From Acidobacteriota bacterium (GTDB lineage: Bacteria; Acidobacteriota; Holophagae; Holophagales; Holophagaceae), in contig JACPYP010000029.1 of assembly GCA_016195985.1 (NCBI GenBank), positions 170,092 to 234,091 on the forward strand: DNA of 64,000 nucleotides. The letters run 5' to 3'. The position numbers were made by a program, and so were the translations under genes. Position 1 is the stretch's first letter. Every line of letters starts with the position of its first letter. The notes below the pieces were generated by a model that saw only the letters and a program-made list of their open reading frames with translations, did not search any database and was not told the DNA's origin. Below are positions 1 through 64,000 of this stretch, piece after piece.

Positions 1-1
1 C

Positions 2-130
2 CACATCGTGAGGCGCACGGGCCGGCCTTTCAGCAGTGACTGGAGCTTGCTTTGCAGAATCAGGGACGGGCGGATCGTCGAGTACCGATTCCTGGAAGAT
101 TCCGCGGCCTATGTCGAGGCGAATCGATGA
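2..130 (+). CDS. C-terminal fragment of SnoaL-like / NTF2-fold protein (truncated by window start)
   Basis: Frame 2 reads HIVRRTGRPFSSDWSLLCRIRDGRIVEYRFLEDSAAYVEANR*; typical SnoaL-like C-terminus; stop overlaps next ATG (ATGA). Confidence 0.6.
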   Translation, partial: HIVRRTGRPFSSDWSLLCRIRDGRIVEYRFLEDSAAYVEANR

Positions 131-1158
131 GAGCGGTCGTCGCTCAATCCACCACCCCAGCAGGGGAAACGGCTGGCCTGATGGACGTGGAACTGCCTGA
201 TCTGAAGCCTGCGGGCAGGGATCTGCGGGTGCGGGTGGAGGCTGTTTCCGTCAACCCAGTGGACATCAAGGTTCGCAGGGGACGGCCCGAGGGGGCCCCT
301 GCCCAGGTGCTCGGATGGGATGCCGCCGGTGTGGTGGTGGACACGGGCACCGCCGCCACGCTTTTCCAGGCCGGGGATGAGGTCTATTTCGCCGGGGATG
401 TGACCCGCCCCGGCTGCAACAGTGAGTTCTGCCTGGTGGATGAACGAATCGTCGCAGGCAAACCGGCGGGGCTGGATTTTGCCGAGGCCGCGGCACTGCC
501 GCTGACCTCCCTCACGGCTTATGAACTGCTGTTCCAGCGGATGCGAATTCCCCTGGGCCAGGCGGGTCGAGGTCAGAACCTCCTGATTGTGGGGGGTGGC
601 GGCGGCGTGGGCTCCATGGCCATCCAATTGGCGAAGGCCATGAGCCGCATGACCGTCATCGCCACTGCGAGCCGCCCGGAAAGCCGGGCCTGGGCCCAGG
701 CCATGGGAGCGGACGAGGTGATTGATCATCGGGGCGACATGGCCGGACAGCTCAAGGCCATGGGGCTCGTGGGGCCGCCCGCCATCCACCACGCCTTTTG
801 TACCGCCGATACGGATCCCTACTTCCCGGTGCTGACCGAGCTGATAGCTCCGCTGGGCAGTTTGGGCTTCATTGTTCCGCCCAAGGCACCCCTGAGCATG
901 GGAGCCCTCCATGCCAAATCCATCACCGTGGCCTGGGAGTTGATGTTCACGCGATCCATGTACGGAACGGCGGACATGGCGGAGCAGGGCCGGATCCTTA
1001 CGGAAGTGGCGTCCCTGTTGAAAGAGGGCCGCATTCGCAGCCCGCTTCACCAGCGATGGGGGCCCATCACCGCCGAGGTGCTGCAGCGGGCCCACCGCCA
1101 AATCGAAAGTGGAGCCACCCTGGGCAAGCTGGTGCTTGAGGGCTGGCCCGCCCGCTGA
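127..1158 (+). CDS. zinc-type alcohol dehydrogenase / quinone oxidoreductase family protein
   Basis: MDR fold motifs: VNPVDIKVRRG, GWDAAGVV, VGGGGGVGSMAIQLAK; ATG at 127 preferred over ORF start 52. Confidence 0.85.
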   Translation: MRAVVAQSTTPAGETAGLMDVELPDLKPAGRDLRVRVEAVSVNPVDIKVRRGRPEGAPAQVLGWDAAGVVVDTGTAATLFQAGDEVYFAGDVTRPGCNSEFCLVDERIVAGKPAGLDFAEAAALPLTSLTAYELLFQRMRIPLGQAGRGQNLLIVGGGGGVGSMAIQLAKAMSRMTVIATASRPESRAWAQAMGADEVIDHRGDMAGQLKAMGLVGPPAIHHAFCTADTDPYFPVLTELIAPLGSLGFIVPPKAPLSMGALHAKSITVAWELMFTRSMYGTADMAEQGRILTEVASLLKEGRIRSPLHQRWGPITAEVLQRAHRQIESGATLGKLVLEGWPAR

Positions 1159-1179
1159 GGGGGTTGGTCTTGAGCGGGC

Positions 1180-1968
1180 CTAATCCTCGGCCTTGGCGGC
1201 TTCCTTCCCCTTGCGGGGGGGGCGCGTGAGGGTGCGCAGGTGCTCCGGCGTGGGCGGGAGGCTGCCCAGATCCAGCGGGCTGAGGCGGTCCGCCAGCAGC
1301 TTCCAGGCTTTGGCCTGGCGGGGCAGGCGCTCGGGCTGGATGACCTCGAAGCCTTGGGCATAGCTGACGAAGGGGGGCATTACCAGGGCGAAGCCCGTGT
1401 AGAGGAAGGCCGGAAGCCGCAGCCAATCCGGCTCCGACTTGGGGCCGGCCGCCGGCGTGGCGAACAGGGGGTGCACGCCGCCGTTGATCCAGAAGCCGTG
1501 GGAGGGCTCGTGCCGGGGATAGACGAAGATCCGGCGCCGGTGCATGAGGGTGAAGGGCCCCACCCGGTGCTGCTCCACCGGGGTGATGCCCGTGCCGTCC
1601 AGGGCGGGGCCGCTGCTGCGCTCCGGATGGCCGACCACTTGCACCACCCGGCGTCCCCCGGCCTTGAGCTTGCGGAAAATGGCCCGCAGTTCCTCTGCCT
1701 CGTCCCCTTCCACGGTGCCCTGGCTGGGCTTGAGGTCTCCCAGCAGGGCCACCTGCTCGGGGGCGTAGTCGTCCATGAGGCTGAAGACGCGCTCCCAGAT
1801 TTCCATCTGGGGTGTGGCGGGCATGGGATCGGGCCGGCGGCGCCGTGCCGCGCCCAGGCCGAAGAAGAGATCCGACAGCACCAGCGTCTTGTGCCGGGGC
1901 AGCCACAGGGCTCTCCGGCTGTCGAGCACCACATCCTCGCTGAGCTGCACCTGCACCGGAACCTCCAA
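1180..1968 (-). CDS. PdeM-like metallophosphoesterase-fold protein with degenerate motifs
   Basis: LVLSDLFFG, LLGDLKPS, VVGHPER, NGGVHP align with PdeM motifs but lack several metal ligands. Confidence 0.65.
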   Translation of the reverse strand: MEVPVQVQLSEDVVLDSRRALWLPRHKTLVLSDLFFGLGAARRRRPDPMPATPQMEIWERVFSLMDDYAPEQVALLGDLKPSQGTVEGDEAEELRAIFRKLKAGGRRVVQVVGHPERSSGPALDGTGITPVEQHRVGPFTLMHRRRIFVYPRHEPSHGFWINGGVHPLFATPAAGPKSEPDWLRLPAFLYTGFALVMPPFVSYAQGFEVIQPERLPRQAKAWKLLADRLSPLDLGSLPPTPEHLRTLTRPPRKGKEAAKAED

Positions 1969-2003
1969 CCTTCCATTGGAACACAGGCCGTCCCAGAATC
2001 CGG

Positions 2004-2861
2004 GTGGGGGGTGTCGTGCCGCACGGCCAAGGCCACTATCTGAAGCTGACCTGGCGGGGCGAGGTCCGGCGAGTGCTGGTTCATGACCCCCCAGGGCACG
2101 AAGGACGGAGCCTGCCCCTGGTGCTGGCCCTCCACGGCACCGGCGGCACGGGGCGCATCATGGCGCACCTGTCCGGCCTCAGCCGCCTGGCTGATGAGCG
2201 GGATTTCCGGGTGGCCTACCCCCAGGCCCAGGGCGAGCCGGGTCTGGAGGATCCCGTCCGCGGCGCGGCCTGGAACGCGGGGCCCGGCCTGGGCTGCCCC
2301 CTGCACCCCGGGGCCGACGACACGGCTTTTCTACAGGCCGTGGTGGACCGCGTGGATCAGCATGGTCCCGTGGATTCCCGCCGCATTCACGTGGCCGGGT
2401 TTTCCAACGGCGCCCGCATGGCCCATCGCCTGGCCCTGTCGGCCCCCTGGGTGTCGGCCATCGCCGCGGTGGCCGGGGCGCCCGTGTGGGGTGAGGCGCC
2501 CGCGAGGCCGGTGCCCACCCTGATGTTTCACGGCACCGGGGATCGGCACATTCCCTTCGAGGGCGGGTTGGGCGCCCTGGGCCGCCAGGTTCCGGCCCTG
2601 CCCGCGAGGGAGGCGGCCGCCCGCTGGGCGGCGCTCATGGGCTGCGGGCCTGAGCCCGGAACCGAGGATCTGAACGCCCACCGGCTGGATCTGTGGTCCT
2701 CTGACGCCTGCCAGGTGGGATTCTGGACCGTGGCGGGCATGGGCCATGCCTGGCCCGGGGGGCGGCCCTACGCGCCCGGCGCGGATCTGCCCGCCCCGGA
2801 CCTTTCCGCCGCGCACCTCATTTGGGCCTTTTTCGAGGCCCACCCCCTGGAGAGCCCATGA
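2004..2861 (+). CDS. PHB depolymerase family / LpqC-like esterase
   Basis: PLVLALHGTGGTG, VAGFSNGARMAHRLA (GxSxG), HGTGDRHIPFEGG, GMGHAWPGG; start uncertain. Confidence 0.8.
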   Translation: MGGVVPHGQGHYLKLTWRGEVRRVLVHDPPGHEGRSLPLVLALHGTGGTGRIMAHLSGLSRLADERDFRVAYPQAQGEPGLEDPVRGAAWNAGPGLGCPLHPGADDTAFLQAVVDRVDQHGPVDSRRIHVAGFSNGARMAHRLALSAPWVSAIAAVAGAPVWGEAPARPVPTLMFHGTGDRHIPFEGGLGALGRQVPALPAREAAARWAALMGCGPEPGTEDLNAHRLDLWSSDACQVGFWTVAGMGHAWPGGRPYAPGADLPAPDLSAAHLIWAFFEAHPLESP

Positions 2862-3643
2862 TCGCCCCCTCGAACCATCTTTGGGCGGGGCTGGGCACCG
2901 GGCTGTCCGGGGGCCTGCTGGCCGGCCTTTTCGGCGTCGGCGGAGGCATCGTCATGGTGCCCCTGCTGGGCCTCTTCCTGGGACTGGACCAGCACCGGGC
3001 CCAGGGCGCCACCCTGGCGGCCATGCTGTTACCCACGGGCCTGCCCGCGGTGCTGCAGTACCACCGGCGGGGTGTCCGGAGCAGCCTGCCCCTGGTAGGC
3101 GTGCTCGTCCTGGCCTTCCTCTTCGGCATCACCGGCGGGGCGCTGGTGGCGAACCTCATTTCTTCGGCGGCGCTGCGCTGGGGCTATGCGGGCTTCCTGG
3201 TCTACCTGGCCGTGCGGACCTTCCTGAGGCAGGAGGTAAGCCCCGTGGACCGGGGCGCGACGCCCTTTGATCGGACGGAGCTGTGGACCTGGGGCCTGCC
3301 CAGCGGCCTTCTGGCGGGAGTGGTGTCCGGGTTGACGGGTCTGGGCGGGGCCATGGTGGTGATTCCGTTGCTGGCTTCCAAACTCCGCATGACGCAGCAC
3401 GAAGCCCAGCTCACCAGCCTGATGATGCTGCTGCCGCCCATCGGCCTGCCGGGAGTCTATGTCTACGCCAAGGCCCAGGGCGGCCTGCCCTGGCCGATCA
3501 TCGGGACCGTGGCCGTGGGGTTCGCCGCGGGCAGCTTCGTCGGCGCCCACTGGGCCACCCGCACCCAGGGGGGGCGGTTGAAACAGGTCTATGCGGGCTT
3601 CGTGCTGCTGATGGCCCTCCTGGTGCTGGTGCACCGGTCTTGA
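2858..3643 (+). CDS. sulfite exporter TauE/SafE family permease
   Basis: Multi-TM; GLLAGLFGVGGGIVMVPLL and GLTGLGGAMVVIPLL repeated halves; start overlaps previous stop (ATGA). Confidence 0.85.
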   Translation: MIAPSNHLWAGLGTGLSGGLLAGLFGVGGGIVMVPLLGLFLGLDQHRAQGATLAAMLLPTGLPAVLQYHRRGVRSSLPLVGVLVLAFLFGITGGALVANLISSAALRWGYAGFLVYLAVRTFLRQEVSPVDRGATPFDRTELWTWGLPSGLLAGVVSGLTGLGGAMVVIPLLASKLRMTQHEAQLTSLMMLLPPIGLPGVYVYAKAQGGLPWPIIGTVAVGFAAGSFVGAHWATRTQGGRLKQVYAGFVLLMALLVLVHRS

Positions 3644-3651
3644 GGACTCCG

Positions 3652-4272
3652 CTAGATGCGGAAATAGATCACGGCGCTCGCGGCGGGGGAGGTCCAGATG
3701 CCGTAATGGGCCAGGGAGACACGCAGTTCAGCGTCCAGGTGCCGGTTGAAGGTGAAGCCCAGGGAGAGATTCAGGTGGGCCGACACACTGCCGCCGTGGG
3801 CCAGCGACTTCCGGGTGTCGTAGTCGAGGTTGTCCTGGCCAAGAAGGGACAGGCCCGCTCCGGCTCCGAGGTAGGGACCCGTGCCGCCGGACCCCGGGCG
3901 GTACCAGCGGCAGTCGGCGCCGAGGTTGACGATGGACCAAGCCTCGATGGTGCCGCGGTGCGCCACGCCATCCACCACAAGAGGCTGGGAAGCCGGCCTC
4001 ACCTCGCGGGCGGGGATCGGGTGGTAGGTGTAGTCCATTCTTAGGAGAAGGGCCCGGTCGGAGGGAAGGCGAATGAGGTCATGAAACCCGAATCCGCCAC
4101 CGGTCCAGGGCCCGTGGTGGTCCTTTAGCGCAAACTCGCCAAAAAACCTGGTGGCGATGATTTGGCCGCCGAAGCGGTGGGACCAGCCGCGCTCCGAGGC
4201 CTCCTGTCCCTGGGCGGAGAGCCCCGTGGAAAGCAGCAGGGCCTGAGTTAAAGCGAGGATCAGGGTATTCAC
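3652..4272 (-). CDS. hypothetical secreted/outer-membrane beta-barrel-like protein
   Basis: Signal peptide MNTLILALTQALLLSTGLSAQGQ, alternating hydrophobic strands, C-terminal aromatic/hydrophobic end SAVIYFRI. Confidence 0.5.
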   Translation of the reverse strand: MNTLILALTQALLLSTGLSAQGQEASERGWSHRFGGQIIATRFFGEFALKDHHGPWTGGGFGFHDLIRLPSDRALLLRMDYTYHPIPAREVRPASQPLVVDGVAHRGTIEAWSIVNLGADCRWYRPGSGGTGPYLGAGAGLSLLGQDNLDYDTRKSLAHGGSVSAHLNLSLGFTFNRHLDAELRVSLAHYGIWTSPAASAVIYFRI

Positions 4273-4465
4273 GCATGCTCCCGGGGTGGAGGGAGGCTAG
4301 CGGTCGCGCCTTACGGATTCCTGACGGCGGGCCCCTGTGCCTGTTTGGGCCTGTTTGGGATGAACTGCGGTTTAAGGTGCGCGGTTTGTTCCATTCTCGT
4401 CAAACGCACCCGCTAAAATGCGCCTAATCCCAAAGCCACGGTTCCCCCTGCGAGGAGGCTGCTGA

Positions 4466-5011
4466 ATGGAAACCGAAGCAAAGAGCGAATTGATCAGAAC
4501 GCTCAGATCCCGGTTTGAAATGAACACCGGCCGTCACATGGGGATCGAATGGGGCGCGGTGCTGGCAAAACTTGAGGCCAACCCTCAAAAGCTTGAAACC
4601 CTCTTTGACATGGAACGAACCGGCGGGGAGCCGGACGTCATTGGCTATGACGGAAACAAGGATTGTTTCACCTACTGCGATTGCTCGCCGGAAAGCCCCA
4701 GAGGCAGGCGCAGCCTTTGTTACGACCTTGCGGCTTTGGACTCGCGCAAAGAGAACAAGCCCAGGGGCAATGCGGTCGAAATGGCTTCTGTCCTGGGCAT
4801 CGAGATGCTGACGGAAGCGCAGTATCGAAACCTTCAACAGCTCGGAGAATTCGACGTCAAAACCTCGAGCTGGGTCATGACCCCGCCTGGCATCCGCAAT
4901 CTCGGGGGCGCCCTGTTCTGTGACCGCCGGTACGGCCAGGTTTTCGTGTACCACAATGGGGCCGACTCCTACTACGCCGCGCGAGGTTTCCGCGGTTTGA
5001 TCAGCGTGTGA
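4466..5011 (+). CDS. DUF4256 domain-containing protein
   Basis: Full-length resemblance: HMGIEWGAVLAKLEANPQKLETLFDMERTGGEPDVIGYD...CDCSPESPRGRRSLCYD. Confidence 0.8.
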   Translation: METEAKSELIRTLRSRFEMNTGRHMGIEWGAVLAKLEANPQKLETLFDMERTGGEPDVIGYDGNKDCFTYCDCSPESPRGRRSLCYDLAALDSRKENKPRGNAVEMASVLGIEMLTEAQYRNLQQLGEFDVKTSSWVMTPPGIRNLGGALFCDRRYGQVFVYHNGADSYYAARGFRGLISV

Positions 5012-5038
5012 GCGTTCGCATGCCCTGAGAGGAGTCCT

Positions 5039-5443
5039 ATGGCCAGAGGGAAAACGGTCGCCTTGTACGTTGGCATGGGCCTCGGATCCTTTTGTGTCAT
5101 TGCGGGATGGGCGGTTCGGGATTGGCTTCGGGCCAAAGCCGAGGAGGCCGGGTCGCCCTCCGCTTTTGCAACCCAGATGGCCTTGTCTTCCCTGGAACGC
5201 CGAACCACCGGGAAAGAGGGCGAAGCCCTGTCTTCCGATCAACGGGAGCGGATCCAGCAGGCCATCCTTCGCCTGAGGAGACAATCGTCCCGCTTTGATC
5301 AGGCCAGGACCATGGCACTCTTCACGGTCCTCAGGGAGTACGAGGAACGGGTCAAACGCGAGCATGGCAGGCCCTCGCCAGAATCCGTTCAAGGGTTGAT
5401 CGTCCATTTGGAAGAGCTTGTGCCCCAGGCGAGTTCTCAATGA
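5039..5443 (+). CDS. hypothetical small membrane-anchored protein
   Basis: N-terminal TM (ALYVGMGLGSFCVIAGWAV); SD-like AGAGGAG upstream; overlaps next start (ATGA). Confidence 0.5.
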   Translation: MARGKTVALYVGMGLGSFCVIAGWAVRDWLRAKAEEAGSPSAFATQMALSSLERRTTGKEGEALSSDQRERIQQAILRLRRQSSRFDQARTMALFTVLREYEERVKREHGRPSPESVQGLIVHLEELVPQASSQ

Positions 5444-6252
5444 ACCCTCATGCCCCTGGGTCCGCATCCGTGCTTGATCTCCGTCGATTTAACGGAATGG
5501 AATCGGATTGCCGGAGGGGTCACGTTATGGTTCGAGGCCGCGCGAGCCAGTGTTACCAGAAACTCAAGACATCCATTCTTAGACGGGAGTCGCCATCGAC
5601 GACCGGGGCCCTGCTTCAGGCGAGACCGTGTCGACCCAGGCGGGTTCCATTGATTACGTGGTTGGGTCAATCCTTGGTGCGAGCCTCGGTCATGGCTCTC
5701 ATCATGCTTGGTTCCACGGGGCTTCTTGCTGGGGTTTCTGGGCTGGACCTGGCGAGCGCAGCAAAGGCCCAGATTGGCGTCACGCGGCACTACGATGGCC
5801 GTTACCAGAAACTGGCCTATCCGGGCGGCGATCTGCCAATGGACTGCGGCGTGTGCAGCGATGTGGTTATCCGCGCCTACCGCCCATTGGGGATCGACCT
5901 TCAGGTTCTCGTGCACGAGGATATGCGGCGTGCCTGGAACGACTATCCGAACCTGTGGCACATGCGGTCGACGGACAGGAACATCGATCACAGGCGAGTC
6001 CCAAACCTTGCCACCTTCTTCAGACGCCATGGCCAGAGTCTTTCCATCCACAAAGATCAGGATGCGTTCCTACCCGGGGATATCGTCACTTGGCAGTTGG
6101 TTTCGGGAGCACCCCATGTCGGCATCGTCTCAAGGGAGCGTTCAAAGACCGGCACCCCGCTGGTTATCCACAACATAGGCTGGGGAGCCATGCTTGAGGA
6201 CCGCCTTTTCGACTTCAAGATCACGGGGCATTATCGTTATCCAAGGGACTAG
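5440..6252 (+). CDS. DUF1287 domain-containing protein
   Basis: MDCGVCSDVVIRAYRPLGIDLQVLVHEDMRRAWNDYP...HVGIVS...VIHNIGWG; start uncertain. Confidence 0.8.
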   Translation: MNPHAPGSASVLDLRRFNGMESDCRRGHVMVRGRASQCYQKLKTSILRRESPSTTGALLQARPCRPRRVPLITWLGQSLVRASVMALIMLGSTGLLAGVSGLDLASAAKAQIGVTRHYDGRYQKLAYPGGDLPMDCGVCSDVVIRAYRPLGIDLQVLVHEDMRRAWNDYPNLWHMRSTDRNIDHRRVPNLATFFRRHGQSLSIHKDQDAFLPGDIVTWQLVSGAPHVGIVSRERSKTGTPLVIHNIGWGAMLEDRLFDFKITGHYRYPRD

Positions 6253-6297
6253 TCCCCGGCCCTTTCACTTCTGCTTCCGGCCCTCGCCATCGCCTCG

Positions 6298-6957
6298 ATG
6301 CGGGCCCCTCCCGTTCTAGGCGTCTTCATGAATCCTTGGCTCGAAATCCCCCTGGAAGATTATGAAGGGCACATGGGTTTGCCCGCGGTGGCCCAGGCCC
6401 AATTCCTTGCGGAATGTCTTGGCGCCTGCGTCCAACGGTTGAGCCCGGCCAGCGTCGCCGTTTTGGGATGCGCCGGCGGGAATGGGTTCGAAGACCTGCC
6501 GCCGCAGCGCATCCACCGCGTGGTCGGGGTCGATATCAATCCGAGCTATGTGGCGGCCGCGCAGAGCCGCTACAGGGACCGCTTCAAAAAGCTCGATCTC
6601 TACTGTTCGGACCTTCTGTCAGAGGGCTTCGGCTTCGAGCCCGTCGATCTGGTATTCGCGGGCCTTCTCTTCGAGTACGTGGATATCGCCAAGTGCCTAT
6701 CCAAAATCAGGCATTGGCTCCATCCTGGCGGGCACCTCTGCGTCATTCTCCAACTGCCCAGTTCGGCCATCTCAAAGGTCAGCCCTTCGCCATTCCAATC
6801 CTTGGGCAAGCTCAGCAGCCTGATGGCCCTTGTTCCACCTTCCGAATTCGAATCAACGTCCCAGGCCTTTGGCTTTAAAGCCCTAACGAGCAGACAAATT
6901 GCACTGGCCTCCGGAAAGGCCTTCCACGAATGGGTGCTCCAATACCAACCTGCCTGA
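6298..6957 (+). CDS. class I SAM-dependent methyltransferase
   Basis: VAVLGCAGGNGFEDLP, VVGVDINPSYVAAAQSRY, PVDLVFAGLLFEYV. Confidence 0.75.
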   Translation: MRAPPVLGVFMNPWLEIPLEDYEGHMGLPAVAQAQFLAECLGACVQRLSPASVAVLGCAGGNGFEDLPPQRIHRVVGVDINPSYVAAAQSRYRDRFKKLDLYCSDLLSEGFGFEPVDLVFAGLLFEYVDIAKCLSKIRHWLHPGGHLCVILQLPSSAISKVSPSPFQSLGKLSSLMALVPPSEFESTSQAFGFKALTSRQIALASGKAFHEWVLQYQPA

Positions 6958-6997
6958 TCTTGCCCTTGACCGAGACACCCATTTGCGAGGCCATGAC

Positions 6998-7477
6998 ATG
7001 GATTCAAATCTCACCCGTCTCTATGACCATCTGGCGTGGGCCGACCAGGCGATGCTGGCCGCCCTCGACGAGGCTGGGGATCCGAACGAAGAGGCGCGAG
7101 CATTGCTCGCCCACATCGTTTCCGCAGAACACATTTGGCTTTGCCGCATCCAGTCCCGACCCCTTGGGAGGACCACTGCCTGGAGCCACCTCTCCCTGTC
7201 CGAGTGCCGCGCCCTTTCGGCCGAAGTCGTGTCCGGCTACCGAACCCTGATCCAATCCACCCCGGAAAGCGCCTTGAATGCGTCCATCACCTACCGGAGT
7301 TTACAGGGCGCCGAATTCCAGACCCCGTTGAGGGAGATTCTTCTGCACGTCGCCATTCACGGGGCGTATCATCGGGGCCAAATGGCCGCCGTTCTTCGTC
7401 GTTCAGGACTCGAACCCGCAAGCACGGACTTCATCCTGTTCAGCCGCCAAAGCCCCCTCCCTCTTGGACCGGCCTGA
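6998..7477 (+). CDS. DinB family protein
   Basis: LYDHLAWADQAMLAAL, HIVSAEHIWLCRI, LLHVAIHGAYHRGQMAAVLR (DinB His triad). Confidence 0.85.
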   Translation: MDSNLTRLYDHLAWADQAMLAALDEAGDPNEEARALLAHIVSAEHIWLCRIQSRPLGRTTAWSHLSLSECRALSAEVVSGYRTLIQSTPESALNASITYRSLQGAEFQTPLREILLHVAIHGAYHRGQMAAVLRRSGLEPASTDFILFSRQSPLPLGPA

Positions 7478-7571
7478 CCTTCCCCGCCACCCGGACGCCG
7501 CCGCATGGCCTTCTGCTCTCCCGGACATATGCGATCCTTCCTCAACCTAACGGTCAACAGGGGGTTTTCAC

Positions 7572-8045
7572 ATGAGCAAGAACGCGATTTGCCTGTGGTA
7601 TGACTGTGACGCCGAAGAAGCCGCCCGCTTCTACACGGAGACCTTTCCAGAGAGCCGCCTCGGCGCCACCTACAAAGCGCCTGCCGACTATCCGAGCGGG
7701 AAGGCTGGCGACACCTTGATCGTGGAGTTTGTCGTCGCCGGAATCCCGTGCATCGGCCTGAATGGCGGGCCTCAATTCAAGCACAGTGAAGCCTTTTCAT
7801 TCCAGGTCCTGACGGAGGATCAGGAAGAAACGGACCGGTACTGGAACGCGATCGTGGGGAACGGCGGCGAGGAAAGCCAATGTGGATGGTGCAAGGACAA
7901 GTGGGGCGTCAGTTGGCAGATCACGCCCCGCATTCTGATCGAGGCGCTGGGCCGGGGCGGTCACGCGGCGAAGCGTGCCTTCGAGGCCATCATGCCCATG
8001 AGGAAAATCGACGTCGCCGCCGTTGAAAGGGCGATAAGCGGCTGA
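7572..8045 (+). CDS. VOC family protein (PhnB / 3-demethylubiquinone methyltransferase-like)
   Basis: CLWYDCDAEEAARFYTETFPES, LNGGPQFKHSEAFSFQV, CGWCKDKWGVSWQITPRIL. Confidence 0.85.
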   Translation: MSKNAICLWYDCDAEEAARFYTETFPESRLGATYKAPADYPSGKAGDTLIVEFVVAGIPCIGLNGGPQFKHSEAFSFQVLTEDQEETDRYWNAIVGNGGEESQCGWCKDKWGVSWQITPRILIEALGRGGHAAKRAFEAIMPMRKIDVAAVERAISG

Positions 8046-8106
8046 AACCCCTATTTCTGCGCTCGCGGTATCCGCGGGCTTCATCGACCTGGCGCATCCC
8101 ACCCTG

Positions 8107-8565
8107 ATGGAGGAACCCTTGAACACGCCCCTTGCCTTCTCGATGGCAGCTCTCGTCTTCATGGTTCCCGCGAAGGCGGGAGACGGGCTTGATGCATTTC
8201 TTAGCCGTGTGAACATCCAGGCCCGCGCCGATATGAACGGGTTCGCGGTCAAGGTGGGCGCCCAATTTGGCGTTCCCGAGGCCCAGGTTCGTGTGGTCCT
8301 TGGCAAGGTTAAAGAACCGGCCGATGCTTTTATGGTCTTTCAACTTGGCCAGATGGCAAGACAGCCCACTGACACCGTGGTGCGCGTCTACCAATCCGGG
8401 AAAGGGCGTGGTTGGGGCGCCCTGGCCAAAGAACTCGGCATCAAACCCGGTTCGGCTGAATTCCATGCCCTCAAGAACGGCGATCTTCATTTTGGAGCGG
8501 CCCATGACGAACAGGCTGACCCAGGCAGAGGGAAGGGCAGGGGCAAAGGCAAGAACAAGCGTTGA
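8107..8565 (+). CDS. hypothetical secreted protein with basic GKGRGKGKNKR tail
   Basis: Signal-peptide-like N-terminus then charged C-terminus; no family recognised. Confidence 0.5.
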   Translation: MEEPLNTPLAFSMAALVFMVPAKAGDGLDAFLSRVNIQARADMNGFAVKVGAQFGVPEAQVRVVLGKVKEPADAFMVFQLGQMARQPTDTVVRVYQSGKGRGWGALAKELGIKPGSAEFHALKNGDLHFGAAHDEQADPGRGKGRGKGKNKR

Positions 8566-8648
8566 TCGGGCGGGTGGGGTGCCGCCTGGCCGATCCGCTT
8601 CGGCTGGAGCCGCTCGAACCATCTTTGCGGGGCTGTTCGGGGCCGATC

Positions 8649-9242
8649 ATGGGCATATTGCTGCGTAAATTGGAGGGGGGAGATTTGCGATCCAAGGGGA
8701 GGGCCGATGAGGTCGCCCGGGAAGTTGTTTCCGATCCTTCCCTCCTCGATCAGCTTCTGCCGGGACTCGACTCGGAATCCCCTGTTGTCCGCATGCGTGC
8801 CTTTGATGCGCTCGAAAAAGTGAGCCGAGCCCTGCCTCAGGCACTGCAGCCCGAGGGCGCTCTGCTGCTGCGGCTGTTGGGCGAATCTCAGCCCAAGGAG
8901 GTGCTCTGGCATCTCCTCCAGATGATTCCAAGGGTCCATTGGGGGCGCGAGCAGTTGCCGGCGGTCCTCAATGCCGTGGACCGGGCGCTTTCTGAACCCA
9001 GCAGCATTGTTCGAACCTGTGCCTTGCAGGCCCGGGTCGACTTGATTCCTCAGTCGCCCGAGCAGAAACCCCAGGTCATTCAATGTGTCCAGAAACAACT
9101 CAGGTCTGGCACGCCGGCCATGCGCTCCCGGGCCCGGAAACTGCTGATCGCCTTGAAGGAGCCGCCGTCAACATCAATTCCACCCGGGATCCTGCCTTCC
9201 GGTTCCCCCTTTCCCTTCGCTCGCCGGTCAGGTTCGGGATAG
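8649..9242 (+). CDS. HEAT-like repeat protein
   Basis: Repeated helical pairs (SPVVRMRAFDALEKVSRALPQ, SSIVRTCALQARVDLIPQ, PAMRSRARKLLIAL). Confidence 0.55.
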   Translation: MGILLRKLEGGDLRSKGRADEVAREVVSDPSLLDQLLPGLDSESPVVRMRAFDALEKVSRALPQALQPEGALLLRLLGESQPKEVLWHLLQMIPRVHWGREQLPAVLNAVDRALSEPSSIVRTCALQARVDLIPQSPEQKPQVIQCVQKQLRSGTPAMRSRARKLLIALKEPPSTSIPPGILPSGSPFPFARRSGSG

Positions 9243-9298
9243 CCTCGTGTCTTGGGTGCTATCGCGTTCGATGGTGTTTCGTGTTCCACGGGGTTTCG

Positions 9299-10021
9299 AT
9301 GAGCGCTTCCGGAAATCGGCAGCTCCAGCCGTCCGCATCCAAAGGTATGGAAGCATTTTCAGATCCTGCTGCCGTGGCCCGCTATGCCGAAGGTCCCCCG
9401 AGACTGGTCCCAGGGTTTGCGGATCTCCAGCGAATGGCGTTGCTGCTGCTGGCGGAATCGGCCGGAGAGTCTTCTCGAATCCTGGTTCTAGGTTCTGGTG
9501 GCGGGTTGGAACTCAAGGTGTTCGCAGAAGCGAAACCCCACTGGACCTTTGTTGGCATTGATCCCTCGGCAGAAATGAATCGCCTGGCTCTTGCGACGCT
9601 CGGCCCCCTTGCTTCGCGGATTGAACTGCGTGATGGCTATATCGATGCCGCGCCTGAAGGCCCATACGACGGCGCAACCTGTTTGTTGACCATGCACTTC
9701 ATGCCGCGCGAAGAGCGGAGGAAAACCTTGTCGGAAATCCATCGCCGGCTAAAACCTGGGGCCCCGCTTGTGGTGGCTCACCACAGCATTCCAGCCGGTT
9801 TACATGAACGGGATCGGTGGTTGTCCCGTTATGCAGCCTTTGCGGCCTCATCTGGAATTGATCCAGACAAGGCCGCTGCTGGCAGCGCCGCGATCGGCTC
9901 GAAACTGCCGATCCTTTCTCCCGAAGAAGACGTCGAGCTCTTAGGCGAGTCCGGCTTTGATGGTATTTCCCTTTTCTATGCAGGGCTTACCTTTCGTGGG
10001 TGGGTGGCTTATCGAAGGTGA
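9299..10021 (+). CDS. class I SAM-dependent methyltransferase
   Basis: RILVLGSGGGLELKVFAEA, FVGIDPSAEMNRLA, YDGATCLLTMHFM, LKPGAPLVVAHHS. Confidence 0.8.
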   Translation: MSASGNRQLQPSASKGMEAFSDPAAVARYAEGPPRLVPGFADLQRMALLLLAESAGESSRILVLGSGGGLELKVFAEAKPHWTFVGIDPSAEMNRLALATLGPLASRIELRDGYIDAAPEGPYDGATCLLTMHFMPREERRKTLSEIHRRLKPGAPLVVAHHSIPAGLHERDRWLSRYAAFAASSGIDPDKAAAGSAAIGSKLPILSPEEDVELLGESGFDGISLFYAGLTFRGWVAYRR

Positions 10022-10085
10022 TGTTCAGGACTATGATTAGGCCCTGACCCCTCATTCCCTTTGAACCCGATCAAAGGCCCGCGTC

Positions 10086-10328
10086 ATGTTTCAGCCCAGC
10101 CTTTCCGAATCCGCGCTCATTCTCTTGCTTGTCATCGGCGTTCCAGTGGTCTTCGCTTGGCTTGGACTGCTCATTCAGTGCGCCAATGCGCCCTTCAAAT
10201 CTGATGGCGACAAAATAGCGTGGGTTCTGATTCTGCTGTTTCTTGGTCCGATTGGTGCCGTCATATACCTCATCGGTGGGAGGGCCCGGCAGATCCGCCC
10301 GGCCGATTCCGAGAAATGGATTGTTTGA
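10086..10328 (+). CDS. PLDc_N-like small membrane protein
   Basis: Two TM; KIAWVLILLFLGPIGAVIYLIGGRARQ typical of phospholipase D nuclease N-terminal family. Confidence 0.65.
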   Translation: MFQPSLSESALILLLVIGVPVVFAWLGLLIQCANAPFKSDGDKIAWVLILLFLGPIGAVIYLIGGRARQIRPADSEKWIV

Positions 10329-10366
10329 GTGATTCAATCCTCTCCCCGGATGGGATCTTTCTTTAG

Positions 10367-10786
10367 GTGGCCCGCATGCCTGTGACCATCAAAGCCCCGA
10401 ACCCTTCTGAACTCAAGGACCATTTGGGTGCAGCCTTATCCATATGGAACCAAATCGTTAAGATGGTTGAGGCCACCCATGGGCCTCTCGTTGAAACGTG
10501 GAAGCCTTCAAAAACAGAATTTGGCCGAATGTGTCTGCTTCAGCATAAGAAGAAAACCCTGGTTTATCTCACGCCGGGCCGAGGACAGGTGTGGGTTGCG
10601 ATCATCCTTGGGGAGCGCGCCTTTCAACTCGCCATGGCCTCCTCTTCGCTCCGGGACGAGATCAAGATACGGCTTCGTGAAGCGAAGCCTTATGCGGAGG
10701 GCCGTGGAATTCGTTTCTCCGTCGAGAGGCAGGATGATCTGGCCTCGATTGCTGAACTGCTTGAAGTTAAAACCGCCCGGACATGA
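10367..10786 (+). CDS. DUF3788 family protein
   Basis: WKPSKTEFGRMCLLQHKKKTLVYLTPGRGQVWVAIILGERAFQLA. Confidence 0.6.
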   Translation: MARMPVTIKAPNPSELKDHLGAALSIWNQIVKMVEATHGPLVETWKPSKTEFGRMCLLQHKKKTLVYLTPGRGQVWVAIILGERAFQLAMASSSLRDEIKIRLREAKPYAEGRGIRFSVERQDDLASIAELLEVKTART

Positions 10787-11094
10787 ACGGGCCCGACACT
10801 TTGCTCAATCCGAATCCTGTCTGTATGGTCTTCCATTCTCTGCGCTTATGACTTTATGGCCTGCGCTTCACCCAGAAATAGCGAAAACGTCGTCATCATC
10901 CTGGTAATCTGAGTCCAAGCCCATAATTCAAGCCTTCGATTTTCTGGTTCCACTGCTCTTTCCGGGTTTTAAAGCCTTGGTTTTGCAGGTTGGATCGTTC
11001 TTAGCTGGTTTTCCATCCTGCCTGTCCATTCGCGCAAGTTGGCCCGCTGCATGTATTGGGCCCGTTTAGCGCCTTCTCGTCGGTGGGTTGTCTC

Positions 11095-11562
11095 ATGTTT
11101 ATCATCACTCAAGCAAACCGGGATGATGCCGCTAGCATCCTAGCCCTTCAAAAGCGTGCTTATGAGTCAGAGGCCCGCCTGTACAACGACGGGAATATCC
11201 CACCGTTGCTCCAAGGGCTGGATTCTCTTATCGACGAAATCAATAAAACAACAGTACTTAAGAGCACGGATAGGGGGCAGATCGTCGGTTCTGTCCGCTC
11301 ATATATGAACGACTGCGTTTGCATGATCGGCCGACTCATCGTTGAGCCTGAATATCGAAAACGCGGCATCGGAACGGCCCTGCTTCAGGCCATTGAAAAG
11401 GCTAGCCCCCAGGCCGCCCAGTTTGATCTCTTCACCGGGAGTCGGAGTCAGGACAACATCCGTCTTTATCTGCGCCATGGTTATGAAATCACGCACACGA
11501 AGCAACTCTCCGACAAGCTGACCCTCGTATACATGACAAAGCGTGTCATGCCCATCACCTGA
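11095..11562 (+). CDS. GNAT family N-acetyltransferase
   Basis: GRLIVEPEYRKRGIGTALLQAIE acetyl-CoA loop; TGSRSQDNIRLYLRHGYE. Confidence 0.85.
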   Translation: MFIITQANRDDAASILALQKRAYESEARLYNDGNIPPLLQGLDSLIDEINKTTVLKSTDRGQIVGSVRSYMNDCVCMIGRLIVEPEYRKRGIGTALLQAIEKASPQAAQFDLFTGSRSQDNIRLYLRHGYEITHTKQLSDKLTLVYMTKRVMPIT

Positions 11563-11820
11563 CCTTCCGCATTACTCGACTCCCGCCGTCATTCACAGGG
11601 TTTTGAATGCCGCATTCCCGTTGGGTGAAAGAACTCGGGTTTCTGCTTTTATGGATCCAACCAACTCCGGCCTCCAGGGTCAGGATTGTGGGGTTGGCGT
11701 GTTGGGTTCAAAAAACGAGAGGGGCTTAAAGCCATTGCTCAAAACACACACTGCATTCCCGCCGCCGCGGCGCTGGCTGGGATGGTTCACTTCATCCACC
11801 AAACGCCAACCCCTGCACGG

Positions 11821-12216
11821 ATGAGTTCGGAGGGTCCCATGCTGATCAAAGCCGTTCACCCTGTCCTCATGGCACAGGATGTCTCTTCTTCCCTGGCCTA
11901 TTTCACGCGCCTCGGCTTCAAACCCCTGTTCGTGGATTCGCAGGATTCGCCCCGATACGCGGCCATCGTTCGGGAGGGCTGCGAGCTTCATCTTCAGTGG
12001 CAGGACAGCTCGCAATGGGAGGGCGACCGGGACCGGCCCACCTACCGGTTTCTGGTGACCGATGTGGATGCCCTGTTCCGCGAATTCCAGAATGCCGGGG
12101 TTCTTCCTGGCCCCACTGGGCCCTTGGCCTGCCCCGTAAATACCTCCTGGGGCACCCGGGAGTTTCATCTCAGGGACCCCTCGGACAATGGCTTGCAGTT
12201 CTATTCGCCTTGCTAG
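11821..12216 (+). CDS. VOC family / bleomycin-resistance-like protein
   Basis: AVHPVLMAQDVSSSLAYFTRLGFKPLF, WGTREFHLRDPSDNGLQFY. Confidence 0.85.
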   Translation: MSSEGPMLIKAVHPVLMAQDVSSSLAYFTRLGFKPLFVDSQDSPRYAAIVREGCELHLQWQDSSQWEGDRDRPTYRFLVTDVDALFREFQNAGVLPGPTGPLACPVNTSWGTREFHLRDPSDNGLQFYSPC

Positions 12217-12293
12217 CGGCCGCATCCGGCGCGGCGGCGGGCTATGGCGCTTGGCTTCAATCACCACTTGTTTCAATCGATACGGAGGTGCCA

Positions 12294-13349
12294 ATGAAAT
12301 GGCGTCCATGGATGAAGGTCACCATCGCAGTGTTCGCCTCGATCCTGGTGCTGATACTCGCGAATGCCATCATGGAGTCGCACAAAGAGAGAATTCGTCA
12401 AGCCCAAGAGCGCGTGAATGGAGGTAGTAACAATACTTTCGGCCCTCGAGAGCTATTCATGGCGGCGGGTCCGTTCTCGGGCTTGATGGAGTCCATCAGG
12501 CCTGGTTTCGCTGTCCGGGGAAAAATGAAAACGGTGGGCCTGGACCTTGTGGAGGCGTCGGATAAAACGAGCACTTCGGCTCCGCCTCCAGGGATGGGCC
12601 CACTCAAGCTCATTCGAACTGGTCAAATGTCCATCGAGGTTCCTGAATTCGAAAGAGCAGCCAAGGACCTTGCCAAACTGGTGGAGGGCCTCGGCGGATA
12701 CGTCGCGGATACACAGGTTCGCCGGAACCCTTCAGGATCCCGGTCAGGCTCGATTTCTCTGCGCGTCCCCGCAGCATCTTATGAATCCGCCGGCTCAGGG
12801 ATTCGAACGCTCGGCAAGGTCATGTCCGAGAGCTCCAATGTTCAGGATGTCACCAAAGCCTATTCGGACCTTGAGACGCGCCTTCGGGTTAAGCGCGAGG
12901 CATTGAATCGCATTCGGGAACTTTTGCGGGCGAAGGCCGGCAACCTGAAGGAGGTATTGGAGGCCGAGAGGGAGCTCTCGAGGATCACTGAAGAGATTGA
13001 ACAGGCTGAGGGCGAGCGCCGGTTCTTCGACCATCAGATTTCGCTTTCAACCATCCTGGTTGAGATCGCCGAACCCGAGCCCATTTCCCTGGCCCGTCCA
13101 AGCTCCTGGTGGGCTCTTTCTGAATCGCTCCGGGACTCGGCGGCCATGGTGGCCGGGTCCCTTGCGTTCATGCTTCGCCTTGTGTTTGTTTTGCTCCCCT
13201 GGGCGGTTGCAGGATGGTGCGTGATGGCCGGGATTCGTTGGGCCCGCAGAAAACGGGCCCGCCGCAATGAGTCCCAAGAATCGACGGTCCCGACCCCCGA
13301 ATTGGCGCGCGGGCCGGAGCATGATGCGGATTTGGATCTAAAAAGATAA
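12294..13349 (+). CDS. DUF4349 domain-containing protein
   Basis: N-terminal TM, GYVADTQVRR...SISLRVPAASYES, DLETRLRVKREALNRIRELL, C-terminal TM. Confidence 0.8.
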   Translation: MKWRPWMKVTIAVFASILVLILANAIMESHKERIRQAQERVNGGSNNTFGPRELFMAAGPFSGLMESIRPGFAVRGKMKTVGLDLVEASDKTSTSAPPPGMGPLKLIRTGQMSIEVPEFERAAKDLAKLVEGLGGYVADTQVRRNPSGSRSGSISLRVPAASYESAGSGIRTLGKVMSESSNVQDVTKAYSDLETRLRVKREALNRIRELLRAKAGNLKEVLEAERELSRITEEIEQAEGERRFFDHQISLSTILVEIAEPEPISLARPSSWWALSESLRDSAAMVAGSLAFMLRLVFVLLPWAVAGWCVMAGIRWARRKRARRNESQESTVPTPELARGPEHDADLDLKR

Positions 13350-13430
13350 GGAACACCACCAAGACACCAAGAAAACCAAAGCCACTGTTTATGTGGGTTT
13401 TGGTGTTTTGGTGTTTTGGTGGTGAAGGTC
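13350..13430. repeat. imperfect inverted repeat of CACCAAGACACCAAG type
   Basis: GAACACCACCAAGACACCAAGAAAACC opposite GGGTTTTGGTGTTTTGGTGTTTTGGTGGTG between convergent genes. Confidence 0.7.
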
Positions 13431-13500
13431 CTTTTCCTATTGGATAGAACGCGACTTGGTACGGCTCTCTTCTGGCGTCGGCACTTGGGCCAAGCGATCG

Positions 13501-14844
13501 CTAGAGGAATTCCAAACGGGGATAGGCCGAGCCCAGCATCGTGTTGGTGGTGGTGGCGGCCTGGCCGAGCCAGCGCTCCAGCACGGTGGCGTAGAGGCTG
13601 CGGAAGTCGGTGGTGAACTTCATGTTTCCGTTGGTGTCCAGGTTGCTGAGATCGGGATAGCCCCCATAGAGGCCGCCCTTCACAGATTTGCCGATGCAGA
13701 AGGAGAGGCCCGCGGTGCCGTGATCAGTGCCACCATTGTTCTCCTGAACGCGGCGGCCGAATTCGCTGTAGCCCAGGATCATCACCCGGTCCTGGACTGT
13801 TCCAGAGCCGGAGGGGATGGCGGCGAGATCGTCCCAGAAGGCCTTGATGGAGCCCCCCAGGGTCCGCTGGAGGTTCGGATGGTCTTCGGCCTGGTTGCTG
13901 TGGGTGTCCCAGCCGCCGAGCCGTGAGAAGAAGATCTGGGTGGGCAGGCCCGCGGCGATCATCTGCGCAATGAGCTTGAACTGGTTGCTCAGGCTGCTCG
14001 TGAGGTTGGAGCCGTTGATCCGTTTGATGGGATAGGTGGCATCGCCCGGATAGGCCACGGTGGGGGTTCGGGCCAGGAGGGAGCCGCCGCTGCCGAAGGC
14101 GGCATGGTTCTGGGCATCGAAGAACATCTTTCCGGCCTGGGCGGCGGCCTGGTAGGCCAGGTCGGCGCTGGCGGCGTTCAGGGAGGTGGCCCACCCGGTC
14201 TCAAGCGTGGCCGCGTCGGCCACGGCATTGCCGCTCAGCAGGTACGAGGGGAAAACATAGCCGCCTGCGCTGGGGATGGAGATGAAACTCCGGTTGCCGC
14301 CCTTGAGCATGACCGGCAGGTCGGCGGTCACGGTGAGGCCGCGCAGCACATCCCCGCTGGGGCTGAAGGCCGTGTCGGCGAACCGGCCCAGCCAGCCCGT
14401 TCCCGCCGGCACGGCGGCACCCTGTCCCCAGAGATCGATGGAGGTGAAGTGGGACAGGTTGGGATTGGGCATGCCGATGCCCGTGATCCAGGCCACGCGC
14501 CCCTTGGCGTGCAGGTCATCCATGCCGGTCAGGTCCCTGTTGAGGGCTGCGCCGCTGCCCAGGTCTGTCAGCAGGGTGGGATCGGTGATGCCCAGGGTGG
14601 CCCGCTTGGCCTGGTAGGCGGCGAGGTTGGCGCCGGCGTTGGGCGGCATCACGTTCAACCAATCGTAACCGCCGTCGATGTTGACGATGACGAGGATGGG
14701 CGAGGCGGGCACCGGCGTGGGAGGAACCGGCGGGGGCGCGGGGACCGCCTGGGTGGAGCGGCTGCTGCCGCCGCAGGCGGTCAGGCCCGCCAGGGCCGCG
14801 CCGGTGGTGCCGAGCGTCTGGATGAATTCGCGTCGCGTGGCCAT
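13501..14844 (-). CDS. DUF1501 domain-containing protein (Tat-type signal)
   Basis: MATRREFIQTLGTTGAALAGLTACGG; SEFGRRVQENNGGTDHGTAG characteristic of DUF1501. Confidence 0.9.
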   Translation of the reverse strand: MATRREFIQTLGTTGAALAGLTACGGSSRSTQAVPAPPPVPPTPVPASPILVIVNIDGGYDWLNVMPPNAGANLAAYQAKRATLGITDPTLLTDLGSGAALNRDLTGMDDLHAKGRVAWITGIGMPNPNLSHFTSIDLWGQGAAVPAGTGWLGRFADTAFSPSGDVLRGLTVTADLPVMLKGGNRSFISIPSAGGYVFPSYLLSGNAVADAATLETGWATSLNAASADLAYQAAAQAGKMFFDAQNHAAFGSGGSLLARTPTVAYPGDATYPIKRINGSNLTSSLSNQFKLIAQMIAAGLPTQIFFSRLGGWDTHSNQAEDHPNLQRTLGGSIKAFWDDLAAIPSGSGTVQDRVMILGYSEFGRRVQENNGGTDHGTAGLSFCIGKSVKGGLYGGYPDLSNLDTNGNMKFTTDFRSLYATVLERWLGQAATTTNTMLGSAYPRLEFL

Positions 14845-14855
14845 GTCGCCTCCGG

Positions 14856-16514
14856 TCAGTAGAGCTGGCCCGAGGGCGAGCAAAGAATGAGGAAGGCCAG
14901 CTCCCGGGCCTTGGCCTGCGAGGCGGTATCCCAGGTGAAAGACGATGGCCAGAGGGCCGTGAGCCAGGCGCTGGACACGGAGGAGGGAATGGGTGCGGGC
15001 TGGAGCAGAGCCACCAGCCGGTCGTAGACGGCCTGGGCGCTGGCGGGGGCCGCGGGGAACCAGTCCGTGGTGGGGAAGGTGGGGAACAGGGTGTAGGTGG
15101 TGGAATTGGAGGAGCGTGTTTCGTTCAGCGCCACGGCGGCGGCGGCCTTGGTGCGGTACCGCAGGGTGTTGCTGTTCAGCCAGACGGTGTGTTCTTTCCA
15201 GCCGTTGGGACCGTTGGGATCCAGCAGCCGCATGCCCATCTGATCGAAGGTGTTCGCATTGTTCGTGACCAGCCGCCAGGCGGGAAAGCCCTTCGGGGTT
15301 AGGGCGCTGGCGGCGGCGAGGCTGGGGCAGAGCATCTTCGCGGCGCGCACCAGCCAGGACACGGGGCCCTCCGCCAGCGCGAAGCGGTTGGCCGGGTCGA
15401 AGAAATACTGCGACTTCAGGAGGGTCTTCATGACCGCGCGCAGGTCGAAATTGGAAGCTTGGATCATGGCCGCCACGTCGTTCAGATCCTGGACGCTGAA
15501 GCCGGTGGTGACGAAGTGCGTGAGCAGGCGCTTGGCCAGGAACTGTGCGCAGTTGGAAGCGCGGAGCGTGAGGATGCTGCGCAGGGCGTTCTCGCCCTTC
15601 GCCCAGCCGTTGGCGGTGGTGGTGATGTCGAAACTCTGGCCGAAGAGGCTGATGGAGCCCGTGCCGTGCTGATTGGGGCTGTTGGTGCGGGCGCCCCCGT
15701 AGTAGGCGCGGGTGTCCGGAGCCAGGGCGCTGCCGTCATAGACCTTGAAATGGCCGTCGGCGGCGGTCTTCTGGCTCGGGCTGGCGGGGTTCGTGATGTA
15801 GTCGGCCTCGGCGATGGTGAAACTCCAGCCGCTGAGGGCCCGGGCCAGCTGCGTGATGTCCGCCTGGTTGTAGCCGTTGTCGGCCCCCAGGCTGTAGAGC
15901 TCCATCACCTCCCGGGCGTAGTTTTCGTTGGGAATGTTGTTGCCCGAGGCGTTGTTGAGCACGGAGTCCAGCCAGATGGCCATGGCGGGGTCCTTGCTGA
16001 CGGCCACCAGCAGATCGTCGAACTTGGCCAGGCCCAGGCCGCGGAAGAGGTCGATCTGCTTGAGGGAGAGCGAAGCGTTGTTGACTTTGTGGTGTCCCGT
16101 GGCGAAGAGGTTGTGCCAGAAGAGGGCCAGCCTTTCCTGGAAGGCGTAGGGACTGTGCTGCATGCGCCAGGCCCAATACGCTTGGGCTGTGTTCAGGTTG
16201 TTGCGCCAGGCGTTGGCCCCTCCCACCAGGAAGGGGTGGGGGCCGGGCACCGCCGGCACGTCCACGCTTCCCGTGTCGCTGGTGCTGGCCGTGACCAGGG
16301 GCTCGGTCACCACGTCCGCCGTGGACAGGGCCGAATTGAAAGCTGTGAGGTCGTACCCGGGGCCGCTGCCGTCGATCCAGGCGTCGATGGCGGTTCCAGG
16401 GGCCTGCGCCTGCAGGGCGGCCGCGTCCGCAGGGTTGAGGCCGAAGCCGGCCCGGCGGGCGAAGTGCTGGACATCGGCGAGGGTCCAACTGGTGATGGCA
16501 GTCAGAGTGGCCAT
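14856..16514 (-). CDS. DUF1800 domain-containing protein
   Basis: HFARRAGFGLNP, RLALFWHNLFATG, IPNENYAREVMELYSLG. Confidence 0.9.
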   Translation of the reverse strand: MATLTAITSWTLADVQHFARRAGFGLNPADAAALQAQAPGTAIDAWIDGSGPGYDLTAFNSALSTADVVTEPLVTASTSDTGSVDVPAVPGPHPFLVGGANAWRNNLNTAQAYWAWRMQHSPYAFQERLALFWHNLFATGHHKVNNASLSLKQIDLFRGLGLAKFDDLLVAVSKDPAMAIWLDSVLNNASGNNIPNENYAREVMELYSLGADNGYNQADITQLARALSGWSFTIAEADYITNPASPSQKTAADGHFKVYDGSALAPDTRAYYGGARTNSPNQHGTGSISLFGQSFDITTTANGWAKGENALRSILTLRASNCAQFLAKRLLTHFVTTGFSVQDLNDVAAMIQASNFDLRAVMKTLLKSQYFFDPANRFALAEGPVSWLVRAAKMLCPSLAAASALTPKGFPAWRLVTNNANTFDQMGMRLLDPNGPNGWKEHTVWLNSNTLRYRTKAAAAVALNETRSSNSTTYTLFPTFPTTDWFPAAPASAQAVYDRLVALLQPAPIPSSVSSAWLTALWPSSFTWDTASQAKARELAFLILCSPSGQLY

Positions 16515-16523
16515 GGAGGGCTC

Positions 16524-17000
16524 CTAGTTGTTGGGGGCCCCGGCACTGATCCAAGCCGAGAGCGTGTCGATGGTGGGCTGGCAGAGATTGGGGGCAGCGT
16601 AAGGCATGCGCGCGCCATAGCCCAGGCCGCCGGGTTGATCCTTGGTGACTTTTTCGATGATCCAGGAATGGGCGGGGTCTCCCGGCTTGACCAGCACCCA
16701 GCCTGAAGGCGCGTTGGCCGGGGTGGCGTTCACGAGGGCGGCGTGGAGCTGGGCTGGCGTGCCCGAGTAGCTGACATGCCCGGTGGGGGAAGCCCCGCCG
16801 TGGCAGGTGGTCGTGGCGGACCCGCAACTGCTTTGGATGGCCGGGACCAGGTCGGTGGCGAAGGAGGGACTGGCCTTGGCCACCGTGATGGGACAGGTGG
16901 TCGCCGGAGGCGTGGGCTGGGACGACGCGGCGCCGCTTCCGCCGCCACTGCAGGAGACAGCCAGGGCGACGGCGCACAGGGCGGGGAACATGGGACGCAT
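16524..17000 (-). CDS. putative lipoprotein with cytochrome-c-like (planctomycete-type) motif
   Basis: Lipobox LAVSCSGG; SSCGSATTTCHGG; RMPYAAPNLCQPTIDTLSAWISAGAPNN; co-oriented with DUF1800/DUF1501. Confidence 0.6.
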   Translation of the reverse strand: MRPMFPALCAVALAVSCSGGGSGAASSQPTPPATTCPITVAKASPSFATDLVPAIQSSCGSATTTCHGGASPTGHVSYSGTPAQLHAALVNATPANAPSGWVLVKPGDPAHSWIIEKVTKDQPGGLGYGARMPYAAPNLCQPTIDTLSAWISAGAPNN

Positions 17001-17146
17001 GGGACTCCGGTGGGTGGCATTTAGCATGGATGAATGAATCAATGGGTCAAGCTCAAGTCTGTTAGATCTTTAGATGTAGTCATGAGACACGAACAGGCGC
17101 CACGGGGTTTATCCCGGCTTGGGTTATTCTCAATCTGGAGGTTGCC

Positions 17147-17494
17147 GTGCCCCTGGATGCCCCGACCCCCCTCTACGTAGGGGAGCGCTTGCGAGACTTG
17201 GTCCTGTGCTATGCGGGCCCGTGGGCCTTCGTGCCCTACATGCGCAACCGCGAGGATTCGGAGATCCTCTGGCACGCGCGCCAGGGCGTGATCCTGGCCT
17301 TCGTGGAGTGCGTGATCACGCTGGCCATGGTGATCATCGGCCTCTTCCCCATCTTCGGCAGCATCTCCACGCGCTTTTTCCTGCCCCTTTGGCTGCTCTG
17401 GTGCTTGGGCATGTCGGTGACGAGCATCCTGCAGGCCACCAAGGGCAAGAAGCACCGCATTCCGGTGATCCACCAGTTCGTGGACTACCTCTAA
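17147..17494 (+). CDS. small membrane protein (Tic20/DUF4870-like)
   Basis: Three hydrophobic segments, cytosolic HARQGVILAFVE; GTG start. Confidence 0.55.
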   Translation: MPLDAPTPLYVGERLRDLVLCYAGPWAFVPYMRNREDSEILWHARQGVILAFVECVITLAMVIIGLFPIFGSISTRFFLPLWLLWCLGMSVTSILQATKGKKHRIPVIHQFVDYL

Positions 17495-17688
17495 ATCCAG
17501 GTCGGTCCTCTGCGAAGCGGAGAGCCGCCAGCTCCGAATCGCGCCGGGGTGGGATCAACCGGGTGAGCTTCTGCATTCATCGGGCTCCAGAGGGATTCAT
17601 CCGCCTGGAGCCGACCTCCGTCGGATGGCCTCTTGGCGGCCGCCGCGCCGCACCCCAGGCTGGTTCCAGGACCTGGGGAGGTGTATTC

Positions 17689-18918
17689 ATGGCCAAGGTG
17701 CTGCGGATCGGATGGCTGGCCCTGCGGCTTCAGGTGGCCTGGACCCTGCTCCTCAGCCTCCTGGGTTTTTTGGTGGGCGATGGGGCGGGATTTTGTCTCG
17801 CCTTCACCCTGTTTCCCTTGGTGGGCCTGGGGGTGGCGCTTTGGGGCCTCCGGGCCACGGCGGGGTGGTACTGGCCTTCAGACGCATCCTCGCCTGAAGC
17901 CTGCCAGCGGGCGATCCTTTCCTGGGATGGGCCTGCTGTAGCCGCCCTTCCGGCCTTACGGGCCATGCTTGGAGGCGACTTCGGCGCCTCCGCCATCGAG
18001 GAGAGGGAGGAGGCGCTCCTGGCCCAGTTCGCGCCGCCGGCCTGGAGTGGGGCCTGGCGTCGTTTCGTGGAGACGGATGAGTTGCAGGCACGGCTCCGGA
18101 GCCTCTCGGATCCGTCCGGCGTTCCAGTCGGCAGCCAGCTGGAGGTGCAGGTGCAGCCTCAGAGCCGCCTGCTTTACGCCCTCTTCTGGTTTGACCGGGG
18201 CCGGAATTTCCGCCGCCTCCAGCGCCTGCAGGCTCTTTGGGCGGACCGTCAGGCCCAGGCCCGGCGCCGGCAGGAAGAGGCGTGGCGCCAGGACTCTCTG
18301 GAGGGCCGCCTGGCCCAAACTGAGCTGCTGCTCCTGCGAGCCCAGGTGGAACCCCACTTCCTCTTCAACACGCTGGCCCACCTGCAGGCGTTGCTGCGGG
18401 AGGGCCATGCGGCCCGGGGCGCGGACATGGTGGAACACCTCATTGCTTACAGCCGCTCGGTGTCCGAGCGTCTGCGCCAGCCCACCCACAGCCTGGCCCA
18501 GGAGGCCGAGGCCGCCCAGGGCTACCTGGCCCTCATCCAGCTGCGCTTCCGAGAGCGCTTCCAGGTGGTAATGGACCTCGCTCCTGAATCCCTCGCCTGC
18601 GCGGTGCCTGTGGGCAGCCTCCTCATTCCCGTGGAAAACGCCATCAAGCACGGGCTGGAGCCGCGGCCCGGCGAGGGCATGGTGGCCGTGCGCAGCCGGG
18701 TGGCGGACGGCGCCCTGCACCTGGAGGTGGAGGACGACGGCCTGGGCCTCCAGGGCGCTCCAGGCGGGGGCTGGGGCGGGGGCCGGGGCGGGCTATCCAA
18801 CCTGCGTGAACGATTGAATCTCCTCCATGGCGAAACCGCCCAGCTGCGGGTGGAGAGCCGCGAACCCTCTGGAGTCCGAGTCAGCCTCCGGCTGCCGGCT
18901 GAACCCGCCTCCGTTTAA
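17689..18918 (+). CDS. LytS/YehU-type sensor histidine kinase
   Basis: N-terminal TMs; QVEPHFLFNTLAHLQALL H-box; IPVENAIKHGLEPRPGEG N-box; GGRGGLSNLRERL. Confidence 0.9.
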   Translation: MAKVLRIGWLALRLQVAWTLLLSLLGFLVGDGAGFCLAFTLFPLVGLGVALWGLRATAGWYWPSDASSPEACQRAILSWDGPAVAALPALRAMLGGDFGASAIEEREEALLAQFAPPAWSGAWRRFVETDELQARLRSLSDPSGVPVGSQLEVQVQPQSRLLYALFWFDRGRNFRRLQRLQALWADRQAQARRRQEEAWRQDSLEGRLAQTELLLLRAQVEPHFLFNTLAHLQALLREGHAARGADMVEHLIAYSRSVSERLRQPTHSLAQEAEAAQGYLALIQLRFRERFQVVMDLAPESLACAVPVGSLLIPVENAIKHGLEPRPGEGMVAVRSRVADGALHLEVEDDGLGLQGAPGGGWGGGRGGLSNLRERLNLLHGETAQLRVESREPSGVRVSLRLPAEPASV

Positions 18919-18961
18919 CTTCTTCCAACCTCAAGCGCCCGCTGGCGCGACTGGAGCTCCC

Positions 18962-19699
18962 ATGAGCCAAGACCTCGTCCTGTCCCTGCAATCCCAGAAC
19001 CGCCTCCTCAAGCGGGGGCTGGGCTTCTCCGCCCTGGGCTTCGCCCTGCTTCTGCTGGTGGCCGCCAAGACTACGGGACGCACCCGTTTCACCGAACTCG
19101 ACGTGGAACGCCTCAACATCGTCCAGGCTGACGGCAAGCTGGAGATGGTGCTCTCCAACCGCACGCGCCTTCCCAGGGCCATCGTCAACGGCAAGGCCGC
19201 GGACCAGGACCGCGAGAAACCAGGCCTCATCTTCTACAACGAAGCCGGCGACGAGTGCGGCGGCTTGATCTACAGCGGCCACGCGGACGAGAAGGGCAAG
19301 CCCTCCTCGGGCATGCACTTCTCCATGGACCGTTTCGGGGGCGATCAGCAACTGGCCCTGGGCCACTACGAACGGGGCGGCACCATGCGCACGGGCCTCA
19401 ATGTGTTCGACCGCGGCTTGTCCAAGGACATCGATCCCCTGTACGAGGCTTGGCAGAAGGCGCCCGAAGGGCCCGGAAAAGAGGCGGCCAAGCGGAAGTG
19501 GAAGGAGGCCGGCGGCGCCCAGACCACGCGCCTCTTCGTGGGCAAGACCTTGGACAAGGCCTCCGCGGTGCTCCTGGCCGATGCCCAGGGCCGTCCCCGC
19601 ATCCTCATGCTGGTGACGCCCGAAGGCGTCCCCAGCCTTGAATTCCTCGATGAGAAAGGAGAGGTGATCCAGCGGCTGCCCCAGGCGGCCAAGCCCTGA
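18962..19699 (+). CDS. hypothetical single-TM protein
   Basis: N-terminal TM, repeated beta-rich segments; lies between kinase and response regulator. Confidence 0.6.
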   Translation: MSQDLVLSLQSQNRLLKRGLGFSALGFALLLLVAAKTTGRTRFTELDVERLNIVQADGKLEMVLSNRTRLPRAIVNGKAADQDREKPGLIFYNEAGDECGGLIYSGHADEKGKPSSGMHFSMDRFGGDQQLALGHYERGGTMRTGLNVFDRGLSKDIDPLYEAWQKAPEGPGKEAAKRKWKEAGGAQTTRLFVGKTLDKASAVLLADAQGRPRILMLVTPEGVPSLEFLDEKGEVIQRLPQAAKP

Positions 19700-19730
19700 T
19701 CCCGGGGGCCCGCTGCGATACCCTGCGAGC

Positions 19731-20510
19731 ATGGCCGCCTCGCATGACCTTCCCTCCTGGACCGCCCTGGTGGTGGAGGATGAGCCGCGGCTGCGGGAGG
19801 CCCTGGCCACCCAGCTGCGCGCTTCCTCCATCCCCTGGAAGGCCGTCCTGGAGGCGGAGGACGGTCCAGGAGCCCTGGCCGCCCTGGCCACCGCGCCGCC
19901 AGACGTCGCGTTCCTGGACATCCGGCTGCCGGGAATGTCGGGGTTGGAACTGGCGCGCCACCTGCCCCCCACCACCCGGCTGGTGTTCGTCACTGCCTTT
20001 GACGCCCACGCCGTCGAAGCTTTCGAGGCGGGTGCCGTGGATTACTTGCTGAAGCCTGTGCAGCCTGCGCGCCTGGCCCTCACCTTGGATCGCCTGCGGG
20101 CCCGGGGGCCGGCGCCTGTGGATGTGGCCGCCTTGATGGAAGTCCTAGGCATGGCGCCTGCGGCCTTGTCCAAGGGCTCCGAGCCGCTGCAGTGGATCAC
20201 CGCCTCTTCCGGCAAACGCCTGCACTGGATCGCCGTGGAGGACGTGCTGTACTTCCAGGCGGACCAGAAGCTCACCCGCGTGGTGTGCCGGGATGGCGCG
20301 TATCTCATCGAGCCCGCGCTGAAAGAGCTGGCGCAGCGGCTGGACCCAGCCCGCTTCCAGCAGGTGCACCGCAGCGTGCTGGTGAACCTGCGCGCCGTGG
20401 CCTGGGTGGAGAAGCGGGATGGAGGCGGCGGTCTGTTGCACCTGAAGGGCCATGAGGCCCAGCTGCCGGTCAGCGCGCCGTTCCTGAAAGCGTTGCGAGG
20501 CCTCGGTTAA
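19731..20510 (+). CDS. LytTR-type response regulator
   Basis: Receiver domain VVEDEPRLRE, VAFLDIRLPGMSGLEL, FVTAFDAHAVEAFEAGAVDYLLKP; LytTR FQQVHRSVLVNLRAV. Confidence 0.92.
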   Translation: MAASHDLPSWTALVVEDEPRLREALATQLRASSIPWKAVLEAEDGPGALAALATAPPDVAFLDIRLPGMSGLELARHLPPTTRLVFVTAFDAHAVEAFEAGAVDYLLKPVQPARLALTLDRLRARGPAPVDVAALMEVLGMAPAALSKGSEPLQWITASSGKRLHWIAVEDVLYFQADQKLTRVVCRDGAYLIEPALKELAQRLDPARFQQVHRSVLVNLRAVAWVEKRDGGGGLLHLKGHEAQLPVSAPFLKALRGLG

Positions 20511-21583
20511 TCCAAACGGCGGGCGTTGAGGATCAACATGGCGTCGCCATAGCTGAAGAAGCGGTACTGCTCCCGGATGGCCTCGGCGTAGACGGCCTGC
20601 GCCCGCTCCGGGCCCAGCAAGGAGGAGACCAGCACGAAGAGCGTGCTTTCCGGCAGGTGGAAGTTGGTGAGCAGATGGTCCGCGGTGCGCAGTCGGTAGC
20701 CTGGCGTGATGAAGAGGCGGGTGGCCCCCTCCCGCGTCAGGCGCTCGCCGTTCCAAGCGCCTTCGAGGGTGCGCAGGGCGGTGGTGCCGACGCAAAGCAC
20801 GGGGCGGGAGCGCCCCCGAAAGATGGCTTCGAGATGCGTGGCGGTGTCCTCCGGAATCTCGAAGCGCTCCTCGTGCATGGCGTGGTCTTCGAGGCGCTCG
20901 GCGGTCATGGGCCGGAAGGTGCCCAGGCCTACGTGGAGGCGCACGGGATGCCAGCCGCAGCCCCGGGCCTGCAGCGCGGCGATGAGGCCGGGCGTGAAGT
21001 GCAGGCCCGCCGTGGGGGCCGCCACTGCCTCGCCTTCATCGGCCGCGAACACGGTCTGGTAGCGTGTTTCGTCCTCTTCGGCAGCCAGGTGGCCGATGTA
21101 GGGGGGCAGGGGCAGGCGGCCGATGCGGTCGATCTCGTCCCAATCCAGATCGTGATCCCCGCCTTCATGGCCGCGGACCCGGACGGCGCGGAGGCCTTCG
21201 GGCAGGGTGTCGAGGATGTCGATGCGGGCCAGCGCCTGGCCCGAGGTTGGATCGATCACGGTGGCGCCAGCGCCAGGCTTCAGGCGGGCGCCGGGTTTCA
21301 CCATGGCCTCGAAGCGGCCTTCTCCCAGGCTGCGGAGCAGCAGGGCCTCGCCGGCGCCCCCGCCGGCACGCCGCAGGAAGAGGCGGGCATGGCGCACCCG
21401 CACATCGTTGGGCACGCAGAGGCTGCCCGCGGGCACCAGCCCGGGCAGGTCGCGGATGGTGCGGTGGGACCAGGCGCCCGTGCAAGCATCCACCACCAGC
21501 AGGCGCGCGCCGTCGCGATCGGCCGCGGGGTGTTGCGCGATGAGCTCGGGGGGCAGGTCGAAATGGAAGTCGGCGCGCTGCAT
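20507..21583 (-). CDS. queA: S-adenosylmethionine:tRNA ribosyltransferase-isomerase
   Basis: FHFDLPPELIAQHPAADRDGARLLV, VAAPTAGLHFTPGL, VGLGTFRPM, NFHLPESTLFVLVSSLLG. Confidence 0.95.
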   Translation of the reverse strand: MQRADFHFDLPPELIAQHPAADRDGARLLVVDACTGAWSHRTIRDLPGLVPAGSLCVPNDVRVRHARLFLRRAGGGAGEALLLRSLGEGRFEAMVKPGARLKPGAGATVIDPTSGQALARIDILDTLPEGLRAVRVRGHEGGDHDLDWDEIDRIGRLPLPPYIGHLAAEEDETRYQTVFAADEGEAVAAPTAGLHFTPGLIAALQARGCGWHPVRLHVGLGTFRPMTAERLEDHAMHEERFEIPEDTATHLEAIFRGRSRPVLCVGTTALRTLEGAWNGERLTREGATRLFITPGYRLRTADHLLTNFHLPESTLFVLVSSLLGPERAQAVYAEAIREQYRFFSYGDAMLILNARRLD

Positions 21584-21590
21584 GGCCGGT

Positions 21591-23402
21591 TCAGGCTCCG
21601 GCGAACTGCAGCTTGTGCAGACGGGCGTATTCGCCGTCCAGGGCCAGCAGCTCCTCGTGCCGGCCCTGTTCGACGATGCGGCCCTGCTTCAAGGCGCAGA
21701 TGCGCGTGGCCCGCTGGATGGTGCTGAGGCGATGCGCGATCACCAGGGTGGTGCGGTCCTGGATGAGGGTTTCCAGCGCCGCCTGCACGGCCCTTTCGCT
21801 TTCGGTGTCCAGGGCGCTGGTGGCTTCATCTAGGATGAGGATGGGGGGATCCTGCAGCAGGGCCCGGGCGATGGCCAGGCGTTGCCGCTGTCCGCCGCTG
21901 ACGCTGGAGCCGGTCTCGGCCAGGGGGGTGTCGTAGCCCTTGGGCAGGGCCATGATGAAATCGTGGGCGTGGGCCTTCTTGGCAGCGGCCACCACGGCCT
22001 CACGGCTGGCCTCCATGCCGTAGGCGATGTTGTCGTGCACCGTGTCCATGAAGAGCAGGGTTTCCTGGGTGACGATGCCGATGGCCTTGCGCAGCTCGCG
22101 GGGATCGAAGTCCCGCAGGTCGGTGCCATCGAGGGTGATGCGGCCCTCGGTGGGGTCGAAGAAACGGGGTACCAGGTTCACCAGGGTGGTCTTGCCACCG
22201 CCGCTGCCGCCCACCAGGGCGACGGTTTCGCCGGAGTGGATCTCGAGGTTGATGCCCCGCAGCACGGGATGCTTGGCGTCATAGGTGAAGGCTACCTCCT
22301 CGAACCTCAGCTGCTGGGGCCGGGCGGGCACGGCGACGGGAGCCGCGGGAACGGCCAGTTCGCTGCGGCGCTCCAGCATGCTGTAGACGCGGTCCAGGCT
22401 CGCCGTGGCCACCTGCACCTCGTTGTTGAGCTTGGTGAGGCGCCTCAGCGGATCGTAAAGCTGGTAGACCGCCAGGAGGTAGGTGAAGAAATCCGCGCCG
22501 GACATGTGGCCCGAGCGGATCTCGGAGGAGGCGTAGGCCACCAGGGCCGCCAGGAGGCAGCCGCCCACCAGTTCCATGATGGGCGTGGACAGGGCCGAGG
22601 CGCGGGCGCTCTTCATGCCCAGGCGGTAGAGCTCGTGGTTCTGCTTCCGGAACCGCTGGACCTCGAAGCTCTCCCGGGCGAAGCCGAAGACCACCCGGAT
22701 GTTGCTGAAGACCTCCTTCAGCCGCTGGAGGAGGAGGCTGGAGGCCTCCTGGTTGCGGTGGTTCACGGCGCGGATGCGGCGGCTCAGCTTGCGCACGGGA
22801 ATGACGACCAAGGGCCCGGCGATGAAGAGGGTGAGCGACAGCTTCCAGTTCATCCACATGAGCCAGCCCACCATGGAGGTGGCCACGCAGATCTCGCGCA
22901 CGGCCTCCGCCAGCTGGTTGCTGGCGATGCCCTGCACGGCGGCCACGTCGGAAATGCAGCGGGTGATGAGTTCGCCGACGGGATGTTTCTGGAAGAAGGC
23001 GGGCTCCTGAGTGAGCAGGTGGGCGAAGAGCCGCTCCCGCAGGGCCTGGGTGGCGCGGATGCCGGAGCGGACCATGAGCAGGGTGCCGCTGTAGGTGAGG
23101 AGGCCTTTGAACAGAAAGAGGCTCACCATCAGCAGCGGGACGAAGCGGCTGCTTTGCTGGAGGGCTTCGCGCTGAGGCAGGTGCGCCATGAGCCAGAGCT
23201 TCATGTGCTCGAGCGCGGCGAAGGCGCCGGTGGCCTTGGCGCCCGGAGGCGCCATCTGGAGGTTATCCTTGAAGACGAAATTGAGGCTGCCGATGAGCAG
23301 GCCCTGGCAGAGCCCGGCGGCCAGAAGGAGCAGGGTTCCGCCCAGGATGGCGGGAATGAACCGGAGCAGATGCTCGCGGTAGAAACGGCGGATGCTGGAC
23401 AT
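21591..23402 (-). CDS. MsbA-like ABC transporter, fused permease and ATPase
   Basis: TM domain, Walker A GGSGGGKTT, SVSGGQRQRLAIARALLQDPPILILDEATSALD. Confidence 0.92.
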   Translation of the reverse strand: MSSIRRFYREHLLRFIPAILGGTLLLLAAGLCQGLLIGSLNFVFKDNLQMAPPGAKATGAFAALEHMKLWLMAHLPQREALQQSSRFVPLLMVSLFLFKGLLTYSGTLLMVRSGIRATQALRERLFAHLLTQEPAFFQKHPVGELITRCISDVAAVQGIASNQLAEAVREICVATSMVGWLMWMNWKLSLTLFIAGPLVVIPVRKLSRRIRAVNHRNQEASSLLLQRLKEVFSNIRVVFGFARESFEVQRFRKQNHELYRLGMKSARASALSTPIMELVGGCLLAALVAYASSEIRSGHMSGADFFTYLLAVYQLYDPLRRLTKLNNEVQVATASLDRVYSMLERRSELAVPAAPVAVPARPQQLRFEEVAFTYDAKHPVLRGINLEIHSGETVALVGGSGGGKTTLVNLVPRFFDPTEGRITLDGTDLRDFDPRELRKAIGIVTQETLLFMDTVHDNIAYGMEASREAVVAAAKKAHAHDFIMALPKGYDTPLAETGSSVSGGQRQRLAIARALLQDPPILILDEATSALDTESERAVQAALETLIQDRTTLVIAHRLSTIQRATRICALKQGRIVEQGRHEELLALDGEYARLHKLQFAGA

Positions 23403-23533
23403 GGACCCTCGGCCTTCCAGCTTAGCGGACATGAACGAGGGGGGACCGCCCGGACGCTTCGCGCCTCTGCGTCCCCCCTCGTGCACCCCCACATGGTGTC
23501 CGGGCCAAGCCAGGCCACCACGTCTGATCAGCC

Positions 23534-24346
23534 TCACTCCACCGTCACCGTGACCGTGCTCTTGCCGTCGTCCAGGCTGAAGAGTTCGGTGCCCTTGGGG
23601 ACGTTGAGGGCCTGGTCCATGAGCCTTTCCAGGTCGATGCCCTTCTTCTTGGCCTGATGCAGCTGTTCATCCGACAGATAGCCGCCCACGGCCCGGGCCA
23701 GGCCCAGGGCCAGCCGGATGGTGAGGGTATCGGATTTGCCCCGCTCCTTCACCCGCACCGCGAGAAAGCGCCCCTGGGCAGGTCCGGCGGCCTTGGGCTC
23801 GACGCCCATGCTCTGGAGGGCCAGGCGGCAGGCCTCGGAGGAATTGTCCAGGCGCAGGCCAGCCTGGAGCACGGGCACCGCCCGTTTGTCCTTGCGCTTG
23901 GCCAACTGCAGGGCTGCGGCCACCCGGACCTCTTCCCGGTCATCGGACAGGGCTCCGGCCAGGCCGGCGATGGCGCTGGGGCTGTCCCACTGCCGGATGC
24001 CCCAGCAGCGCACACGGTTGAGGCGCGCTTCCTTGCCCAGCAGGCGCTGGTCAGGGTGCTTCGTGAGGAAGTCGGTGTAGGCCTCGATGGCGTCGTCCCA
24101 GCGCTGATCCTGCTCCAGGCTGGAGGCCAGCCAGTAGCGGGCGTCGGCGGCGCGGGGCGAGGACGGGAAGTCCCGCAGGAGGGTCCGGTAGGCCTGGGCC
24201 GCGTCGAACCAGCGCTGGGCGTAGCGGAAATCCCGGCCCTGCCGGAACAGGGTTTCGGAGGGGGATTCGAGGACGGCCAGGGGGGCGGGTTCCAGAACCC
24301 CCGGCAGGGCAGGGGTGAAGATCGCCATCAGGAGGGGCAGTATCAT
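23534..24346 (-). CDS. TPR/HEAT-like periplasmic protein
   Basis: Signal peptide; RYAQRWFDAAQAYRTLLRDFPSSPRAADARYWLASSLEQDQRWDDAIEAYTDFLTKHP. Confidence 0.65.
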   Translation of the reverse strand: MILPLLMAIFTPALPGVLEPAPLAVLESPSETLFRQGRDFRYAQRWFDAAQAYRTLLRDFPSSPRAADARYWLASSLEQDQRWDDAIEAYTDFLTKHPDQRLLGKEARLNRVRCWGIRQWDSPSAIAGLAGALSDDREEVRVAAALQLAKRKDKRAVPVLQAGLRLDNSSEACRLALQSMGVEPKAAGPAQGRFLAVRVKERGKSDTLTIRLALGLARAVGGYLSDEQLHQAKKKGIDLERLMDQALNVPKGTELFSLDDGKSTVTVTVE

Positions 24347-25035
24347 GCGCCCTCTCCGCGCAGGCGGCGTTCCATGCGCTCGGACTGGGTTTCCAGGTTG
24401 TGGGCGGCGGCCATCTGCCGGAGCTCCTGGGCCCGCTCCACGGACAGGCAGCTGTCTTCGGAGGCGACTTCGAAGAGCCAGGCATGGAGGTTGGCGCGGA
24501 TGATCTCGGCCTCCTTCAGCGGGGCGCCCTGGGCCGCCAGCTGATGGCTGGACTCAAGCAGGGCCATGGCCATGTCCCGTTCCTGCCGGCGGTCTTCCTC
24601 GCCCTTCTTGCACAGGGCGGGGTTCTGCTCGAAATCCTGGAGCAGGGTGGCGCTTTGCTGGAAGAAGGCGATCCAGGCGCGGTCCTGGGTCCGTTTCTGG
24701 GCCAGCATCTCCAGGCGGGCCGTGTCCCGGGCCTGGGCCTGGAGGCTCCGGGTGCGCTGCAGGGTGGTGAAGGCCGGCACCAGGGCCATCAGGAAGACGG
24801 CGGCGGCGGCGAGGGCCCAGGAAGCCTTCCAGCGGGGCCTGGGCGCGGGCGCCAGGTGATCGGCCAGATCGCTGGCATGGCAACCAAGGGCCAGGTGCAG
24901 TTCAAGCAGATCCGCCAGCTCGGCCTGGACGGCAGGATCCTCAGGCCAGGCTTCGGGCTGTTCGAGCAGCTCGAAGAAGCGGGCTTCGTCCAGGGGGCTG
25001 GAATCGAGGCGCTGGGGGTCTTGGGAGGCGGTCAT
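24343..25035 (-). CDS. putative anti-sigma factor (single TM)
   Basis: Central TM WALAAAAVFLMALVPAF; overlaps stop of sigma factor gene (ATGA). Confidence 0.55.
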   Translation of the reverse strand: MTASQDPQRLDSSPLDEARFFELLEQPEAWPEDPAVQAELADLLELHLALGCHASDLADHLAPAPRPRWKASWALAAAAVFLMALVPAFTTLQRTRSLQAQARDTARLEMLAQKRTQDRAWIAFFQQSATLLQDFEQNPALCKKGEEDRRQERDMAMALLESSHQLAAQGAPLKEAEIIRANLHAWLFEVASEDSCLSVERAQELRQMAAAHNLETQSERMERRLRGEGA

Positions 25036-25622
25036 GGCTGGGGTCCGAGGGTTTTGCGAAGTTTCTGGAGGCTTTGAAAAAGGGTGGCTTTGACGGTGCC
25101 CTCGGCACAGTTGAGATCCTGGGCGATGCGTTTCACGGGATGCTCGTGGACGTAATAGGCCAGGACCATGGCCCGTTGCCGGGGGGTCAGGCCTTCCAGA
25201 GCTCCTCGCAGAGCCTGGATCCGCCTGCCTTGGTCGACAGACTCCCAGGGTGAAGATTGGTGGGGGTCTGGTGCGTCAAAGGTCTCGGGAGGGGGTACCT
25301 CTCGTCCTCTTCTACGCAGGTGGTCGGTCGCCGCATTAGCCGCCAGCGTAAAAAGCCAGGCGGCCACGGGGCGGCCCTCCTCAAACCGCTGACAATGCTG
25401 GAGGCACTTGAGAAAAACCTCCTGGGCCAGTTCCTGGACCACCCCCGCCTCGCCCTGGAGGCGGCGATGGAGGAAGGCGAAGAGAGGCCGTTCGAAGCGG
25501 GCCATGAGGTGGGCCAGGGCCTCCTCTTTGCCGGCCTTGAGCTGGGCCATCCAGTATTCGGGGGACGGCTCCTCGGGCGCCAGGAAGGCGCCGTTGGCCG
25601 TCATGGGAAGGGCAGGGCTCAT
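25032..25622 (-). CDS. ECF-type RNA polymerase sigma factor
   Basis: Region 2 ELAQEVFLKCLQHCQRFEEGRPVAAWLFTLAANAATDHLRRRGR; region 4 LTPRQRAMVLAYYVHEHPVKRIAQDLNCAEGTVKATLFQSLQKLRK. Confidence 0.9.
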   Translation of the reverse strand: MSPALPMTANGAFLAPEEPSPEYWMAQLKAGKEEALAHLMARFERPLFAFLHRRLQGEAGVVQELAQEVFLKCLQHCQRFEEGRPVAAWLFTLAANAATDHLRRRGREVPPPETFDAPDPHQSSPWESVDQGRRIQALRGALEGLTPRQRAMVLAYYVHEHPVKRIAQDLNCAEGTVKATLFQSLQKLRKTLGPQP

Positions 25623-26629
25623 GCCTTGCGGCCTCCGAGGGCTCGGTTGAAGGAGACGCCGGGCTGTCCGAGTTTCTCCATCACCAGTTTGAGCTGCTCT
25701 GCCGTGAGGGTGCAACGCAGGCCCACGCGCCGTTTCTCTTGCATCAACTCGGGAGTGGCCCCCTGGGTGGACTGGATGGCGTTGGCGGCGGCCACCAGAC
25801 GCTGGAGCCAAGGGGTGACCTGGTTGATGCCCTCGGGGCTGCCGGCCAGGGCCAGCTCGAAGTGGACGGGTTGGTCTTTGTCGGCGCCGGGGGTGATGCT
25901 CCAGAACAGGGCCGTGACTCCCTTGGGGAGGTCCTTGACGAAGTCGTTCTCGAAGCCGCGCTTCAGCCCGCCCAGAAGGGCCTCGGGCTGGAGGAAGCCC
26001 TGGAAGGGGGCCCGGGGGCTGATCCACTCGGCCGCCAGGGCCGCATCGGGCTGGGTGCTGAGGTTGTCCTTGGCGGCCATGCGGTTGAGGGCCTCCAGCG
26101 AGCCGATCCAGACCTGGCCCTTTTCGTCGCTGGCGGCGCGGATGTGGGCCTTGGTGCCCTTGGCTTCCACATCGAGGATTACGTAGAGCGGCCAGTCGCG
26201 GCCCTGGAGATGGAGGCTCCCCTCCTGGGGGAAGGATTCGGACAGGGCCCCCACCAGGGCGGCGGGGTCCTTGAACTGGTTGAGCTGGATGAGGGCATGC
26301 TCGATGCCCTGCTGAAGGCTTTCTTCGCCCTTCTGGGGCAGTCCCACGAGGTGGAAGGTGACCCGGCCCGTTTCAGAGCGGGGGTTGATGTGCGCCTTCT
26401 GCAGGAAGAGGTCGAGGGCCCGTTCCACCATGGGATCCCGCGAGATGAGAGATTGGACGTCCTTGTGGGTGAGCATCCATCCGGCTTCGCCCGAAAACGC
26501 CGCCAGGCTGTCCCCGGGGGCGGCCTGCACCCAGGTGGACACGCGGGCCTTGGGCCGGCAGGAGGGGGCCGTGCCCAGGCAGATCAAGGCCACCGCGGCG
26601 GGAATCAGGATGGCTGCGGGGCGTCGCAT
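25619..26629 (-). CDS. hypothetical lipoprotein (DUF3352-like)
   Basis: Lipobox-like CLGTAPSCRPKA; overlaps sigma gene start. Confidence 0.55.
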   Translation of the reverse strand: MRRPAAILIPAAVALICLGTAPSCRPKARVSTWVQAAPGDSLAAFSGEAGWMLTHKDVQSLISRDPMVERALDLFLQKAHINPRSETGRVTFHLVGLPQKGEESLQQGIEHALIQLNQFKDPAALVGALSESFPQEGSLHLQGRDWPLYVILDVEAKGTKAHIRAASDEKGQVWIGSLEALNRMAAKDNLSTQPDAALAAEWISPRAPFQGFLQPEALLGGLKRGFENDFVKDLPKGVTALFWSITPGADKDQPVHFELALAGSPEGINQVTPWLQRLVAAANAIQSTQGATPELMQEKRRVGLRCTLTAEQLKLVMEKLGQPGVSFNRALGGRKA

Positions 26630-26691
26630 GGGGTCTCCTGAAAGGGCTACGCGGTCCGGCCCTCCGCGTTTACCGGAGGGCCAAGGTGGCC

Positions 26692-28476
26692 TCAACCCAG
26701 GGCCCGGAGGGCGGCGGGAAGGTGGGGGCTGCGGAGCAGCTGCTGCTGCTCCGCTTCGGAAAGCAGGCCCCAGATGCGCATGGAGGCTTCCCGGGGGGTT
26801 TTGGGGTTGAGCAGCAGCTCCGACATGATGGCCGCATGGGCCATAAGCACGGGATGGCCCGCGATCTGCTCCAGCACGGCCCGGGGAGTGAGCTTGTTCC
26901 GGGCCAGGCGGAGCAGGATGCCCGGATCCAGCTGCCGGTCTGCCACGAGGCTGTGCAGGGTCTCCTCGTCCTGCAGGACCTCCTGGGGCAGGTGGCGCAA
27001 TAATTCACCGCCGGAGGAGCGGATGGCCGCGATGCGTCCGGGCACGCTCATGGCCTGATAGAGGTCGCGGAGGGTGACGAGGGCCTGCCGCTTGACCTCC
27101 AGATGGAAGATCCGGGGATCCCGCAGCACCTCGATGGCGGGTTTGACGCCCCTCAGGCGCCCCATGAGGCGGAGGGCCGAGGCTTCAGAAATGAGGGGAT
27201 GGTGCACCAGGGCTTCGGCCACCAGCGGATCCTCGGACCAGCCCATGTGGGCGGCGATGGTTTCCACCCGGTCCCGGTCGAGCCCCGGAGCCGTGGCCGC
27301 CAGGAGGCGGGGGCTCAGGGCCGGGTTCTCCAGGGCGAGCTGGAAAACCTGGGGATTGGGATCCTTGAGGACGAGGCTGATCTGCTCCTCCTGGGTGGCC
27401 TGGGTGGCGAGGAAGACCCGCTCCTCCATGCTGGCCCAGCGGCCCTCTTCGCCCCGCTCGGGCAAGGTGGCGGCCATGCCCGACCGTTCCCGCTGAAGGC
27501 GATCGTAGAAGTACTTCACCACGCGGAGCAGGTGCGGCGACTGCCGTTTGGCCCAGTAGGTGATGAACTGGTACTCGCTCTCATCCAGCTGGGTGAAGAA
27601 GCTCACGATCCGGCGCAGGGAGGCGCGGTCCGAGGCGCCCTGCTCCAGGGCGGCCACCAGATGGTTCGAAAGCGCCACCCGCCGCGACAGATCCGCCGGA
27701 GAACCGGGCGCTTCCTGGAGGCCTGTCCGGACGGGTTCGCGGAAGTACCAGCGGGCCTCGGCGTAGACCTCCTCGAAGAAGGCCGGTTCTGCGCTTTCGG
27801 CCAGGGCCCGGCAGATCAAGTCTTCGGAGACCAAGGGGTTCAGCAGGGCGGTCTGGCGCAATTCGGCGTCCGAATCCACGAGGAAGGCAAGGAGCTCTTC
27901 CGGTTGGGCCGTCTGCCGGGCCCGGTCCAGGCTCCTCGCCCGGTCGAGGCCCTCGGCGGGCGGCTGCTGGGGCAGGGCGGCGGGCAGGCTGGTGAGGGCT
28001 TCCCAGTCAGGGTGCTCCCCGGGAAGGGGGGGCATCTCCAGGGTATTCCCGGTGGCGGACACCGTCTTCGCCAACTGCTTGGCCAGCAGCTTGGCGACGG
28101 GTTTCAGCCCCGCGTTCAGCTGCGAGTAGAGGGCCTTCACGGATTCGGAGCGGTCCGCCTTCTCGGCGGTCGGGGCCTGGTCCATTTCCCGCATCTGGTC
28201 GAACAGCGACACCACCATTTCGAGGTCACGGCGGATGGCTTCGGGCGTGGCTTCGTTCTCCGTCAGGCCCAGCAGGATGGGCCAGTGGGCCAGCCAATGC
28301 GGGGTGCGGGCCATGAGGGTGAGCAGCCGCGGCGAGGCCAGGGACCGGGCCAGGCCCTCGAGCATGTGCACCTGGCCCTCTGAAGGCAGCTGGGGGCGCA
28401 CCAGGGCCAGGTGATGGAAATGAACCTGCTCGGATTCCGCGAGGGTCTCCAGGAACGCGGACTCCCCTTCCCTCAC
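26692..28476 (-). CDS. HEAT/DUF2336-like repeat protein
   Basis: Repeats of NPLVSEDLICRALAES, NPQVFQLALENPALSPRLLAAT, HHPLISEASALRLM type. Confidence 0.6.
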   Translation of the reverse strand: MREGESAFLETLAESEQVHFHHLALVRPQLPSEGQVHMLEGLARSLASPRLLTLMARTPHWLAHWPILLGLTENEATPEAIRRDLEMVVSLFDQMREMDQAPTAEKADRSESVKALYSQLNAGLKPVAKLLAKQLAKTVSATGNTLEMPPLPGEHPDWEALTSLPAALPQQPPAEGLDRARSLDRARQTAQPEELLAFLVDSDAELRQTALLNPLVSEDLICRALAESAEPAFFEEVYAEARWYFREPVRTGLQEAPGSPADLSRRVALSNHLVAALEQGASDRASLRRIVSFFTQLDESEYQFITYWAKRQSPHLLRVVKYFYDRLQRERSGMAATLPERGEEGRWASMEERVFLATQATQEEQISLVLKDPNPQVFQLALENPALSPRLLAATAPGLDRDRVETIAAHMGWSEDPLVAEALVHHPLISEASALRLMGRLRGVKPAIEVLRDPRIFHLEVKRQALVTLRDLYQAMSVPGRIAAIRSSGGELLRHLPQEVLQDEETLHSLVADRQLDPGILLRLARNKLTPRAVLEQIAGHPVLMAHAAIMSELLLNPKTPREASMRIWGLLSEAEQQQLLRSPHLPAALRALG

Positions 28477-28490
28477 GGCTCCTCCCGGGA

Positions 28491-29249
28491 TCAGGCGCAG
28501 GCGCCCTGAAGGAAGGCGAGAAGCCTGGGATCCTGCTGGAACAGGAGGGCGTCCACCAGGGCGCCCTTGAGGGCGGGGAGGTTCTGGACCATTTCCAGGT
28601 GGTCGGGCGTGGTGATGCTGCCGCCCATGACCATGGGCAGGCCCGTGGCGGCCCCCAGTTCCCGGGCGGTCTGGAAATCGGGTTCGGCGGAGCCCGGAAT
28701 GTCGATGAAGAGAAGGCGCTTGAAGCCGTAGGCCTTGGCCCGCAGGGCGAGATCCAGGGCCGTCAGGTCATCGGGATCCACCCAGCCGGAGCGGTGCACC
28801 TTTCCCGCGCGGGCATCAATGGCCGCCGTGAGGAAGGGCTGGAACCGGGCCATGAGCTGCTCGGCCACCATGGGGGACTTGTGGAGGATGGTGCCGGCCA
28901 CCAGCCAGGTGGCGCCGAGGTCGATGAAAAACTGGGCCTGGTCCGAGCTGCGGATGCCCCCGGCGATCTGGACGCAGACCTTGCGCTCGCGGGCGTGGCA
29001 ACGGTGGAGGATCTGGCCGATCAAGTCGCGGTTGTTGCCGCGGCCCATGGCCGCATCCACGTCCACCAGGGCCAACCGGGTGGCCCCTTCTTCGATCAGG
29101 TAATCCGCCAGCTCCCAGGGGGTCAGCAGGCAGGATTCCCCCATGCCGGCGGTTGAGACCACGCGGCCATTCTGGAGGTTCAAGGTCGGGTAGATCTTCA
29201 AGCGCACATCCCCGCTAAGAGGCAAAGGGGAGTGTAACGCAAGGGTCAC
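28491..29249 (-). CDS. HisA/HisF-family TIM-barrel protein
   Basis: CVQIAGGIRSSDQAQFFIDLGATWLVAGT, AAIDARAGKVHRSGWVD, VMGGSITTPDHL. Confidence 0.8.
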   Translation of the reverse strand: MTLALHSPLPLSGDVRLKIYPTLNLQNGRVVSTAGMGESCLLTPWELADYLIEEGATRLALVDVDAAMGRGNNRDLIGQILHRCHARERKVCVQIAGGIRSSDQAQFFIDLGATWLVAGTILHKSPMVAEQLMARFQPFLTAAIDARAGKVHRSGWVDPDDLTALDLALRAKAYGFKRLLFIDIPGSAEPDFQTARELGAATGLPMVMGGSITTPDHLEMVQNLPALKGALVDALLFQQDPRLLAFLQGACA

Positions 29250-29956
29250 CGATCTGTGCGGGTTCCGAGCTGATCCAGCAGCAGGCGGGCCGCCTCCCCC
29301 TCGGCCCGCTTGCGCGTGGGCCCTTCGGCCTGAGCCGTGTGGGCGGCCACGGAGACCTGGACTTTGAACCGGGGCGCATGGCCCGGTCCGGTCTGATCCA
29401 CCAGCGCGTAGCCGGGCGCAGGCAGGCCCAGCCGGGCGGCGGTTTCCTGGAGGTGGGTCTTGGGGTCGGTGTGGATCCAGCTTTCCGGCTGGGCCTGGCG
29501 GATGGCCTGAAGGAAACGGACCTCCACCAGGGCCTGCACCGTTTCGGCGCCGTTCCCCGCGCTGGCCTGGGCGTCCAGATAGATGGCGGCCAGGACCGCT
29601 TCGAGGGCGTCGGCCAGGGGCTTGGATCCCATGGGCGGGGCTTTGCGGGGGTGGATGGCTTGGAGAGCCTGGTCGAGGCCCAGGGCCAAGGCCCAGTCGC
29701 GCAGGGCCTCCGTGCGCACGAGGACGCCGCGGAACTTGCTCATGGCCCCCTCCTGCCAGTCGCCGCGCTCCCGGTGGAGCAGCAGGGCCACGGTGAAGTT
29801 CAGCAGGGCGTCGCCCAGGAACTCCAGGCGCTGGTTGTCCCGGCCGGTGCCGGCGGACGTGTGCGTGAGAGCCTCCCGGAGGAGGGCCTGGTCCTTGAAC
29901 GGGTGTCCCAACCGGGCTTCCAGATCGCCCAGGTCATCCTTGCGCCGGGTCATCAT
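29246..29956 (-). CDS. rnc: ribonuclease III
   Basis: LLREALTHTSA, NQRLEFLGDALLNFTVALLL, LADALEAVLAAIYLD, C-terminal dsRBD. Confidence 0.93.
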   Translation of the reverse strand: MMTRRKDDLGDLEARLGHPFKDQALLREALTHTSAGTGRDNQRLEFLGDALLNFTVALLLHRERGDWQEGAMSKFRGVLVRTEALRDWALALGLDQALQAIHPRKAPPMGSKPLADALEAVLAAIYLDAQASAGNGAETVQALVEVRFLQAIRQAQPESWIHTDPKTHLQETAARLGLPAPGYALVDQTGPGHAPRFKVQVSVAAHTAQAEGPTRKRAEGEAARLLLDQLGTRTDR

Positions 29957-31647
29957 CAATCCGCGAGATCGGTGGGCAGCTTCCGGTTGAACCGGGCCTG
30001 GTTGAGCACCGACCGGAAGCGCACGTTGCGGCCCGCCATCTGGCCGAGGATGCCCTGGCGGCGGGCCTCCCGCAGCTCCTGGACGAACTCCTCGTGGCGG
30101 CCCCGGTCGTAGAGCACCACCGCCAGCCAAGCGTGGGCGTTGACGTTGTACGGATCGGCCTTGAGGGCCTGCCTGAAGCCCTGGATCGCCTTCTCGGGCT
30201 GGCTGTCCACCATCTGGATGGATTCGCTCAGCGAGACATTGCCGAGGTTCCTGCGCTCATGGACCTCCAGCTTGTCGAGCTTGTCGGACTGGTAGAGCTC
30301 CGGCTGATCGATGGCCTTGGCGTCCACGGGCCTGGGCGGCAGGGGCCGGGCTGGCTCGGATCTGGACTCGCCCCTGGGCGGCACGGGTTTGGAGGGCAGG
30401 TCCACCGCGGGCTGCAGCGGGCTTTCAGGTTTCTGGGGCGCGGACACCCCCCTGGATCCGGCCGGGGCCGGCAGGGCCTGGGCTCCCTGGCCGCCCTTGG
30501 CGGCATCGTTGGTGGCGGGATCCTGGCCGGGGGTGCCGGAGCTGGGATTCGTGGTCTTGGCTTCGGCCTGGAGGGGGGTGGTTCCGTGGTCCCTCAGCAT
30601 CCACCAGGCCGTGCCTCCGACGCCGGCCAGCAGCAGGGCCGCCACGCCGATCCACAACCCCTTTCCGCCGCTGGAGGGGGCCGCGGGACGGATGGCGGGG
30701 GCCGCCTGCGCAGGCAGGGGCTGGAGGGCGGAGGGTCCGGGTGCCGTGACCTCGGGCACGAGGGGGCGCAACTGGGCGGTGGGCGCGGCGTGCAGCTGGG
30801 TGGTGGCCTCTTCCACCTGGCCCATCCAGGAGGGATCCTTGGCGGCGCGCAGCGCCCGGGCCAGATCCTCGGCGGTCTGGTAGCGTTCGTCGGGGTTCTT
30901 GCACAGGGCGCGGTCCAGGACGGAGCGGATGGCGGGGCTGATGCCGCGCAGTTTTTCGGTTTCGATGGGCTCCGGCGCCTCGTTGACGATCTTGTAGAGC
31001 ACGGTGGGTGTGGTGTCCCCGGCGAAGGGCTTCCGGCCGCTCAGACACTCGTAGAGCATCACGCCCACGGCGAAGAGGTCGCTGCGGGGATCCGGCTTGC
31101 CGGTGCGGATGTACTCCGGGGCCATGTAGCTCACGGTGCCCATGACCATGCCCGTGGCGGTCATGTCCGAATTGCTGATCTTGGCCACGCCGAAATCCAT
31201 GACCTTGGCGTGGAGGCGCTTGCCGTCGCGCTGGACGCGCACGTTGGTGGGCTTGATGTCCCGGTGCACGATGGCCTGGCGGTGGGCGAAGCCCAGCCCG
31301 TCGCAGACCTGGGCGAGGACTTCCAGGGCCTCAGAGCGGGTCAGGGACTGCTCCTGGAGCAGTTCGTCCAGATCGTTCCCGCGGACAAATTCCATGGCGA
31401 TGTAGAGCACGTCCTGGTCTTCGCCGAATTCGTAGATGGTCACGAGATTCGGATGGTTCAGCACGCCGGCGGCCCGGGCCTCCCGGGCGAAGCGCTCCTT
31501 CGCCTCGCCGCCCTGGGCGGCGGAGGGGAGGATGGTCTTGATGGCCACCTCGCGGCCGATGGAGGGATCCACCCCCAGGTAGACCTCGCCCATGGCGCCG
31601 TTGCCAAGGACGCGCTTGATTTCGAATTTCCCGAGTTTTTCGAACAT
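29956..31647 (-). CDS. serine/threonine protein kinase with TM and C-terminal TPR
   Basis: LGNGAMGEVYLGVDPSIGREVAIKTI, IVHRDIKPTNVRV, KVMDFGVAKI; TM LWIGVAALLLAGVGGTAW. Confidence 0.93.
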   Translation of the reverse strand: MFEKLGKFEIKRVLGNGAMGEVYLGVDPSIGREVAIKTILPSAAQGGEAKERFAREARAAGVLNHPNLVTIYEFGEDQDVLYIAMEFVRGNDLDELLQEQSLTRSEALEVLAQVCDGLGFAHRQAIVHRDIKPTNVRVQRDGKRLHAKVMDFGVAKISNSDMTATGMVMGTVSYMAPEYIRTGKPDPRSDLFAVGVMLYECLSGRKPFAGDTTPTVLYKIVNEAPEPIETEKLRGISPAIRSVLDRALCKNPDERYQTAEDLARALRAAKDPSWMGQVEEATTQLHAAPTAQLRPLVPEVTAPGPSALQPLPAQAAPAIRPAAPSSGGKGLWIGVAALLLAGVGGTAWWMLRDHGTTPLQAEAKTTNPSSGTPGQDPATNDAAKGGQGAQALPAPAGSRGVSAPQKPESPLQPAVDLPSKPVPPRGESRSEPARPLPPRPVDAKAIDQPELYQSDKLDKLEVHERRNLGNVSLSESIQMVDSQPEKAIQGFRQALKADPYNVNAHAWLAVVLYDRGRHEEFVQELREARRQGILGQMAGRNVRFRSVLNQARFNRKLPTDLAD

Positions 31648-31812
31648 GGGCGGACCCTTCCGGGTGCAGGTGATGGACAGTAGGACAGGATAGGTCCAGA
31701 TGGCCCCCCCGGCCAAGGACTCGGCCCAGGACTTGGTATATTTCGGCATCACTCGCGCTTTCGGGGCTGGCGGACCGGCCCGGAACATGCAAACTAGAAG
31801 CCACCAGCTGGA

Positions 31813-33228
31813 GTGTCAGTGCCCGAAGTGCGGATACACCATTTTCTTCCAGCCCTCATGGGCTCCCTCCATCAGCAGCGGGCGGAGGGCGAGCTGGTGC
31901 TTGAGCAGAACGACGGCACCCGCCGCATGTACTGGGTGGAGGGTTCGCTGAAGTACCTGCGCAGCGATGCGGTGGGCGAGCAGTTCGGCAGTTTCCTCGT
32001 GCGCCGGGGCGTGCTGGACCTGGCGGCCCTGAAGGAACTGCTCGTGGATGGAGAAGGCGCCCGGGTGGGCGACCGCGTGGTGCAATGGGGCCTGATGTCC
32101 CTGCGCGAGCGGGACGAGCGTCTCCATGAGCTGTTCGGGTCGCTGCTGCTGCATGCCATGGAGCATCCCATCCTGAAGCTGACCTGGATTCCTGGCCCCC
32201 TGAAGGAGAACCTGGCCGGGGACATGCTGTTCCAACTGGACCACCGCCGGGTGGTCTGGGAGATCTTCCAGAGCGCCCAGGTGGATCAGGAGCTGGTCCA
32301 GATGTTTCTGAGCGAGCCGAACTGGCGCTGGGAGGCGGTGCCGAACCTCCTGGACGCGCTCAGCGACCTGCCCCTCACGCCGACCCTGGCCTATGCCTTG
32401 TCCCTGCTGGGAACGGAACCCCTCGGCTGCGACACCATTTCTTCCCTGACGGGCCTTCCCCAGGAAAAGGCCGCGCGGCTGGTGGCGACGCTCTGGGCCC
32501 TGGGCGGCATGAACCTGGTCCAGGGCGACCTTCCCCTGGTGGAAAAGGCCGCCGTGCTGGAAACCCCGGAGCCTTTCGCCGCCCCCGACATTGAAATCGA
32601 ACTGGAACCGGGGCTGGAGCAGGACCTCCAGCTGGATTTGAGCGGGGACGACCCCATCTCCTCCGAGGGGTTCGGTTCCCAGGAAATGGAAATCAGCCAG
32701 CCCATGCTCATGCCGGGCCCGGGCCCGACACCGGGTTCCGTGCCGGCGATGTCTTCTTCCGGCCCCCACGAGGAGGAAGAGCCTCCGGTCGAGGAGCGGG
32801 CCCGCCGCCTGCTCATCAAGGCCAAGTCCTACATCATGCAGGACCGCACCAGCGAGGCCATCCGGGCCCTCGAGCAGGCCATCAAGCTGGATGGGGACAC
32901 GCCCGGAGCCTTCGAGACATGGATGCTCCTGGGCCGGCTGAGGCTCAGCAACCCCGCCTGGTCCACCCGCGCCATCGAGGCCCTTCAAGTGGCCTCCCGC
33001 TTGAATCCCAGGGCCGCAGAACCCTGGGCCCTGATGGGGGAGCTGTACCACCGGAAGGGCTTCCACGCCAACGCCCAGGGCTGCTTCCGTCGGGCGCTGG
33101 AACTGGATCCTTCCGTGGCCGTTCCCGTGGGATGGTCCAGGGAGGAGGCCGCCCAGCCCCAGGGGGCCAAGGATCAGGCCGGGCTCATGGGCCGGCTGAA
33201 GGGCATGTTCGGGCGGGAGCGGGGCTGA
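31813..33228 (+). CDS. DUF4388-like / TPR protein
   Basis: GSLHQQRAEGELVLEQNDGTRRMYWVEGSLKYLRSD; C-terminal TPR. Confidence 0.7.
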   Translation: MSVPEVRIHHFLPALMGSLHQQRAEGELVLEQNDGTRRMYWVEGSLKYLRSDAVGEQFGSFLVRRGVLDLAALKELLVDGEGARVGDRVVQWGLMSLRERDERLHELFGSLLLHAMEHPILKLTWIPGPLKENLAGDMLFQLDHRRVVWEIFQSAQVDQELVQMFLSEPNWRWEAVPNLLDALSDLPLTPTLAYALSLLGTEPLGCDTISSLTGLPQEKAARLVATLWALGGMNLVQGDLPLVEKAAVLETPEPFAAPDIEIELEPGLEQDLQLDLSGDDPISSEGFGSQEMEISQPMLMPGPGPTPGSVPAMSSSGPHEEEEPPVEERARRLLIKAKSYIMQDRTSEAIRALEQAIKLDGDTPGAFETWMLLGRLRLSNPAWSTRAIEALQVASRLNPRAAEPWALMGELYHRKGFHANAQGCFRRALELDPSVAVPVGWSREEAAQPQGAKDQAGLMGRLKGMFGRERG

Positions 33229-33240
33229 GCCCTCGTCCCG

Positions 33241-34050
33241 TCAGCGCCAGCTGTCCGCGGGCGTCAGCACGGGGCGGAGCCCCTCGATGGGCCGCATGTC
33301 GCGGTGGATGGCCAGCATGTTGATCGAGACGATGCCGGGGAAGACATTCTCGGCGTTCCCCTTGAAATTGCCGGGGCTGAAAAGCGGCGGTGTGTGCCAC
33401 CAGAGCCGGTAGCCCATGTCGAAGAGGTTCTGGATCAGCTCCGCGGATTTGTCGGCCCGGTCGTTCTCGATGTACATGATCGGGCGGCAGCGCTCGATGG
33501 TTTCCCTGGCCCCTTTCAGCACCTCGGATTCGTGCCCTTCCACATCCAACTTGAGGAAATCGACGCGGTCCAGCTGGAAGCCATCCAACTGGCCCAGGGG
33601 GACGGTTTCGCCCTCTTCCACCATGTCCATGCTGACGCCGCCGAAGTTGTAGGGCTGGGAGTAGTCGAGGGCGGGGAAGATGCAAGTGCCATCCGAATCT
33701 CCCAAGGCGATGGCGTAGGTGAGGACGTTGGGCACGCTGTTGAGCACCAGGTTCGCGCAAAGGATCTTGTGGAGGACCGGCTGGGGCTCGAAGGCCACCA
33801 CCACGCCGCTGGGCCCCACGAGCTGCGCCAGGGGCACCGTGTGGGCGCCGATGTTGGCTCCCACGTCCAGGACGATGGCCCCTTCGCCCACGAACTGGGT
33901 GAAGAGGTCGAACTCGCCCTGGCTGAACTGCCCGTATTCCTTGAAGGAGCGCCCCACGTACTGATCCTTGGGCGGGTAAAGCATGGGGCCGTACCGGCCT
34001 TCGGTCAGTTCGACGAAGGGTGGAAAGGGCTGGCAGGGGTTGGTTCGCAT
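33241..34050 (-). CDS. FkbM family methyltransferase
   Basis: GAIVLDVGANIGAHTVPLAQLVGPSGVVVAFEP, VDFLKLDVEGHESEVLKGA. Confidence 0.9.
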   Translation of the reverse strand: MRTNPCQPFPPFVELTEGRYGPMLYPPKDQYVGRSFKEYGQFSQGEFDLFTQFVGEGAIVLDVGANIGAHTVPLAQLVGPSGVVVAFEPQPVLHKILCANLVLNSVPNVLTYAIALGDSDGTCIFPALDYSQPYNFGGVSMDMVEEGETVPLGQLDGFQLDRVDFLKLDVEGHESEVLKGARETIERCRPIMYIENDRADKSAELIQNLFDMGYRLWWHTPPLFSPGNFKGNAENVFPGIVSINMLAIHRDMRPIEGLRPVLTPADSWR

Positions 34051-34077
34051 ATCAGCCTCACACGTTCATGGAGCCGT

Positions 34078-35322
34078 TCACCAGACCTGGTAAGGCTGTA
34101 GGAGGGGCTTGGGGTTGGCATGGCGCAGCCGGCTCAGGTCCGCCACAGTGCACAGCCGGTCCACGAAATCTCCGGGACGGTAGCGGGAGCGGAAGGCCCT
34201 CCCGAACTGGCGCCCCCATTCGACGCAGCGCTCCGGATCCTTCAGCGCCGCATGGACGGCCTCCTGGATGGCTTCGGGATGGAAGGTGAAGGCGGCCTGG
34301 TTCAATTCGGGGTGGAGGCCCTCCAGCCAGCCGCTCTTGTTGGTCAGGGCGAAGGCATAGGTGCCCGCGGCCCGGAACAGGCGGTCGTGGCATACGGTAT
34401 CCACGTTGGGCGACAGGTCGATGACGCCGAGCTGGTGTTGGAAAATGGCCATGGTTTCAGCGAAATCCTGGGCAGGGCGGACCGTGGCGACGGCGCGGCT
34501 GAGATCGAGGTGCTCCCAGCGGTTGCCCTGGATCACCACCGGGCACTGGACGAGGGCCTGGCCCACGAGGGTGGCTTTCAGCTTCCGGAGGTAGTCGTCC
34601 ACCTGGGCGACGAAAAACGCGATCAGCGGGGCGTCCAGGCGGAGGTCGATGCGCTGGCCGGCGAAATAATCCTCCACCAGGCCATGCAGGGGCGGAAGCC
34701 TGAGGCCGAGGCCCAGCTCCGCCGCCACTTCGCTCAGATTCAAGAGGTGCCGGCACAGGTGCCCGGGCAATTGATTCCGCCACAACTGGCGGACCTCTTC
34801 GGGATCGCCGCCGCTCTTGATGAAAAAGAGCTGGCCCTTGGCCCGGAGCGGGAAATCCAGGGACGCCTCCGGATGCGGATCGATGATCCAGGGATCGAAG
34901 ATCGCGGAAAGGCCTTCCTGGTGGGGGAAGACCCTCCGGTGGAAGGCCAGGAATTCCTCCGCGCCGTAGAGGTTGACGCCGTTCCTGGGGACATTCTCGT
35001 GGCGCGCGAGGAAATAGGCGGGCGTGTCGCCGTGCAGCTTCAGCAGGGGAACGTTGTAGAACTCCCAGATGTTGCGCGTGCCGCCGGTTTTCAGCTGCAC
35101 TTCGAGGCTCTGCCCGATGCCGAGATAGGTGATCCCGAAAGAAACCTGCCCCGAGGCCATGAGCTCGAAGAAGCGCTTCTGGTCGAACTGCGCCAGGTCG
35201 AAGTAGGCCACCTCGAGCCCGCCCTCCCGGCAGTAGTCGGAAAGGGAACGCATGAGCCCGTTGATCGCGTTGTTCTCGCCGATGCCGGACAGCACGACGA
35301 CGAGGGGCTTGGTGTCCGCCAT
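34078..35322 (-). CDS. glycosyltransferase-like protein
   Basis: GT-B-like C-terminus (ATVRPAQDFAETMAIFQHQLGVIDLSPNVDTVCHDRLFRAAGTYAFALTNKSGW). Confidence 0.6.
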   Translation of the reverse strand: MADTKPLVVVLSGIGENNAINGLMRSLSDYCREGGLEVAYFDLAQFDQKRFFELMASGQVSFGITYLGIGQSLEVQLKTGGTRNIWEFYNVPLLKLHGDTPAYFLARHENVPRNGVNLYGAEEFLAFHRRVFPHQEGLSAIFDPWIIDPHPEASLDFPLRAKGQLFFIKSGGDPEEVRQLWRNQLPGHLCRHLLNLSEVAAELGLGLRLPPLHGLVEDYFAGQRIDLRLDAPLIAFFVAQVDDYLRKLKATLVGQALVQCPVVIQGNRWEHLDLSRAVATVRPAQDFAETMAIFQHQLGVIDLSPNVDTVCHDRLFRAAGTYAFALTNKSGWLEGLHPELNQAAFTFHPEAIQEAVHAALKDPERCVEWGRQFGRAFRSRYRPGDFVDRLCTVADLSRLRHANPKPLLQPYQVW

Positions 35323-35411
35323 GGGTTCTCCGGGGCCAGTGAACAAAAGGGGTGGGCAGAAAGGATGGGCAAATCGCGCAAACTGTGGCACAAGGATTGC
35401 ACAATCTTGAG

Positions 35412-35870
35412 ATGGAGTGGCTAAGCAAGGCCGACCAGGGCGGATCAAGGGAGGATGTCGTGAGCCTGAGGGACTGCAAGATCATCGACCTGCCCAAGAT
35501 CGAGGATCGGCGCGGGAATCTGACCTTCGTCGAAAGCGGGCGCCATGTTCCCTTCGAGATCAAGCGGGTCTACTACCTCTACGATGTGCCGGGCGGCGCC
35601 GAGCGGGGCGGGCACGCCCACAAGACTCTGCACCAGTTCCTCGTGGCCATGTCGGGCAGTTTCGACCTCCAGCTGGATGATGGGCACACCAAGTTCAAGT
35701 ACCATCTGAACCGTTCCTATTACGGCCTCTACATCCCGCCCATGATGTGGCGGGAGATCGACAACTTCTCCTCGGGCTCCATCTGCATGGTGCTGGCTTC
35801 CGACTTCTACGACGAATCGGACTACTTCCGCGACCACCAGGCCTACCTGGAGGCCGTGCATGGCCGGTGA
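35412..35870 (+). CDS. FdtA/QdtA-like cupin, dTDP-4-keto-6-deoxy-glucose 3,4-ketoisomerase family
   Basis: [60 protein letters not shown]. Confidence 0.88.
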
Positions 35871-35910
35871 TGCCTGCCGGTCCATGGAGAGGGGCCTCGG
35901 AGAGATGAGC

Positions 35911-37026
35911 ATGAACCCCGCGCCGATTCCATTCCTCGATCTGAAGGCGGCCTACGCGGAGCTGAAGACCGAACTCGACGCCGCGGTGGCGAGAACCCTG
36001 GCCAGCGGCCACTACCTTCTGGGCGAAGAGCTGGCGGCCTTCGAGCAGGCCTTCGCCGCCTACACGGAAACAGAGCACTGCGTGGGCGTGGGCAATGGGC
36101 TGGAGGCCCTGATCCTGTCCCTGCGGGCATTGGGCGTGGGGCCGGGCGACGAGGTGGTGGTGCCCGCCAACACCTTCATCGCGACCTGGCTCGCGGTCTC
36201 GCACGTAGGCGCCGTGCCAGTTCCCGTGGAGCCCCTGGACGGGCTGTGGACCATGGATGCCAGCCGCGTCGAGGCTGTTCTCACTTCGAAGACGAAAGCC
36301 CTTCTGCCCGTCCACCTCTACGGCCAGCCTGCGGACCTGGATCCCATCCTGGCCCTTGCCCGGACCCACGGCCTCCGGGTGCTGGAAGACGCCGCCCAGG
36401 CCCATGGCGCCCGGTACCGGGGACGGCGCCTCGGCGGCCACGGAGATCTGGCGGCCTGGAGCTTCTATCCCGGCAAGAACCTCGGCTGCATGGGCGACGG
36501 CGGCGCCGTCACCACGCGGGATCCGGAACTGGCGGACCGCCTGCGGGTGCTCCGGAACTACGGCGCGAAAGTGAAGTACCACCACGAGGCCAAAGGCCAC
36601 AACTCCCGCCTGGACGACATCCAGGCGGCGATCCTCCGGGTGAAGCTGGCGCATCTCGACGGCTGGAACCAGCGGCGCGCGGCGGTGGCCGAAACCTATC
36701 GAAGCTGCCTGTCGGACCTCCCGGAATTGGGCCTGCCCCAGGTGCTCCCCGGGAATGAGCCGGTCTGGCATCTGTTCGCAGTGGAAGTGCCCCAGCGGGA
36801 CCGGGTGCAAGCTCTTCTGAAGGAGCGCGGCGTGGAGACCCTCATCCACTATCCGATTCCGCCCCACCAGAGCGGCGCCTACGCTTCCGACAAAGACTGG
36901 GGGAGCTTTCCCATCACGGAGCGGGCGGCGGGTCGGCACCTCAGCCTTCCCATGGGGCCCCACCTGGGCCTGGACCGGGCCGCGCAGGCCGCCGGGCATT
37001 TGCGCGACATCCTGGCGCGCCTTTGA
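35911..37026 (+). CDS. DegT/DnrJ/EryC1/StrS sugar aminotransferase (FdtB/QdtB-like)
   Basis: [70 protein letters not shown]. Confidence 0.93.
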
Positions 37027-37068
37027 GCCGCCCGAGGATGTCCGGGCTTTCCGTCGAGAGGCTCAGCC

Positions 37069-38607
37069 ATGCCCACTGACCTCGAACTCCTGACCGAAGC
37101 CAGGGCCCTGCGGCAAGAGGGCAGGGCGGATGAAGCGCAGCTGCGGATGCTGGCCCTCGTGACCCGGGGGACCAGCCTTTGGGAGCCCTACCTGGTGGCG
37201 GGAGTCTCCTCCCTCTCCCGGGGCGACCGGGAGCGCGCCCTGCATTTCCTCCGGCTGGCCGCCGACCGGGAGAGCCATGGGACCGAAGCGGTCCAGCTTC
37301 TGTGCCGGACCCTGGTGGAGAATGGAAACCACCATGAGGCCCTCCAGGCCTGGTTCGTCCGCCTGAGCCACGATGGCTCCCGGGAAGCCATCACGGGATT
37401 CGCCCGGTTCGCCCGGGCCTGGGAGGGGCCCGCCGAGGCGCTGGAAAGCCTGCTGAACTGCCTCCCGAAGATCCCCGATTTCCGGTATTCGGAATACGCC
37501 AAGCTGGAGCGGCAGGGCGGCCTTCCCGGCACCGTGGTGATTCCGGAAGAGGCGCTGCCGCCGGCCCGGGCGACGTTCCACCACATGGACACCCCCAACC
37601 CCACTGCCGCGGAGTTCCCCGCCGTGCGGCGCCACCTCATCGAAAACGCGGTGGTGCGCCCCTGGTCGGAGGTGGTGGTCCAGGGCAACCTGGCCTACCT
37701 GCCGGATTGCGTCGACCTGGACGAACACCTTCTTTATGAAACCTTCGTGGGGCTTTCCACGCCCGCGGCCGACGGCAGCATGCTGCTCCTCCGGCGGGAA
37801 TCCATGGCGGATTGGCTGCCGGAGGGCATCGTCCTGACTTCCTTCGCCGTGGGGAATTGGGCCCACTTCCTGACGGAGACGGCCCCTCTCATGGCCCTGG
37901 TGGAAGCCGAAAACCTGCCCGTCCATATCCCCCTGCTCGTGGCGCGTCCCGAAGCCGCTCAGATCACGGAGATGATGGAGCGGCTGAAGCACCCGAAACG
38001 GCCCATGCGGGTGCTGGACCGGCCGGTGCAGGTGGGGAAGGCGCACTGGTACGGCCCCGTGGCCCAGGTTCCTTTCGAATTCCTCAAGGCGCGGGCGGGC
38101 CTTCCGGTCCGCTACGGGCCCGGTGATTTCCTTTTTTCCCCCTCCGCCCTCGCGGCCCTGCGAGAAAGACTGGGCCTTGGCGCCCGCAGCCAGGGTTCCG
38201 CCGGAGCCAAGGTGTTCATCGACCGCGTGTCCAGCCGCCGGAAGGTCCGCAACCGGGAGGCCGTACTTGATTTCTTCCGCGGCGCGGGCTTCGACATCAT
38301 CCGCCCCGAGAGCCTGAGCCTGGCGGGGCAGATGGACATCTTCGGCCGGGCTTCCGTGGTGGCGGGGCAGGCCGGAGCCGGGCTTGCGAACATGGTCTTC
38401 GCGCCGGCAGGGGCGAGAATCATCGCATTCACCGGCCATCCCGTGGATGTGGAGCCCCACCGCTACTGGGCGAGCATGGCCAGGGCCCTGGGCCACGAAT
38501 TCCATCAGATCGCCTTTGGCGCCCCCTCGGCGGAGCTTCACATCGATTTCGAAGTGGCCCTGGACCGGCTGGCGGGCCTGCGCTTCCTGTTGGAGGGCAG
38601 CGCTTGA
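37069..38607 (+). CDS. GT61-family (DUF563) glycosyltransferase with N-terminal TPR-like region
   Basis: NWAHFLTETAPLMAL, VFIDRVSSRRKVRNREAVLDFFRGAGFDIIRPESLSLAGQMDIFGRASVVAGQAGAGLANMVFAPAGA. Confidence 0.82.
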   Translation: MPTDLELLTEARALRQEGRADEAQLRMLALVTRGTSLWEPYLVAGVSSLSRGDRERALHFLRLAADRESHGTEAVQLLCRTLVENGNHHEALQAWFVRLSHDGSREAITGFARFARAWEGPAEALESLLNCLPKIPDFRYSEYAKLERQGGLPGTVVIPEEALPPARATFHHMDTPNPTAAEFPAVRRHLIENAVVRPWSEVVVQGNLAYLPDCVDLDEHLLYETFVGLSTPAADGSMLLLRRESMADWLPEGIVLTSFAVGNWAHFLTETAPLMALVEAENLPVHIPLLVARPEAAQITEMMERLKHPKRPMRVLDRPVQVGKAHWYGPVAQVPFEFLKARAGLPVRYGPGDFLFSPSALAALRERLGLGARSQGSAGAKVFIDRVSSRRKVRNREAVLDFFRGAGFDIIRPESLSLAGQMDIFGRASVVAGQAGAGLANMVFAPAGARIIAFTGHPVDVEPHRYWASMARALGHEFHQIAFGAPSAELHIDFEVALDRLAGLRFLLEGSA

Positions 38608-38638
38608 ATCTCGGGCTGGATCTTGCGTGGAGGTAGGG

Positions 38639-39493
38639 ATGGGCGGAGTTCCTTCTCGGTCCCAGGGCGTTGTGGGATTGGCCGGAGACGGCTGGGGGGC
38701 CAGGCCCGCCCTGCGTTCCCTCCAGGCTCGTTTCTCCGCCCTGGAGGTGCTCTCGGGCGATCCCGGAGTGCTGGCCCTGCTCCGGCCTGAAGACCGTCCG
38801 GTGGCCGCCCTGCATGCGTTCTCGGCGGCGACCGTGGTGTGCGCGGGCTACCAGCCCATCGTGCCCGCCGCGCAACTGCGGGCGCACGATTTCATCAATA
38901 TCCATTACGCCCTGCTGCCGCGCTACCGGGGCATGCACTCCACGGTGTGGGCCATTCTCAACGGTGAGCCGGAACTGGGGCTCACCATCCACCTGATGAA
39001 CGAGGACGTCGACGATGGGCCGATCCTGGGCCAGTACCGCATTGCCTACGTGGCTCAAACCTCCGCCGAAGTGATGGAGGCCTGCCACGCCATCATCGCC
39101 CGGGAATTGGGCGAAGTCGTTCAAGGGTACCTGGAAGGGCGGGTCCAACCGGCGCCCCAGGACAAGTCCCTGGCGACCTGGGTGCCGCGCCGGAATCGCG
39201 CCGATTGCCGGATCGACTTCCACCAGTCCTGCGAACAAATCGCCCGTGCATTCAAGGCCCTGGTCCGGCCCTACCCCTTGCCGATGCTGGTGAGCCGAGG
39301 GGTGGAGTACGAGGTGAGCCGGGCGGAGGTCATCCACCGCCCCTACCTGTGCACCGAGGGCCGCGTGGTGAACGTGGACGGGGAAGGGGCGTGGATCAAG
39401 ATCGCGGACGGCCTGCTGCTGGTACGGGCCCTGGAGCGGGAGGGCCAGCCCGCCGCCCCCCAAGAGGTTCTGACGAGAGGACAACGGCTGTGA
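38639..39493 (+). CDS. formyl-THF-dependent sugar N-formyltransferase
   Basis: HDFINIHYALLPRYRGMHSTVWAILNGEPELGLTIHLMNEDVDDGPILGQ (Asn-His-Asp catalytic arrangement). Confidence 0.85.
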   Translation: MGGVPSRSQGVVGLAGDGWGARPALRSLQARFSALEVLSGDPGVLALLRPEDRPVAALHAFSAATVVCAGYQPIVPAAQLRAHDFINIHYALLPRYRGMHSTVWAILNGEPELGLTIHLMNEDVDDGPILGQYRIAYVAQTSAEVMEACHAIIARELGEVVQGYLEGRVQPAPQDKSLATWVPRRNRADCRIDFHQSCEQIARAFKALVRPYPLPMLVSRGVEYEVSRAEVIHRPYLCTEGRVVNVDGEGAWIKIADGLLLVRALEREGQPAAPQEVLTRGQRL

Positions 39494-40488
39494 GCAGGGA
39501 GACGAGGCCGGACCTCCGGCGCTACACGCCCGCGGACGCGGCCGCCTGGAACGCGTTCGTGGCCCGGGCCCGCAACGCGACTTTCCTCCACGACCGGCGT
39601 TTCATGGACTACCACGCGCACCGGTTCACGGAAGGGTCCTGGATGGCGGAAGCCGCTGGAGAGGTGGTGGCTGTCCTGCCCGCCAACCGCGTGGATGACC
39701 TGCTGGTGACCCACGGGGGGCTCACCTACGGCGGCTGGCTGCTGGGCCCTTCCTTGACGGCCGCGCCGTTCATGGCCCTGTTTGAGGGCTGGCTGGAGGC
39801 CCTCCAGGGCGAAGGTGTGGCACGGGTGCGCTACAAGTGCATTCCGCACATCTACCACCGCTACCCCGCGGAGGAGGATCTGTACGCCCTCTTCAGAGCC
39901 GGGGCCAGGCTGGCGCGCCGGGATCTCTCCACCGCCATCGATTTGACCTGCGCCTACCCGCCCAACGAGGACCGGCGGCGGAACCTGAATGTGTCCCGGC
40001 GGCGCGGGGTCCGCGTAGCGCCGTCGGTGGACTGGCCGGCCTACCATGCCCTGCTGGCGGAGACCCTCGCGGCCCGCCACGGCGTCCAGCCCGTGCATTC
40101 GCTGGAGGACCTTCTGACCCTTCACGGCGCGTTCCCGGAGAGGGTCCGCCTTTACGAGGCGAGGGATCCCGAGGGCGCGATGGTGGCAGGCCTGGTGCTG
40201 TTCGACACGGATACCGTGGCGCACACGCAGTACATGACCAGCGGGCCGGCCGGGAGGAAGCTCGGCGCCCTGGATGCCCTGGTGGCCCACGTGCAGGAGG
40301 AGGCGCGGGCCGGGCGGCGGTGGCTGGCCTTCGGCATCTCCACCGAGGACGAGGGCCGCGTCCTCAACGAAGGCCTGGCCTATCAGAAAGAATCCCTGGG
40401 GGGCCGGAGCATCGTGCATGACACATACGAATTCGACGTTGGACCGTCGCTCCGGCGGTACAGGGAGGGGGCCGGAGCGCAGCGCTGA
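39490..40488 (+). CDS. GNAT/FemAB-like acyltransferase
   Basis: NATFLHDRRFMDYHAHRFTEGSWMAE, LTYGGWLLGPS, LFDTDTVAHTQYMTSG; GTG start overlaps previous TGA. Confidence 0.75.
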   Translation: MSRETRPDLRRYTPADAAAWNAFVARARNATFLHDRRFMDYHAHRFTEGSWMAEAAGEVVAVLPANRVDDLLVTHGGLTYGGWLLGPSLTAAPFMALFEGWLEALQGEGVARVRYKCIPHIYHRYPAEEDLYALFRAGARLARRDLSTAIDLTCAYPPNEDRRRNLNVSRRRGVRVAPSVDWPAYHALLAETLAARHGVQPVHSLEDLLTLHGAFPERVRLYEARDPEGAMVAGLVLFDTDTVAHTQYMTSGPAGRKLGALDALVAHVQEEARAGRRWLAFGISTEDEGRVLNEGLAYQKESLGGRSIVHDTYEFDVGPSLRRYREGAGAQR

Positions 40489-40580
40489 AGCCGGATCCCG
40501 GTTCCCGGGCTTTCATGGATGGATGATTGGGATGTGGAGGGCATGTGGGAGCGAATGAGGCCAAGGATGAACAGATCGGC

Positions 40581-43500
40581 ATGGGGTCCGGCGGAGACCT
40601 GGCCCTGGCTCAAAGCCTGCTCCGCCAGGGCAACCTGCCCCAGGCCGAGATCCACCTGCGGCGGTGCCTGGCCCAGGATGCGGGGAACGAGGAAGCCGCT
40701 TCGCTGATGGCGGCGCTCGGCGAGGCCTACGGCTTCCCGGCGGGGTTCTGCCTTTCTGAGCGCGATCCCCTGGGGGGGAATGGAGAAGACCGGTTCCTGG
40801 TGATCAAGGCCTGGGGTTACGGTTTCTGGAGCGAGGGCCATCATCTCGCGGGCCAGTTGCTTCTGGCCGAACTCACCCAGCGGAAGCCGGTGGTCCTTTG
40901 GGGGACCAACTGCCTCTTCCGAAGGGATGGAGATGTGGACGCCAGCGGTCATTTCTTCGAGGGACTCTCGACGGTGAAGCTGGAAGACCTGCCCCGGTCC
41001 GGGAGCCTGTTCCCGCCCAAATGGACCTGGGACAACCTTCTGGAGGAGAACCTCCACAAGTGGGAGGGCGAGCACTCGAGGATGGCCGCCCAGCACCTGT
41101 TCGCCCGGCCTGAGCAGGTGGTGGTCAGCGACTTCTATTCGACGATCGCCTCCATCCGCCCCTGGATCGGCCCCACCTCGAAGCATTTCGGCAAGTCCGA
41201 CGACGAACTCTACGCCGAGATCTTCCAGAGCCGGCTGCGGCCCGTGGCGGCCATCGCCAGCCGCGCAGAGGCTTTCTTCGAGCGGCACATGCGCTCGCGA
41301 TCATGGATCGGCGTTCACGTGCGGGGGTCGGACAAGGTGCTGGAATCGCCCAGCCTCCCGCGGACCAATGCCGCCTACTTCGACATCATCGATCGGATCC
41401 GCGGCGAGCATCCCGGGCTCGGCGTGCTGCTCCTGACCGACTCCCTGGCCGCCGTCGACGAGTACCGCGATCGCTACGGGAAGGATCTGCTGTTCGCCGA
41501 AGCCATCCGAACCGGCGGGCAGGTGGGCGTCCATCTGGCGGGGCACGACGGCGTGGCACTGGGCGAGGAGGTGTTCATCGACACCCTGCTGGCCCTGAAA
41601 TGCGATTTCTTCCTGGGCAACCAGACCTCCAACGTCTCCCTGGCCGTGGCGAGCCTGCGGGATTGGCCCGAAGGCCGCCTCCAACTGCTGGGAGAAAGCA
41701 ACGGACGCGGAGAGAACCTGTTCCTCCACCACCGGAAACCGGCCCTTCGCCCTCCCTGCCGGTTCTGCCGGGCGCCCACGGATTTCGCCTTCAAGCGGGA
41801 AGTGCTGATGAGGCACCAGGTCGTCTACTACGAATGCAGTGGCTGCGGCTCCCTTCAGACCGAGACCCCGCACTGGATGGAGGAGGCCTATGCCGCCGAT
41901 GCCGAGGTCTATGATGCCGCCAGGGCCTCCAAGGCCTTTTTGAACGCCATGGCGCTTCAGCGCCTCCTGGAAATCATCGGAATCCGGCTGGACGATCGCT
42001 GCGCGGATTTTGGCGGCGGGGCGGGCCTCTTCGCGCGGCTGATGCGGGACACGGGCTACAACTTCCACACCTTCGATCCGCAGGATGGCGGCGCGTTCTG
42101 CCGCGGCTTCAGCTGGGAAAGCTTCGACAAGCCGGTGAAGCTGGTGACCACCTTCGAGCATGCGGAGCCCTTCGTGAATCCGGCCGTGCGGTGGGATGCC
42201 ATCTTTGCGGCGAATCCCGATGTGGTGGTGGGCGCCACCAGTCTCTATGCGGGGCAGGGCGCGGAGTGGGAGGAGCTGGCTCCCGAATCGGGACGCCACC
42301 ATTTCTTCTACGGGCCGGCGGCCCTGGGCGAGGTGGCCGCCCAGCGCGGATGGGAGGCGTACCTCCTGGGGGACTACTTCCTCTTTTCCCGGTACCCGCT
42401 GTCGGAGCGGGTCATGGCCGAGGCCGATGAGTGGGCCCAGAACCCCCGCGCCGCCTTGGATGACGGCTTCTACGAGTGGCTGAAGCGGCCCCTGGTGGCC
42501 GCCGGATTGGACGACCGGCGCCGGGCGGCCCTGGCGGAGATGCGCTCGGCCGGAGCGCGGATCGCCATCGACGGCGTCTTCTTCCGCTTCACCTCGGGCA
42601 TTGCCCGGGTGTGGAAGAACCTCCTGGCGGAATGGTCCGCCAACGGGTTCGGCGAATTCATCGTGGTGCTCGACCGGGGCCGCACGGCGCCCCGTCATTC
42701 AGGCCTCACCTACATCGACGTCCCGCCCCACAGCTACCTCAACCGGCAGTCGGACCGGGTCATGCTCCAGGAAGTCTGCGACCGCGAAGGCATCTCGCTG
42801 TTCAGTTCCACCTATTACACGACGCCTCTCACCACGCGGGCGGCCCTGATGGCCTACGACATGATCCCCGAGGTGATGGGCTTCGACCTGGAAGAGGAGC
42901 AGTGGCGGGAAAAGCGGGAGGCCATCGAGCACTGCAGCCACTTCCTGTCCATTTCCGATTCGACGACCCGGGATCTGGCGCGGTTCTTCCCGAAGATCGA
43001 TCCGGCGGACGTGGCGCTGGCCCATTGCGGGACGGATTTCCGGACCCCCTCGCCCGAGGGCGTGGAGGAATTCAAGGCGCGGCACGGCATCGACCGGCCC
43101 TATTTCCTGATCTCCGGCGTGAAGACCAGCTACAAGAACGCGCTGCTGTTCTTCAAGGCTTTCGAGCGCCTGGGAGCGGCCCGGAAGGACTACGCCATCG
43201 TCTGCACGAATTCCCGCCCCGTGCTGGAACCGGAATTCGCCGAATGCGTGGGGGAGGCGAAGGTCCATCTCCTGGTCCTGTCCGACGCCGATCTCCAATG
43301 CGCCTACGCCGGCGCCCTGGCCCTGGCCTACCCCTCCCGCTACGAGGGCTTCGGGCTTCCCATCCTGGAAGCCATGGCCTGCTCCTGCCCCGTGATCACC
43401 TGCGAGAACAGCTCCATCGGCGAAGTGGCCGGGGAGGCGGCGATCTACGTGGATCCGGACGATGTTCAGGCCATGCTGGACGCCCTCATGGCGGTGCAGG

Positions 43501-44252
43501 ACGAGGCGGTCCGCGGCGATCTGATCCTCGAGGGGCTCCGGCGCGTGGACGGCTTCTCCTGGCGGGAGATGGCCCGGAAAGTGGAGGAGGCCCTGAGCCG
43601 ATGGGCCCTCGCCGCGGCGAAGGAAGGGGCTGGCCCGAAGGCCGCTCCGCTTTCCGTTTCCGCCGGACCGGATGGGCCGCCGGCCCCTGGCGCCCAGGCC
43701 ACGGTTTCGCAGGGTCCATCAGTCCGGCGGCTTCACATCGGAGGCAAGGCGCGGGCCGAGGGGTGGGAAATCCTGGATGCCCTCCCGGGGCCTGAAGTGG
43801 ACCATGTCTGCAACGCCAGGGACCTGTCCCGCTTCGCCGATGGCACCTTCGCGGAGATCTACGCGTCCCATGTGGCCGAGCACCTGGACTACAACGGCGA
43901 GCTCCAGAGCACCTTGCTGGAATGGCACCGGGTTCTGGCGCCGGGGGGAAGGCTCTTCATCAGCGTTCCGGATCTGGACATCCTGGCGGGGCTGATGCTC
44001 GACAAGGGAAGGTACAGCATCGAAGAGCGCTTCAAGGTCATGCGCATGATCTTCGGCGGGCATGTGGATTCATACGATTACCACGTGGTGGGCCTCAACG
44101 AGGAATTCCTCGCCTCCTACCTGCTGCGCGCGGGGTTCAAGAACCTGAAGCGCGTTCCGGAATTCGGGCTGTTCCACGACACGAGTTCCAGCGCCTTCCA
44201 CGAGATTCCCATCAGCCTCAATTTCGTGGCGGAGAAAGAAGCCCATTCCTGA
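40581..44252 (+). CDS. four-module protein: GT23/NodZ-like fucosyltransferase + zinc-ribbon methyltransferase + GT4 glycosyltransferase + C-terminal class I methyltransferase
   Basis: Module 1 WIGVHVRGSDK...EEVFIDTLLALKCDFFLGNQTSNVS; module 2 CRFC...CSGCG, CADFGGGAGLFARLM; module 3 YPSRYEGFGLPILEAMACSCPVITCENSSIGEVAG; module 4 IYASHVAEHLDYN...LAPGGRLFISVPDLD. No in-frame stop from 40527. Confidence 0.88.
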   Translation: MGSGGDLALAQSLLRQGNLPQAEIHLRRCLAQDAGNEEAASLMAALGEAYGFPAGFCLSERDPLGGNGEDRFLVIKAWGYGFWSEGHHLAGQLLLAELTQRKPVVLWGTNCLFRRDGDVDASGHFFEGLSTVKLEDLPRSGSLFPPKWTWDNLLEENLHKWEGEHSRMAAQHLFARPEQVVVSDFYSTIASIRPWIGPTSKHFGKSDDELYAEIFQSRLRPVAAIASRAEAFFERHMRSRSWIGVHVRGSDKVLESPSLPRTNAAYFDIIDRIRGEHPGLGVLLLTDSLAAVDEYRDRYGKDLLFAEAIRTGGQVGVHLAGHDGVALGEEVFIDTLLALKCDFFLGNQTSNVSLAVASLRDWPEGRLQLLGESNGRGENLFLHHRKPALRPPCRFCRAPTDFAFKREVLMRHQVVYYECSGCGSLQTETPHWMEEAYAADAEVYDAARASKAFLNAMALQRLLEIIGIRLDDRCADFGGGAGLFARLMRDTGYNFHTFDPQDGGAFCRGFSWESFDKPVKLVTTFEHAEPFVNPAVRWDAIFAANPDVVVGATSLYAGQGAEWEELAPESGRHHFFYGPAALGEVAAQRGWEAYLLGDYFLFSRYPLSERVMAEADEWAQNPRAALDDGFYEWLKRPLVAAGLDDRRRAALAEMRSAGARIAIDGVFFRFTSGIARVWKNLLAEWSANGFGEFIVVLDRGRTAPRHSGLTYIDVPPHSYLNRQSDRVMLQEVCDREGISLFSSTYYTTPLTTRAALMAYDMIPEVMGFDLEEEQWREKREAIEHCSHFLSISDSTTRDLARFFPKIDPADVALAHCGTDFRTPSPEGVEEFKARHGIDRPYFLISGVKTSYKNALLFFKAFERLGAARKDYAIVCTNSRPVLEPEFAECVGEAKVHLLVLSDADLQCAYAGALALAYPSRYEGFGLPILEAMACSCPVITCENSSIGEVAGEAAIYVDPDDVQAMLDALMAVQDEAVRGDLILEGLRRVDGFSWREMARKVEEALSRWALAAAKEGAGPKAAPLSVSAGPDGPPAPGAQATVSQGPSVRRLHIGGKARAEGWEILDALPGPEVDHVCNARDLSRFADGTFAEIYASHVAEHLDYNGELQSTLLEWHRVLAPGGRLFISVPDLDILAGLMLDKGRYSIEERFKVMRMIFGGHVDSYDYHVVGLNEEFLASYLLRAGFKNLKRVPEFGLFHDTSSSAFHEIPISLNFVAEKEAHS

Positions 44253-44270
44253 AAGTGAACGAGGCCTCCC

Positions 44271-45173
44271 ATGAAAAGGACCATCCTTCTCACCGGCGCT
44301 TCTGGTTTCGTGGGCCAGCACATGGCCCGGCTGCTGCTCCGCCGGGGCTTCGATGTCACGGCGCTGCAGCGGGGGTCGCTGGGAATCACCCTTCCGCGCG
44401 GCGTGACATCCGTCTATGCGGATCTGATGGATCCGGCCTCCCTGGCGGGCCTTCCCAAGCGCTGGCACGGGGTGATTCATCTGGCCGGGGCCTCCATTCC
44501 AGCCTCCTTCCGAACCATGGCTCCAGTGGTCCAGAACGTGGCGATGTCCCTGAACTTGCTGGAGCACCTGGAGGAAGCGCGGGTGCTGCTGACCTCCAGC
44601 TGCCACGTCTACGCGCCCTCGGACCGGATGCGGCTCGAGGGGGATGCCCTGCTGCCCCAGGGCCGCTACGGGCTCAGCAAGCACCTGGTCGAGCAGATGG
44701 TGCCGCATTTCGCCCACCGCCTCGACATCCGGATCGCCCGGCCCTTCAACCATCTGGGCCCTCACCAAAGGCCCGAGCTGGTGATCCCCTCATTGCTGCG
44801 CCGGTTGGCGGCCTCCCGCGACGATGGATCGCCCGTGCTGATGCGAGGCTGGAACAGCGTCCGGGATTTCATCGATGTCCGCGACGTGGCCGAGGCCTAC
44901 CTCGCCATCCTGGAGCTGGAACGGCTGGAGCAGGCCACCTTCAACGTCTGCACCGGCCAGGCCCACAGCATCGGAGACCTGGTGGCCACCGTGCTCGGGA
45001 TCCTTGGTTCAAGGCGAGAGGTGGTGTTCGAGGGGAAGCCCAACTCATCGGATGACATTCCCTACCTGGTGGGCTCGCCGGAGCGGCTGAAGACGGTTTC
45101 CGGCTGGGACATGGGGTGGAGCCTGGAGCAAAGCCTCCGCGCCATGCTGGAATCCCTTCCCGAGGAATCCTAG
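44271..45173 (+). CDS. NAD-dependent epimerase/dehydratase (SDR extended, GDP-6-deoxy-mannose reductase-like)
   Basis: TILLTGASGFVGQHMARLLLRRG, YGLSKHLVEQM, RPFNHLGPHQRPELVIPSL, VRDFIDVRDVAEAYLAIL. Confidence 0.88.
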   Translation: MKRTILLTGASGFVGQHMARLLLRRGFDVTALQRGSLGITLPRGVTSVYADLMDPASLAGLPKRWHGVIHLAGASIPASFRTMAPVVQNVAMSLNLLEHLEEARVLLTSSCHVYAPSDRMRLEGDALLPQGRYGLSKHLVEQMVPHFAHRLDIRIARPFNHLGPHQRPELVIPSLLRRLAASRDDGSPVLMRGWNSVRDFIDVRDVAEAYLAILELERLEQATFNVCTGQAHSIGDLVATVLGILGSRREVVFEGKPNSSDDIPYLVGSPERLKTVSGWDMGWSLEQSLRAMLESLPEES

Positions 45174-46813
45174 AAAAGAGGATAGACCTCCAGCATCCGC
45201 CGGTAGGCCTGCTCCAGTCCCTTCGCGAAGCGGGCGCGGTCGCAAAGCGGAGACCGGGCGACGCGCCTCTGGAGGTGTTCCCGCATGGTGGCGAGTTGGG
45301 CCAGGTCGGCGGATAGGGCGATGGCCAGCGCCACGTAATCCTCGGCGCTGGAGGCCGCCAGGCTGTCCAGGCCCGCGGCGCTCAGGAGGCTCAGCCCCAC
45401 TCGGGCTGCGTGGAGGTTTCCGATCAGAGAAATGACGGGCACGCCCATCCACAGGGCTTCGCAGGTGGTGGTGGTGCCGTGGTAGGGATAGGTGTCCAGG
45501 GCGATATCGATCTGGCCGTAGGCCGCGAGGTGTTCCTGGGCGGCTTCGGTATGCCCCGAGAAGGTCAGCCGTTCTTCCGGGATGCCCCGGTCGGCGAACC
45601 GCTGGAGGTAGAGGCCGCGGACGGCGGGATTGGAGAAGGCGCGGGCCTTGAGAAAGAGGCGTGAGGCGGGAACCGCTTCCAGCACCTGGGACCAGAGCTC
45701 GATGGTCTCGTCCGAGATCTTGGAGGAGTGGTTGAAGGATCCGAAGGTGATGTGGCCCTTGGCGAGGGCGGGCAACGGCGCGACGGCCGGGGTGACCGGG
45801 TGGGGATCGTAGCAAAGGAAGGGCGCCGGAAGGCGGATCAGGCGCTCCGACGAAAAGGCTTCCGCGCCTTCAGGATCAGTGAGGGCGTCCACCAGCCGGT
45901 AGTCGATGAAAGGGCAGCCGGTGGTGGCGGGATAGCCCAGGTACGTGGCCTGGATGGGAGCGGGACGGAGGGCGAACACATCCAGCCGGTTGCCCGAAGT
46001 GTGCCCGCCGAGATCCACCAGGATGTCGATGTTGTCGGCTTCGATGCGCCGTGCCGCCTCGGCGTCAGAGGCCATGGAGAGATCGACGAAATGTTCGGCG
46101 AGCTGGCGAAAGCTTTCGGTGCGCTTGTCCGGTGCGTGGGTGGTTGAATAGCAGAACACCTCGAAGGCCCCGCGGTCATGGGCGCGCAGGACCGGTGCCA
46201 TGAAGAAGGAGACCGAATGGCTCCGGAAATCGCCGGAGACGTACCCGATGCGGATGCGCTCCGGACGCGGTTGGGACAGGGGTTTGGGCGGCGCTGAAGG
46301 CAGCTGGGCGCAAAGCAGGTTGTGGACGAGGGCCAGGTCTTCGCCCTCGGTGGCGACATAGTTGAGGTGAAGCAGCAGGTTGTCCCGGATGATCCGGTCC
46401 CCGGGGGCCAACTCCAGGGCCTGCTGCAGGGCTTCCAGCCCCTCGTGGACCCGGCCCTGGTGACTGAGGGACAGGCCCAGATTGGTCAAGGCGCCGTGGT
46501 CATCAGGCTTGGCGGCGAGGATGAGGCGGCAGGCCTCTTCGGTGGCGGATGGGTCTCCCAGGCGGAGGTTCGCTGCGGCCAGATTGTTGAGGGCCTCCAG
46601 CGAGCGGGGCTGGTGTTCCAGTGCGGCCCGCAGATGGACGCGAGCTTCTTCGTAGCGGCCACAGCGCATGAGCGCGGTGCCGCAGGCGAAGTGGACGGCG
46701 TAATCCGACGCGCCCGCGGCGATCGCCTGGCTGAAGGCTTCGACTGCTTCCCGCCATCGTCCCGCTTCCGCCATGGAGAAAGCCTCTGTGCGCCGCGCCT
46801 GCCTTGCATCCAT
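45170..46813 (-). CDS. TPR + OGT-like (GT41/SPINDLY-type) glycosyltransferase
   Basis: N-terminal TPRs; RIGYVSGDFRSHSVSFFMAPVL, DILVDLGGHTSGNRLDVFALRPAPIQATYLGYPATTG, LDTYPYHGTTTTCEALWMGVPVISL. Confidence 0.92.
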   Translation of the reverse strand: MDARQARRTEAFSMAEAGRWREAVEAFSQAIAAGASDYAVHFACGTALMRCGRYEEARVHLRAALEHQPRSLEALNNLAAANLRLGDPSATEEACRLILAAKPDDHGALTNLGLSLSHQGRVHEGLEALQQALELAPGDRIIRDNLLLHLNYVATEGEDLALVHNLLCAQLPSAPPKPLSQPRPERIRIGYVSGDFRSHSVSFFMAPVLRAHDRGAFEVFCYSTTHAPDKRTESFRQLAEHFVDLSMASDAEAARRIEADNIDILVDLGGHTSGNRLDVFALRPAPIQATYLGYPATTGCPFIDYRLVDALTDPEGAEAFSSERLIRLPAPFLCYDPHPVTPAVAPLPALAKGHITFGSFNHSSKISDETIELWSQVLEAVPASRLFLKARAFSNPAVRGLYLQRFADRGIPEERLTFSGHTEAAQEHLAAYGQIDIALDTYPYHGTTTTCEALWMGVPVISLIGNLHAARVGLSLLSAAGLDSLAASSAEDYVALAIALSADLAQLATMREHLQRRVARSPLCDRARFAKGLEQAYRRMLEVYPLF

Positions 46814-46921
46814 CGCTCCGCCCTCGCTCGCTTCTCCAGCCCGCCGGAATGTTCCCGCTGCTGGTATGGGGAAAGATAAGTCCTTTTTATTTAACCCTTG
46901 TTTGGAGTCTTGAAAAAAAGT

Positions 46922-46948
46922 TAAAGGTTTTCCGGCTCATATCCGAAA
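46922..46948 (+). promoter_or_regulatory. possible sigma-28-type promoter upstream of flagellin
   Basis: TAAAGG - 17 nt - CCGAAA (consensus TAAA-N16-CCGATAA); spacing one nt long. Confidence 0.35.
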
Positions 46949-46980
46949 GAAGGAGGGTCGGGGATTCCCCCAACACAACT

Positions 46981-46999
46981 TGGCAGCACGGATGCTGCC
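46981..46999 (+). promoter_or_regulatory. perfect 7-bp hairpin with CGGA loop, also matching a sigma-54 -24/-12 motif
   Basis: GGCAGCA-CGGA-TGCTGCC; TTGGCAgcacggATGCT keeps GG/GC at sigma-54 spacing. Confidence 0.5.
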
Positions 47000-47022
47000 G
47001 AACCATCATCACGGAGGATGTT

Positions 47023-47628
47023 ATGGTCACTATCCTGGCAAACGTAAACGCTCTCGCCGCCAGCCGTCAGCTTGGCGTCAGCAAGATCGGGCTCAACCAG
47101 GCCATCACGCGGCTCACCACCGGCCGGCGCGTCAACAGCGCTTCCGACGATTCCGCCGCTCTGACCTCTGGCAACACCGCTATGGCGCTGTCCCGCGCCG
47201 CGGGCGCCAAGGTCCATGCAAACCAGGCCGCCTACTTCAGCGCTCTGCAGGCTGATGGCGCGGAACAGCAGAACACGCAGGACGCCTACCGCATGGCCGA
47301 AATGGAAGGCGCTGGCACCACGAGCGACGCGGAATACACCGCCTATGCCGCGAACACCAATCTGGGCACGACTTCGGCCGCCGCCCTCACCGCCATCGCG
47401 GCCCGCCAGGTCACCAACGCCGCGAGCATGTCCTCGGCCCTCAGCAAGGCCAACCTGAACGGCATCGAGCAGGAATCCCAATTGGGCATCGCCGATGCCT
47501 GGCTGGGTGCCGACATGGGCGCTGAAATGGCGAACCTCACCAAGTACCAGATCATGATGCAGGCTGGCACCAGCGCGTTGAGCAACGCGAACCAGTCCTC
47601 GCAGACGATCCTGGGCCTCTTCCGGTAA
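47023..47628 (+). CDS. fliC: flagellin (short, ~201 aa)
   Basis: N-term NVNALAASRQLGVSKIGLNQAITRLTTGRRVNSASDDSAAL; C-term NLTKYQIMMQAGTSALSNANQSSQTILGLFR; SD GGAGG 6 nt upstream. Confidence 0.93.
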   Translation: MVTILANVNALAASRQLGVSKIGLNQAITRLTTGRRVNSASDDSAALTSGNTAMALSRAAGAKVHANQAAYFSALQADGAEQQNTQDAYRMAEMEGAGTTSDAEYTAYAANTNLGTTSAAALTAIAARQVTNAASMSSALSKANLNGIEQESQLGIADAWLGADMGAEMANLTKYQIMMQAGTSALSNANQSSQTILGLFR

Positions 47629-47647
47629 GTGGCGGTCTCTAACTTCT

Positions 47648-47674
47648 GGGGGGGGCGGAGCTGATCTGCCCCCT
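47648..47674 (+). terminator. GC-rich hairpin after flagellin (attenuator/terminator candidate)
   Basis: GGGGGGGCGGAGCTGATCTGCCCCCT stem; no clear U-tract. Confidence 0.3.
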
Positions 47675-47706
47675 CCGGGCGTTTGAATCCGGAGAGGAGG
47701 TTTGTC

Positions 47707-48069
47707 ATGGTCAATCAGGTTTCATCGATCGGCAGTGCGCCTCTGGCTTCTGCAGGGCCTGCCCCTGCACCGGCCCCGGTGCGGTCCGCCCCTGTACGGA
47801 CCTCTGGCAATGACAGTCCGGCCCCCAAGCAGGTAGATCAAGACGCGGCTGTGGCCCAAGTCAACCAGCACCTGCAGCAGGCCCAGACGGAACTGAAATT
47901 GGAAGTGGACGCTGGCTCTGGCCGCACGGTGTTCCAGCTGGTTCAGCATGGAACGGGCGAGCTGGTCATGCAGGTGCCTTCCGCCGAAATCCTTGGGATG
48001 TCCCGCCGGATGCGGGAGATCGAAGGCCAGGGCGGCGGTTCTGGCGCCCTGGTGGATAAAGAAGGCTAG
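47707..48069 (+). CDS. flaG: FlaG-family protein
   Basis: VNQHLQQAQTELKLEVDAGSGRTVFQLVQHGTGELVMQVPSAEIL. Confidence 0.8.
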   Translation: MVNQVSSIGSAPLASAGPAPAPAPVRSAPVRTSGNDSPAPKQVDQDAAVAQVNQHLQQAQTELKLEVDAGSGRTVFQLVQHGTGELVMQVPSAEILGMSRRMREIEGQGGGSGALVDKEG

Positions 48070-48117
48070 GCTATCCAGGTCCCAGGCAGTCGGCCTGGGC
48101 GGGAAGAGAGGTGGGGC

Positions 48118-49848
48118 ATGGCGACGTCGTCTGTGAATTCCCTCAGTGGTATCAGCACAGGTATTGATACCTCGGCCCTCATCGATGCCATCATCGGCAT
48201 GAAGAGCGGCAATGTCACGCGCATGCAGGCCCGCAAGGACCTCAACGACAAGAAGACCACGGCCCTGACGGCCCTGAGGACCAGCCTGTCCGCGCTCACC
48301 ACCAGCTTGGCGGTGCTTCAGGACAAGTTCAACAACCGCTCCGTGGCGAGCAGCGACGCCAACAACACCAATGTCACCGCCACCGCCTCGGGGGCGGTTT
48401 CGGGCAATTACGACGTCAACGTGAAGACGGTGGCCACCAAGGGGCGGATCTCACCGCACTTGGACGCAGGCGGGCTGCCCACGAATCTGGCTGTGGCGAG
48501 TCCCACGGATTCCGTGAGCTCCAACATTTTCACGCCGGGCGCGCCAGCCACCTTCGCCATCCAGGGGACGGACGGTGTCATCAAGACGATCACCCTCGAC
48601 GATTCCTCCAACACCCTGAACGGTTTGCGCGACAAGATCAACGCCTCAGGCGCGGGCGTGACGGCTTCGGTGGTGAACATGGGCAGGGGCGACAAGCCCT
48701 ACCAGCTGGTGCTCACGGCGAAAGACACCGGCACTGGCACCACCCAGGGGGTGGTCACCCTCGTCGACATCACCAACCAGTCCGGCGGATCGGCCGGGGC
48801 CGCGGCCAACAATCTGGGCATCACGGCAGGAACCGTGGACAGCCTGACGGCCCCGACCACCCTCACGGGCGGCCTTACTTCCACAGCTTCAGGATCAACC
48901 GGCGTGGACGCGGTCTTCACCCTGAACGGGATCGAAATGACCCGCAAGAGCAACACCGTCAGGGATGCCGTGGACGGCATCACCTTCACCCTGAAGCAGG
49001 GCGGGCAAACCGGCATCACCACTTTGACGGTGGCTCCGGACAAGACTGGCGCCACCACGGCGATCCAGGATTTCATCTCGAAGTACAACGCCCTGCTGAA
49101 GGACTACAAGGCCGCCTCGACTTCCACGAAGAATTCCGACGGATCCATCAATGAAGCGCCGCTGGCTGGCGACGCTTCCACCCGCGCCATGATGGCCAAC
49201 CTCAAGGCCACGCTGACGGGCCTGTCAGGCGGACTGCCGGGGGATGCTTCCTACAAGAGCTTGGCCAGCATTGGAATCACCTCTCTGGCGGATGGCGGGC
49301 TCTACCTGAATGCGAACACCTTCCAGAATGCTGTGGGCAACGACCTTGCCGGCGTCCAGAAGCTTTTCTCTTTCACGGGCGACTCCACCAATCAGGTGGT
49401 GAAGTTCGTGAGTGCCGGACCAAAGACGGTCACAGGCCCCGTGGACTTCTCCATCACCAAGGATGGCAGTGGCGTGCTTTGGGGCACCTTCACGCGGAAC
49501 GGCGTCACCAGCAGCCCCATGCAAGTGGTCAACGGCACGCTCACGGGCACCGGCGACTATGAGGGCCTGAACCTGAGCGTGACGGGGACGGGCAGCGGCA
49601 CATTGACCCTCAGCCGCGGCGTGGGCCGGGCAGCCAGTGATCTCATGTCCAAGTTCACGGGCAATGGCGGCGGCATTTCCACGCTCCTGAATTCCATCAC
49701 CATTCAGAACAAGAGCTTGACCAGTCAGATCACCGTGGGCCAGGCGCGCCTGGACCAGGAACGGGAAGTGTTGAGGAAGAAGTTCGCACAGATGGAAGCC
49801 ACCGTGGGAAAGATGAAGGCGGCGGCCGGTTCCTTGACCGGGGCCTAG
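48118..49848 (+). CDS. fliD: flagellar filament capping protein FliD (HAP2)
   Basis: SLSGISTGIDTSALIDAIIGM; FTLNGIEMTRKSNTVRDAVDGITFTLK; C-terminal coiled coil. Confidence 0.92.
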   Translation: MATSSVNSLSGISTGIDTSALIDAIIGMKSGNVTRMQARKDLNDKKTTALTALRTSLSALTTSLAVLQDKFNNRSVASSDANNTNVTATASGAVSGNYDVNVKTVATKGRISPHLDAGGLPTNLAVASPTDSVSSNIFTPGAPATFAIQGTDGVIKTITLDDSSNTLNGLRDKINASGAGVTASVVNMGRGDKPYQLVLTAKDTGTGTTQGVVTLVDITNQSGGSAGAAANNLGITAGTVDSLTAPTTLTGGLTSTASGSTGVDAVFTLNGIEMTRKSNTVRDAVDGITFTLKQGGQTGITTLTVAPDKTGATTAIQDFISKYNALLKDYKAASTSTKNSDGSINEAPLAGDASTRAMMANLKATLTGLSGGLPGDASYKSLASIGITSLADGGLYLNANTFQNAVGNDLAGVQKLFSFTGDSTNQVVKFVSAGPKTVTGPVDFSITKDGSGVLWGTFTRNGVTSSPMQVVNGTLTGTGDYEGLNLSVTGTGSGTLTLSRGVGRAASDLMSKFTGNGGGISTLLNSITIQNKSLTSQITVGQARLDQEREVLRKKFAQMEATVGKMKAAAGSLTGA

Positions 49849-49911
49849 GAGGACTCCCTCTGTACTCATGGTTTGGCCGGATTCGCCGAAAAGAGACCTG
49901 TGGGGGCGCCT

Positions 49912-50337
49912 GTGAACGCTTATGCCAGAACTGCTGATACCTACCTGACCCAGCGCATCCTGGCCGCCAGTCCGGAACAGCAGGCCGCGCTCATCATGGA
50001 GGCGGGCCAGCTTCACCTCGGCCGGGCCATCCAAGCCATGACGCGCAACGATCTCGTTTCGGCTGGAAGCAGTTTCATCCGGGTTTCGGAAGCCATCGTG
50101 GAAGCCAATCTCCGGCTGAACCGCGAAGATGGCGGAGAGCTGGTGCAGAACCTCGAGAAGCTCTACAACCATTGGACCTTGGAAATCATGGAAGCCAGCG
50201 CCGCCAGGGATACCCGCCGGCTGTCCGCCGTTGCCCACGCCATGGGCGAAATCCGCCAGGCATGGGAGCAGCACCACGAAAAGAAGAACGGAGCCGTTCA
50301 GCTCGCAGCCTTCCAGTTTGGGGACCGGGTCGTATGA
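49912..50337 (+). CDS. fliS: flagellar export chaperone FliS
   Basis: YARTADTYLTQRILAASPEQQAALIMEAGQLHLGRAIQAM; GGELVQNLEKLYNHW; GTG start inferred. Confidence 0.88.
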   Translation: MNAYARTADTYLTQRILAASPEQQAALIMEAGQLHLGRAIQAMTRNDLVSAGSSFIRVSEAIVEANLRLNREDGGELVQNLEKLYNHWTLEIMEASAARDTRRLSAVAHAMGEIRQAWEQHHEKKNGAVQLAAFQFGDRVV

Positions 50338-50633
50338 GCGATGCCCGTGTTCGCGCCGCCATCGAGAAGATGGAGGCGTGGCTGGCGGATCCGATCTGGG
50401 AACCGGAAGCTGGCGCCTTGGACGCTTGGAACAGGGATTTCCTGGAGGCCATGGGCCAGGCCGAAAGAGCTCCCGGATGGGCTGCTTTGATCGAACGGGC
50501 CCACGGGGCTGGACGGCGCCTGGAGGACCGGATCGCGGTGCTGTCCGCCGAGAAGGACAAGGTGCAGGCCGAACTCGAAAGGCAGGGCCGCGGCAATCGC
50601 GCCCTCAAAGGATACGGGGCGAACGTCCGCTGA
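50334..50633 (+). CDS. small helical protein, FliT-like by position
   Basis: ATGA overlap with fliS; ~99 aa, all helical/coiled-coil; no sequence family recognised. Confidence 0.55.
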   Translation: MSDARVRAAIEKMEAWLADPIWEPEAGALDAWNRDFLEAMGQAERAPGWAALIERAHGAGRRLEDRIAVLSAEKDKVQAELERQGRGNRALKGYGANVR

Positions 50634-50642
50634 AGGCGCGGT

Positions 50643-52430
50643 TCAGAGCCCTTGTCCGAGATCGGCGGCCACCTGCCGGATGACCGAGGCCCAGTCTCCG
50701 TAGACCGGCTGCCGGTAGAGGCGGAAGGTCGGGTACCAAGGGCTATCGCGGCGTTCCAGCATCCACCTGAAATCCGGAGCGAAGGGCAGCAGCAGCCACG
50801 TGGGAACGCCCAGAGCGCCGGCGAGGTGGGCCACAGAGGTGTCCACGGTGATCAGCAGGTCCATGTGGCCAAGGGCGTAGGCAGTGTCGGAGAAATCGCC
50901 CAGCCAGGGGGTGAGAGCCGTGAGGGTGGGCAGGGGCGGAAGCTCCTCTCCTCCTCCCACCTGGAAGCTGAACCAGGCCGCACCGGAAAGGGCGGCGAGG
51001 GGGGCGAGGGCGGAGGGGGAAAGGGACCGCTCATGGTCCAGCGTGTGTCCCGGAAAGCCGGCCCACACCAGTCCGATGCGGGGTCTCCCCGGGGCCTTCG
51101 CCAGGCAGGCCTCGAGGTCCTGGCGATGGGGCGGATCCGCGGGCGTCTCCAGATAGGGAACCGCGGCGGGTATGGAGGAGAGATCTGTTTTGAAAAGGTG
51201 GGGCAGCGACATGAGCGACGCTTGCAGGTCGAAGCCTGGCAAAGGCTGGCCGCTGGGGATCACCTGATCGGGGGCTGAACAGGTTCCGGCCAGGGCAGCG
51301 AGGGCGGGCTGGACTTCCAGGAGGACGCGCCCCCCGAGAGCCTTCACGGCGGGCAGGTACCGGAGCGCCATGAGGGTGTCGCCGAAGCCTTGCTCAGGCC
51401 AGAGCAGGAGCGTCTTGCCCGCGAAAGGCTCACCATCCCATCCGGGCTCCGAAAAGACGCGCCGCGGCCGCACTTCCTTGGGGATGCCGAGCCGGCCTTC
51501 GTAGCGTTTCCAGCCGCGGGCCATGTCGCCGAAGAGCAGATCCACGCATCCCTCTTCGAAATCCGCGAAGGCCGATTTGGGGTAGAAAGCCCGGTACCGC
51601 GCGATCTCCGCGCGATAGGCGGCCCAGTCGCCGCGAAAGTAGTGGACGCCCATCACGCTGCGATGAGTGGTGAAGCTGCTGGGCTTCTGCTGGATGGCTT
51701 TGGCGATCTCTTCCCGGAGGGCGTCTGGATGGTTCTTCCGGGCGAGGCAGGTGATCAGGAGCAGCCGGGCGCGTTCATCGCCGGGATGCTCGGCGACGAG
51801 GCGCTGGAACATGCCCAGCGCTTCTTCGAGGCGGCCTTGGGCCATGCGGACGGCGCCCTGGTTGGCCTTGGCAGCGAAATCCAAGGGATTGAGCTGGAGG
51901 GCGTTCTGGAAGGCGGAGAAGGCGGCCTCGAATTGCTTCCGTTCGAGCCTGGCGGATCCGAGAACCGTCCACTGCTCAGCGTGCCTTCCCCTCAACCCGG
52001 CGAAGGCGGGCGGGATGGGCCCCAACTGGTAGGCCTCATCCAGGGCCTTGCGCGCCCCATCCAGGTCTCCCTTCTTGATGAGGCATTCCACGAGACAAAG
52101 GCGGGCGTCGAAGCGCCTCGGCTCCGCCTTCAGGACGGCGCGGAACCGCGACTCCGAGGCGTCGAGGCTTCCAGCATGCATGAAAAGACAGCCCAGGTTG
52201 ATCTGAGCCGACAGGTGCCCGGCATCCAGGCGGAGGGCGGTCTGACAGGCATGCTCCGCCTCGTCGAGTCGCCCCAATTGCATCAGCTGTCCCGCGAAAT
52301 CCGACCAGGTATCCGCGTGGCGGGGCTCCCTCGCCAGGAATTCCGAATAGGCCTGCGCGGCTTCGGCGGCCCGCCCCGCGAGTTCCAGGCTCTGCGCCAT
52401 TTTCAGCAGCTTCAGATGATTCGGATTCAT
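50643..52430 (-). CDS. TPR protein with GT9/heptosyltransferase-like C-terminal domain
   Basis: Multiple TPRs; RIGLVWAGFPGHTLDHERSLS, DLLITVDTSVAHLAGALGVPTWLLLPFAPDFRWMLERRDSPWYPTFRLYRQ. Confidence 0.88.
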   Translation of the reverse strand: MNPNHLKLLKMAQSLELAGRAAEAAQAYSEFLAREPRHADTWSDFAGQLMQLGRLDEAEHACQTALRLDAGHLSAQINLGCLFMHAGSLDASESRFRAVLKAEPRRFDARLCLVECLIKKGDLDGARKALDEAYQLGPIPPAFAGLRGRHAEQWTVLGSARLERKQFEAAFSAFQNALQLNPLDFAAKANQGAVRMAQGRLEEALGMFQRLVAEHPGDERARLLLITCLARKNHPDALREEIAKAIQQKPSSFTTHRSVMGVHYFRGDWAAYRAEIARYRAFYPKSAFADFEEGCVDLLFGDMARGWKRYEGRLGIPKEVRPRRVFSEPGWDGEPFAGKTLLLWPEQGFGDTLMALRYLPAVKALGGRVLLEVQPALAALAGTCSAPDQVIPSGQPLPGFDLQASLMSLPHLFKTDLSSIPAAVPYLETPADPPHRQDLEACLAKAPGRPRIGLVWAGFPGHTLDHERSLSPSALAPLAALSGAAWFSFQVGGGEELPPLPTLTALTPWLGDFSDTAYALGHMDLLITVDTSVAHLAGALGVPTWLLLPFAPDFRWMLERRDSPWYPTFRLYRQPVYGDWASVIRQVAADLGQGL

Positions 52431-52578
52431 TCCCGGCTCCTGGCGGCAGGTGGCTCTGTTGTCTCACGGAACGGGGCTTTTGGGATGCGCGGGCGGGCCT
52501 TCCGCAGGGGCGGCCGGGAATCAGGGAACAGGCCTGGGCCGCCGATGGGTTGATTGGATGCGGTTCGGGGGGCGGGAG

Positions 52579-52986
52579 ATGATGTCTGGGCCAGGGCTTC
52601 GCGATGCCGCCGCTCCGGCCGAGCCTTTGGCCATTCCAGAGCATGCCGTTGTGCTCCTGATGGAGGCCGCCCAGCGGTTTCTGCTGAAACTGGAAGAAGC
52701 CCTTCAGGATCCGGACCCGAGGCTGCGGGACTACTTCGTGAAAAAGCTCCAGGCGATCTTGGATGAACTCCACCGGCGCCTGAACCACGAGGCGGGAGGT
52801 GAGCTGGTGGGCAATCTCATCCGGCTCTATGCCTGGTGGGGCTGTGAAATCGCCGGGGCCGCTGCGCAGGGCGACGCCCCCAGGCTCAGGCGCGTCTGTT
52901 CGCAGATGGACGGCATCCGCCAGGCGTGGGAGAAGGTGCTCTTCCGCGGAGAAGGCATGTCCGAGGCGCCGTCGATCTATCTCTAG
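52579..52986 (+). CDS. divergent FliS paralog
   Basis: RLNHEAGGELVGNLIRLYAWWGCEIAGAAAQGDAPRLRRVCSQMDGIRQAWEK aligns with RLNREDGGELVQNLEKLYNHWTLEIMEASAARDTRRLSAVAHAMGEIRQAWEQ of FliS. Confidence 0.75.
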   Translation: MMSGPGLRDAAAPAEPLAIPEHAVVLLMEAAQRFLLKLEEALQDPDPRLRDYFVKKLQAILDELHRRLNHEAGGELVGNLIRLYAWWGCEIAGAAAQGDAPRLRRVCSQMDGIRQAWEKVLFRGEGMSEAPSIYL

Positions 52987-53016
52987 CTTCTGGGCCGCCG
53001 GCGCCGTTGCATGACC

Positions 53017-53643
53017 CTAGGCGGTGCCGAACAGCCGGTCTCCGGCATCTCCGAGGCCCGGAAGGATGTAGCCCTTCTCGTTGAGCTGGCGGTCGACCGC
53101 GCCCACCCAGATGGTGAGGTCGGGGTGGTCGCCCTGCAGTTTTTCCAATCCTTCCGGCGCGGCGAGGAGGGCCACCAGGGTGAGATTGACGGCGCCCGCT
53201 GCCTTCAGCTGGCGCACCGCTTCAGAGGCGCTGCCTCCGGTGGCGAGCATGGGGTCCAGGATGAACACCGGACGCGCTTCGAGAAGCGGAGGGAAGTTGC
53301 GGTAGTAGGGCACCGGCACGAGAGAGTCGTGATCGCGGTAGAGGCCGAGGTGTCCCACTTTTGCCGTGGGCAGGAGCTGGAGGAAGGGCGGCAGCAGTCC
53401 CAGCCCCGCGCGCAGGACGGGCACCAACACGGGATCGAGAGACCTGAGGCGCAGCGTGCCTGTGCGTTCGAGCGGCGTCTCCACCACGACGGACTCGGTG
53501 GGAAGGGTGCGCGTCGCTTCGGCCGCGAGGATCAATCCCGTTTCTTCGATCAAGGCGCGGAAGAGGCTGCCGGGCGTCTTGCGGTCGCGGATCAAAGAGA
53601 GCTTGTGATGGACGAGCGGATGGTCGACGACGTGGATGGTCAT
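53017..53643 (-). CDS. upp: uracil phosphoribosyltransferase
   Basis: HPLVHHKLSLIRDRKTPGSLFRALIEE, PVLRAGLGL, FILDPMLATGGSASEAV, GYILPGLGDAGDRLFGT. Confidence 0.95.
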   Translation of the reverse strand: MTIHVVDHPLVHHKLSLIRDRKTPGSLFRALIEETGLILAAEATRTLPTESVVVETPLERTGTLRLRSLDPVLVPVLRAGLGLLPPFLQLLPTAKVGHLGLYRDHDSLVPVPYYRNFPPLLEARPVFILDPMLATGGSASEAVRQLKAAGAVNLTLVALLAAPEGLEKLQGDHPDLTIWVGAVDRQLNEKGYILPGLGDAGDRLFGTA

Positions 53644-54129
53644 GGGGCCTCACGGACCTTCCAGCGGGTTCCCGGAGGCCGCTCGCGCGGCGGCAGGGAG
53701 CGGAAGGCGCGTGTTGAAGCCTAGCAGGGGAGCGCCCTTCGTGGAGGGTGGATGGTGGGTTGGCGATCTTCCCCAGTGGGATGCGCGGGCGGACGACGGG
53801 ATCACATTCCGGTGTCCGCGCGAGCTGAGCCGGATCCTCGCAGACTCAGCGTTGGCGCGGAATCAAAGCGGATTCACGCGGCCGCGATCTCGGCCGGCGA
53901 GGCGCGCCTTGCGTTGCGGTCCCGCCTCAAGATCGTCCTCGGCGAGCCGAAAGGAGTGGAAACGAATGATGGGTTGGGGGGGAGGTAGCGTCAAAAAAAA
54001 TGAAGATTTTTGATATTTCTCTGTTGACCTCATCCGGATCGCTGGTTTCATGTTGAATCAGAGGAAAAACGGCCGATCATCTTCCCCATAGGGCCATTAG
54101 CGAGGTATCTGAGATTTGGAGCGTGGGAA

Positions 54130-55575
54130 ATGCTAAAGAAAGTCGCCATCTTCAAGGCCCTGGATGTAGAAATCAAAAAGCAGAAGGGCCCTGTGGCGGT
54201 AAAAGATGCCTACAAGGGTCATCACTCCTTGAAGGAAGAGCTCAGCCAGCCTGGAATCACCATTTTGGGGGAAGTCGCCGGGGGTGACCCCGGCCGGGGG
54301 CAGGTCCGGGACTCTTATAAGGCCTCGACCCACGCCAAGAGCCTGGCGGAGAACGGCGCGCGGGCCCTTTCGGTGGCAACCGATAAGTTCCTCTACTTTG
54401 GCGAGGACAAACACCTCTCTGAGGTGCGGGGCCAGGTGAAACTTCCGCTGGTGCGGAGGGAGTTCATCTTCGAGGAGTACCAGGTCGAGGAAAGCAAGAT
54501 CCTCGGCGCCGATGCCATCTTCCTCATGCCCGCCCTGCTCACCCAGGATCGCCTGCAGACCCTGCTGAAATTCGCCACCAGCAAGGGTTTGGACGTGGTG
54601 GTCGAAGTGACTTCCGAGGCGGAGCTGGCCCGGGCCGTGGAGGCCGGGGCCGACATCGTTTGTGCCGTGGGACGCAACCTGGACACCTGGGAAGCCTCCT
54701 GGGAGCAGGCGGTCTCGCTCGTGAAAAAAGTCCCCAAGAGCTGCCTGAAAATCGTTGAAGGCGGCATACATAAGCTTGATCAAATCAAGCAAATGGAAGC
54801 TATCGGGGTTCACGGTCTGCTGATCGGGGACGCCCTCCTCGATGACTACTATCCCGGCAAGCGCCTGGCTCAGATTCTGGCCGGCGTGGAGCCTCCGAAA
54901 AAAGCCGCGAAGCCCAAGGGCAAGACCGGCTCTGCCGCCGACGCGGCGTTAGCCCCCACGGCCGCTCCGGCGACCAAGGAACGCATATCCACCCAGCGTG
55001 AAGCCCAGGCCCAATCTGGCGCGAAGGATGCCAAAGGCAAGCCCGCTTCCCGCACGACCCCTTCCAACCCCGCCCAAAAGGGCGTAAAGGAGCCACCCAT
55101 GGCCGAACTGACCAACCCGGTCGCCACCACCGAAGCCCCCGCCGCCAAGAAGCCGGCGAAGAAGGCCGCCCCCAAGAAGAAGGCCGCTGCCAAGAAGCCC
55201 GCCGCCAAGAAGGCCGCTCCGAAGAAGGCCGCTGCCAAGAAGCCCGCCGCCAAGAAGGCCGCTCCGAAGAAGGCTGCCGCCAAGAAGCCCGCCGCCAAGA
55301 AGGCAGCCCCCAAGAAGGCCGCCGTGAAGAAGGCCGCGCCGAAGAAGGCCGCCGTGAAGAAGGCCGCTCCGAAGAAGGCCGCCGTGAAGAAGGCCGCGCC
55401 GAAGAAGGCCGCCGCCAAGAAGGTCGTGAAGAAGGCCGTGAAGAAGGCCGCGCCGAAGAAGGCCGCCGCCAAGAAGCCGGCCGTGAAGAAGGTCGTGAAG
55501 AAGGCCGCGCCGAAGAAGGCCGCCGCCAAGAAGCCGGCCGCCAAGAAGGTCGTGAAGAAGGCCGCGAAGAAGTAG
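54130..55575 (+). CDS. indole-3-glycerol-phosphate-synthase-like barrel fused to histone-H1-like Lys/Ala-rich tail
   Basis: LPLVRREFIFEEYQVEESKILGADAIFLM, VVEVTSEAELARAVEAGADIV, GRNLDTW, GVHGLLIGDALL; then KKAAPKKAAAKKPAAKK repeats to stop, one uninterrupted frame. Confidence 0.88.
   Translation: MLKKVAIFKALDVEIKKQKGPVAVKDAYKGHHSLKEELSQPGITILGEVAGGDPGRGQVRDSYKASTHAKSLAENGARALSVATDKFLYFGEDKHLSEVRGQVKLPLVRREFIFEEYQVEESKILGADAIFLMPALLTQDRLQTLLKFATSKGLDVVVEVTSEAELARAVEAGADIVCAVGRNLDTWEASWEQAVSLVKKVPKSCLKIVEGGIHKLDQIKQMEAIGVHGLLIGDALLDDYYPGKRLAQILAGVEPPKKAAKPKGKTGSAADAALAPTAAPATKERISTQREAQAQSGAKDAKGKPASRTTPSNPAQKGVKEPPMAELTNPVATTEAPAAKKPAKKAAPKKKAAAKKPAAKKAAPKKAAAKKPAAKKAAPKKAAAKKPAAKKAAPKKAAVKKAAPKKAAVKKAAPKKAAVKKAAPKKAAAKKVVKKAVKKAAPKKAAAKKPAVKKVVKKAAPKKAAAKKPAAKKVVKKAAKK
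55099..55575 (+). CDS. possible nested histone-H1-like protein from in-frame internal start (158 aa)
   Basis: AAAGGAG at 55086-55092, 6 nt before in-frame ATG 55099 (MAELTNPVATTEAPAAKKPAKKAAPKKK). Confidence 0.5.
   Translation: MAELTNPVATTEAPAAKKPAKKAAPKKKAAAKKPAAKKAAPKKAAAKKPAAKKAAPKKAAAKKPAAKKAAPKKAAVKKAAPKKAAVKKAAPKKAAVKKAAPKKAAAKKVVKKAVKKAAPKKAAAKKPAVKKVVKKAAPKKAAAKKPAAKKVVKKAAKK
55150..55572 (+). repeat. in-frame tandem repeats encoding AAPKKAAAKKPAAKK and AAVKKAAPKK units
   Basis: 45-bp and 30-bp-type units visible directly in the DNA. Confidence 0.9.
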
Positions 55576-55603
55576 GGCCGTTCAGTCAACACAACCTGGC
55601 TAA

Positions 55604-56929
<1,326 letters not shown>

Positions 56930-56940
56930 GAGACCCCAGG

Positions 56941-57246
56941 ATGAACGCCAACTGGCTCCTGAAGTCCTCCACCCTCTGGGGAGTGCTGGGAGCCTCTGGC
57001 TTTCTGTCCCTGCTGGCCGTGCTCTTCTCCCAGGGAGGGCTGCCCGAGCTTCGCAAGCGCGAAGCGGAACTGCAGACGGCCCGCACCCGGCTGCTGGAGC
57101 TGAACCACCGCAACCGCGAGCTGCTGGAGGAAGTCCAGCGGCTTGCGGCCAAGGATCCTGAACTGATGGAGGCCCTGGCCCGGCGCCAGGGCTATGCGCG
57201 CAAGGGCGAGACCGTCTACACGTTCCGCAGCAGCCGGGAACGGTGA
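56941..57246 (+). CDS. septum formation initiator / DivIC-FtsB-like
   Basis: Short protein: TM then coiled coil ELRKREAELQTARTRLLELNHRNRELLEEVQRL, KGETVYTF. Confidence 0.75.
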   Translation: MNANWLLKSSTLWGVLGASGFLSLLAVLFSQGGLPELRKREAELQTARTRLLELNHRNRELLEEVQRLAAKDPELMEALARRQGYARKGETVYTFRSSRER

Positions 57247-57247
57247 C

Positions 57248-58051
57248 TTGGAGCTCCACCTCGCTTCCGCTTCGGGCAATGTCTTCGGCTACCTCTGGGC
57301 CGATGAGGCTAAAGATTGCCCTGGCGATGATTACGCGAAATTGCTGTGTCCGAAGGGACACGGGTTTGGATTAGATGGCCTTTTTTTGATGCAAAGGCCC
57401 GATTCCGGTCCCTGGCGGTTGGAGCACTGGGATGTGGATGGTGCTAAGACCTTTTGTTCCAACGGTAGTAGAGCGGCGAGGGTGCTCTCCGGCGCCCCAG
57501 GCGGCAACGAAATCCAGGTGCGCTCCAACGGCGAGGACATCCGGCTTCGACGCGATGGCGATGATGTCGGCATCCGCATGCCCGAGGGTGAAGGTTTCGG
57601 TTTGCGCGCAGTGCCCATGCCGACAGCGCTGCCCGCAGGCTTCGGCTGGATTGGGAATCCGCAGCTGGTCCTGCGCGTGCCGTCCGTGGCCGCGGTGGAC
57701 CTGCCGGCGTTCGCGCCACCGTTGCGGCACCATCCGGCGCTGCAAGGCGGCACCAACGTGAACGTGGTGGAGGTGCTGGCCCCGGGCGAAGCGCGGATCC
57801 GCTCCTGGGAGCGGGGCGTGGAGGGCGAGACTCTTTGCTGCGGCACCGGAAGCGCTGTGGCCGCGGCCTGGCTGGCGAGCACGGAAGGCATCACCGCGTG
57901 GCGCCTCCACACCGCCAGCGGCGAGGCGGTGAAGGTGAAGCTCGGCCTGGATGCGACGGGCGCCTGGCGCAACCTCTGGCTCTCCGGCCCGGCCCGGAGG
58001 CTGGGTGTCGTGCATCCCGATCCAGCGCTGCTCCAGCGGCTCCGGAGCTGA
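57248..58051 (+). CDS. dapF: divergent diaminopimelate epimerase family protein
   Basis: SASGNVFGYLW, FCSNGSRAAR, GGTNVNVVEV, RSWERGVEGETLCCGTGSAVAAAW; TTG start inferred. Confidence 0.72.
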   Translation: MELHLASASGNVFGYLWADEAKDCPGDDYAKLLCPKGHGFGLDGLFLMQRPDSGPWRLEHWDVDGAKTFCSNGSRAARVLSGAPGGNEIQVRSNGEDIRLRRDGDDVGIRMPEGEGFGLRAVPMPTALPAGFGWIGNPQLVLRVPSVAAVDLPAFAPPLRHHPALQGGTNVNVVEVLAPGEARIRSWERGVEGETLCCGTGSAVAAAWLASTEGITAWRLHTASGEAVKVKLGLDATGAWRNLWLSGPARRLGVVHPDPALLQRLRS

Positions 58052-58165
58052 TCACAGCGGCCTCCGCCGTGGAACCCCGACCTGCTAGACTGGCATGTTC
58101 CACACCCGAGGGGATGCCGAGATGGTTGGTTCCACCAGCACCTGCGCGATGATGAGGGCCGCCTG

Positions 58166-58945
58166 ATGCGCGCCCGGGTGGTGGTGTTGGCGAACCAGAA
58201 GGGCGGGGTGGGCAAGACCACCACGGCCATCAACCTCGCGGCGTCTCTTGCGATGATGGAGAAGATGGTGCTGCTGGTGGATTTCGATCCCCAAGGCCAC
58301 AGCACCACCGGACTCGGCTTCCCCAAGCCGGACCACCGCGCGGGTTCCTACGCGTTGATGAAGGGCGCGCCAGCGGAGGCGCTGCTTCTCAGCACGGAAG
58401 TGCCCATGATGCAGGTGATCCCGGCGGGCAAGGATCTGGCGCAGCTGGAATTCGAACTCTTCGAGATGCCCCAGCTCCAGGTGCTCAAGCAGGGACTGGC
58501 CCCGGTCATGGACCGCTTCGACTACATCATCATCGACCCCCCGCCCAGCCTGGGAATGATCACCCTGAACGCGCTCACGGCGGCGGACGAGGTCATCGTT
58601 CCCATGCCCTGCGAGTTCTTCGCGCTGGACGGCCTGGCCGAGCTCACCGAGACGCTGAGGCGCATCCAATCCGGCCCCAATCCCCAGCTGCAACTGGGGG
58701 GCATCCTGCTGACCATGGCGGAGGAGCGCACCAATCTGGGAGCCGCCGTCGCCAGCGAAGTGCGCCACGCCTTCCCGGGGAAGGTCTTCCAGACCATCAT
58801 CCCCCGCAACATCCGGCTGGCCGAAGCCCCCAGCCACGGCAAGCCCGTGGCCTTCTACGATCTGCGCTCCAAGGGCGCCCAGGCCTACCTCAGCCTCGCG
58901 AAGGAATGGCTGGGCCTGGAGCTCCCCGCGAGGAGGGAAGCCTAA
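58166..58945 (+). CDS. parA: ParA/Soj chromosome partitioning ATPase
   Basis: [51 protein letters not shown]. Confidence 0.96.
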
Positions 58946-59811
58946 TGACTCAGTTGAAGCGTCCGGCGCTGGGCCGGGGACTCACTTCGCTCATGAGCCA
59001 GATGGCTCCAGAGGATGCGAATCAGCGCGAGCTGCCCCTGGGCAGCATGGTGCCCAACCGCGCCCAGCCCCGCACCCACTTCGACGAGGCGGCTTTGGCC
59101 GAGCTGGCCGAAAGCTTGAAGCAGCACGGCATGGTGCAGCCCATCGTGGTGCGGAAGGTGGGCGACAAGTTCGAGATCATCGCCGGCGAGCGCCGCTGGC
59201 GGGCGGCGCGCAAGGCGGGCCTCGCCATGGCGCCGGTCATCATCAAGGAAGTGCCCGACGACAAGCTGCTGGAGATCGCCCTGGTCGAGAACATCCAGCG
59301 CCAGGAGCTGAACCCCATCGAAGAGGCCACGGCCTACTGGCAGCTGGGCGAGCATCTGCGGCTCACCCAGGAGCAGGTGGCCGACCGCGTGGGCAAGTCC
59401 CGGCCCCAGGTGGCCAACACCCTCCGCCTGCTGCGGCTCCCCGCGGAGCTGAAGGCCGAGGTGGCGGATGGACGCCTCAGCACCGGCCATGCGAAGGTCC
59501 TGCTCGGCGTGGCGGACCTCCGCCTCCAGGAGCAGCTGGCCCAGGAAGTGGTGGATCAGCAGCTGAGCGTCCGCGCCCTGGAAGCCCGGATCCAGCAGCT
59601 CCAAAAACAGACCAAGGCCAAGTCCAAGAAGAAGCACCCTCAGGAGCTGTTCATCAAGGCCGCCGCCGAGGAGCTCACCCAGTCTTGGGGCACGCGGGTT
59701 GAGATCAAGGCCAAGGGCAAAACCGGCACCCTGGTGATGCACTACGGCAGCGAAGGCGAACTGGATCGCCTCTTCGAGGCCCTCAAGCACGGTCCGGCGA
59801 AGCGCCGCTAG
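58945..59811 (+). CDS. parB: ParB/Spo0J chromosome partitioning protein
   Basis: RPALGRGLTSLM, PNRAQPRTHFDE, IIAGERRWRAARKAG, ALVENIQRQELNPIEEA. Confidence 0.96.
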   Translation: MTQLKRPALGRGLTSLMSQMAPEDANQRELPLGSMVPNRAQPRTHFDEAALAELAESLKQHGMVQPIVVRKVGDKFEIIAGERRWRAARKAGLAMAPVIIKEVPDDKLLEIALVENIQRQELNPIEEATAYWQLGEHLRLTQEQVADRVGKSRPQVANTLRLLRLPAELKAEVADGRLSTGHAKVLLGVADLRLQEQLAQEVVDQQLSVRALEARIQQLQKQTKAKSKKKHPQELFIKAAAEELTQSWGTRVEIKAKGKTGTLVMHYGSEGELDRLFEALKHGPAKRR

Positions 59812-59836
59812 GCCCGGGTCCAAGCAAGGAGTCCCC

Positions 59837-60694
59837 ATGTCGTCATGGTTCGTGAAAAAGCGCCAGCAGAAGACCGCCGTCGAGGAGAAGACCGTCAGGG
59901 TTCCCGAGGGCCTTTGGATCAAGTGCGAGGCCTGCAAAGAGTTGATCTACCGCAAGGAGCTGGTCAATACCCACAACGTCTGTCCCAAGTGCGGCTACCA
60001 CTTCCGCATCGGGGTGGATGAGCGGCTTGAGAACCTCATGGATAAAGGTTGGACGCCCCTGTTCGGGAACCTTCGAAGCACCGATCCCTTGGGTTTCGTG
60101 GCCATCAAGAGCTATCGGGAGCAGCTGAAGAAGCTGGACGAAGCAGGCCAGACCGACGATGCCGTGGTGGTGGTGGAGGGCACCCTCTCCGGCCACCCCG
60201 TGGTGGCCGCTGTCATGAACTTCGACTTCCTGGCCGCCAGCATGGGCAGCGTGGTGGGCGAGAAGCTGCGGTTGGGGGTCGAGCGCGCCCTGGAAAAGGA
60301 GTGCGCCTACATCATCGTCAGCTGCAGCGGCGGCGCCCGGATGCAGGAGGGCACCCTCTCCCTCATGCAGATGGCCAAGGTCAGCGCGGCCTTGGCGAAG
60401 CTGGACAAGGCCGGACTGCCCTACCTCAGCCTGCTGACGGACCCCACCACGGGCGGCGTCAGCGCCAGCTACGCCATGCTGGGCGACCTCAACATCGCCG
60501 AGCCCAAGGCGCTCATCGGTTTCGCCGGCCCCCGCGTCATCGAGCAGACCATCAAGCAGAGCCTGCCCGAAGGCTTCCAGCGCTCGGAGTTCCTCCAGAT
60601 CCACGGCATGGTGGACAAGGTGGTGAACCGCGACCATCTCAAGGATTTCATCGCCGCCTGCCTGGCGTGGATGATGCCCGCAGCCAGGGACTGA
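59837..60694 (+). CDS. accD: acetyl-CoA carboxylase carboxyltransferase subunit beta
   Basis: Zinc ribbon CEACKELIYRKELVNTHNVCPKCGYH; SCSGGARMQEGTLSLMQMAK; DPTTGGVSASYAMLGD. Confidence 0.97.
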   Translation: MSSWFVKKRQQKTAVEEKTVRVPEGLWIKCEACKELIYRKELVNTHNVCPKCGYHFRIGVDERLENLMDKGWTPLFGNLRSTDPLGFVAIKSYREQLKKLDEAGQTDDAVVVVEGTLSGHPVVAAVMNFDFLAASMGSVVGEKLRLGVERALEKECAYIIVSCSGGARMQEGTLSLMQMAKVSAALAKLDKAGLPYLSLLTDPTTGGVSASYAMLGDLNIAEPKALIGFAGPRVIEQTIKQSLPEGFQRSEFLQIHGMVDKVVNRDHLKDFIAACLAWMMPAARD

Positions 60695-61923
60695 TGGACG
60701 AAGCCTTCACGCCCATCCATATCCCGCGCCTCCAGGAGCGGGGCCACATGGGGATCAAGTGCGGCCTGGAGAACATCAGGGCCCTCCTGGGCGCCCTGGG
60801 CCGGCCCGATGAGGGCTATCCCGTGGTGCTCATCGCGGGCACGAACGGCAAAGGCAGCACCGGCGCCTTCATGGCCCACATGCTCAGGGCCGCGGGCTTC
60901 ACCGTGGGCTGGACCACCTCTCCGCACTTGGCCGACGTGACCGAGCGCGTCTGGGTCGACGGCGAGCCCATCGGCGAAGGGGCCCTCGACCTGCTGCTGG
61001 GCGAAGCCTTCGACGCGGAGGAGCGGGCGGGCATCCAGGCCACCTACTTCGAGCTGGTGATCACGGCGGCCCTCCTCGCCTTCCGCATGACCGGCGTGGA
61101 AGTGGCGCTGCTGGAAGTGGGGATGGGTGGGCGCTGGGACGCCACCAACGCCACGGAACCCTTCCTCACGGTGCTCACCACGGTGGGGCTGGACCATCAA
61201 CAGTACCTGGGTGATACGCGGGAGGCCATCGCGCGGGAGAAGCTCTGCACTGCCCGCGAGGGCAGGCCTCTGGTGCTGGGGCCCTCCCTCGATCCCGAAT
61301 GGATCTGGCCCCTGCTCGCCTGCGCGCCGACCCTGCACCCCGCGCAGCGGCTGGGACCGGCGGACATCCGCTGGGACCACTCGCGGGTGGAGGGCAGGCG
61401 CGTGGGATTGGCGGGGCTCCACCAGCTGGACAACCTGGCCACGGCCTTCGAAGCCATCCGCCAGCTCCAGGCGCGGGGCTTTCCCATTCCTGACGACCGG
61501 CTTTGGGAGGGCGTGGCGCAGGCCCGCTGGCCCGGCCGCCTCTGGCAGGTGCCCGGCCTGGAGGGCGTGTGGATGGACGGCGCCCACAACGTGGACGGGG
61601 CCCGGGCCCTGGCCGAGCACGCCCTGGCTTGCGGGGTGCGCCCTCATCTCTACATGGGGGCCATGGGCGATAAGGATCTGGCAGGCGTGGCCGCGGAACT
61701 GAAACGCATCCGTCCTCTGTCGGTGACCTTCGTGCAGGGCGACGCCCCTCGCTACGCCACCCTGCGCCAGCTTCAGGAGGCCTGGAATCTCGATGCGCCT
61801 CTGCTCACGCTGCGGCAGGCGGCGGCCCACTTGCGGGCCTCGGCAGAGGCTCCCCGCCTGGTGACGGGATCCCTCTACCTGCTGGGGGACCTGTTGCGGG
61901 AGATGGGCATCCGGCCCTTCTAG
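60694..61923 (+). CDS. folC: folylpolyglutamate synthase / dihydrofolate synthase
   Basis: VVLIAGTNGKGSTGAFMAHML, TSPHLADVTERV, EVGMGGRWDATNA, GLDHQQYLGDT. Confidence 0.92.
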   Translation: MDEAFTPIHIPRLQERGHMGIKCGLENIRALLGALGRPDEGYPVVLIAGTNGKGSTGAFMAHMLRAAGFTVGWTTSPHLADVTERVWVDGEPIGEGALDLLLGEAFDAEERAGIQATYFELVITAALLAFRMTGVEVALLEVGMGGRWDATNATEPFLTVLTTVGLDHQQYLGDTREAIAREKLCTAREGRPLVLGPSLDPEWIWPLLACAPTLHPAQRLGPADIRWDHSRVEGRRVGLAGLHQLDNLATAFEAIRQLQARGFPIPDDRLWEGVAQARWPGRLWQVPGLEGVWMDGAHNVDGARALAEHALACGVRPHLYMGAMGDKDLAGVAAELKRIRPLSVTFVQGDAPRYATLRQLQEAWNLDAPLLTLRQAAAHLRASAEAPRLVTGSLYLLGDLLREMGIRPF

Positions 61924-61968
61924 GGCCCGATTTAAGGATGGGCCCCCCTTCGGACCGATGAGGAAGCC

Positions 61969-62637
61969 ATGCGGCGGTGTCTCCTCAGTCTCAGCTTGGC
62001 CGGCATCCTGGGCGCGCAGGCGCCCCTGCACATCGTGTCGGTGGAACGCCGGGGGATGCCGCCCTACGAGGCGACGGACCGAGTCTACGGCCTGGATGGG
62101 GGACTGCCCCAGGGACTCCATGTGGGCGACCGCCTCCGGGTGAAACGGGTGGGGGATTTCCAGTTCATCGGCCGCCTATGGATCACCGAGCTCCGGGGGG
62201 ATCAATCCTCCGCCCGCTTCGAGCCGGTGGGCGCCAGTTTTCCCATGAAGGGCGATCTGGCGTTTCCCGAGGTGCTGCTTTGGCCACCGGCCGTGCGGCC
62301 CCTGAACCAGGAGCCCCTGGCCTTGGTGCAGGCGCCCCTGGGCACCGCCGAAGCCCCGCCCAGGGAAGGCATCATCTATTTCCTTCCGCAGCAGGCCGAA
62401 GTGAGCCCCGCGGGAGTTCGCAAGCTGGAGACCTGGGTGAAGGCCTGGGGCGCGGCCGGGCGCTGGTCGGTGCAGGTGCCCGCCACCAAGGCGCTGAGCC
62501 CTTCCCTTCTGAAGCAGCGGGCGGAATCCCTGCAAGCCGCGTTGCGGGCCCTGGGCATCCAGCAGGTCGGCGTCGAAACCGAGGCAAGGGCCCTGGAGAG
62601 CAAGTTCGACCCCACCTGGATCCGGCACTGGGACTGA
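61969..62637 (+). CDS. hypothetical secreted protein
   Basis: Signal peptide MRRCLLSLSLAGILGAQA; C-terminus weakly OmpA-like. Confidence 0.6.
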   Translation: MRRCLLSLSLAGILGAQAPLHIVSVERRGMPPYEATDRVYGLDGGLPQGLHVGDRLRVKRVGDFQFIGRLWITELRGDQSSARFEPVGASFPMKGDLAFPEVLLWPPAVRPLNQEPLALVQAPLGTAEAPPREGIIYFLPQQAEVSPAGVRKLETWVKAWGAAGRWSVQVPATKALSPSLLKQRAESLQAALRALGIQQVGVETEARALESKFDPTWIRHWD

Positions 62638-62668
62638 TGTCGTTTCGCCTGCAACCGTAAAGGATCGA

Positions 62669-62761
62669 CCACGGAGGCGCGGAGCATGGGCCTTCGGCCT
62701 GCCCATGACGGAGAGGCACGGAGGCCTCCGTTCCGCCTCCGTGAGCTCTGCATCTCCGTGG
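62669..62761. repeat. CCACGGAG-type intergenic palindromic element
   Basis: CCACGGAG...CTCCGTGG outer arms, CACGGAGG...CCTCCGTG inner arms, plus CATGGGC...GCCCATG hairpin. Confidence 0.75.
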
Positions 62762-62811
62762 TGGGTCTCTAGGGTTGATGGCGATCTGGCATGAGGAGCT
62801 AAGCTGGGCGG

Positions 62812-63714
62812 ATGTCCACCGGATCCACCCGCGCCGTCGCCCTCGCCTTGACCGCCAACGGCGGCATCGCCATCTCCAAGTTCGCCGTGTTCCTGGCGAC
62901 GGGAAGTTCCAGCCTCCTCACCGAGGCCATCCACTCGGCCGCCGACTGCGCCAACCAGGTGCTGCTGTTTCTTGGCATGCGCCAGGGCACGCGGCCCCCC
63001 AGCGCCAAGCATCCGCTGGGGCACGGCCAGGCCGCCTTCGTGGCCAGCTTTCTGGTGGCCCTTCTGCTTTTCAGCGTGGGCGGCCTCTACTCGCTGGTGG
63101 AGGGCATCCACAAGATCCGGCACCCCGAACAACCCCACCACCTGGGTTGGGCCGTGGCGTTGCTCCTCTTTGCCGTGGTGCTGGAGGGCTGGTCCCTTCG
63201 GGGCGCCTTATCGGCCGCGGCGCCGGAGCGCCATGGCCGCTCCCTCCTCCGGTACCTTCGGCAATCCAGCAGCACGGAGCTGGTGGTGGTTCTGGCAGAG
63301 GACATCGCGGCGCTGCTCGGCCTGCTGCTCGCGCTGGCGGCGGTGCTGCTGACCATGGCCACGGGCCATCCCGTGTGGGACGGCGTCGGCAGCGTGGCCA
63401 TCGGCCTGCTGCTCATCGCCGTGGCGGCCTTCGTGGGCGTGGAGGTGACCAGCCTGCTGCTGAACGAGGCGCCGCCCCTGGCCTTGCGCGCCCGCATCCG
63501 CGCGGCCGTGAACGAGGATCCGGCCGTGGACCGCGTGCTGAACCTGGTGGCGGTCATTGTGGGCAGCGACCGGCTGATGGTGGCCCTTCAGGTGAAGTTC
63601 CACGCCCAGCCCAGCGGCGCGGCCCTGGTGGAAGCCATCAATGCGATGGAGCGGCGCCTCCGCGATCGCTTCCCCCAGATCCAGCACCTCTTCGTGGAGC
63701 CGGACGAGGCCTGA
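62812..63714 (+). CDS. cation diffusion facilitator family transporter
   Basis: GSSSLLTEAIHSAADCANQVLLFLGMRQG, HPLGHGQAAFVASF, DGVGSVAIGLLLIAVA. Confidence 0.93.
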   Translation: MSTGSTRAVALALTANGGIAISKFAVFLATGSSSLLTEAIHSAADCANQVLLFLGMRQGTRPPSAKHPLGHGQAAFVASFLVALLLFSVGGLYSLVEGIHKIRHPEQPHHLGWAVALLLFAVVLEGWSLRGALSAAAPERHGRSLLRYLRQSSSTELVVVLAEDIAALLGLLLALAAVLLTMATGHPVWDGVGSVAIGLLLIAVAAFVGVEVTSLLLNEAPPLALRARIRAAVNEDPAVDRVLNLVAVIVGSDRLMVALQVKFHAQPSGAALVEAINAMERRLRDRFPQIQHLFVEPDEA

Positions 63715-63762
63715 GGGCGTTCGCATCCAATCGGGGAAGCTGCGCCACGGAGGATGGGCCGC

Positions 63763-64000
63763 GGATTCACACGGATGAAAAGAAAGCGCCTGGTTCATCC
63801 CCTTCATCCTGGCTAAACACCTTCTTATCCTTCGCCAGGATGAAGGGGATAGGGACGGGGGCCGCCCGCCGGACCTGCCACTCGGCGCCCGGGAATCCGT
63901 GTTCATCCGTGTGAATCCGTGGTTCCCCTTGTCCTTTCGCGGTGGTTCCCCTTGCTGAAAAGCAGGGTTGGCCACGGATGTACACGGATTCACACGGATG
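63763..64000. repeat. nested palindromic CACGGAT-type intergenic repeat element (runs off window end)
   Basis: 17-bp perfect arms 63763-63779/63902-63918 and 63797-63813/63834-63850; left arm copied again at 63986-64000. Confidence 0.85.

Follow-up and report, generated by a model that had tools for sequence, protein, structure and literature searches.

The window analysed here, a 64,000-nt stretch of DNA from an Acidobacteriota bacterium (GCA_016195985.1, JACPYP010000029.1), harbours a large fusion gene whose frame is open to position 44252 from either its ATG or an alternative in-frame TTG start at 40527 (Table 1). In the 1,223-aa frame a short TPR segment is followed by a GT23 module, a zinc-ribbon methyltransferase, a GT4 glycosyltransferase and a C-terminal module with a methyltransferase fold. 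The initial annotation had described a single protein of ~1,220 aa with two glycosyltransferase and two methyltransferase-type modules, and this description holds, in that one intact frame is present, all four of the motif strings then quoted are found within it, and the modules are recovered by Pfam and by GT23 profiles. The N-terminal TPR segment (residues 7-46) is an addition to the modules listed at that stage. Beyond the fusion the genes run in the order SDR, GT41, flagellin, FlaG, FliD-like and FliS-like.

Table 1. Positions of the fusion gene, its modules and motifs, and the neighbouring genes within the window
Feature	Position	Strand	Extent and basis
Upstream sugar genes	35352..40488	+	FdtA ketoisomerase, DegT aminotransferase, TPR-GT61, formyltransferase, GNAT acyltransferase; Pfam
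Whole fusion gene	40581..44252	+	1,223 aa from ATG 40581; stop ends 44252
N-terminal TPR-like segment	40599..40718	+	Residues 7-46; Pfam TPR_14 E 2e-4, just below cut-off
GT23 (NodZ/FUT8-like fucosyltransferase) module	40773..41741	+	Residues 65-387; profile and profile-profile matches
Motif I HVRGSD, HxRxxD donor-binding motif	41316..41333	+	Residues 246-251; alignment
Zinc-ribbon SAM methyltransferase module	41742..42500	+	Residues 388-640; Pfam Methyltransf_23
Zinc ribbon CxxC...CxxC	41757..41846	+	C393, C396, C419, C422
GT4 (GT-B retaining) glycosyltransferase module	42513..43604	+	Residues 645-1008; Pfam, model, Foldseek
EGFGLPILE (EX7E) donor motif	43344..43370	+	Residues 922-930
Pro/Ala-rich linker	43605..43700	+	Residues 1009-1040; 32% identity, dN/dS 0.52 vs G020 ortholog
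C-terminal methyltransferase-fold module	43701..44249	+	Residues 1041-1223; Pfam Methyltransf_11, alignment with cyanobacterial homologues
NAD-dependent sugar epimerase/dehydratase (SDR)	44271..45173	+	Pfam Epimerase E 9e-40
TPR-GT41 (OGT/SPINDLY-like) glycosyltransferase, proposed glycan primer	45170..46813	-	Pfam GT41 E 7e-67
Flagellin, proposed acceptor	47023..47628	+	Pfam flagellin N and C; GGAGG precedes ATG 47023
FlaG	47683-48069	+	Pfam
FliD-like	48118-49848	+	Named from sequence
FliS-like	49873-50337	+	Named from sequence

In relatives the modules are separate or joined differently, as might be expected if an assembly or annotation artefact had fused separate genes here, yet the probability of such an artefact is negligible. 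Another species of the genus, G020, encodes an ortholog that is 77% identical, nearly full length and of matching architecture, and it does so on an independent chromosome recovered as one contig of 4.24 Mb, which rules out an artefact of this kind. A frameshift or artificial join, the concern raised in the initial annotation, is excluded by the same ortholog, by the continuous coding signal (third-position GC of 0.78-0.92 along the whole frame) and by low dN/dS against the G020 protein in every module, with values of 0.12 for GT23, 0.21 for the zinc-ribbon methyltransferase, 0.13 for GT4 and 0.18 for the C-terminal module. Judged by these ratios, each of the four modules is under purifying selection.

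Single-sequence searches with the GT23 module matched NodZ weakly, both in Pfam (E 0.025, below cut-off) and by phmmer against PDB (E 0.045), and profiles were therefore built. A profile of the window module and its two closest relatives had NodZ as its sole PDB match (E 1.8e-7), and a wider profile with distant relatives returned only NodZ (2e-17) and FUT8 chains (6e-10) at E ≤ 0.1. Profile-profile comparison with a NodZ alignment, the first member of which matches the solved NodZ at 9e-180, gave a probability of 95.8% (E 7e-9) over 259 columns, and the stand-alone relatives of the module include bona fide NodZ. An AlphaFold2 model made from a two-row alignment was of low confidence (pLDDT 45), and its first 32 PDB matches were POFUT2, FUT8, NodZ and POFUT1, all at E > 0.001. 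With regard to the donor site, the H, R and D of motif I are invariant among 13 aligned GT23-like proteins, as are, in module numbering, H182, R184, D187, D223 and S286 in the alignment of such proteins. The profile matches to NodZ/FUT8 and the conserved donor motif thus uphold the NodZ/GT23-like assignment first made, and we infer from sequence a GT23-like module for which fucose, from GDP-fucose, is the most likely donor sugar.

NodZ and FUT8 resemble the module across most of its length and have the HxRxxD motif in common with it, but are stand-alone alpha-1,6-fucosyltransferases, whereas GT23 is here one module in a fusion. Identity to NodZ is about 20%, Gly takes the place of the second arginine in the HxRR motif of FUT8, and a second copy in a Holophagaceae relative, bog_363, has kept just the module's C-terminal half; these features would suit a module that moves a sugar other than fucose, or that persists as a glycan-binding remnant. 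Against this, the donor-site H, R, D and S are invariant, a gene resembling that for GDP-L-fucose synthase, with a score of 460 bits (cut-off 500), overlaps the bog_363 fusion at its start, and the dN/dS of the module indicates strong purifying selection, so that a non-fucose or remnant role appears unlikely.

The two central modules are more readily recognised by Pfam, with Methyltransf_23 matching residues 458-593 (E 3e-14) and GT4 matching residues 830-971 (E 3e-16), both above cut-off. Across 30 sequences, all four zinc-ribbon cysteines are invariant, and SAM motif I (D/ExGxGxG), which reads DFGGGAG, has invariant D89, G91 and G95 together with the post-I D112. Within the EX7E motif of GT4, the first E and GFG are invariant in 30 sequences, and the second E is present in all of the 29 that reach that position. 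As a joined unit, the zinc-ribbon methyltransferase and GT4 show 36-54% identity to 29 relatives, and an AlphaFold2 model of this di-module has a mean pLDDT of 83 and a pTM of 0.61, with a low-confidence stretch between the domains. Foldseek with the model places the GT4 part with MshA, GlgM and WaaG (E ~1e-14), and the sugar C3-methyltransferase KijD1 is among the fold matches; a profile search of the methyltransferase module against PDB yielded no sequence match. KijD1-type zinc-binding sugar C-methyltransferases likewise carry a zinc ribbon ahead of a class I methyltransferase fold, but their PF08484 C-terminal domain was not found in the fusion by Pfam scan. The original calls of a zinc-ribbon SAM methyltransferase and a GT4 module are therefore sound, resting in the first case on Methyltransf_23, the invariant cysteines and motif I, and in the second on Pfam, EX7E and the GT-B fold of the predicted model.

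The C-terminal module is less clear-cut. Pfam Methyltransf_11 matches residues 1075-1127 above cut-off (E 2e-7) and is confined to the second half of the profile, whilst the motif I of the module, LHIGGK (43731-43748), is shorter than LHLGCGK by one residue and lacks the canonical GxG loop. The shortened LHIGG occurs in all close members, including 14 from cyanobacteria, whereas a sister group retains LHLGCG. That two methyltransferase modules are present, as originally proposed, thus stands for the fold, which occurs twice, but not for a canonical SAM motif I, which is wanting in the C-terminal copy. The deletion in motif I, together with the existence of this module as a separate gene in bog_363, makes two methylations uncertain, and it is somewhat less likely than not that only GT23, the zinc-ribbon methyltransferase and GT4 are active, the C-terminal module having lost SAM binding to become a glycan- or protein-binding, or structural, element. 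The partial Pfam coverage and the uniform loss in close members both point in this direction, but residues around the shortened loop are invariant, which together with a dN/dS of 0.18 argues that a function is kept, and atypical SAM sites are known to exist. A methyltransferase-like fold with a predicted role in either methyl transfer or glycan binding would accommodate these features.

The position of the fusion within a flagellin locus, which had not been remarked upon previously, appears to be shared with G020, where the fusion is followed by SDR (83% identical and in the equivalent position), GT41, a putative flagellin, FlaG, FliD and FliS as in the window, whilst the upstream sugar genes differ. 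In both G020 and a third member of the genus, G243, the order FlaG, FliD, FliS is kept. The GT41 ortholog of G243 (62%) adjoins not the fusion but a protein of 1,043 aa in which three stretches match FkbM methyltransferases, and what occupies the tailoring position next to GT41 therefore seems to differ from one species to another. The genes upstream of the fusion in the window are predicted, from their families, to produce and modify a sugar of another, amino-deoxy type, which might be used by the GT4 module or by some other glycosyltransferase. Elsewhere in the same genome are an rmlB homologue and a gmd that scores above cut-off, close to which lies an Fcl-like gene below the curated cut-off. 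Glycosyltransferase and sugar-biosynthesis genes thus adjoin flagellin and FliD, the arrangement of a flagellin glycosylation island.

Relatives in other lineages display the same modules in a variety of combinations, with GT41 as a recurrent partner. In Holophagaceae bog_363 (PLUC01000037.1), one protein of 1,673 aa has the order TPR-GT41-TPR-GT23-ZnMT-GT4 (ZnMT, zinc-ribbon methyltransferase) and is 61% identical to residues 7-1010 of the window protein, the N-terminal TPR segment of which has a 52% identical counterpart between GT41 and GT23 of this relative. Its downstream neighbours include an SDR-like gene and, as a gene of its own, the C-terminal module. Judging by its relatives, the window itself may come from the Holophagaceae. 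The second bog_363 copy, made up of GT41, the partial GT23, ZnMT and GT4, is broken close to its end, with two N in the contig, and adjoins a Thr-rich repeat protein of the ALTTAQ type. A comparable setting is found in Propionivibrio, where a GT4 homologue lies, together with a GT41 gene, after a protein with 52 ALTTAQ repeat matches. Cyanobacterial proteins that contain the ZnMT-GT4 pair measure about 750 to 3,043 aa; the pair shares an ORF with GT41 at 13 loci and has GT41 nearby at many others. At 5 cyanobacterial loci, C-terminal-module homologues either adjoin GT41 or are fused to it. These counts describe association among relatives rather than genome frequency, as the loci were chosen by similarity to the fusion. 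Literature searches on the ALTTAQ repeat and on cyanobacterial GT41 multidomain proteins returned nothing.

The explanation that we prefer, with a probability of roughly 0.6, is that the fusion serves a flagellin O-glycosylation locus as a soluble enzyme of several modules that extends the glycan, with GT41 priming, GT23 and GT4 extending, and at least one of the sugars being methylated. The neighbouring TPR-GT41 would attach the first sugar to Ser/Thr of flagellin, the GT23 module would extend it with a deoxyhexose (fucose from GDP-fucose being the likeliest), and the GT4 module would add a second sugar. The zinc-ribbon methyltransferase would methylate one of the added sugars, and the C-terminal module would methylate another or bind the glycan. 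In this scheme we infer the reaction order, the donors, the methylated positions and the acceptor, flagellin being suggested by gene order only; that the modules act co-linearly with their order in the chain is a guess. In favour of the scheme are the gene order kept in G020, the repeated fusion or adjacency with GT41, the gmd and Fcl-like genes of the same genome, GT23 profiles that match only fucosyltransferases, and intact donor and metal motifs. Counting against it are the non-canonical motif I of the C-terminal module, the low-confidence GT23 model, the sub-threshold score of the Fcl-like gene, the amino-deoxy sugar predicted from the upstream genes, and the restricted occurrence of the fusion, which, like its GT23 module, is carried by only 2 of 47 genomes of the genus. 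The initial annotation had seen in the alternating modules an assembly-line enzyme, and what is retained of this is a predicted sugar-adding and methylating role, to which the flagellin locus and the repeated association with GT41 lend support.

Flagellin as acceptor is further called into question by bog_363 and Propionivibrio, where GT41 and the modules sit beside ALTTAQ-type repeat proteins instead. The glycan built by the fusion might accordingly belong to a different protein or to some other polymer of the surface (LPS/EPS, a lipid-linked glycan or a secreted protein), with the flagellin neighbourhood incidental. Module relatives occur also in cyanobacteria, which are not known to have flagella and whose carriers probably have other acceptors, and the GT61, formyltransferase and acyltransferase genes upstream in the window are typical of polysaccharide loci as well. 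We nonetheless regard another target for the window protein as unlikely: G020 keeps the order with SDR, GT41 and FlaG-FliD-FliS despite its different upstream sugar genes, GT41 enzymes known so far modify proteins, and the genes checked included none of Wzx/Wzy type.

More tentatively, and with the odds leaning against it, the preferred reading may be extended to a GT41-centred family of protein-glycan synthases in which priming, two extensions and methylation are carried out by one or two adjacent chains, the modules having been shuffled between Holophagaceae, cyanobacteria and proteobacteria. All of these steps would be performed by the 1,673-aa protein as a single chain, whereas its counterpart in the window, with as many as four activities, would be a split version directed at flagellin. 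If true, up to four successive steps in the making of a bacterial protein glycan would fall to one soluble protein, exceeding the three-domain enzymes described in the literature found. Shuffling of modules with GT41 provides a natural fusion series, from separate through partly to fully fused, in which rules of acceptor, order and donor can be tested, and would point to unrecognised O-glycoproteins, namely flagellin, ALTTAQ-repeat proteins and cyanobacterial acceptors.

Amongst known multi-domain glycan enzymes, WsaE of Geobacillus stearothermophilus, which acts on the S-layer glycan, has one methyltransferase and two rhamnosyltransferase domains in a single soluble protein that extends and methylates a protein-destined glycan (PMC2943079). 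Its three modules begin with the methyltransferase and handle only rhamnose on a lipid-linked S-layer polymer, whereas the window protein has four modules in the order GT23-MT-GT4-MT and lies at a flagellin locus. Chlorovirus PBCV-1 A064R, according to a review one of few described enzymes with three transferase domains, combines two rhamnosyltransferase domains with a 2-O-methyltransferase, each activity having been shown (PMC9614988), and A111/114R contains three glycosyltransferase domains, one a proposed fucosyltransferase (PMC7826918). A064R is similar to the window protein in uniting GT-GT-methyltransferase in one chain that works in order on a protein glycan, but both viral enzymes differ from it in having other GT families, three modules and a capsid-protein N-glycan as their product. 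At least two glycosyltransferase modules and at least one methyltransferase module are present in the window chain, as in enzymes of the WsaE/A064R type.

Closer in setting is GT2 of Clostridioides difficile type B flagellin, which extends the GlcNAc placed by GT1 and has a methyltransferase domain (PMC5207246). This flagellin glycan enzyme also combines glycosyltransferase and methyltransferase domains, but these are a GT2-family domain (PF00535) and one Methyltransf_11, without GT23, GT4 or a zinc-ribbon module. In enterobacterial flagellin glycosylation islands, most GT41 enzymes also have methyltransferase domains (PMC4875605), so that GT41 and methyltransferase share one chain beside flagellin, whilst in the window GT41 is a separate gene and the fusion contains GT23 and GT4 instead. 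By analogy, the window protein may work like WsaE, A064R, the C. difficile GT2 and the enterobacterial GT41 enzymes. The initial annotation named no described enzyme with this four-module order, and no earlier instance of exactly GT23-MT-GT4-MT was found in the sequence libraries or literature searched, although the kind of enzyme has been described before. Single proteins that perform several glycan steps are thus known, and the present combination seems to be a new one amongst them, differing in the number, families and order of its modules.

The Holophagaceae genome bog_363 carries the modules TPR-GT41-TPR-GT23-ZnMT-GT4 (ZnMT, zinc-ribbon methyltransferase) within a single protein of 1,673 aa, the start of which is overlapped by a GDP-L-fucose-synthase-like gene, and encodes the C-terminal module as a gene apart. 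At the flagellin locus of G243, a triple FkbM methyltransferase protein adjoins the ortholog of the window's TPR-GT41 glycosyltransferase, with three GT41 paralogues besides this ortholog and two flagellin-like genes also present.

Cyanobacterial proteins with the ZnMT-GT4 pair range from ~750 to 3,043 aa, and GT41 is often in frame with the pair. The methyltransferase-fold subfamily has a motif I one residue shorter, reading LHIGG; in cyanobacteria its members mostly stand alone, and are sometimes GT41-fused or GT41-adjacent.

Within the window, the genes FdtA, DegT, Fmt and GNAT would serve to make an amino-deoxy sugar and to transfer formyl and acyl groups. Positions 55001-56000 display a strong skew, with A in excess of T.

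At L023, a Thr-rich ALTTAQ-type repeat protein, a possible alternative acceptor, is followed immediately by the disrupted fusion. The L053 repeat protein harbours 52 ALTTAQ matches (PF20080) and is followed by GT41, an unassigned 281-aa protein and the GT4 homologue, with a Gmd-like gene downstream on the opposite strand.

Coordinates of relatives and of other window genes
Feature	Location	Strand
TPR-GT41-TPR-GT23-ZnMT-GT4 protein, bog_363 (PLUC01000037.1)	L127 1659-6677	-
C-terminal-module gene, bog_363 (PLUC01000037.1)	L127 49-690	-
Flagellin locus, another genus member	L178/L179 = G243:C1:86000-119999	
FdtA, DegT, Fmt, GNAT and TPR-GT61 protein	window 35352-40488	
Indole-3-glycerol phosphate synthase with histone H1/HC2-like C-terminal tail	window 54130-55575	
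Ser/Thr protein kinase, TPR at C-terminus	window 29956-31788	-
Methyltransferase-fold subfamily, ~190 aa	L139-L152	
GT41-half GT23-ZnMT-GT4 fusion, second copy, disrupted	L023 2-6051	
ALTTAQ repeat protein, GT41, 281-aa protein and GT4 homologue, Propionivibrio dicarboxylicus	L053 3-9098	
ZnMT-GT4 pair, cyanobacteria	L024-L055, L059, L089, L090

Follow-up and report, generated by a model that had tools for sequence, protein, structure and literature searches.

The window (the whole 64,000-nucleotide stretch of Acidobacteriota DNA that was analyzed) carries at 54130..55575, on the plus strand, a long frame of 481 amino acids (computed pI 10.2) that joins a TrpC-like barrel, a linker, and an H1-like tail and is kept in 11 genera. 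The first-pass annotation had described one 481-codon frame here, and the frame, its coordinates, and the motifs quoted were all present in the sequence. A possible Shine-Dalgarno sequence of the long product, GGAG, lies at 54118..54121 (plus strand), with the ATG 8 nt further on. The gene is preceded by a divergent upp (uracil phosphoribosyltransferase; 53017..53643, minus strand; PF14681) and followed by eno (enolase; 55649..56929, plus strand; PF00113/PF03952), a conserved neighbor found after the barrel-H1 gene in the same order in related loci.

The stretch downstream (55649-59811) holds eno, a short frame resembling FtsB by eye, a DapF-like frame, parA, parB, and accD. This order places the H1-like gene a few kilobases from chromosome partition genes, and ParA-like frames also follow the barrel-H1 gene in two related loci (L037 and L041). 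No parS site was found near parAB within the window, allowing up to 3 mismatches. On the other side, two frames of the FliS family of flagellar chaperones (49873-50337 and 52507-52986) are near one another, separated by a TPR-repeat protein encoded on the opposite strand.

Barrel and tail were found together in all 11 sampled genera of Holophagaceae, a family from soil and sediment, among them Geothrix and Holophaga. Across 297 genomes of the phylum, profile scores ranged from 470 to 506 bits within Holophagaceae and did not exceed 162 bits outside, and the other two families of the class gave no orthologue, just ordinary TrpC-level matches or none. Conservation of the fusion across Holophagae, a point raised at first pass, thus held in all sampled Holophagaceae genera but was not seen in the rest of the class. 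Five incomplete genomes were without the gene. In one of them, eno begins at base 173 of its contig (G021), in another a contig end falls within the tail (G059), and no eno was found in the other three (G034, G010, and G027); these absences therefore look like assembly gaps, and gene loss was rejected. In one further genome that appeared to lack the gene (G015), the sole eno match was just 60% identical. An ancestral standalone H1 gene beside eno was looked for in four genomes from the other two families, and none was found.

The first 250 residues (54130..54879, plus strand) were assigned to an IGPS-fold TIM barrel by alignment, AlphaFold2, and Foldseek. Residues 13-239 match the Pfam IGPS family PF00218 (E 9.2e-50), the AlphaFold2 model is a TIM barrel (pLDDT 81, pTM 0.81), and the best natural Foldseek matches are IGPS enzymes. 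The window's barrel carries substitutions at K53 (A50), S56 (D53), K110 (R110), N180 (V), and S211 (G) and keeps E48, E159, R182, and E210. To place these changes, 17 barrel paralogues were aligned to 21 canonical TrpCs. K53 was replaced by A or S and K110 by R, Q, or H in 17/17 paralogues, where all 21 canonical enzymes have lysine at both positions; similarly, N180 had become V or L and S211 A, G, or C in every paralogue, with both residues kept in every canonical TrpC. S56 was gone in 14 of the 17. E51, R182, and E210 were invariant among the paralogues, as was E159 in 16 of them, the remaining one having Gln. The altered active-site motifs reported at first pass were thus borne out for K53, K110, N180, and S211, whereas E51, E159, R182, and E210 proved mostly kept once aligned. 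In a tree with canonical TrpCs, the barrel paralogues grouped as a single clade with 100/100 support, and the branch of this clade is long (1.81). We also observed that the canonical TrpC of Holophagaceae (L001, G000:C18) has longer tree branches than the catalytically dead paralogue and is seemingly faster-evolving.

A second, canonical trpC, which the first-pass annotation had thought worth searching for, is present in the same genome within a trp cluster, beside trpD- and trpF-like frames and with trpB on the same contig. The barrel-H1 gene itself, between upp and eno, is outside any trp cluster. Two genomes of ~1.2 Mb at 96-97% completeness (G001 and G002) keep the gene and gave no trpC or trpB match, and in a third (G074), trpB is also absent and no second IGPS match was found. 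Retention in genomes without trpC and trpB makes a role in tryptophan synthesis very unlikely, and the gene very likely serves something else. The proposal that the barrel has probably lost IGPS catalysis is well supported by the sequence comparisons, because both catalytic lysines are gone family-wide, a separate intact trpC exists, and the gene persists where trpC and trpB are missing. The fold and the family match might suggest a working TrpC with unusual residues, but the same three observations make this extremely improbable, and it was rejected on the catalytic-residue alignment. It is also unlikely that the barrel is enzymatically active with an altered reaction, its tail anchoring it to nucleic acid or polyphosphate. 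Such an enzyme would fit the high conservation of the barrel and the retention in its pocket of three glutamates (E159 in 16/17) and R182; however, the barrel has neither of the lysines used in IGPS chemistry, and no new residue has become fixed at position 110, which is R, Q, or H.

At the other end of the frame, residues 368-480 resemble HC2 (PF07382; E 2e-6, 28.5 bits with the 481-aa query), below the gathering cut-off of 40. In the genome search, the HC2 score was 38.8, or 40.2 including neighbors, against the same cut-off, which was exceeded in 31 of the 94 genomes of the class. The source genome has no HC2 match besides the tail, and the majority of HC2 matches in Holophagaceae fall at the barrel-H1 locus, though the HC2 and H1 matches to the tail owe much to its Lys/Ala/Pro composition. 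By analogy, the tail may bind DNA, with RNA or polyphosphate as possible alternatives.

Barrel and tail are connected by a basic linker of 73 codons (54880..55098, plus strand) that is in frame in all relatives. Among them it comes in 13 different lengths (54-80 codons) that all preserve the frame, no stop occurs in any of 63 alleles, and in Geothrix its first part varies mostly at third codon positions, like the barrel. No coding constraint is seen over one segment (codons about 290-300, or roughly bases 870-900 of the frame). The first-pass annotation had considered that a sequencing error might have removed a stop codon between the two parts; this was ruled out, as no stop interrupts the fused frame in any of the 63 distinct alleles, which come from 11 genera. 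The in-frame lengths and the third-position variation together argue for selection on the long frame as well. They likewise speak against the H1-like protein being the functional product and the barrel a separate function, the joined frame being incidental or proteolysed. The unconstrained segment and the internal start described below, a complete initiation site, would suit this explanation, but thirteen lengths kept in frame, the lack of any stop, and the coding constraint on the first part of the linker make it rather unlikely.

The linker also contains a conserved start signal of the form AAGGAG-N6-ATG. The Shine-Dalgarno sequence AAGGAG (55087..55092, plus strand) is identical in 62/62 distinct motif-bearing alleles. 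It is always separated by 6 nt from the start codon, which is at 55099 in the window and reads ATG in 60 alleles and GTG in two of Holophaga type, where the residue becomes Val. Only one allele of the 63 (L039) is without the motif. From this start, a nested in-frame gene (55099..55575, plus strand) would encode an H1/HC2-like protein of 158 aa (15.9 kDa, computed pI 11.3) made up of 39% Lys and 38% Ala. At the protein level, the site reads K-E-x-x-M in almost every allele, mostly as K-G-x-K-E-x-x-M. Recognition of the motif relied on this protein pattern, so that the residues K-E are given in advance but their codons are free to vary; AAG-GAG was nevertheless used every time, even in genes dominated by AAA and GAA (such as L045 and L048). 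The 14 codons directly before the ATG (55057..55098, plus strand) are free of synonymous change across 37 distinct Geothrix-type alleles, whereas invariance extends to just 11% of the codons in the barrel; elsewhere in the aligned region, synonymously invariant runs reach at most 4 codons, and the invariance stops at the internal ATG. No sigma-70-like internal promoter was found within the linker.

Some tails depart from the usual form. The Holophaga-type allele that has lost the internal start (L039, genome G052) ends in a tail that is less basic and in which acidic and basic repeats alternate (DPTPVPDSD/AKKTAVAKK). In a Holophagaceae group with genomes of 0.9-1.2 Mb and no recognizable trpB or trpC (G001-G003; L045, L046, and L047), the H1-like tail is down to 29-33 aa, and the internal Shine-Dalgarno sequence is retained.

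Three bases upstream of the Shine-Dalgarno sequence lies an RNA hairpin, GCCC-AAAA-GGGC (55072..55083, plus strand), of the general form GCCC-NNNN-GGGC, whose loop is GNRA-type in most genera other than the window's. From 24 diverse sequences, RNAalifold predicted exactly these four pairs; 99% of cells are paired, two of the pairs carry double-sided changes, and the signal drops sharply when the partners are slid. Since the compensatory changes come from Holophaga-type sequences and L048, they rest on few lineages. No Rfam family matched the hairpin region, and the full hairpin, Shine-Dalgarno, and start pattern occurs once in the genome, with no second instance elsewhere. A possible second hairpin, GCCA-CCCA-TGGC, surrounds the start codon (55092..55103, plus strand) and in other genera takes the form GTTCC/GGAAC or GTCC/GGAC. 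It is present in 14 of 16 representatives; however, comparable starts have one by chance at a rate of 12-17%, and the registers differ between clades, so that it is only suggestive. A helix masking the Shine-Dalgarno sequence (A2 columns 31-33 with 57-59) is compatible with most sequences but has no double-sided change and is therefore not claimed.

Both signs of a nested gene are thus present at the locus, namely a conserved internal Shine-Dalgarno sequence with its start codon and a nucleotide-level constraint on the initiation region. We conclude that the internal initiation site and the long frame are both under selection. The conserved initiation signals indicate that the H1-like tail is probably a gene in its own right, also made without the barrel. 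The first-pass interpretation, well supported as to the loss of IGPS catalysis, was incomplete, because a conserved hairpin, Shine-Dalgarno sequence, and start codon sit inside the linker and the start at 55099 had been missed. It is quite unlikely that only the fusion is made and that the internal AAGGAG-ATG and the hairpin serve to slow ribosomes for barrel folding, or DNA-level regulation. Internal Shine-Dalgarno-like sequences can affect elongation, every genus has the fused frame, and the linker lengths remain in frame, all of which such an explanation would accommodate; on the other hand, the distance to the start is always 6 nt, the codon is start-like, being only ATG or GTG (even where it is read as Val, in Holophaga), and the synonymous invariance ends at the ATG.

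We therefore consider it likely, from the conservation pattern, that this is a family-specific two-product gene, encoding a barrel-H1 fusion and a separate H1/HC2-like protein of ~158 aa. Translation from 54130 would yield a pseudoenzyme, an IGPS-fold barrel lacking the catalytic lysines and followed by a disordered, H1-like polycationic tail. Initiation at 55099, from the strong Shine-Dalgarno sequence by the conserved hairpin, would produce the tail without the barrel, as a free nucleoid-type protein resembling H1/HC2. A polyanion-binding region would be common to both forms, so that the cell would contain free H1-like packaging protein along with a subset of molecules bearing a folded barrel. 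The upstream start would set the fusion at a different, probably smaller, amount than the free protein, and the barrel on some of the molecules might act as an oligomerizer, a partner-docking site, or a ligand sensor. That the basic tail tethers the barrel, as proposed at first pass, is plausible for the long product; metabolite sensing, also proposed there, is more speculative. The shrinkage of the tail in the reduced genomes counts against the two-product reading, since the predicted short product there would have a length of just 29-33 aa. The allele without the internal start (L039), the largely compositional HC2 and H1 matches with the sub-cut-off score of the 481-aa protein, and the unconstrained linker segment also count against it. 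It is very doubtful, though conceivable, that the start-region hairpins form a translational switch, in which the tail of the fusion would read its own mRNA and a metabolite-gated barrel would set the level of free H1-like protein; if so, a retired TrpC barrel would govern the amount of that protein.

If two products are made, the locus would be an example of a biosynthetic enzyme fold recruited into a chromatin-type protein. It would also be a clear-cut and conserved instance of a single bacterial frame that apparently specifies a histone-like protein as well as the fusion of that protein to a folded domain. Gene callers that keep the longest frame only would overlook the short protein, the sole recognizable H1/HC2-like protein of the source genome. 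The locus also carries a compact, testable RNA initiation element. Among the papers searched, none linked IGPS to an H1-like protein in the same gene, and none described a dead TrpC barrel combined with a nested histone-like protein and a conserved hairpin for initiation.

Several known systems share parts of this arrangement. With TrpC/IGPS (PF00218), the barrel shares the TIM-barrel fold, family-level similarity, and the equivalents of E51, E159, R182, and E210; unlike TrpC, it is without K53, K110, N180, and S211, stands apart from any trp cluster, bears an H1-like tail, and coexists with a canonical TrpC. The tail resembles chlamydial Hc2/HctB and other H1-like proteins (PF07382, NF038053) in its lysine/alanine-rich repeats of variable number; the size of Hc2 is reported to vary through lysine-rich pentamers (PMC2848022). 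Unlike Hc2/HctB, the tail protein would arise in frame from within a longer barrel-fusion gene, and the likeness may be compositional only. In AlgP and PhaF of Pseudomonas, as here, a KPAA-type H1-like C-terminal region is joined to an unrelated N-terminal domain. A C-terminal fragment of AlgP binds DNA, and AlgP associates with and places polyphosphate granules (PMC9239181). The gene described here differs from AlgP and PhaF in having an IGPS-fold barrel as its N-terminal part and a separate, conserved start for the tail. Finally, in-frame pairs of long and short products from one bacterial frame with two starts, as suggested here, include IF2 alpha/beta from infB and CheA L/S (PMC11005335), so that this kind of arrangement is known. 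Unlike in IF2 and CheA, the short form here would be a separate polycationic protein from which the folded domain is missing entirely, and a conserved, covarying hairpin lies at its initiation region.
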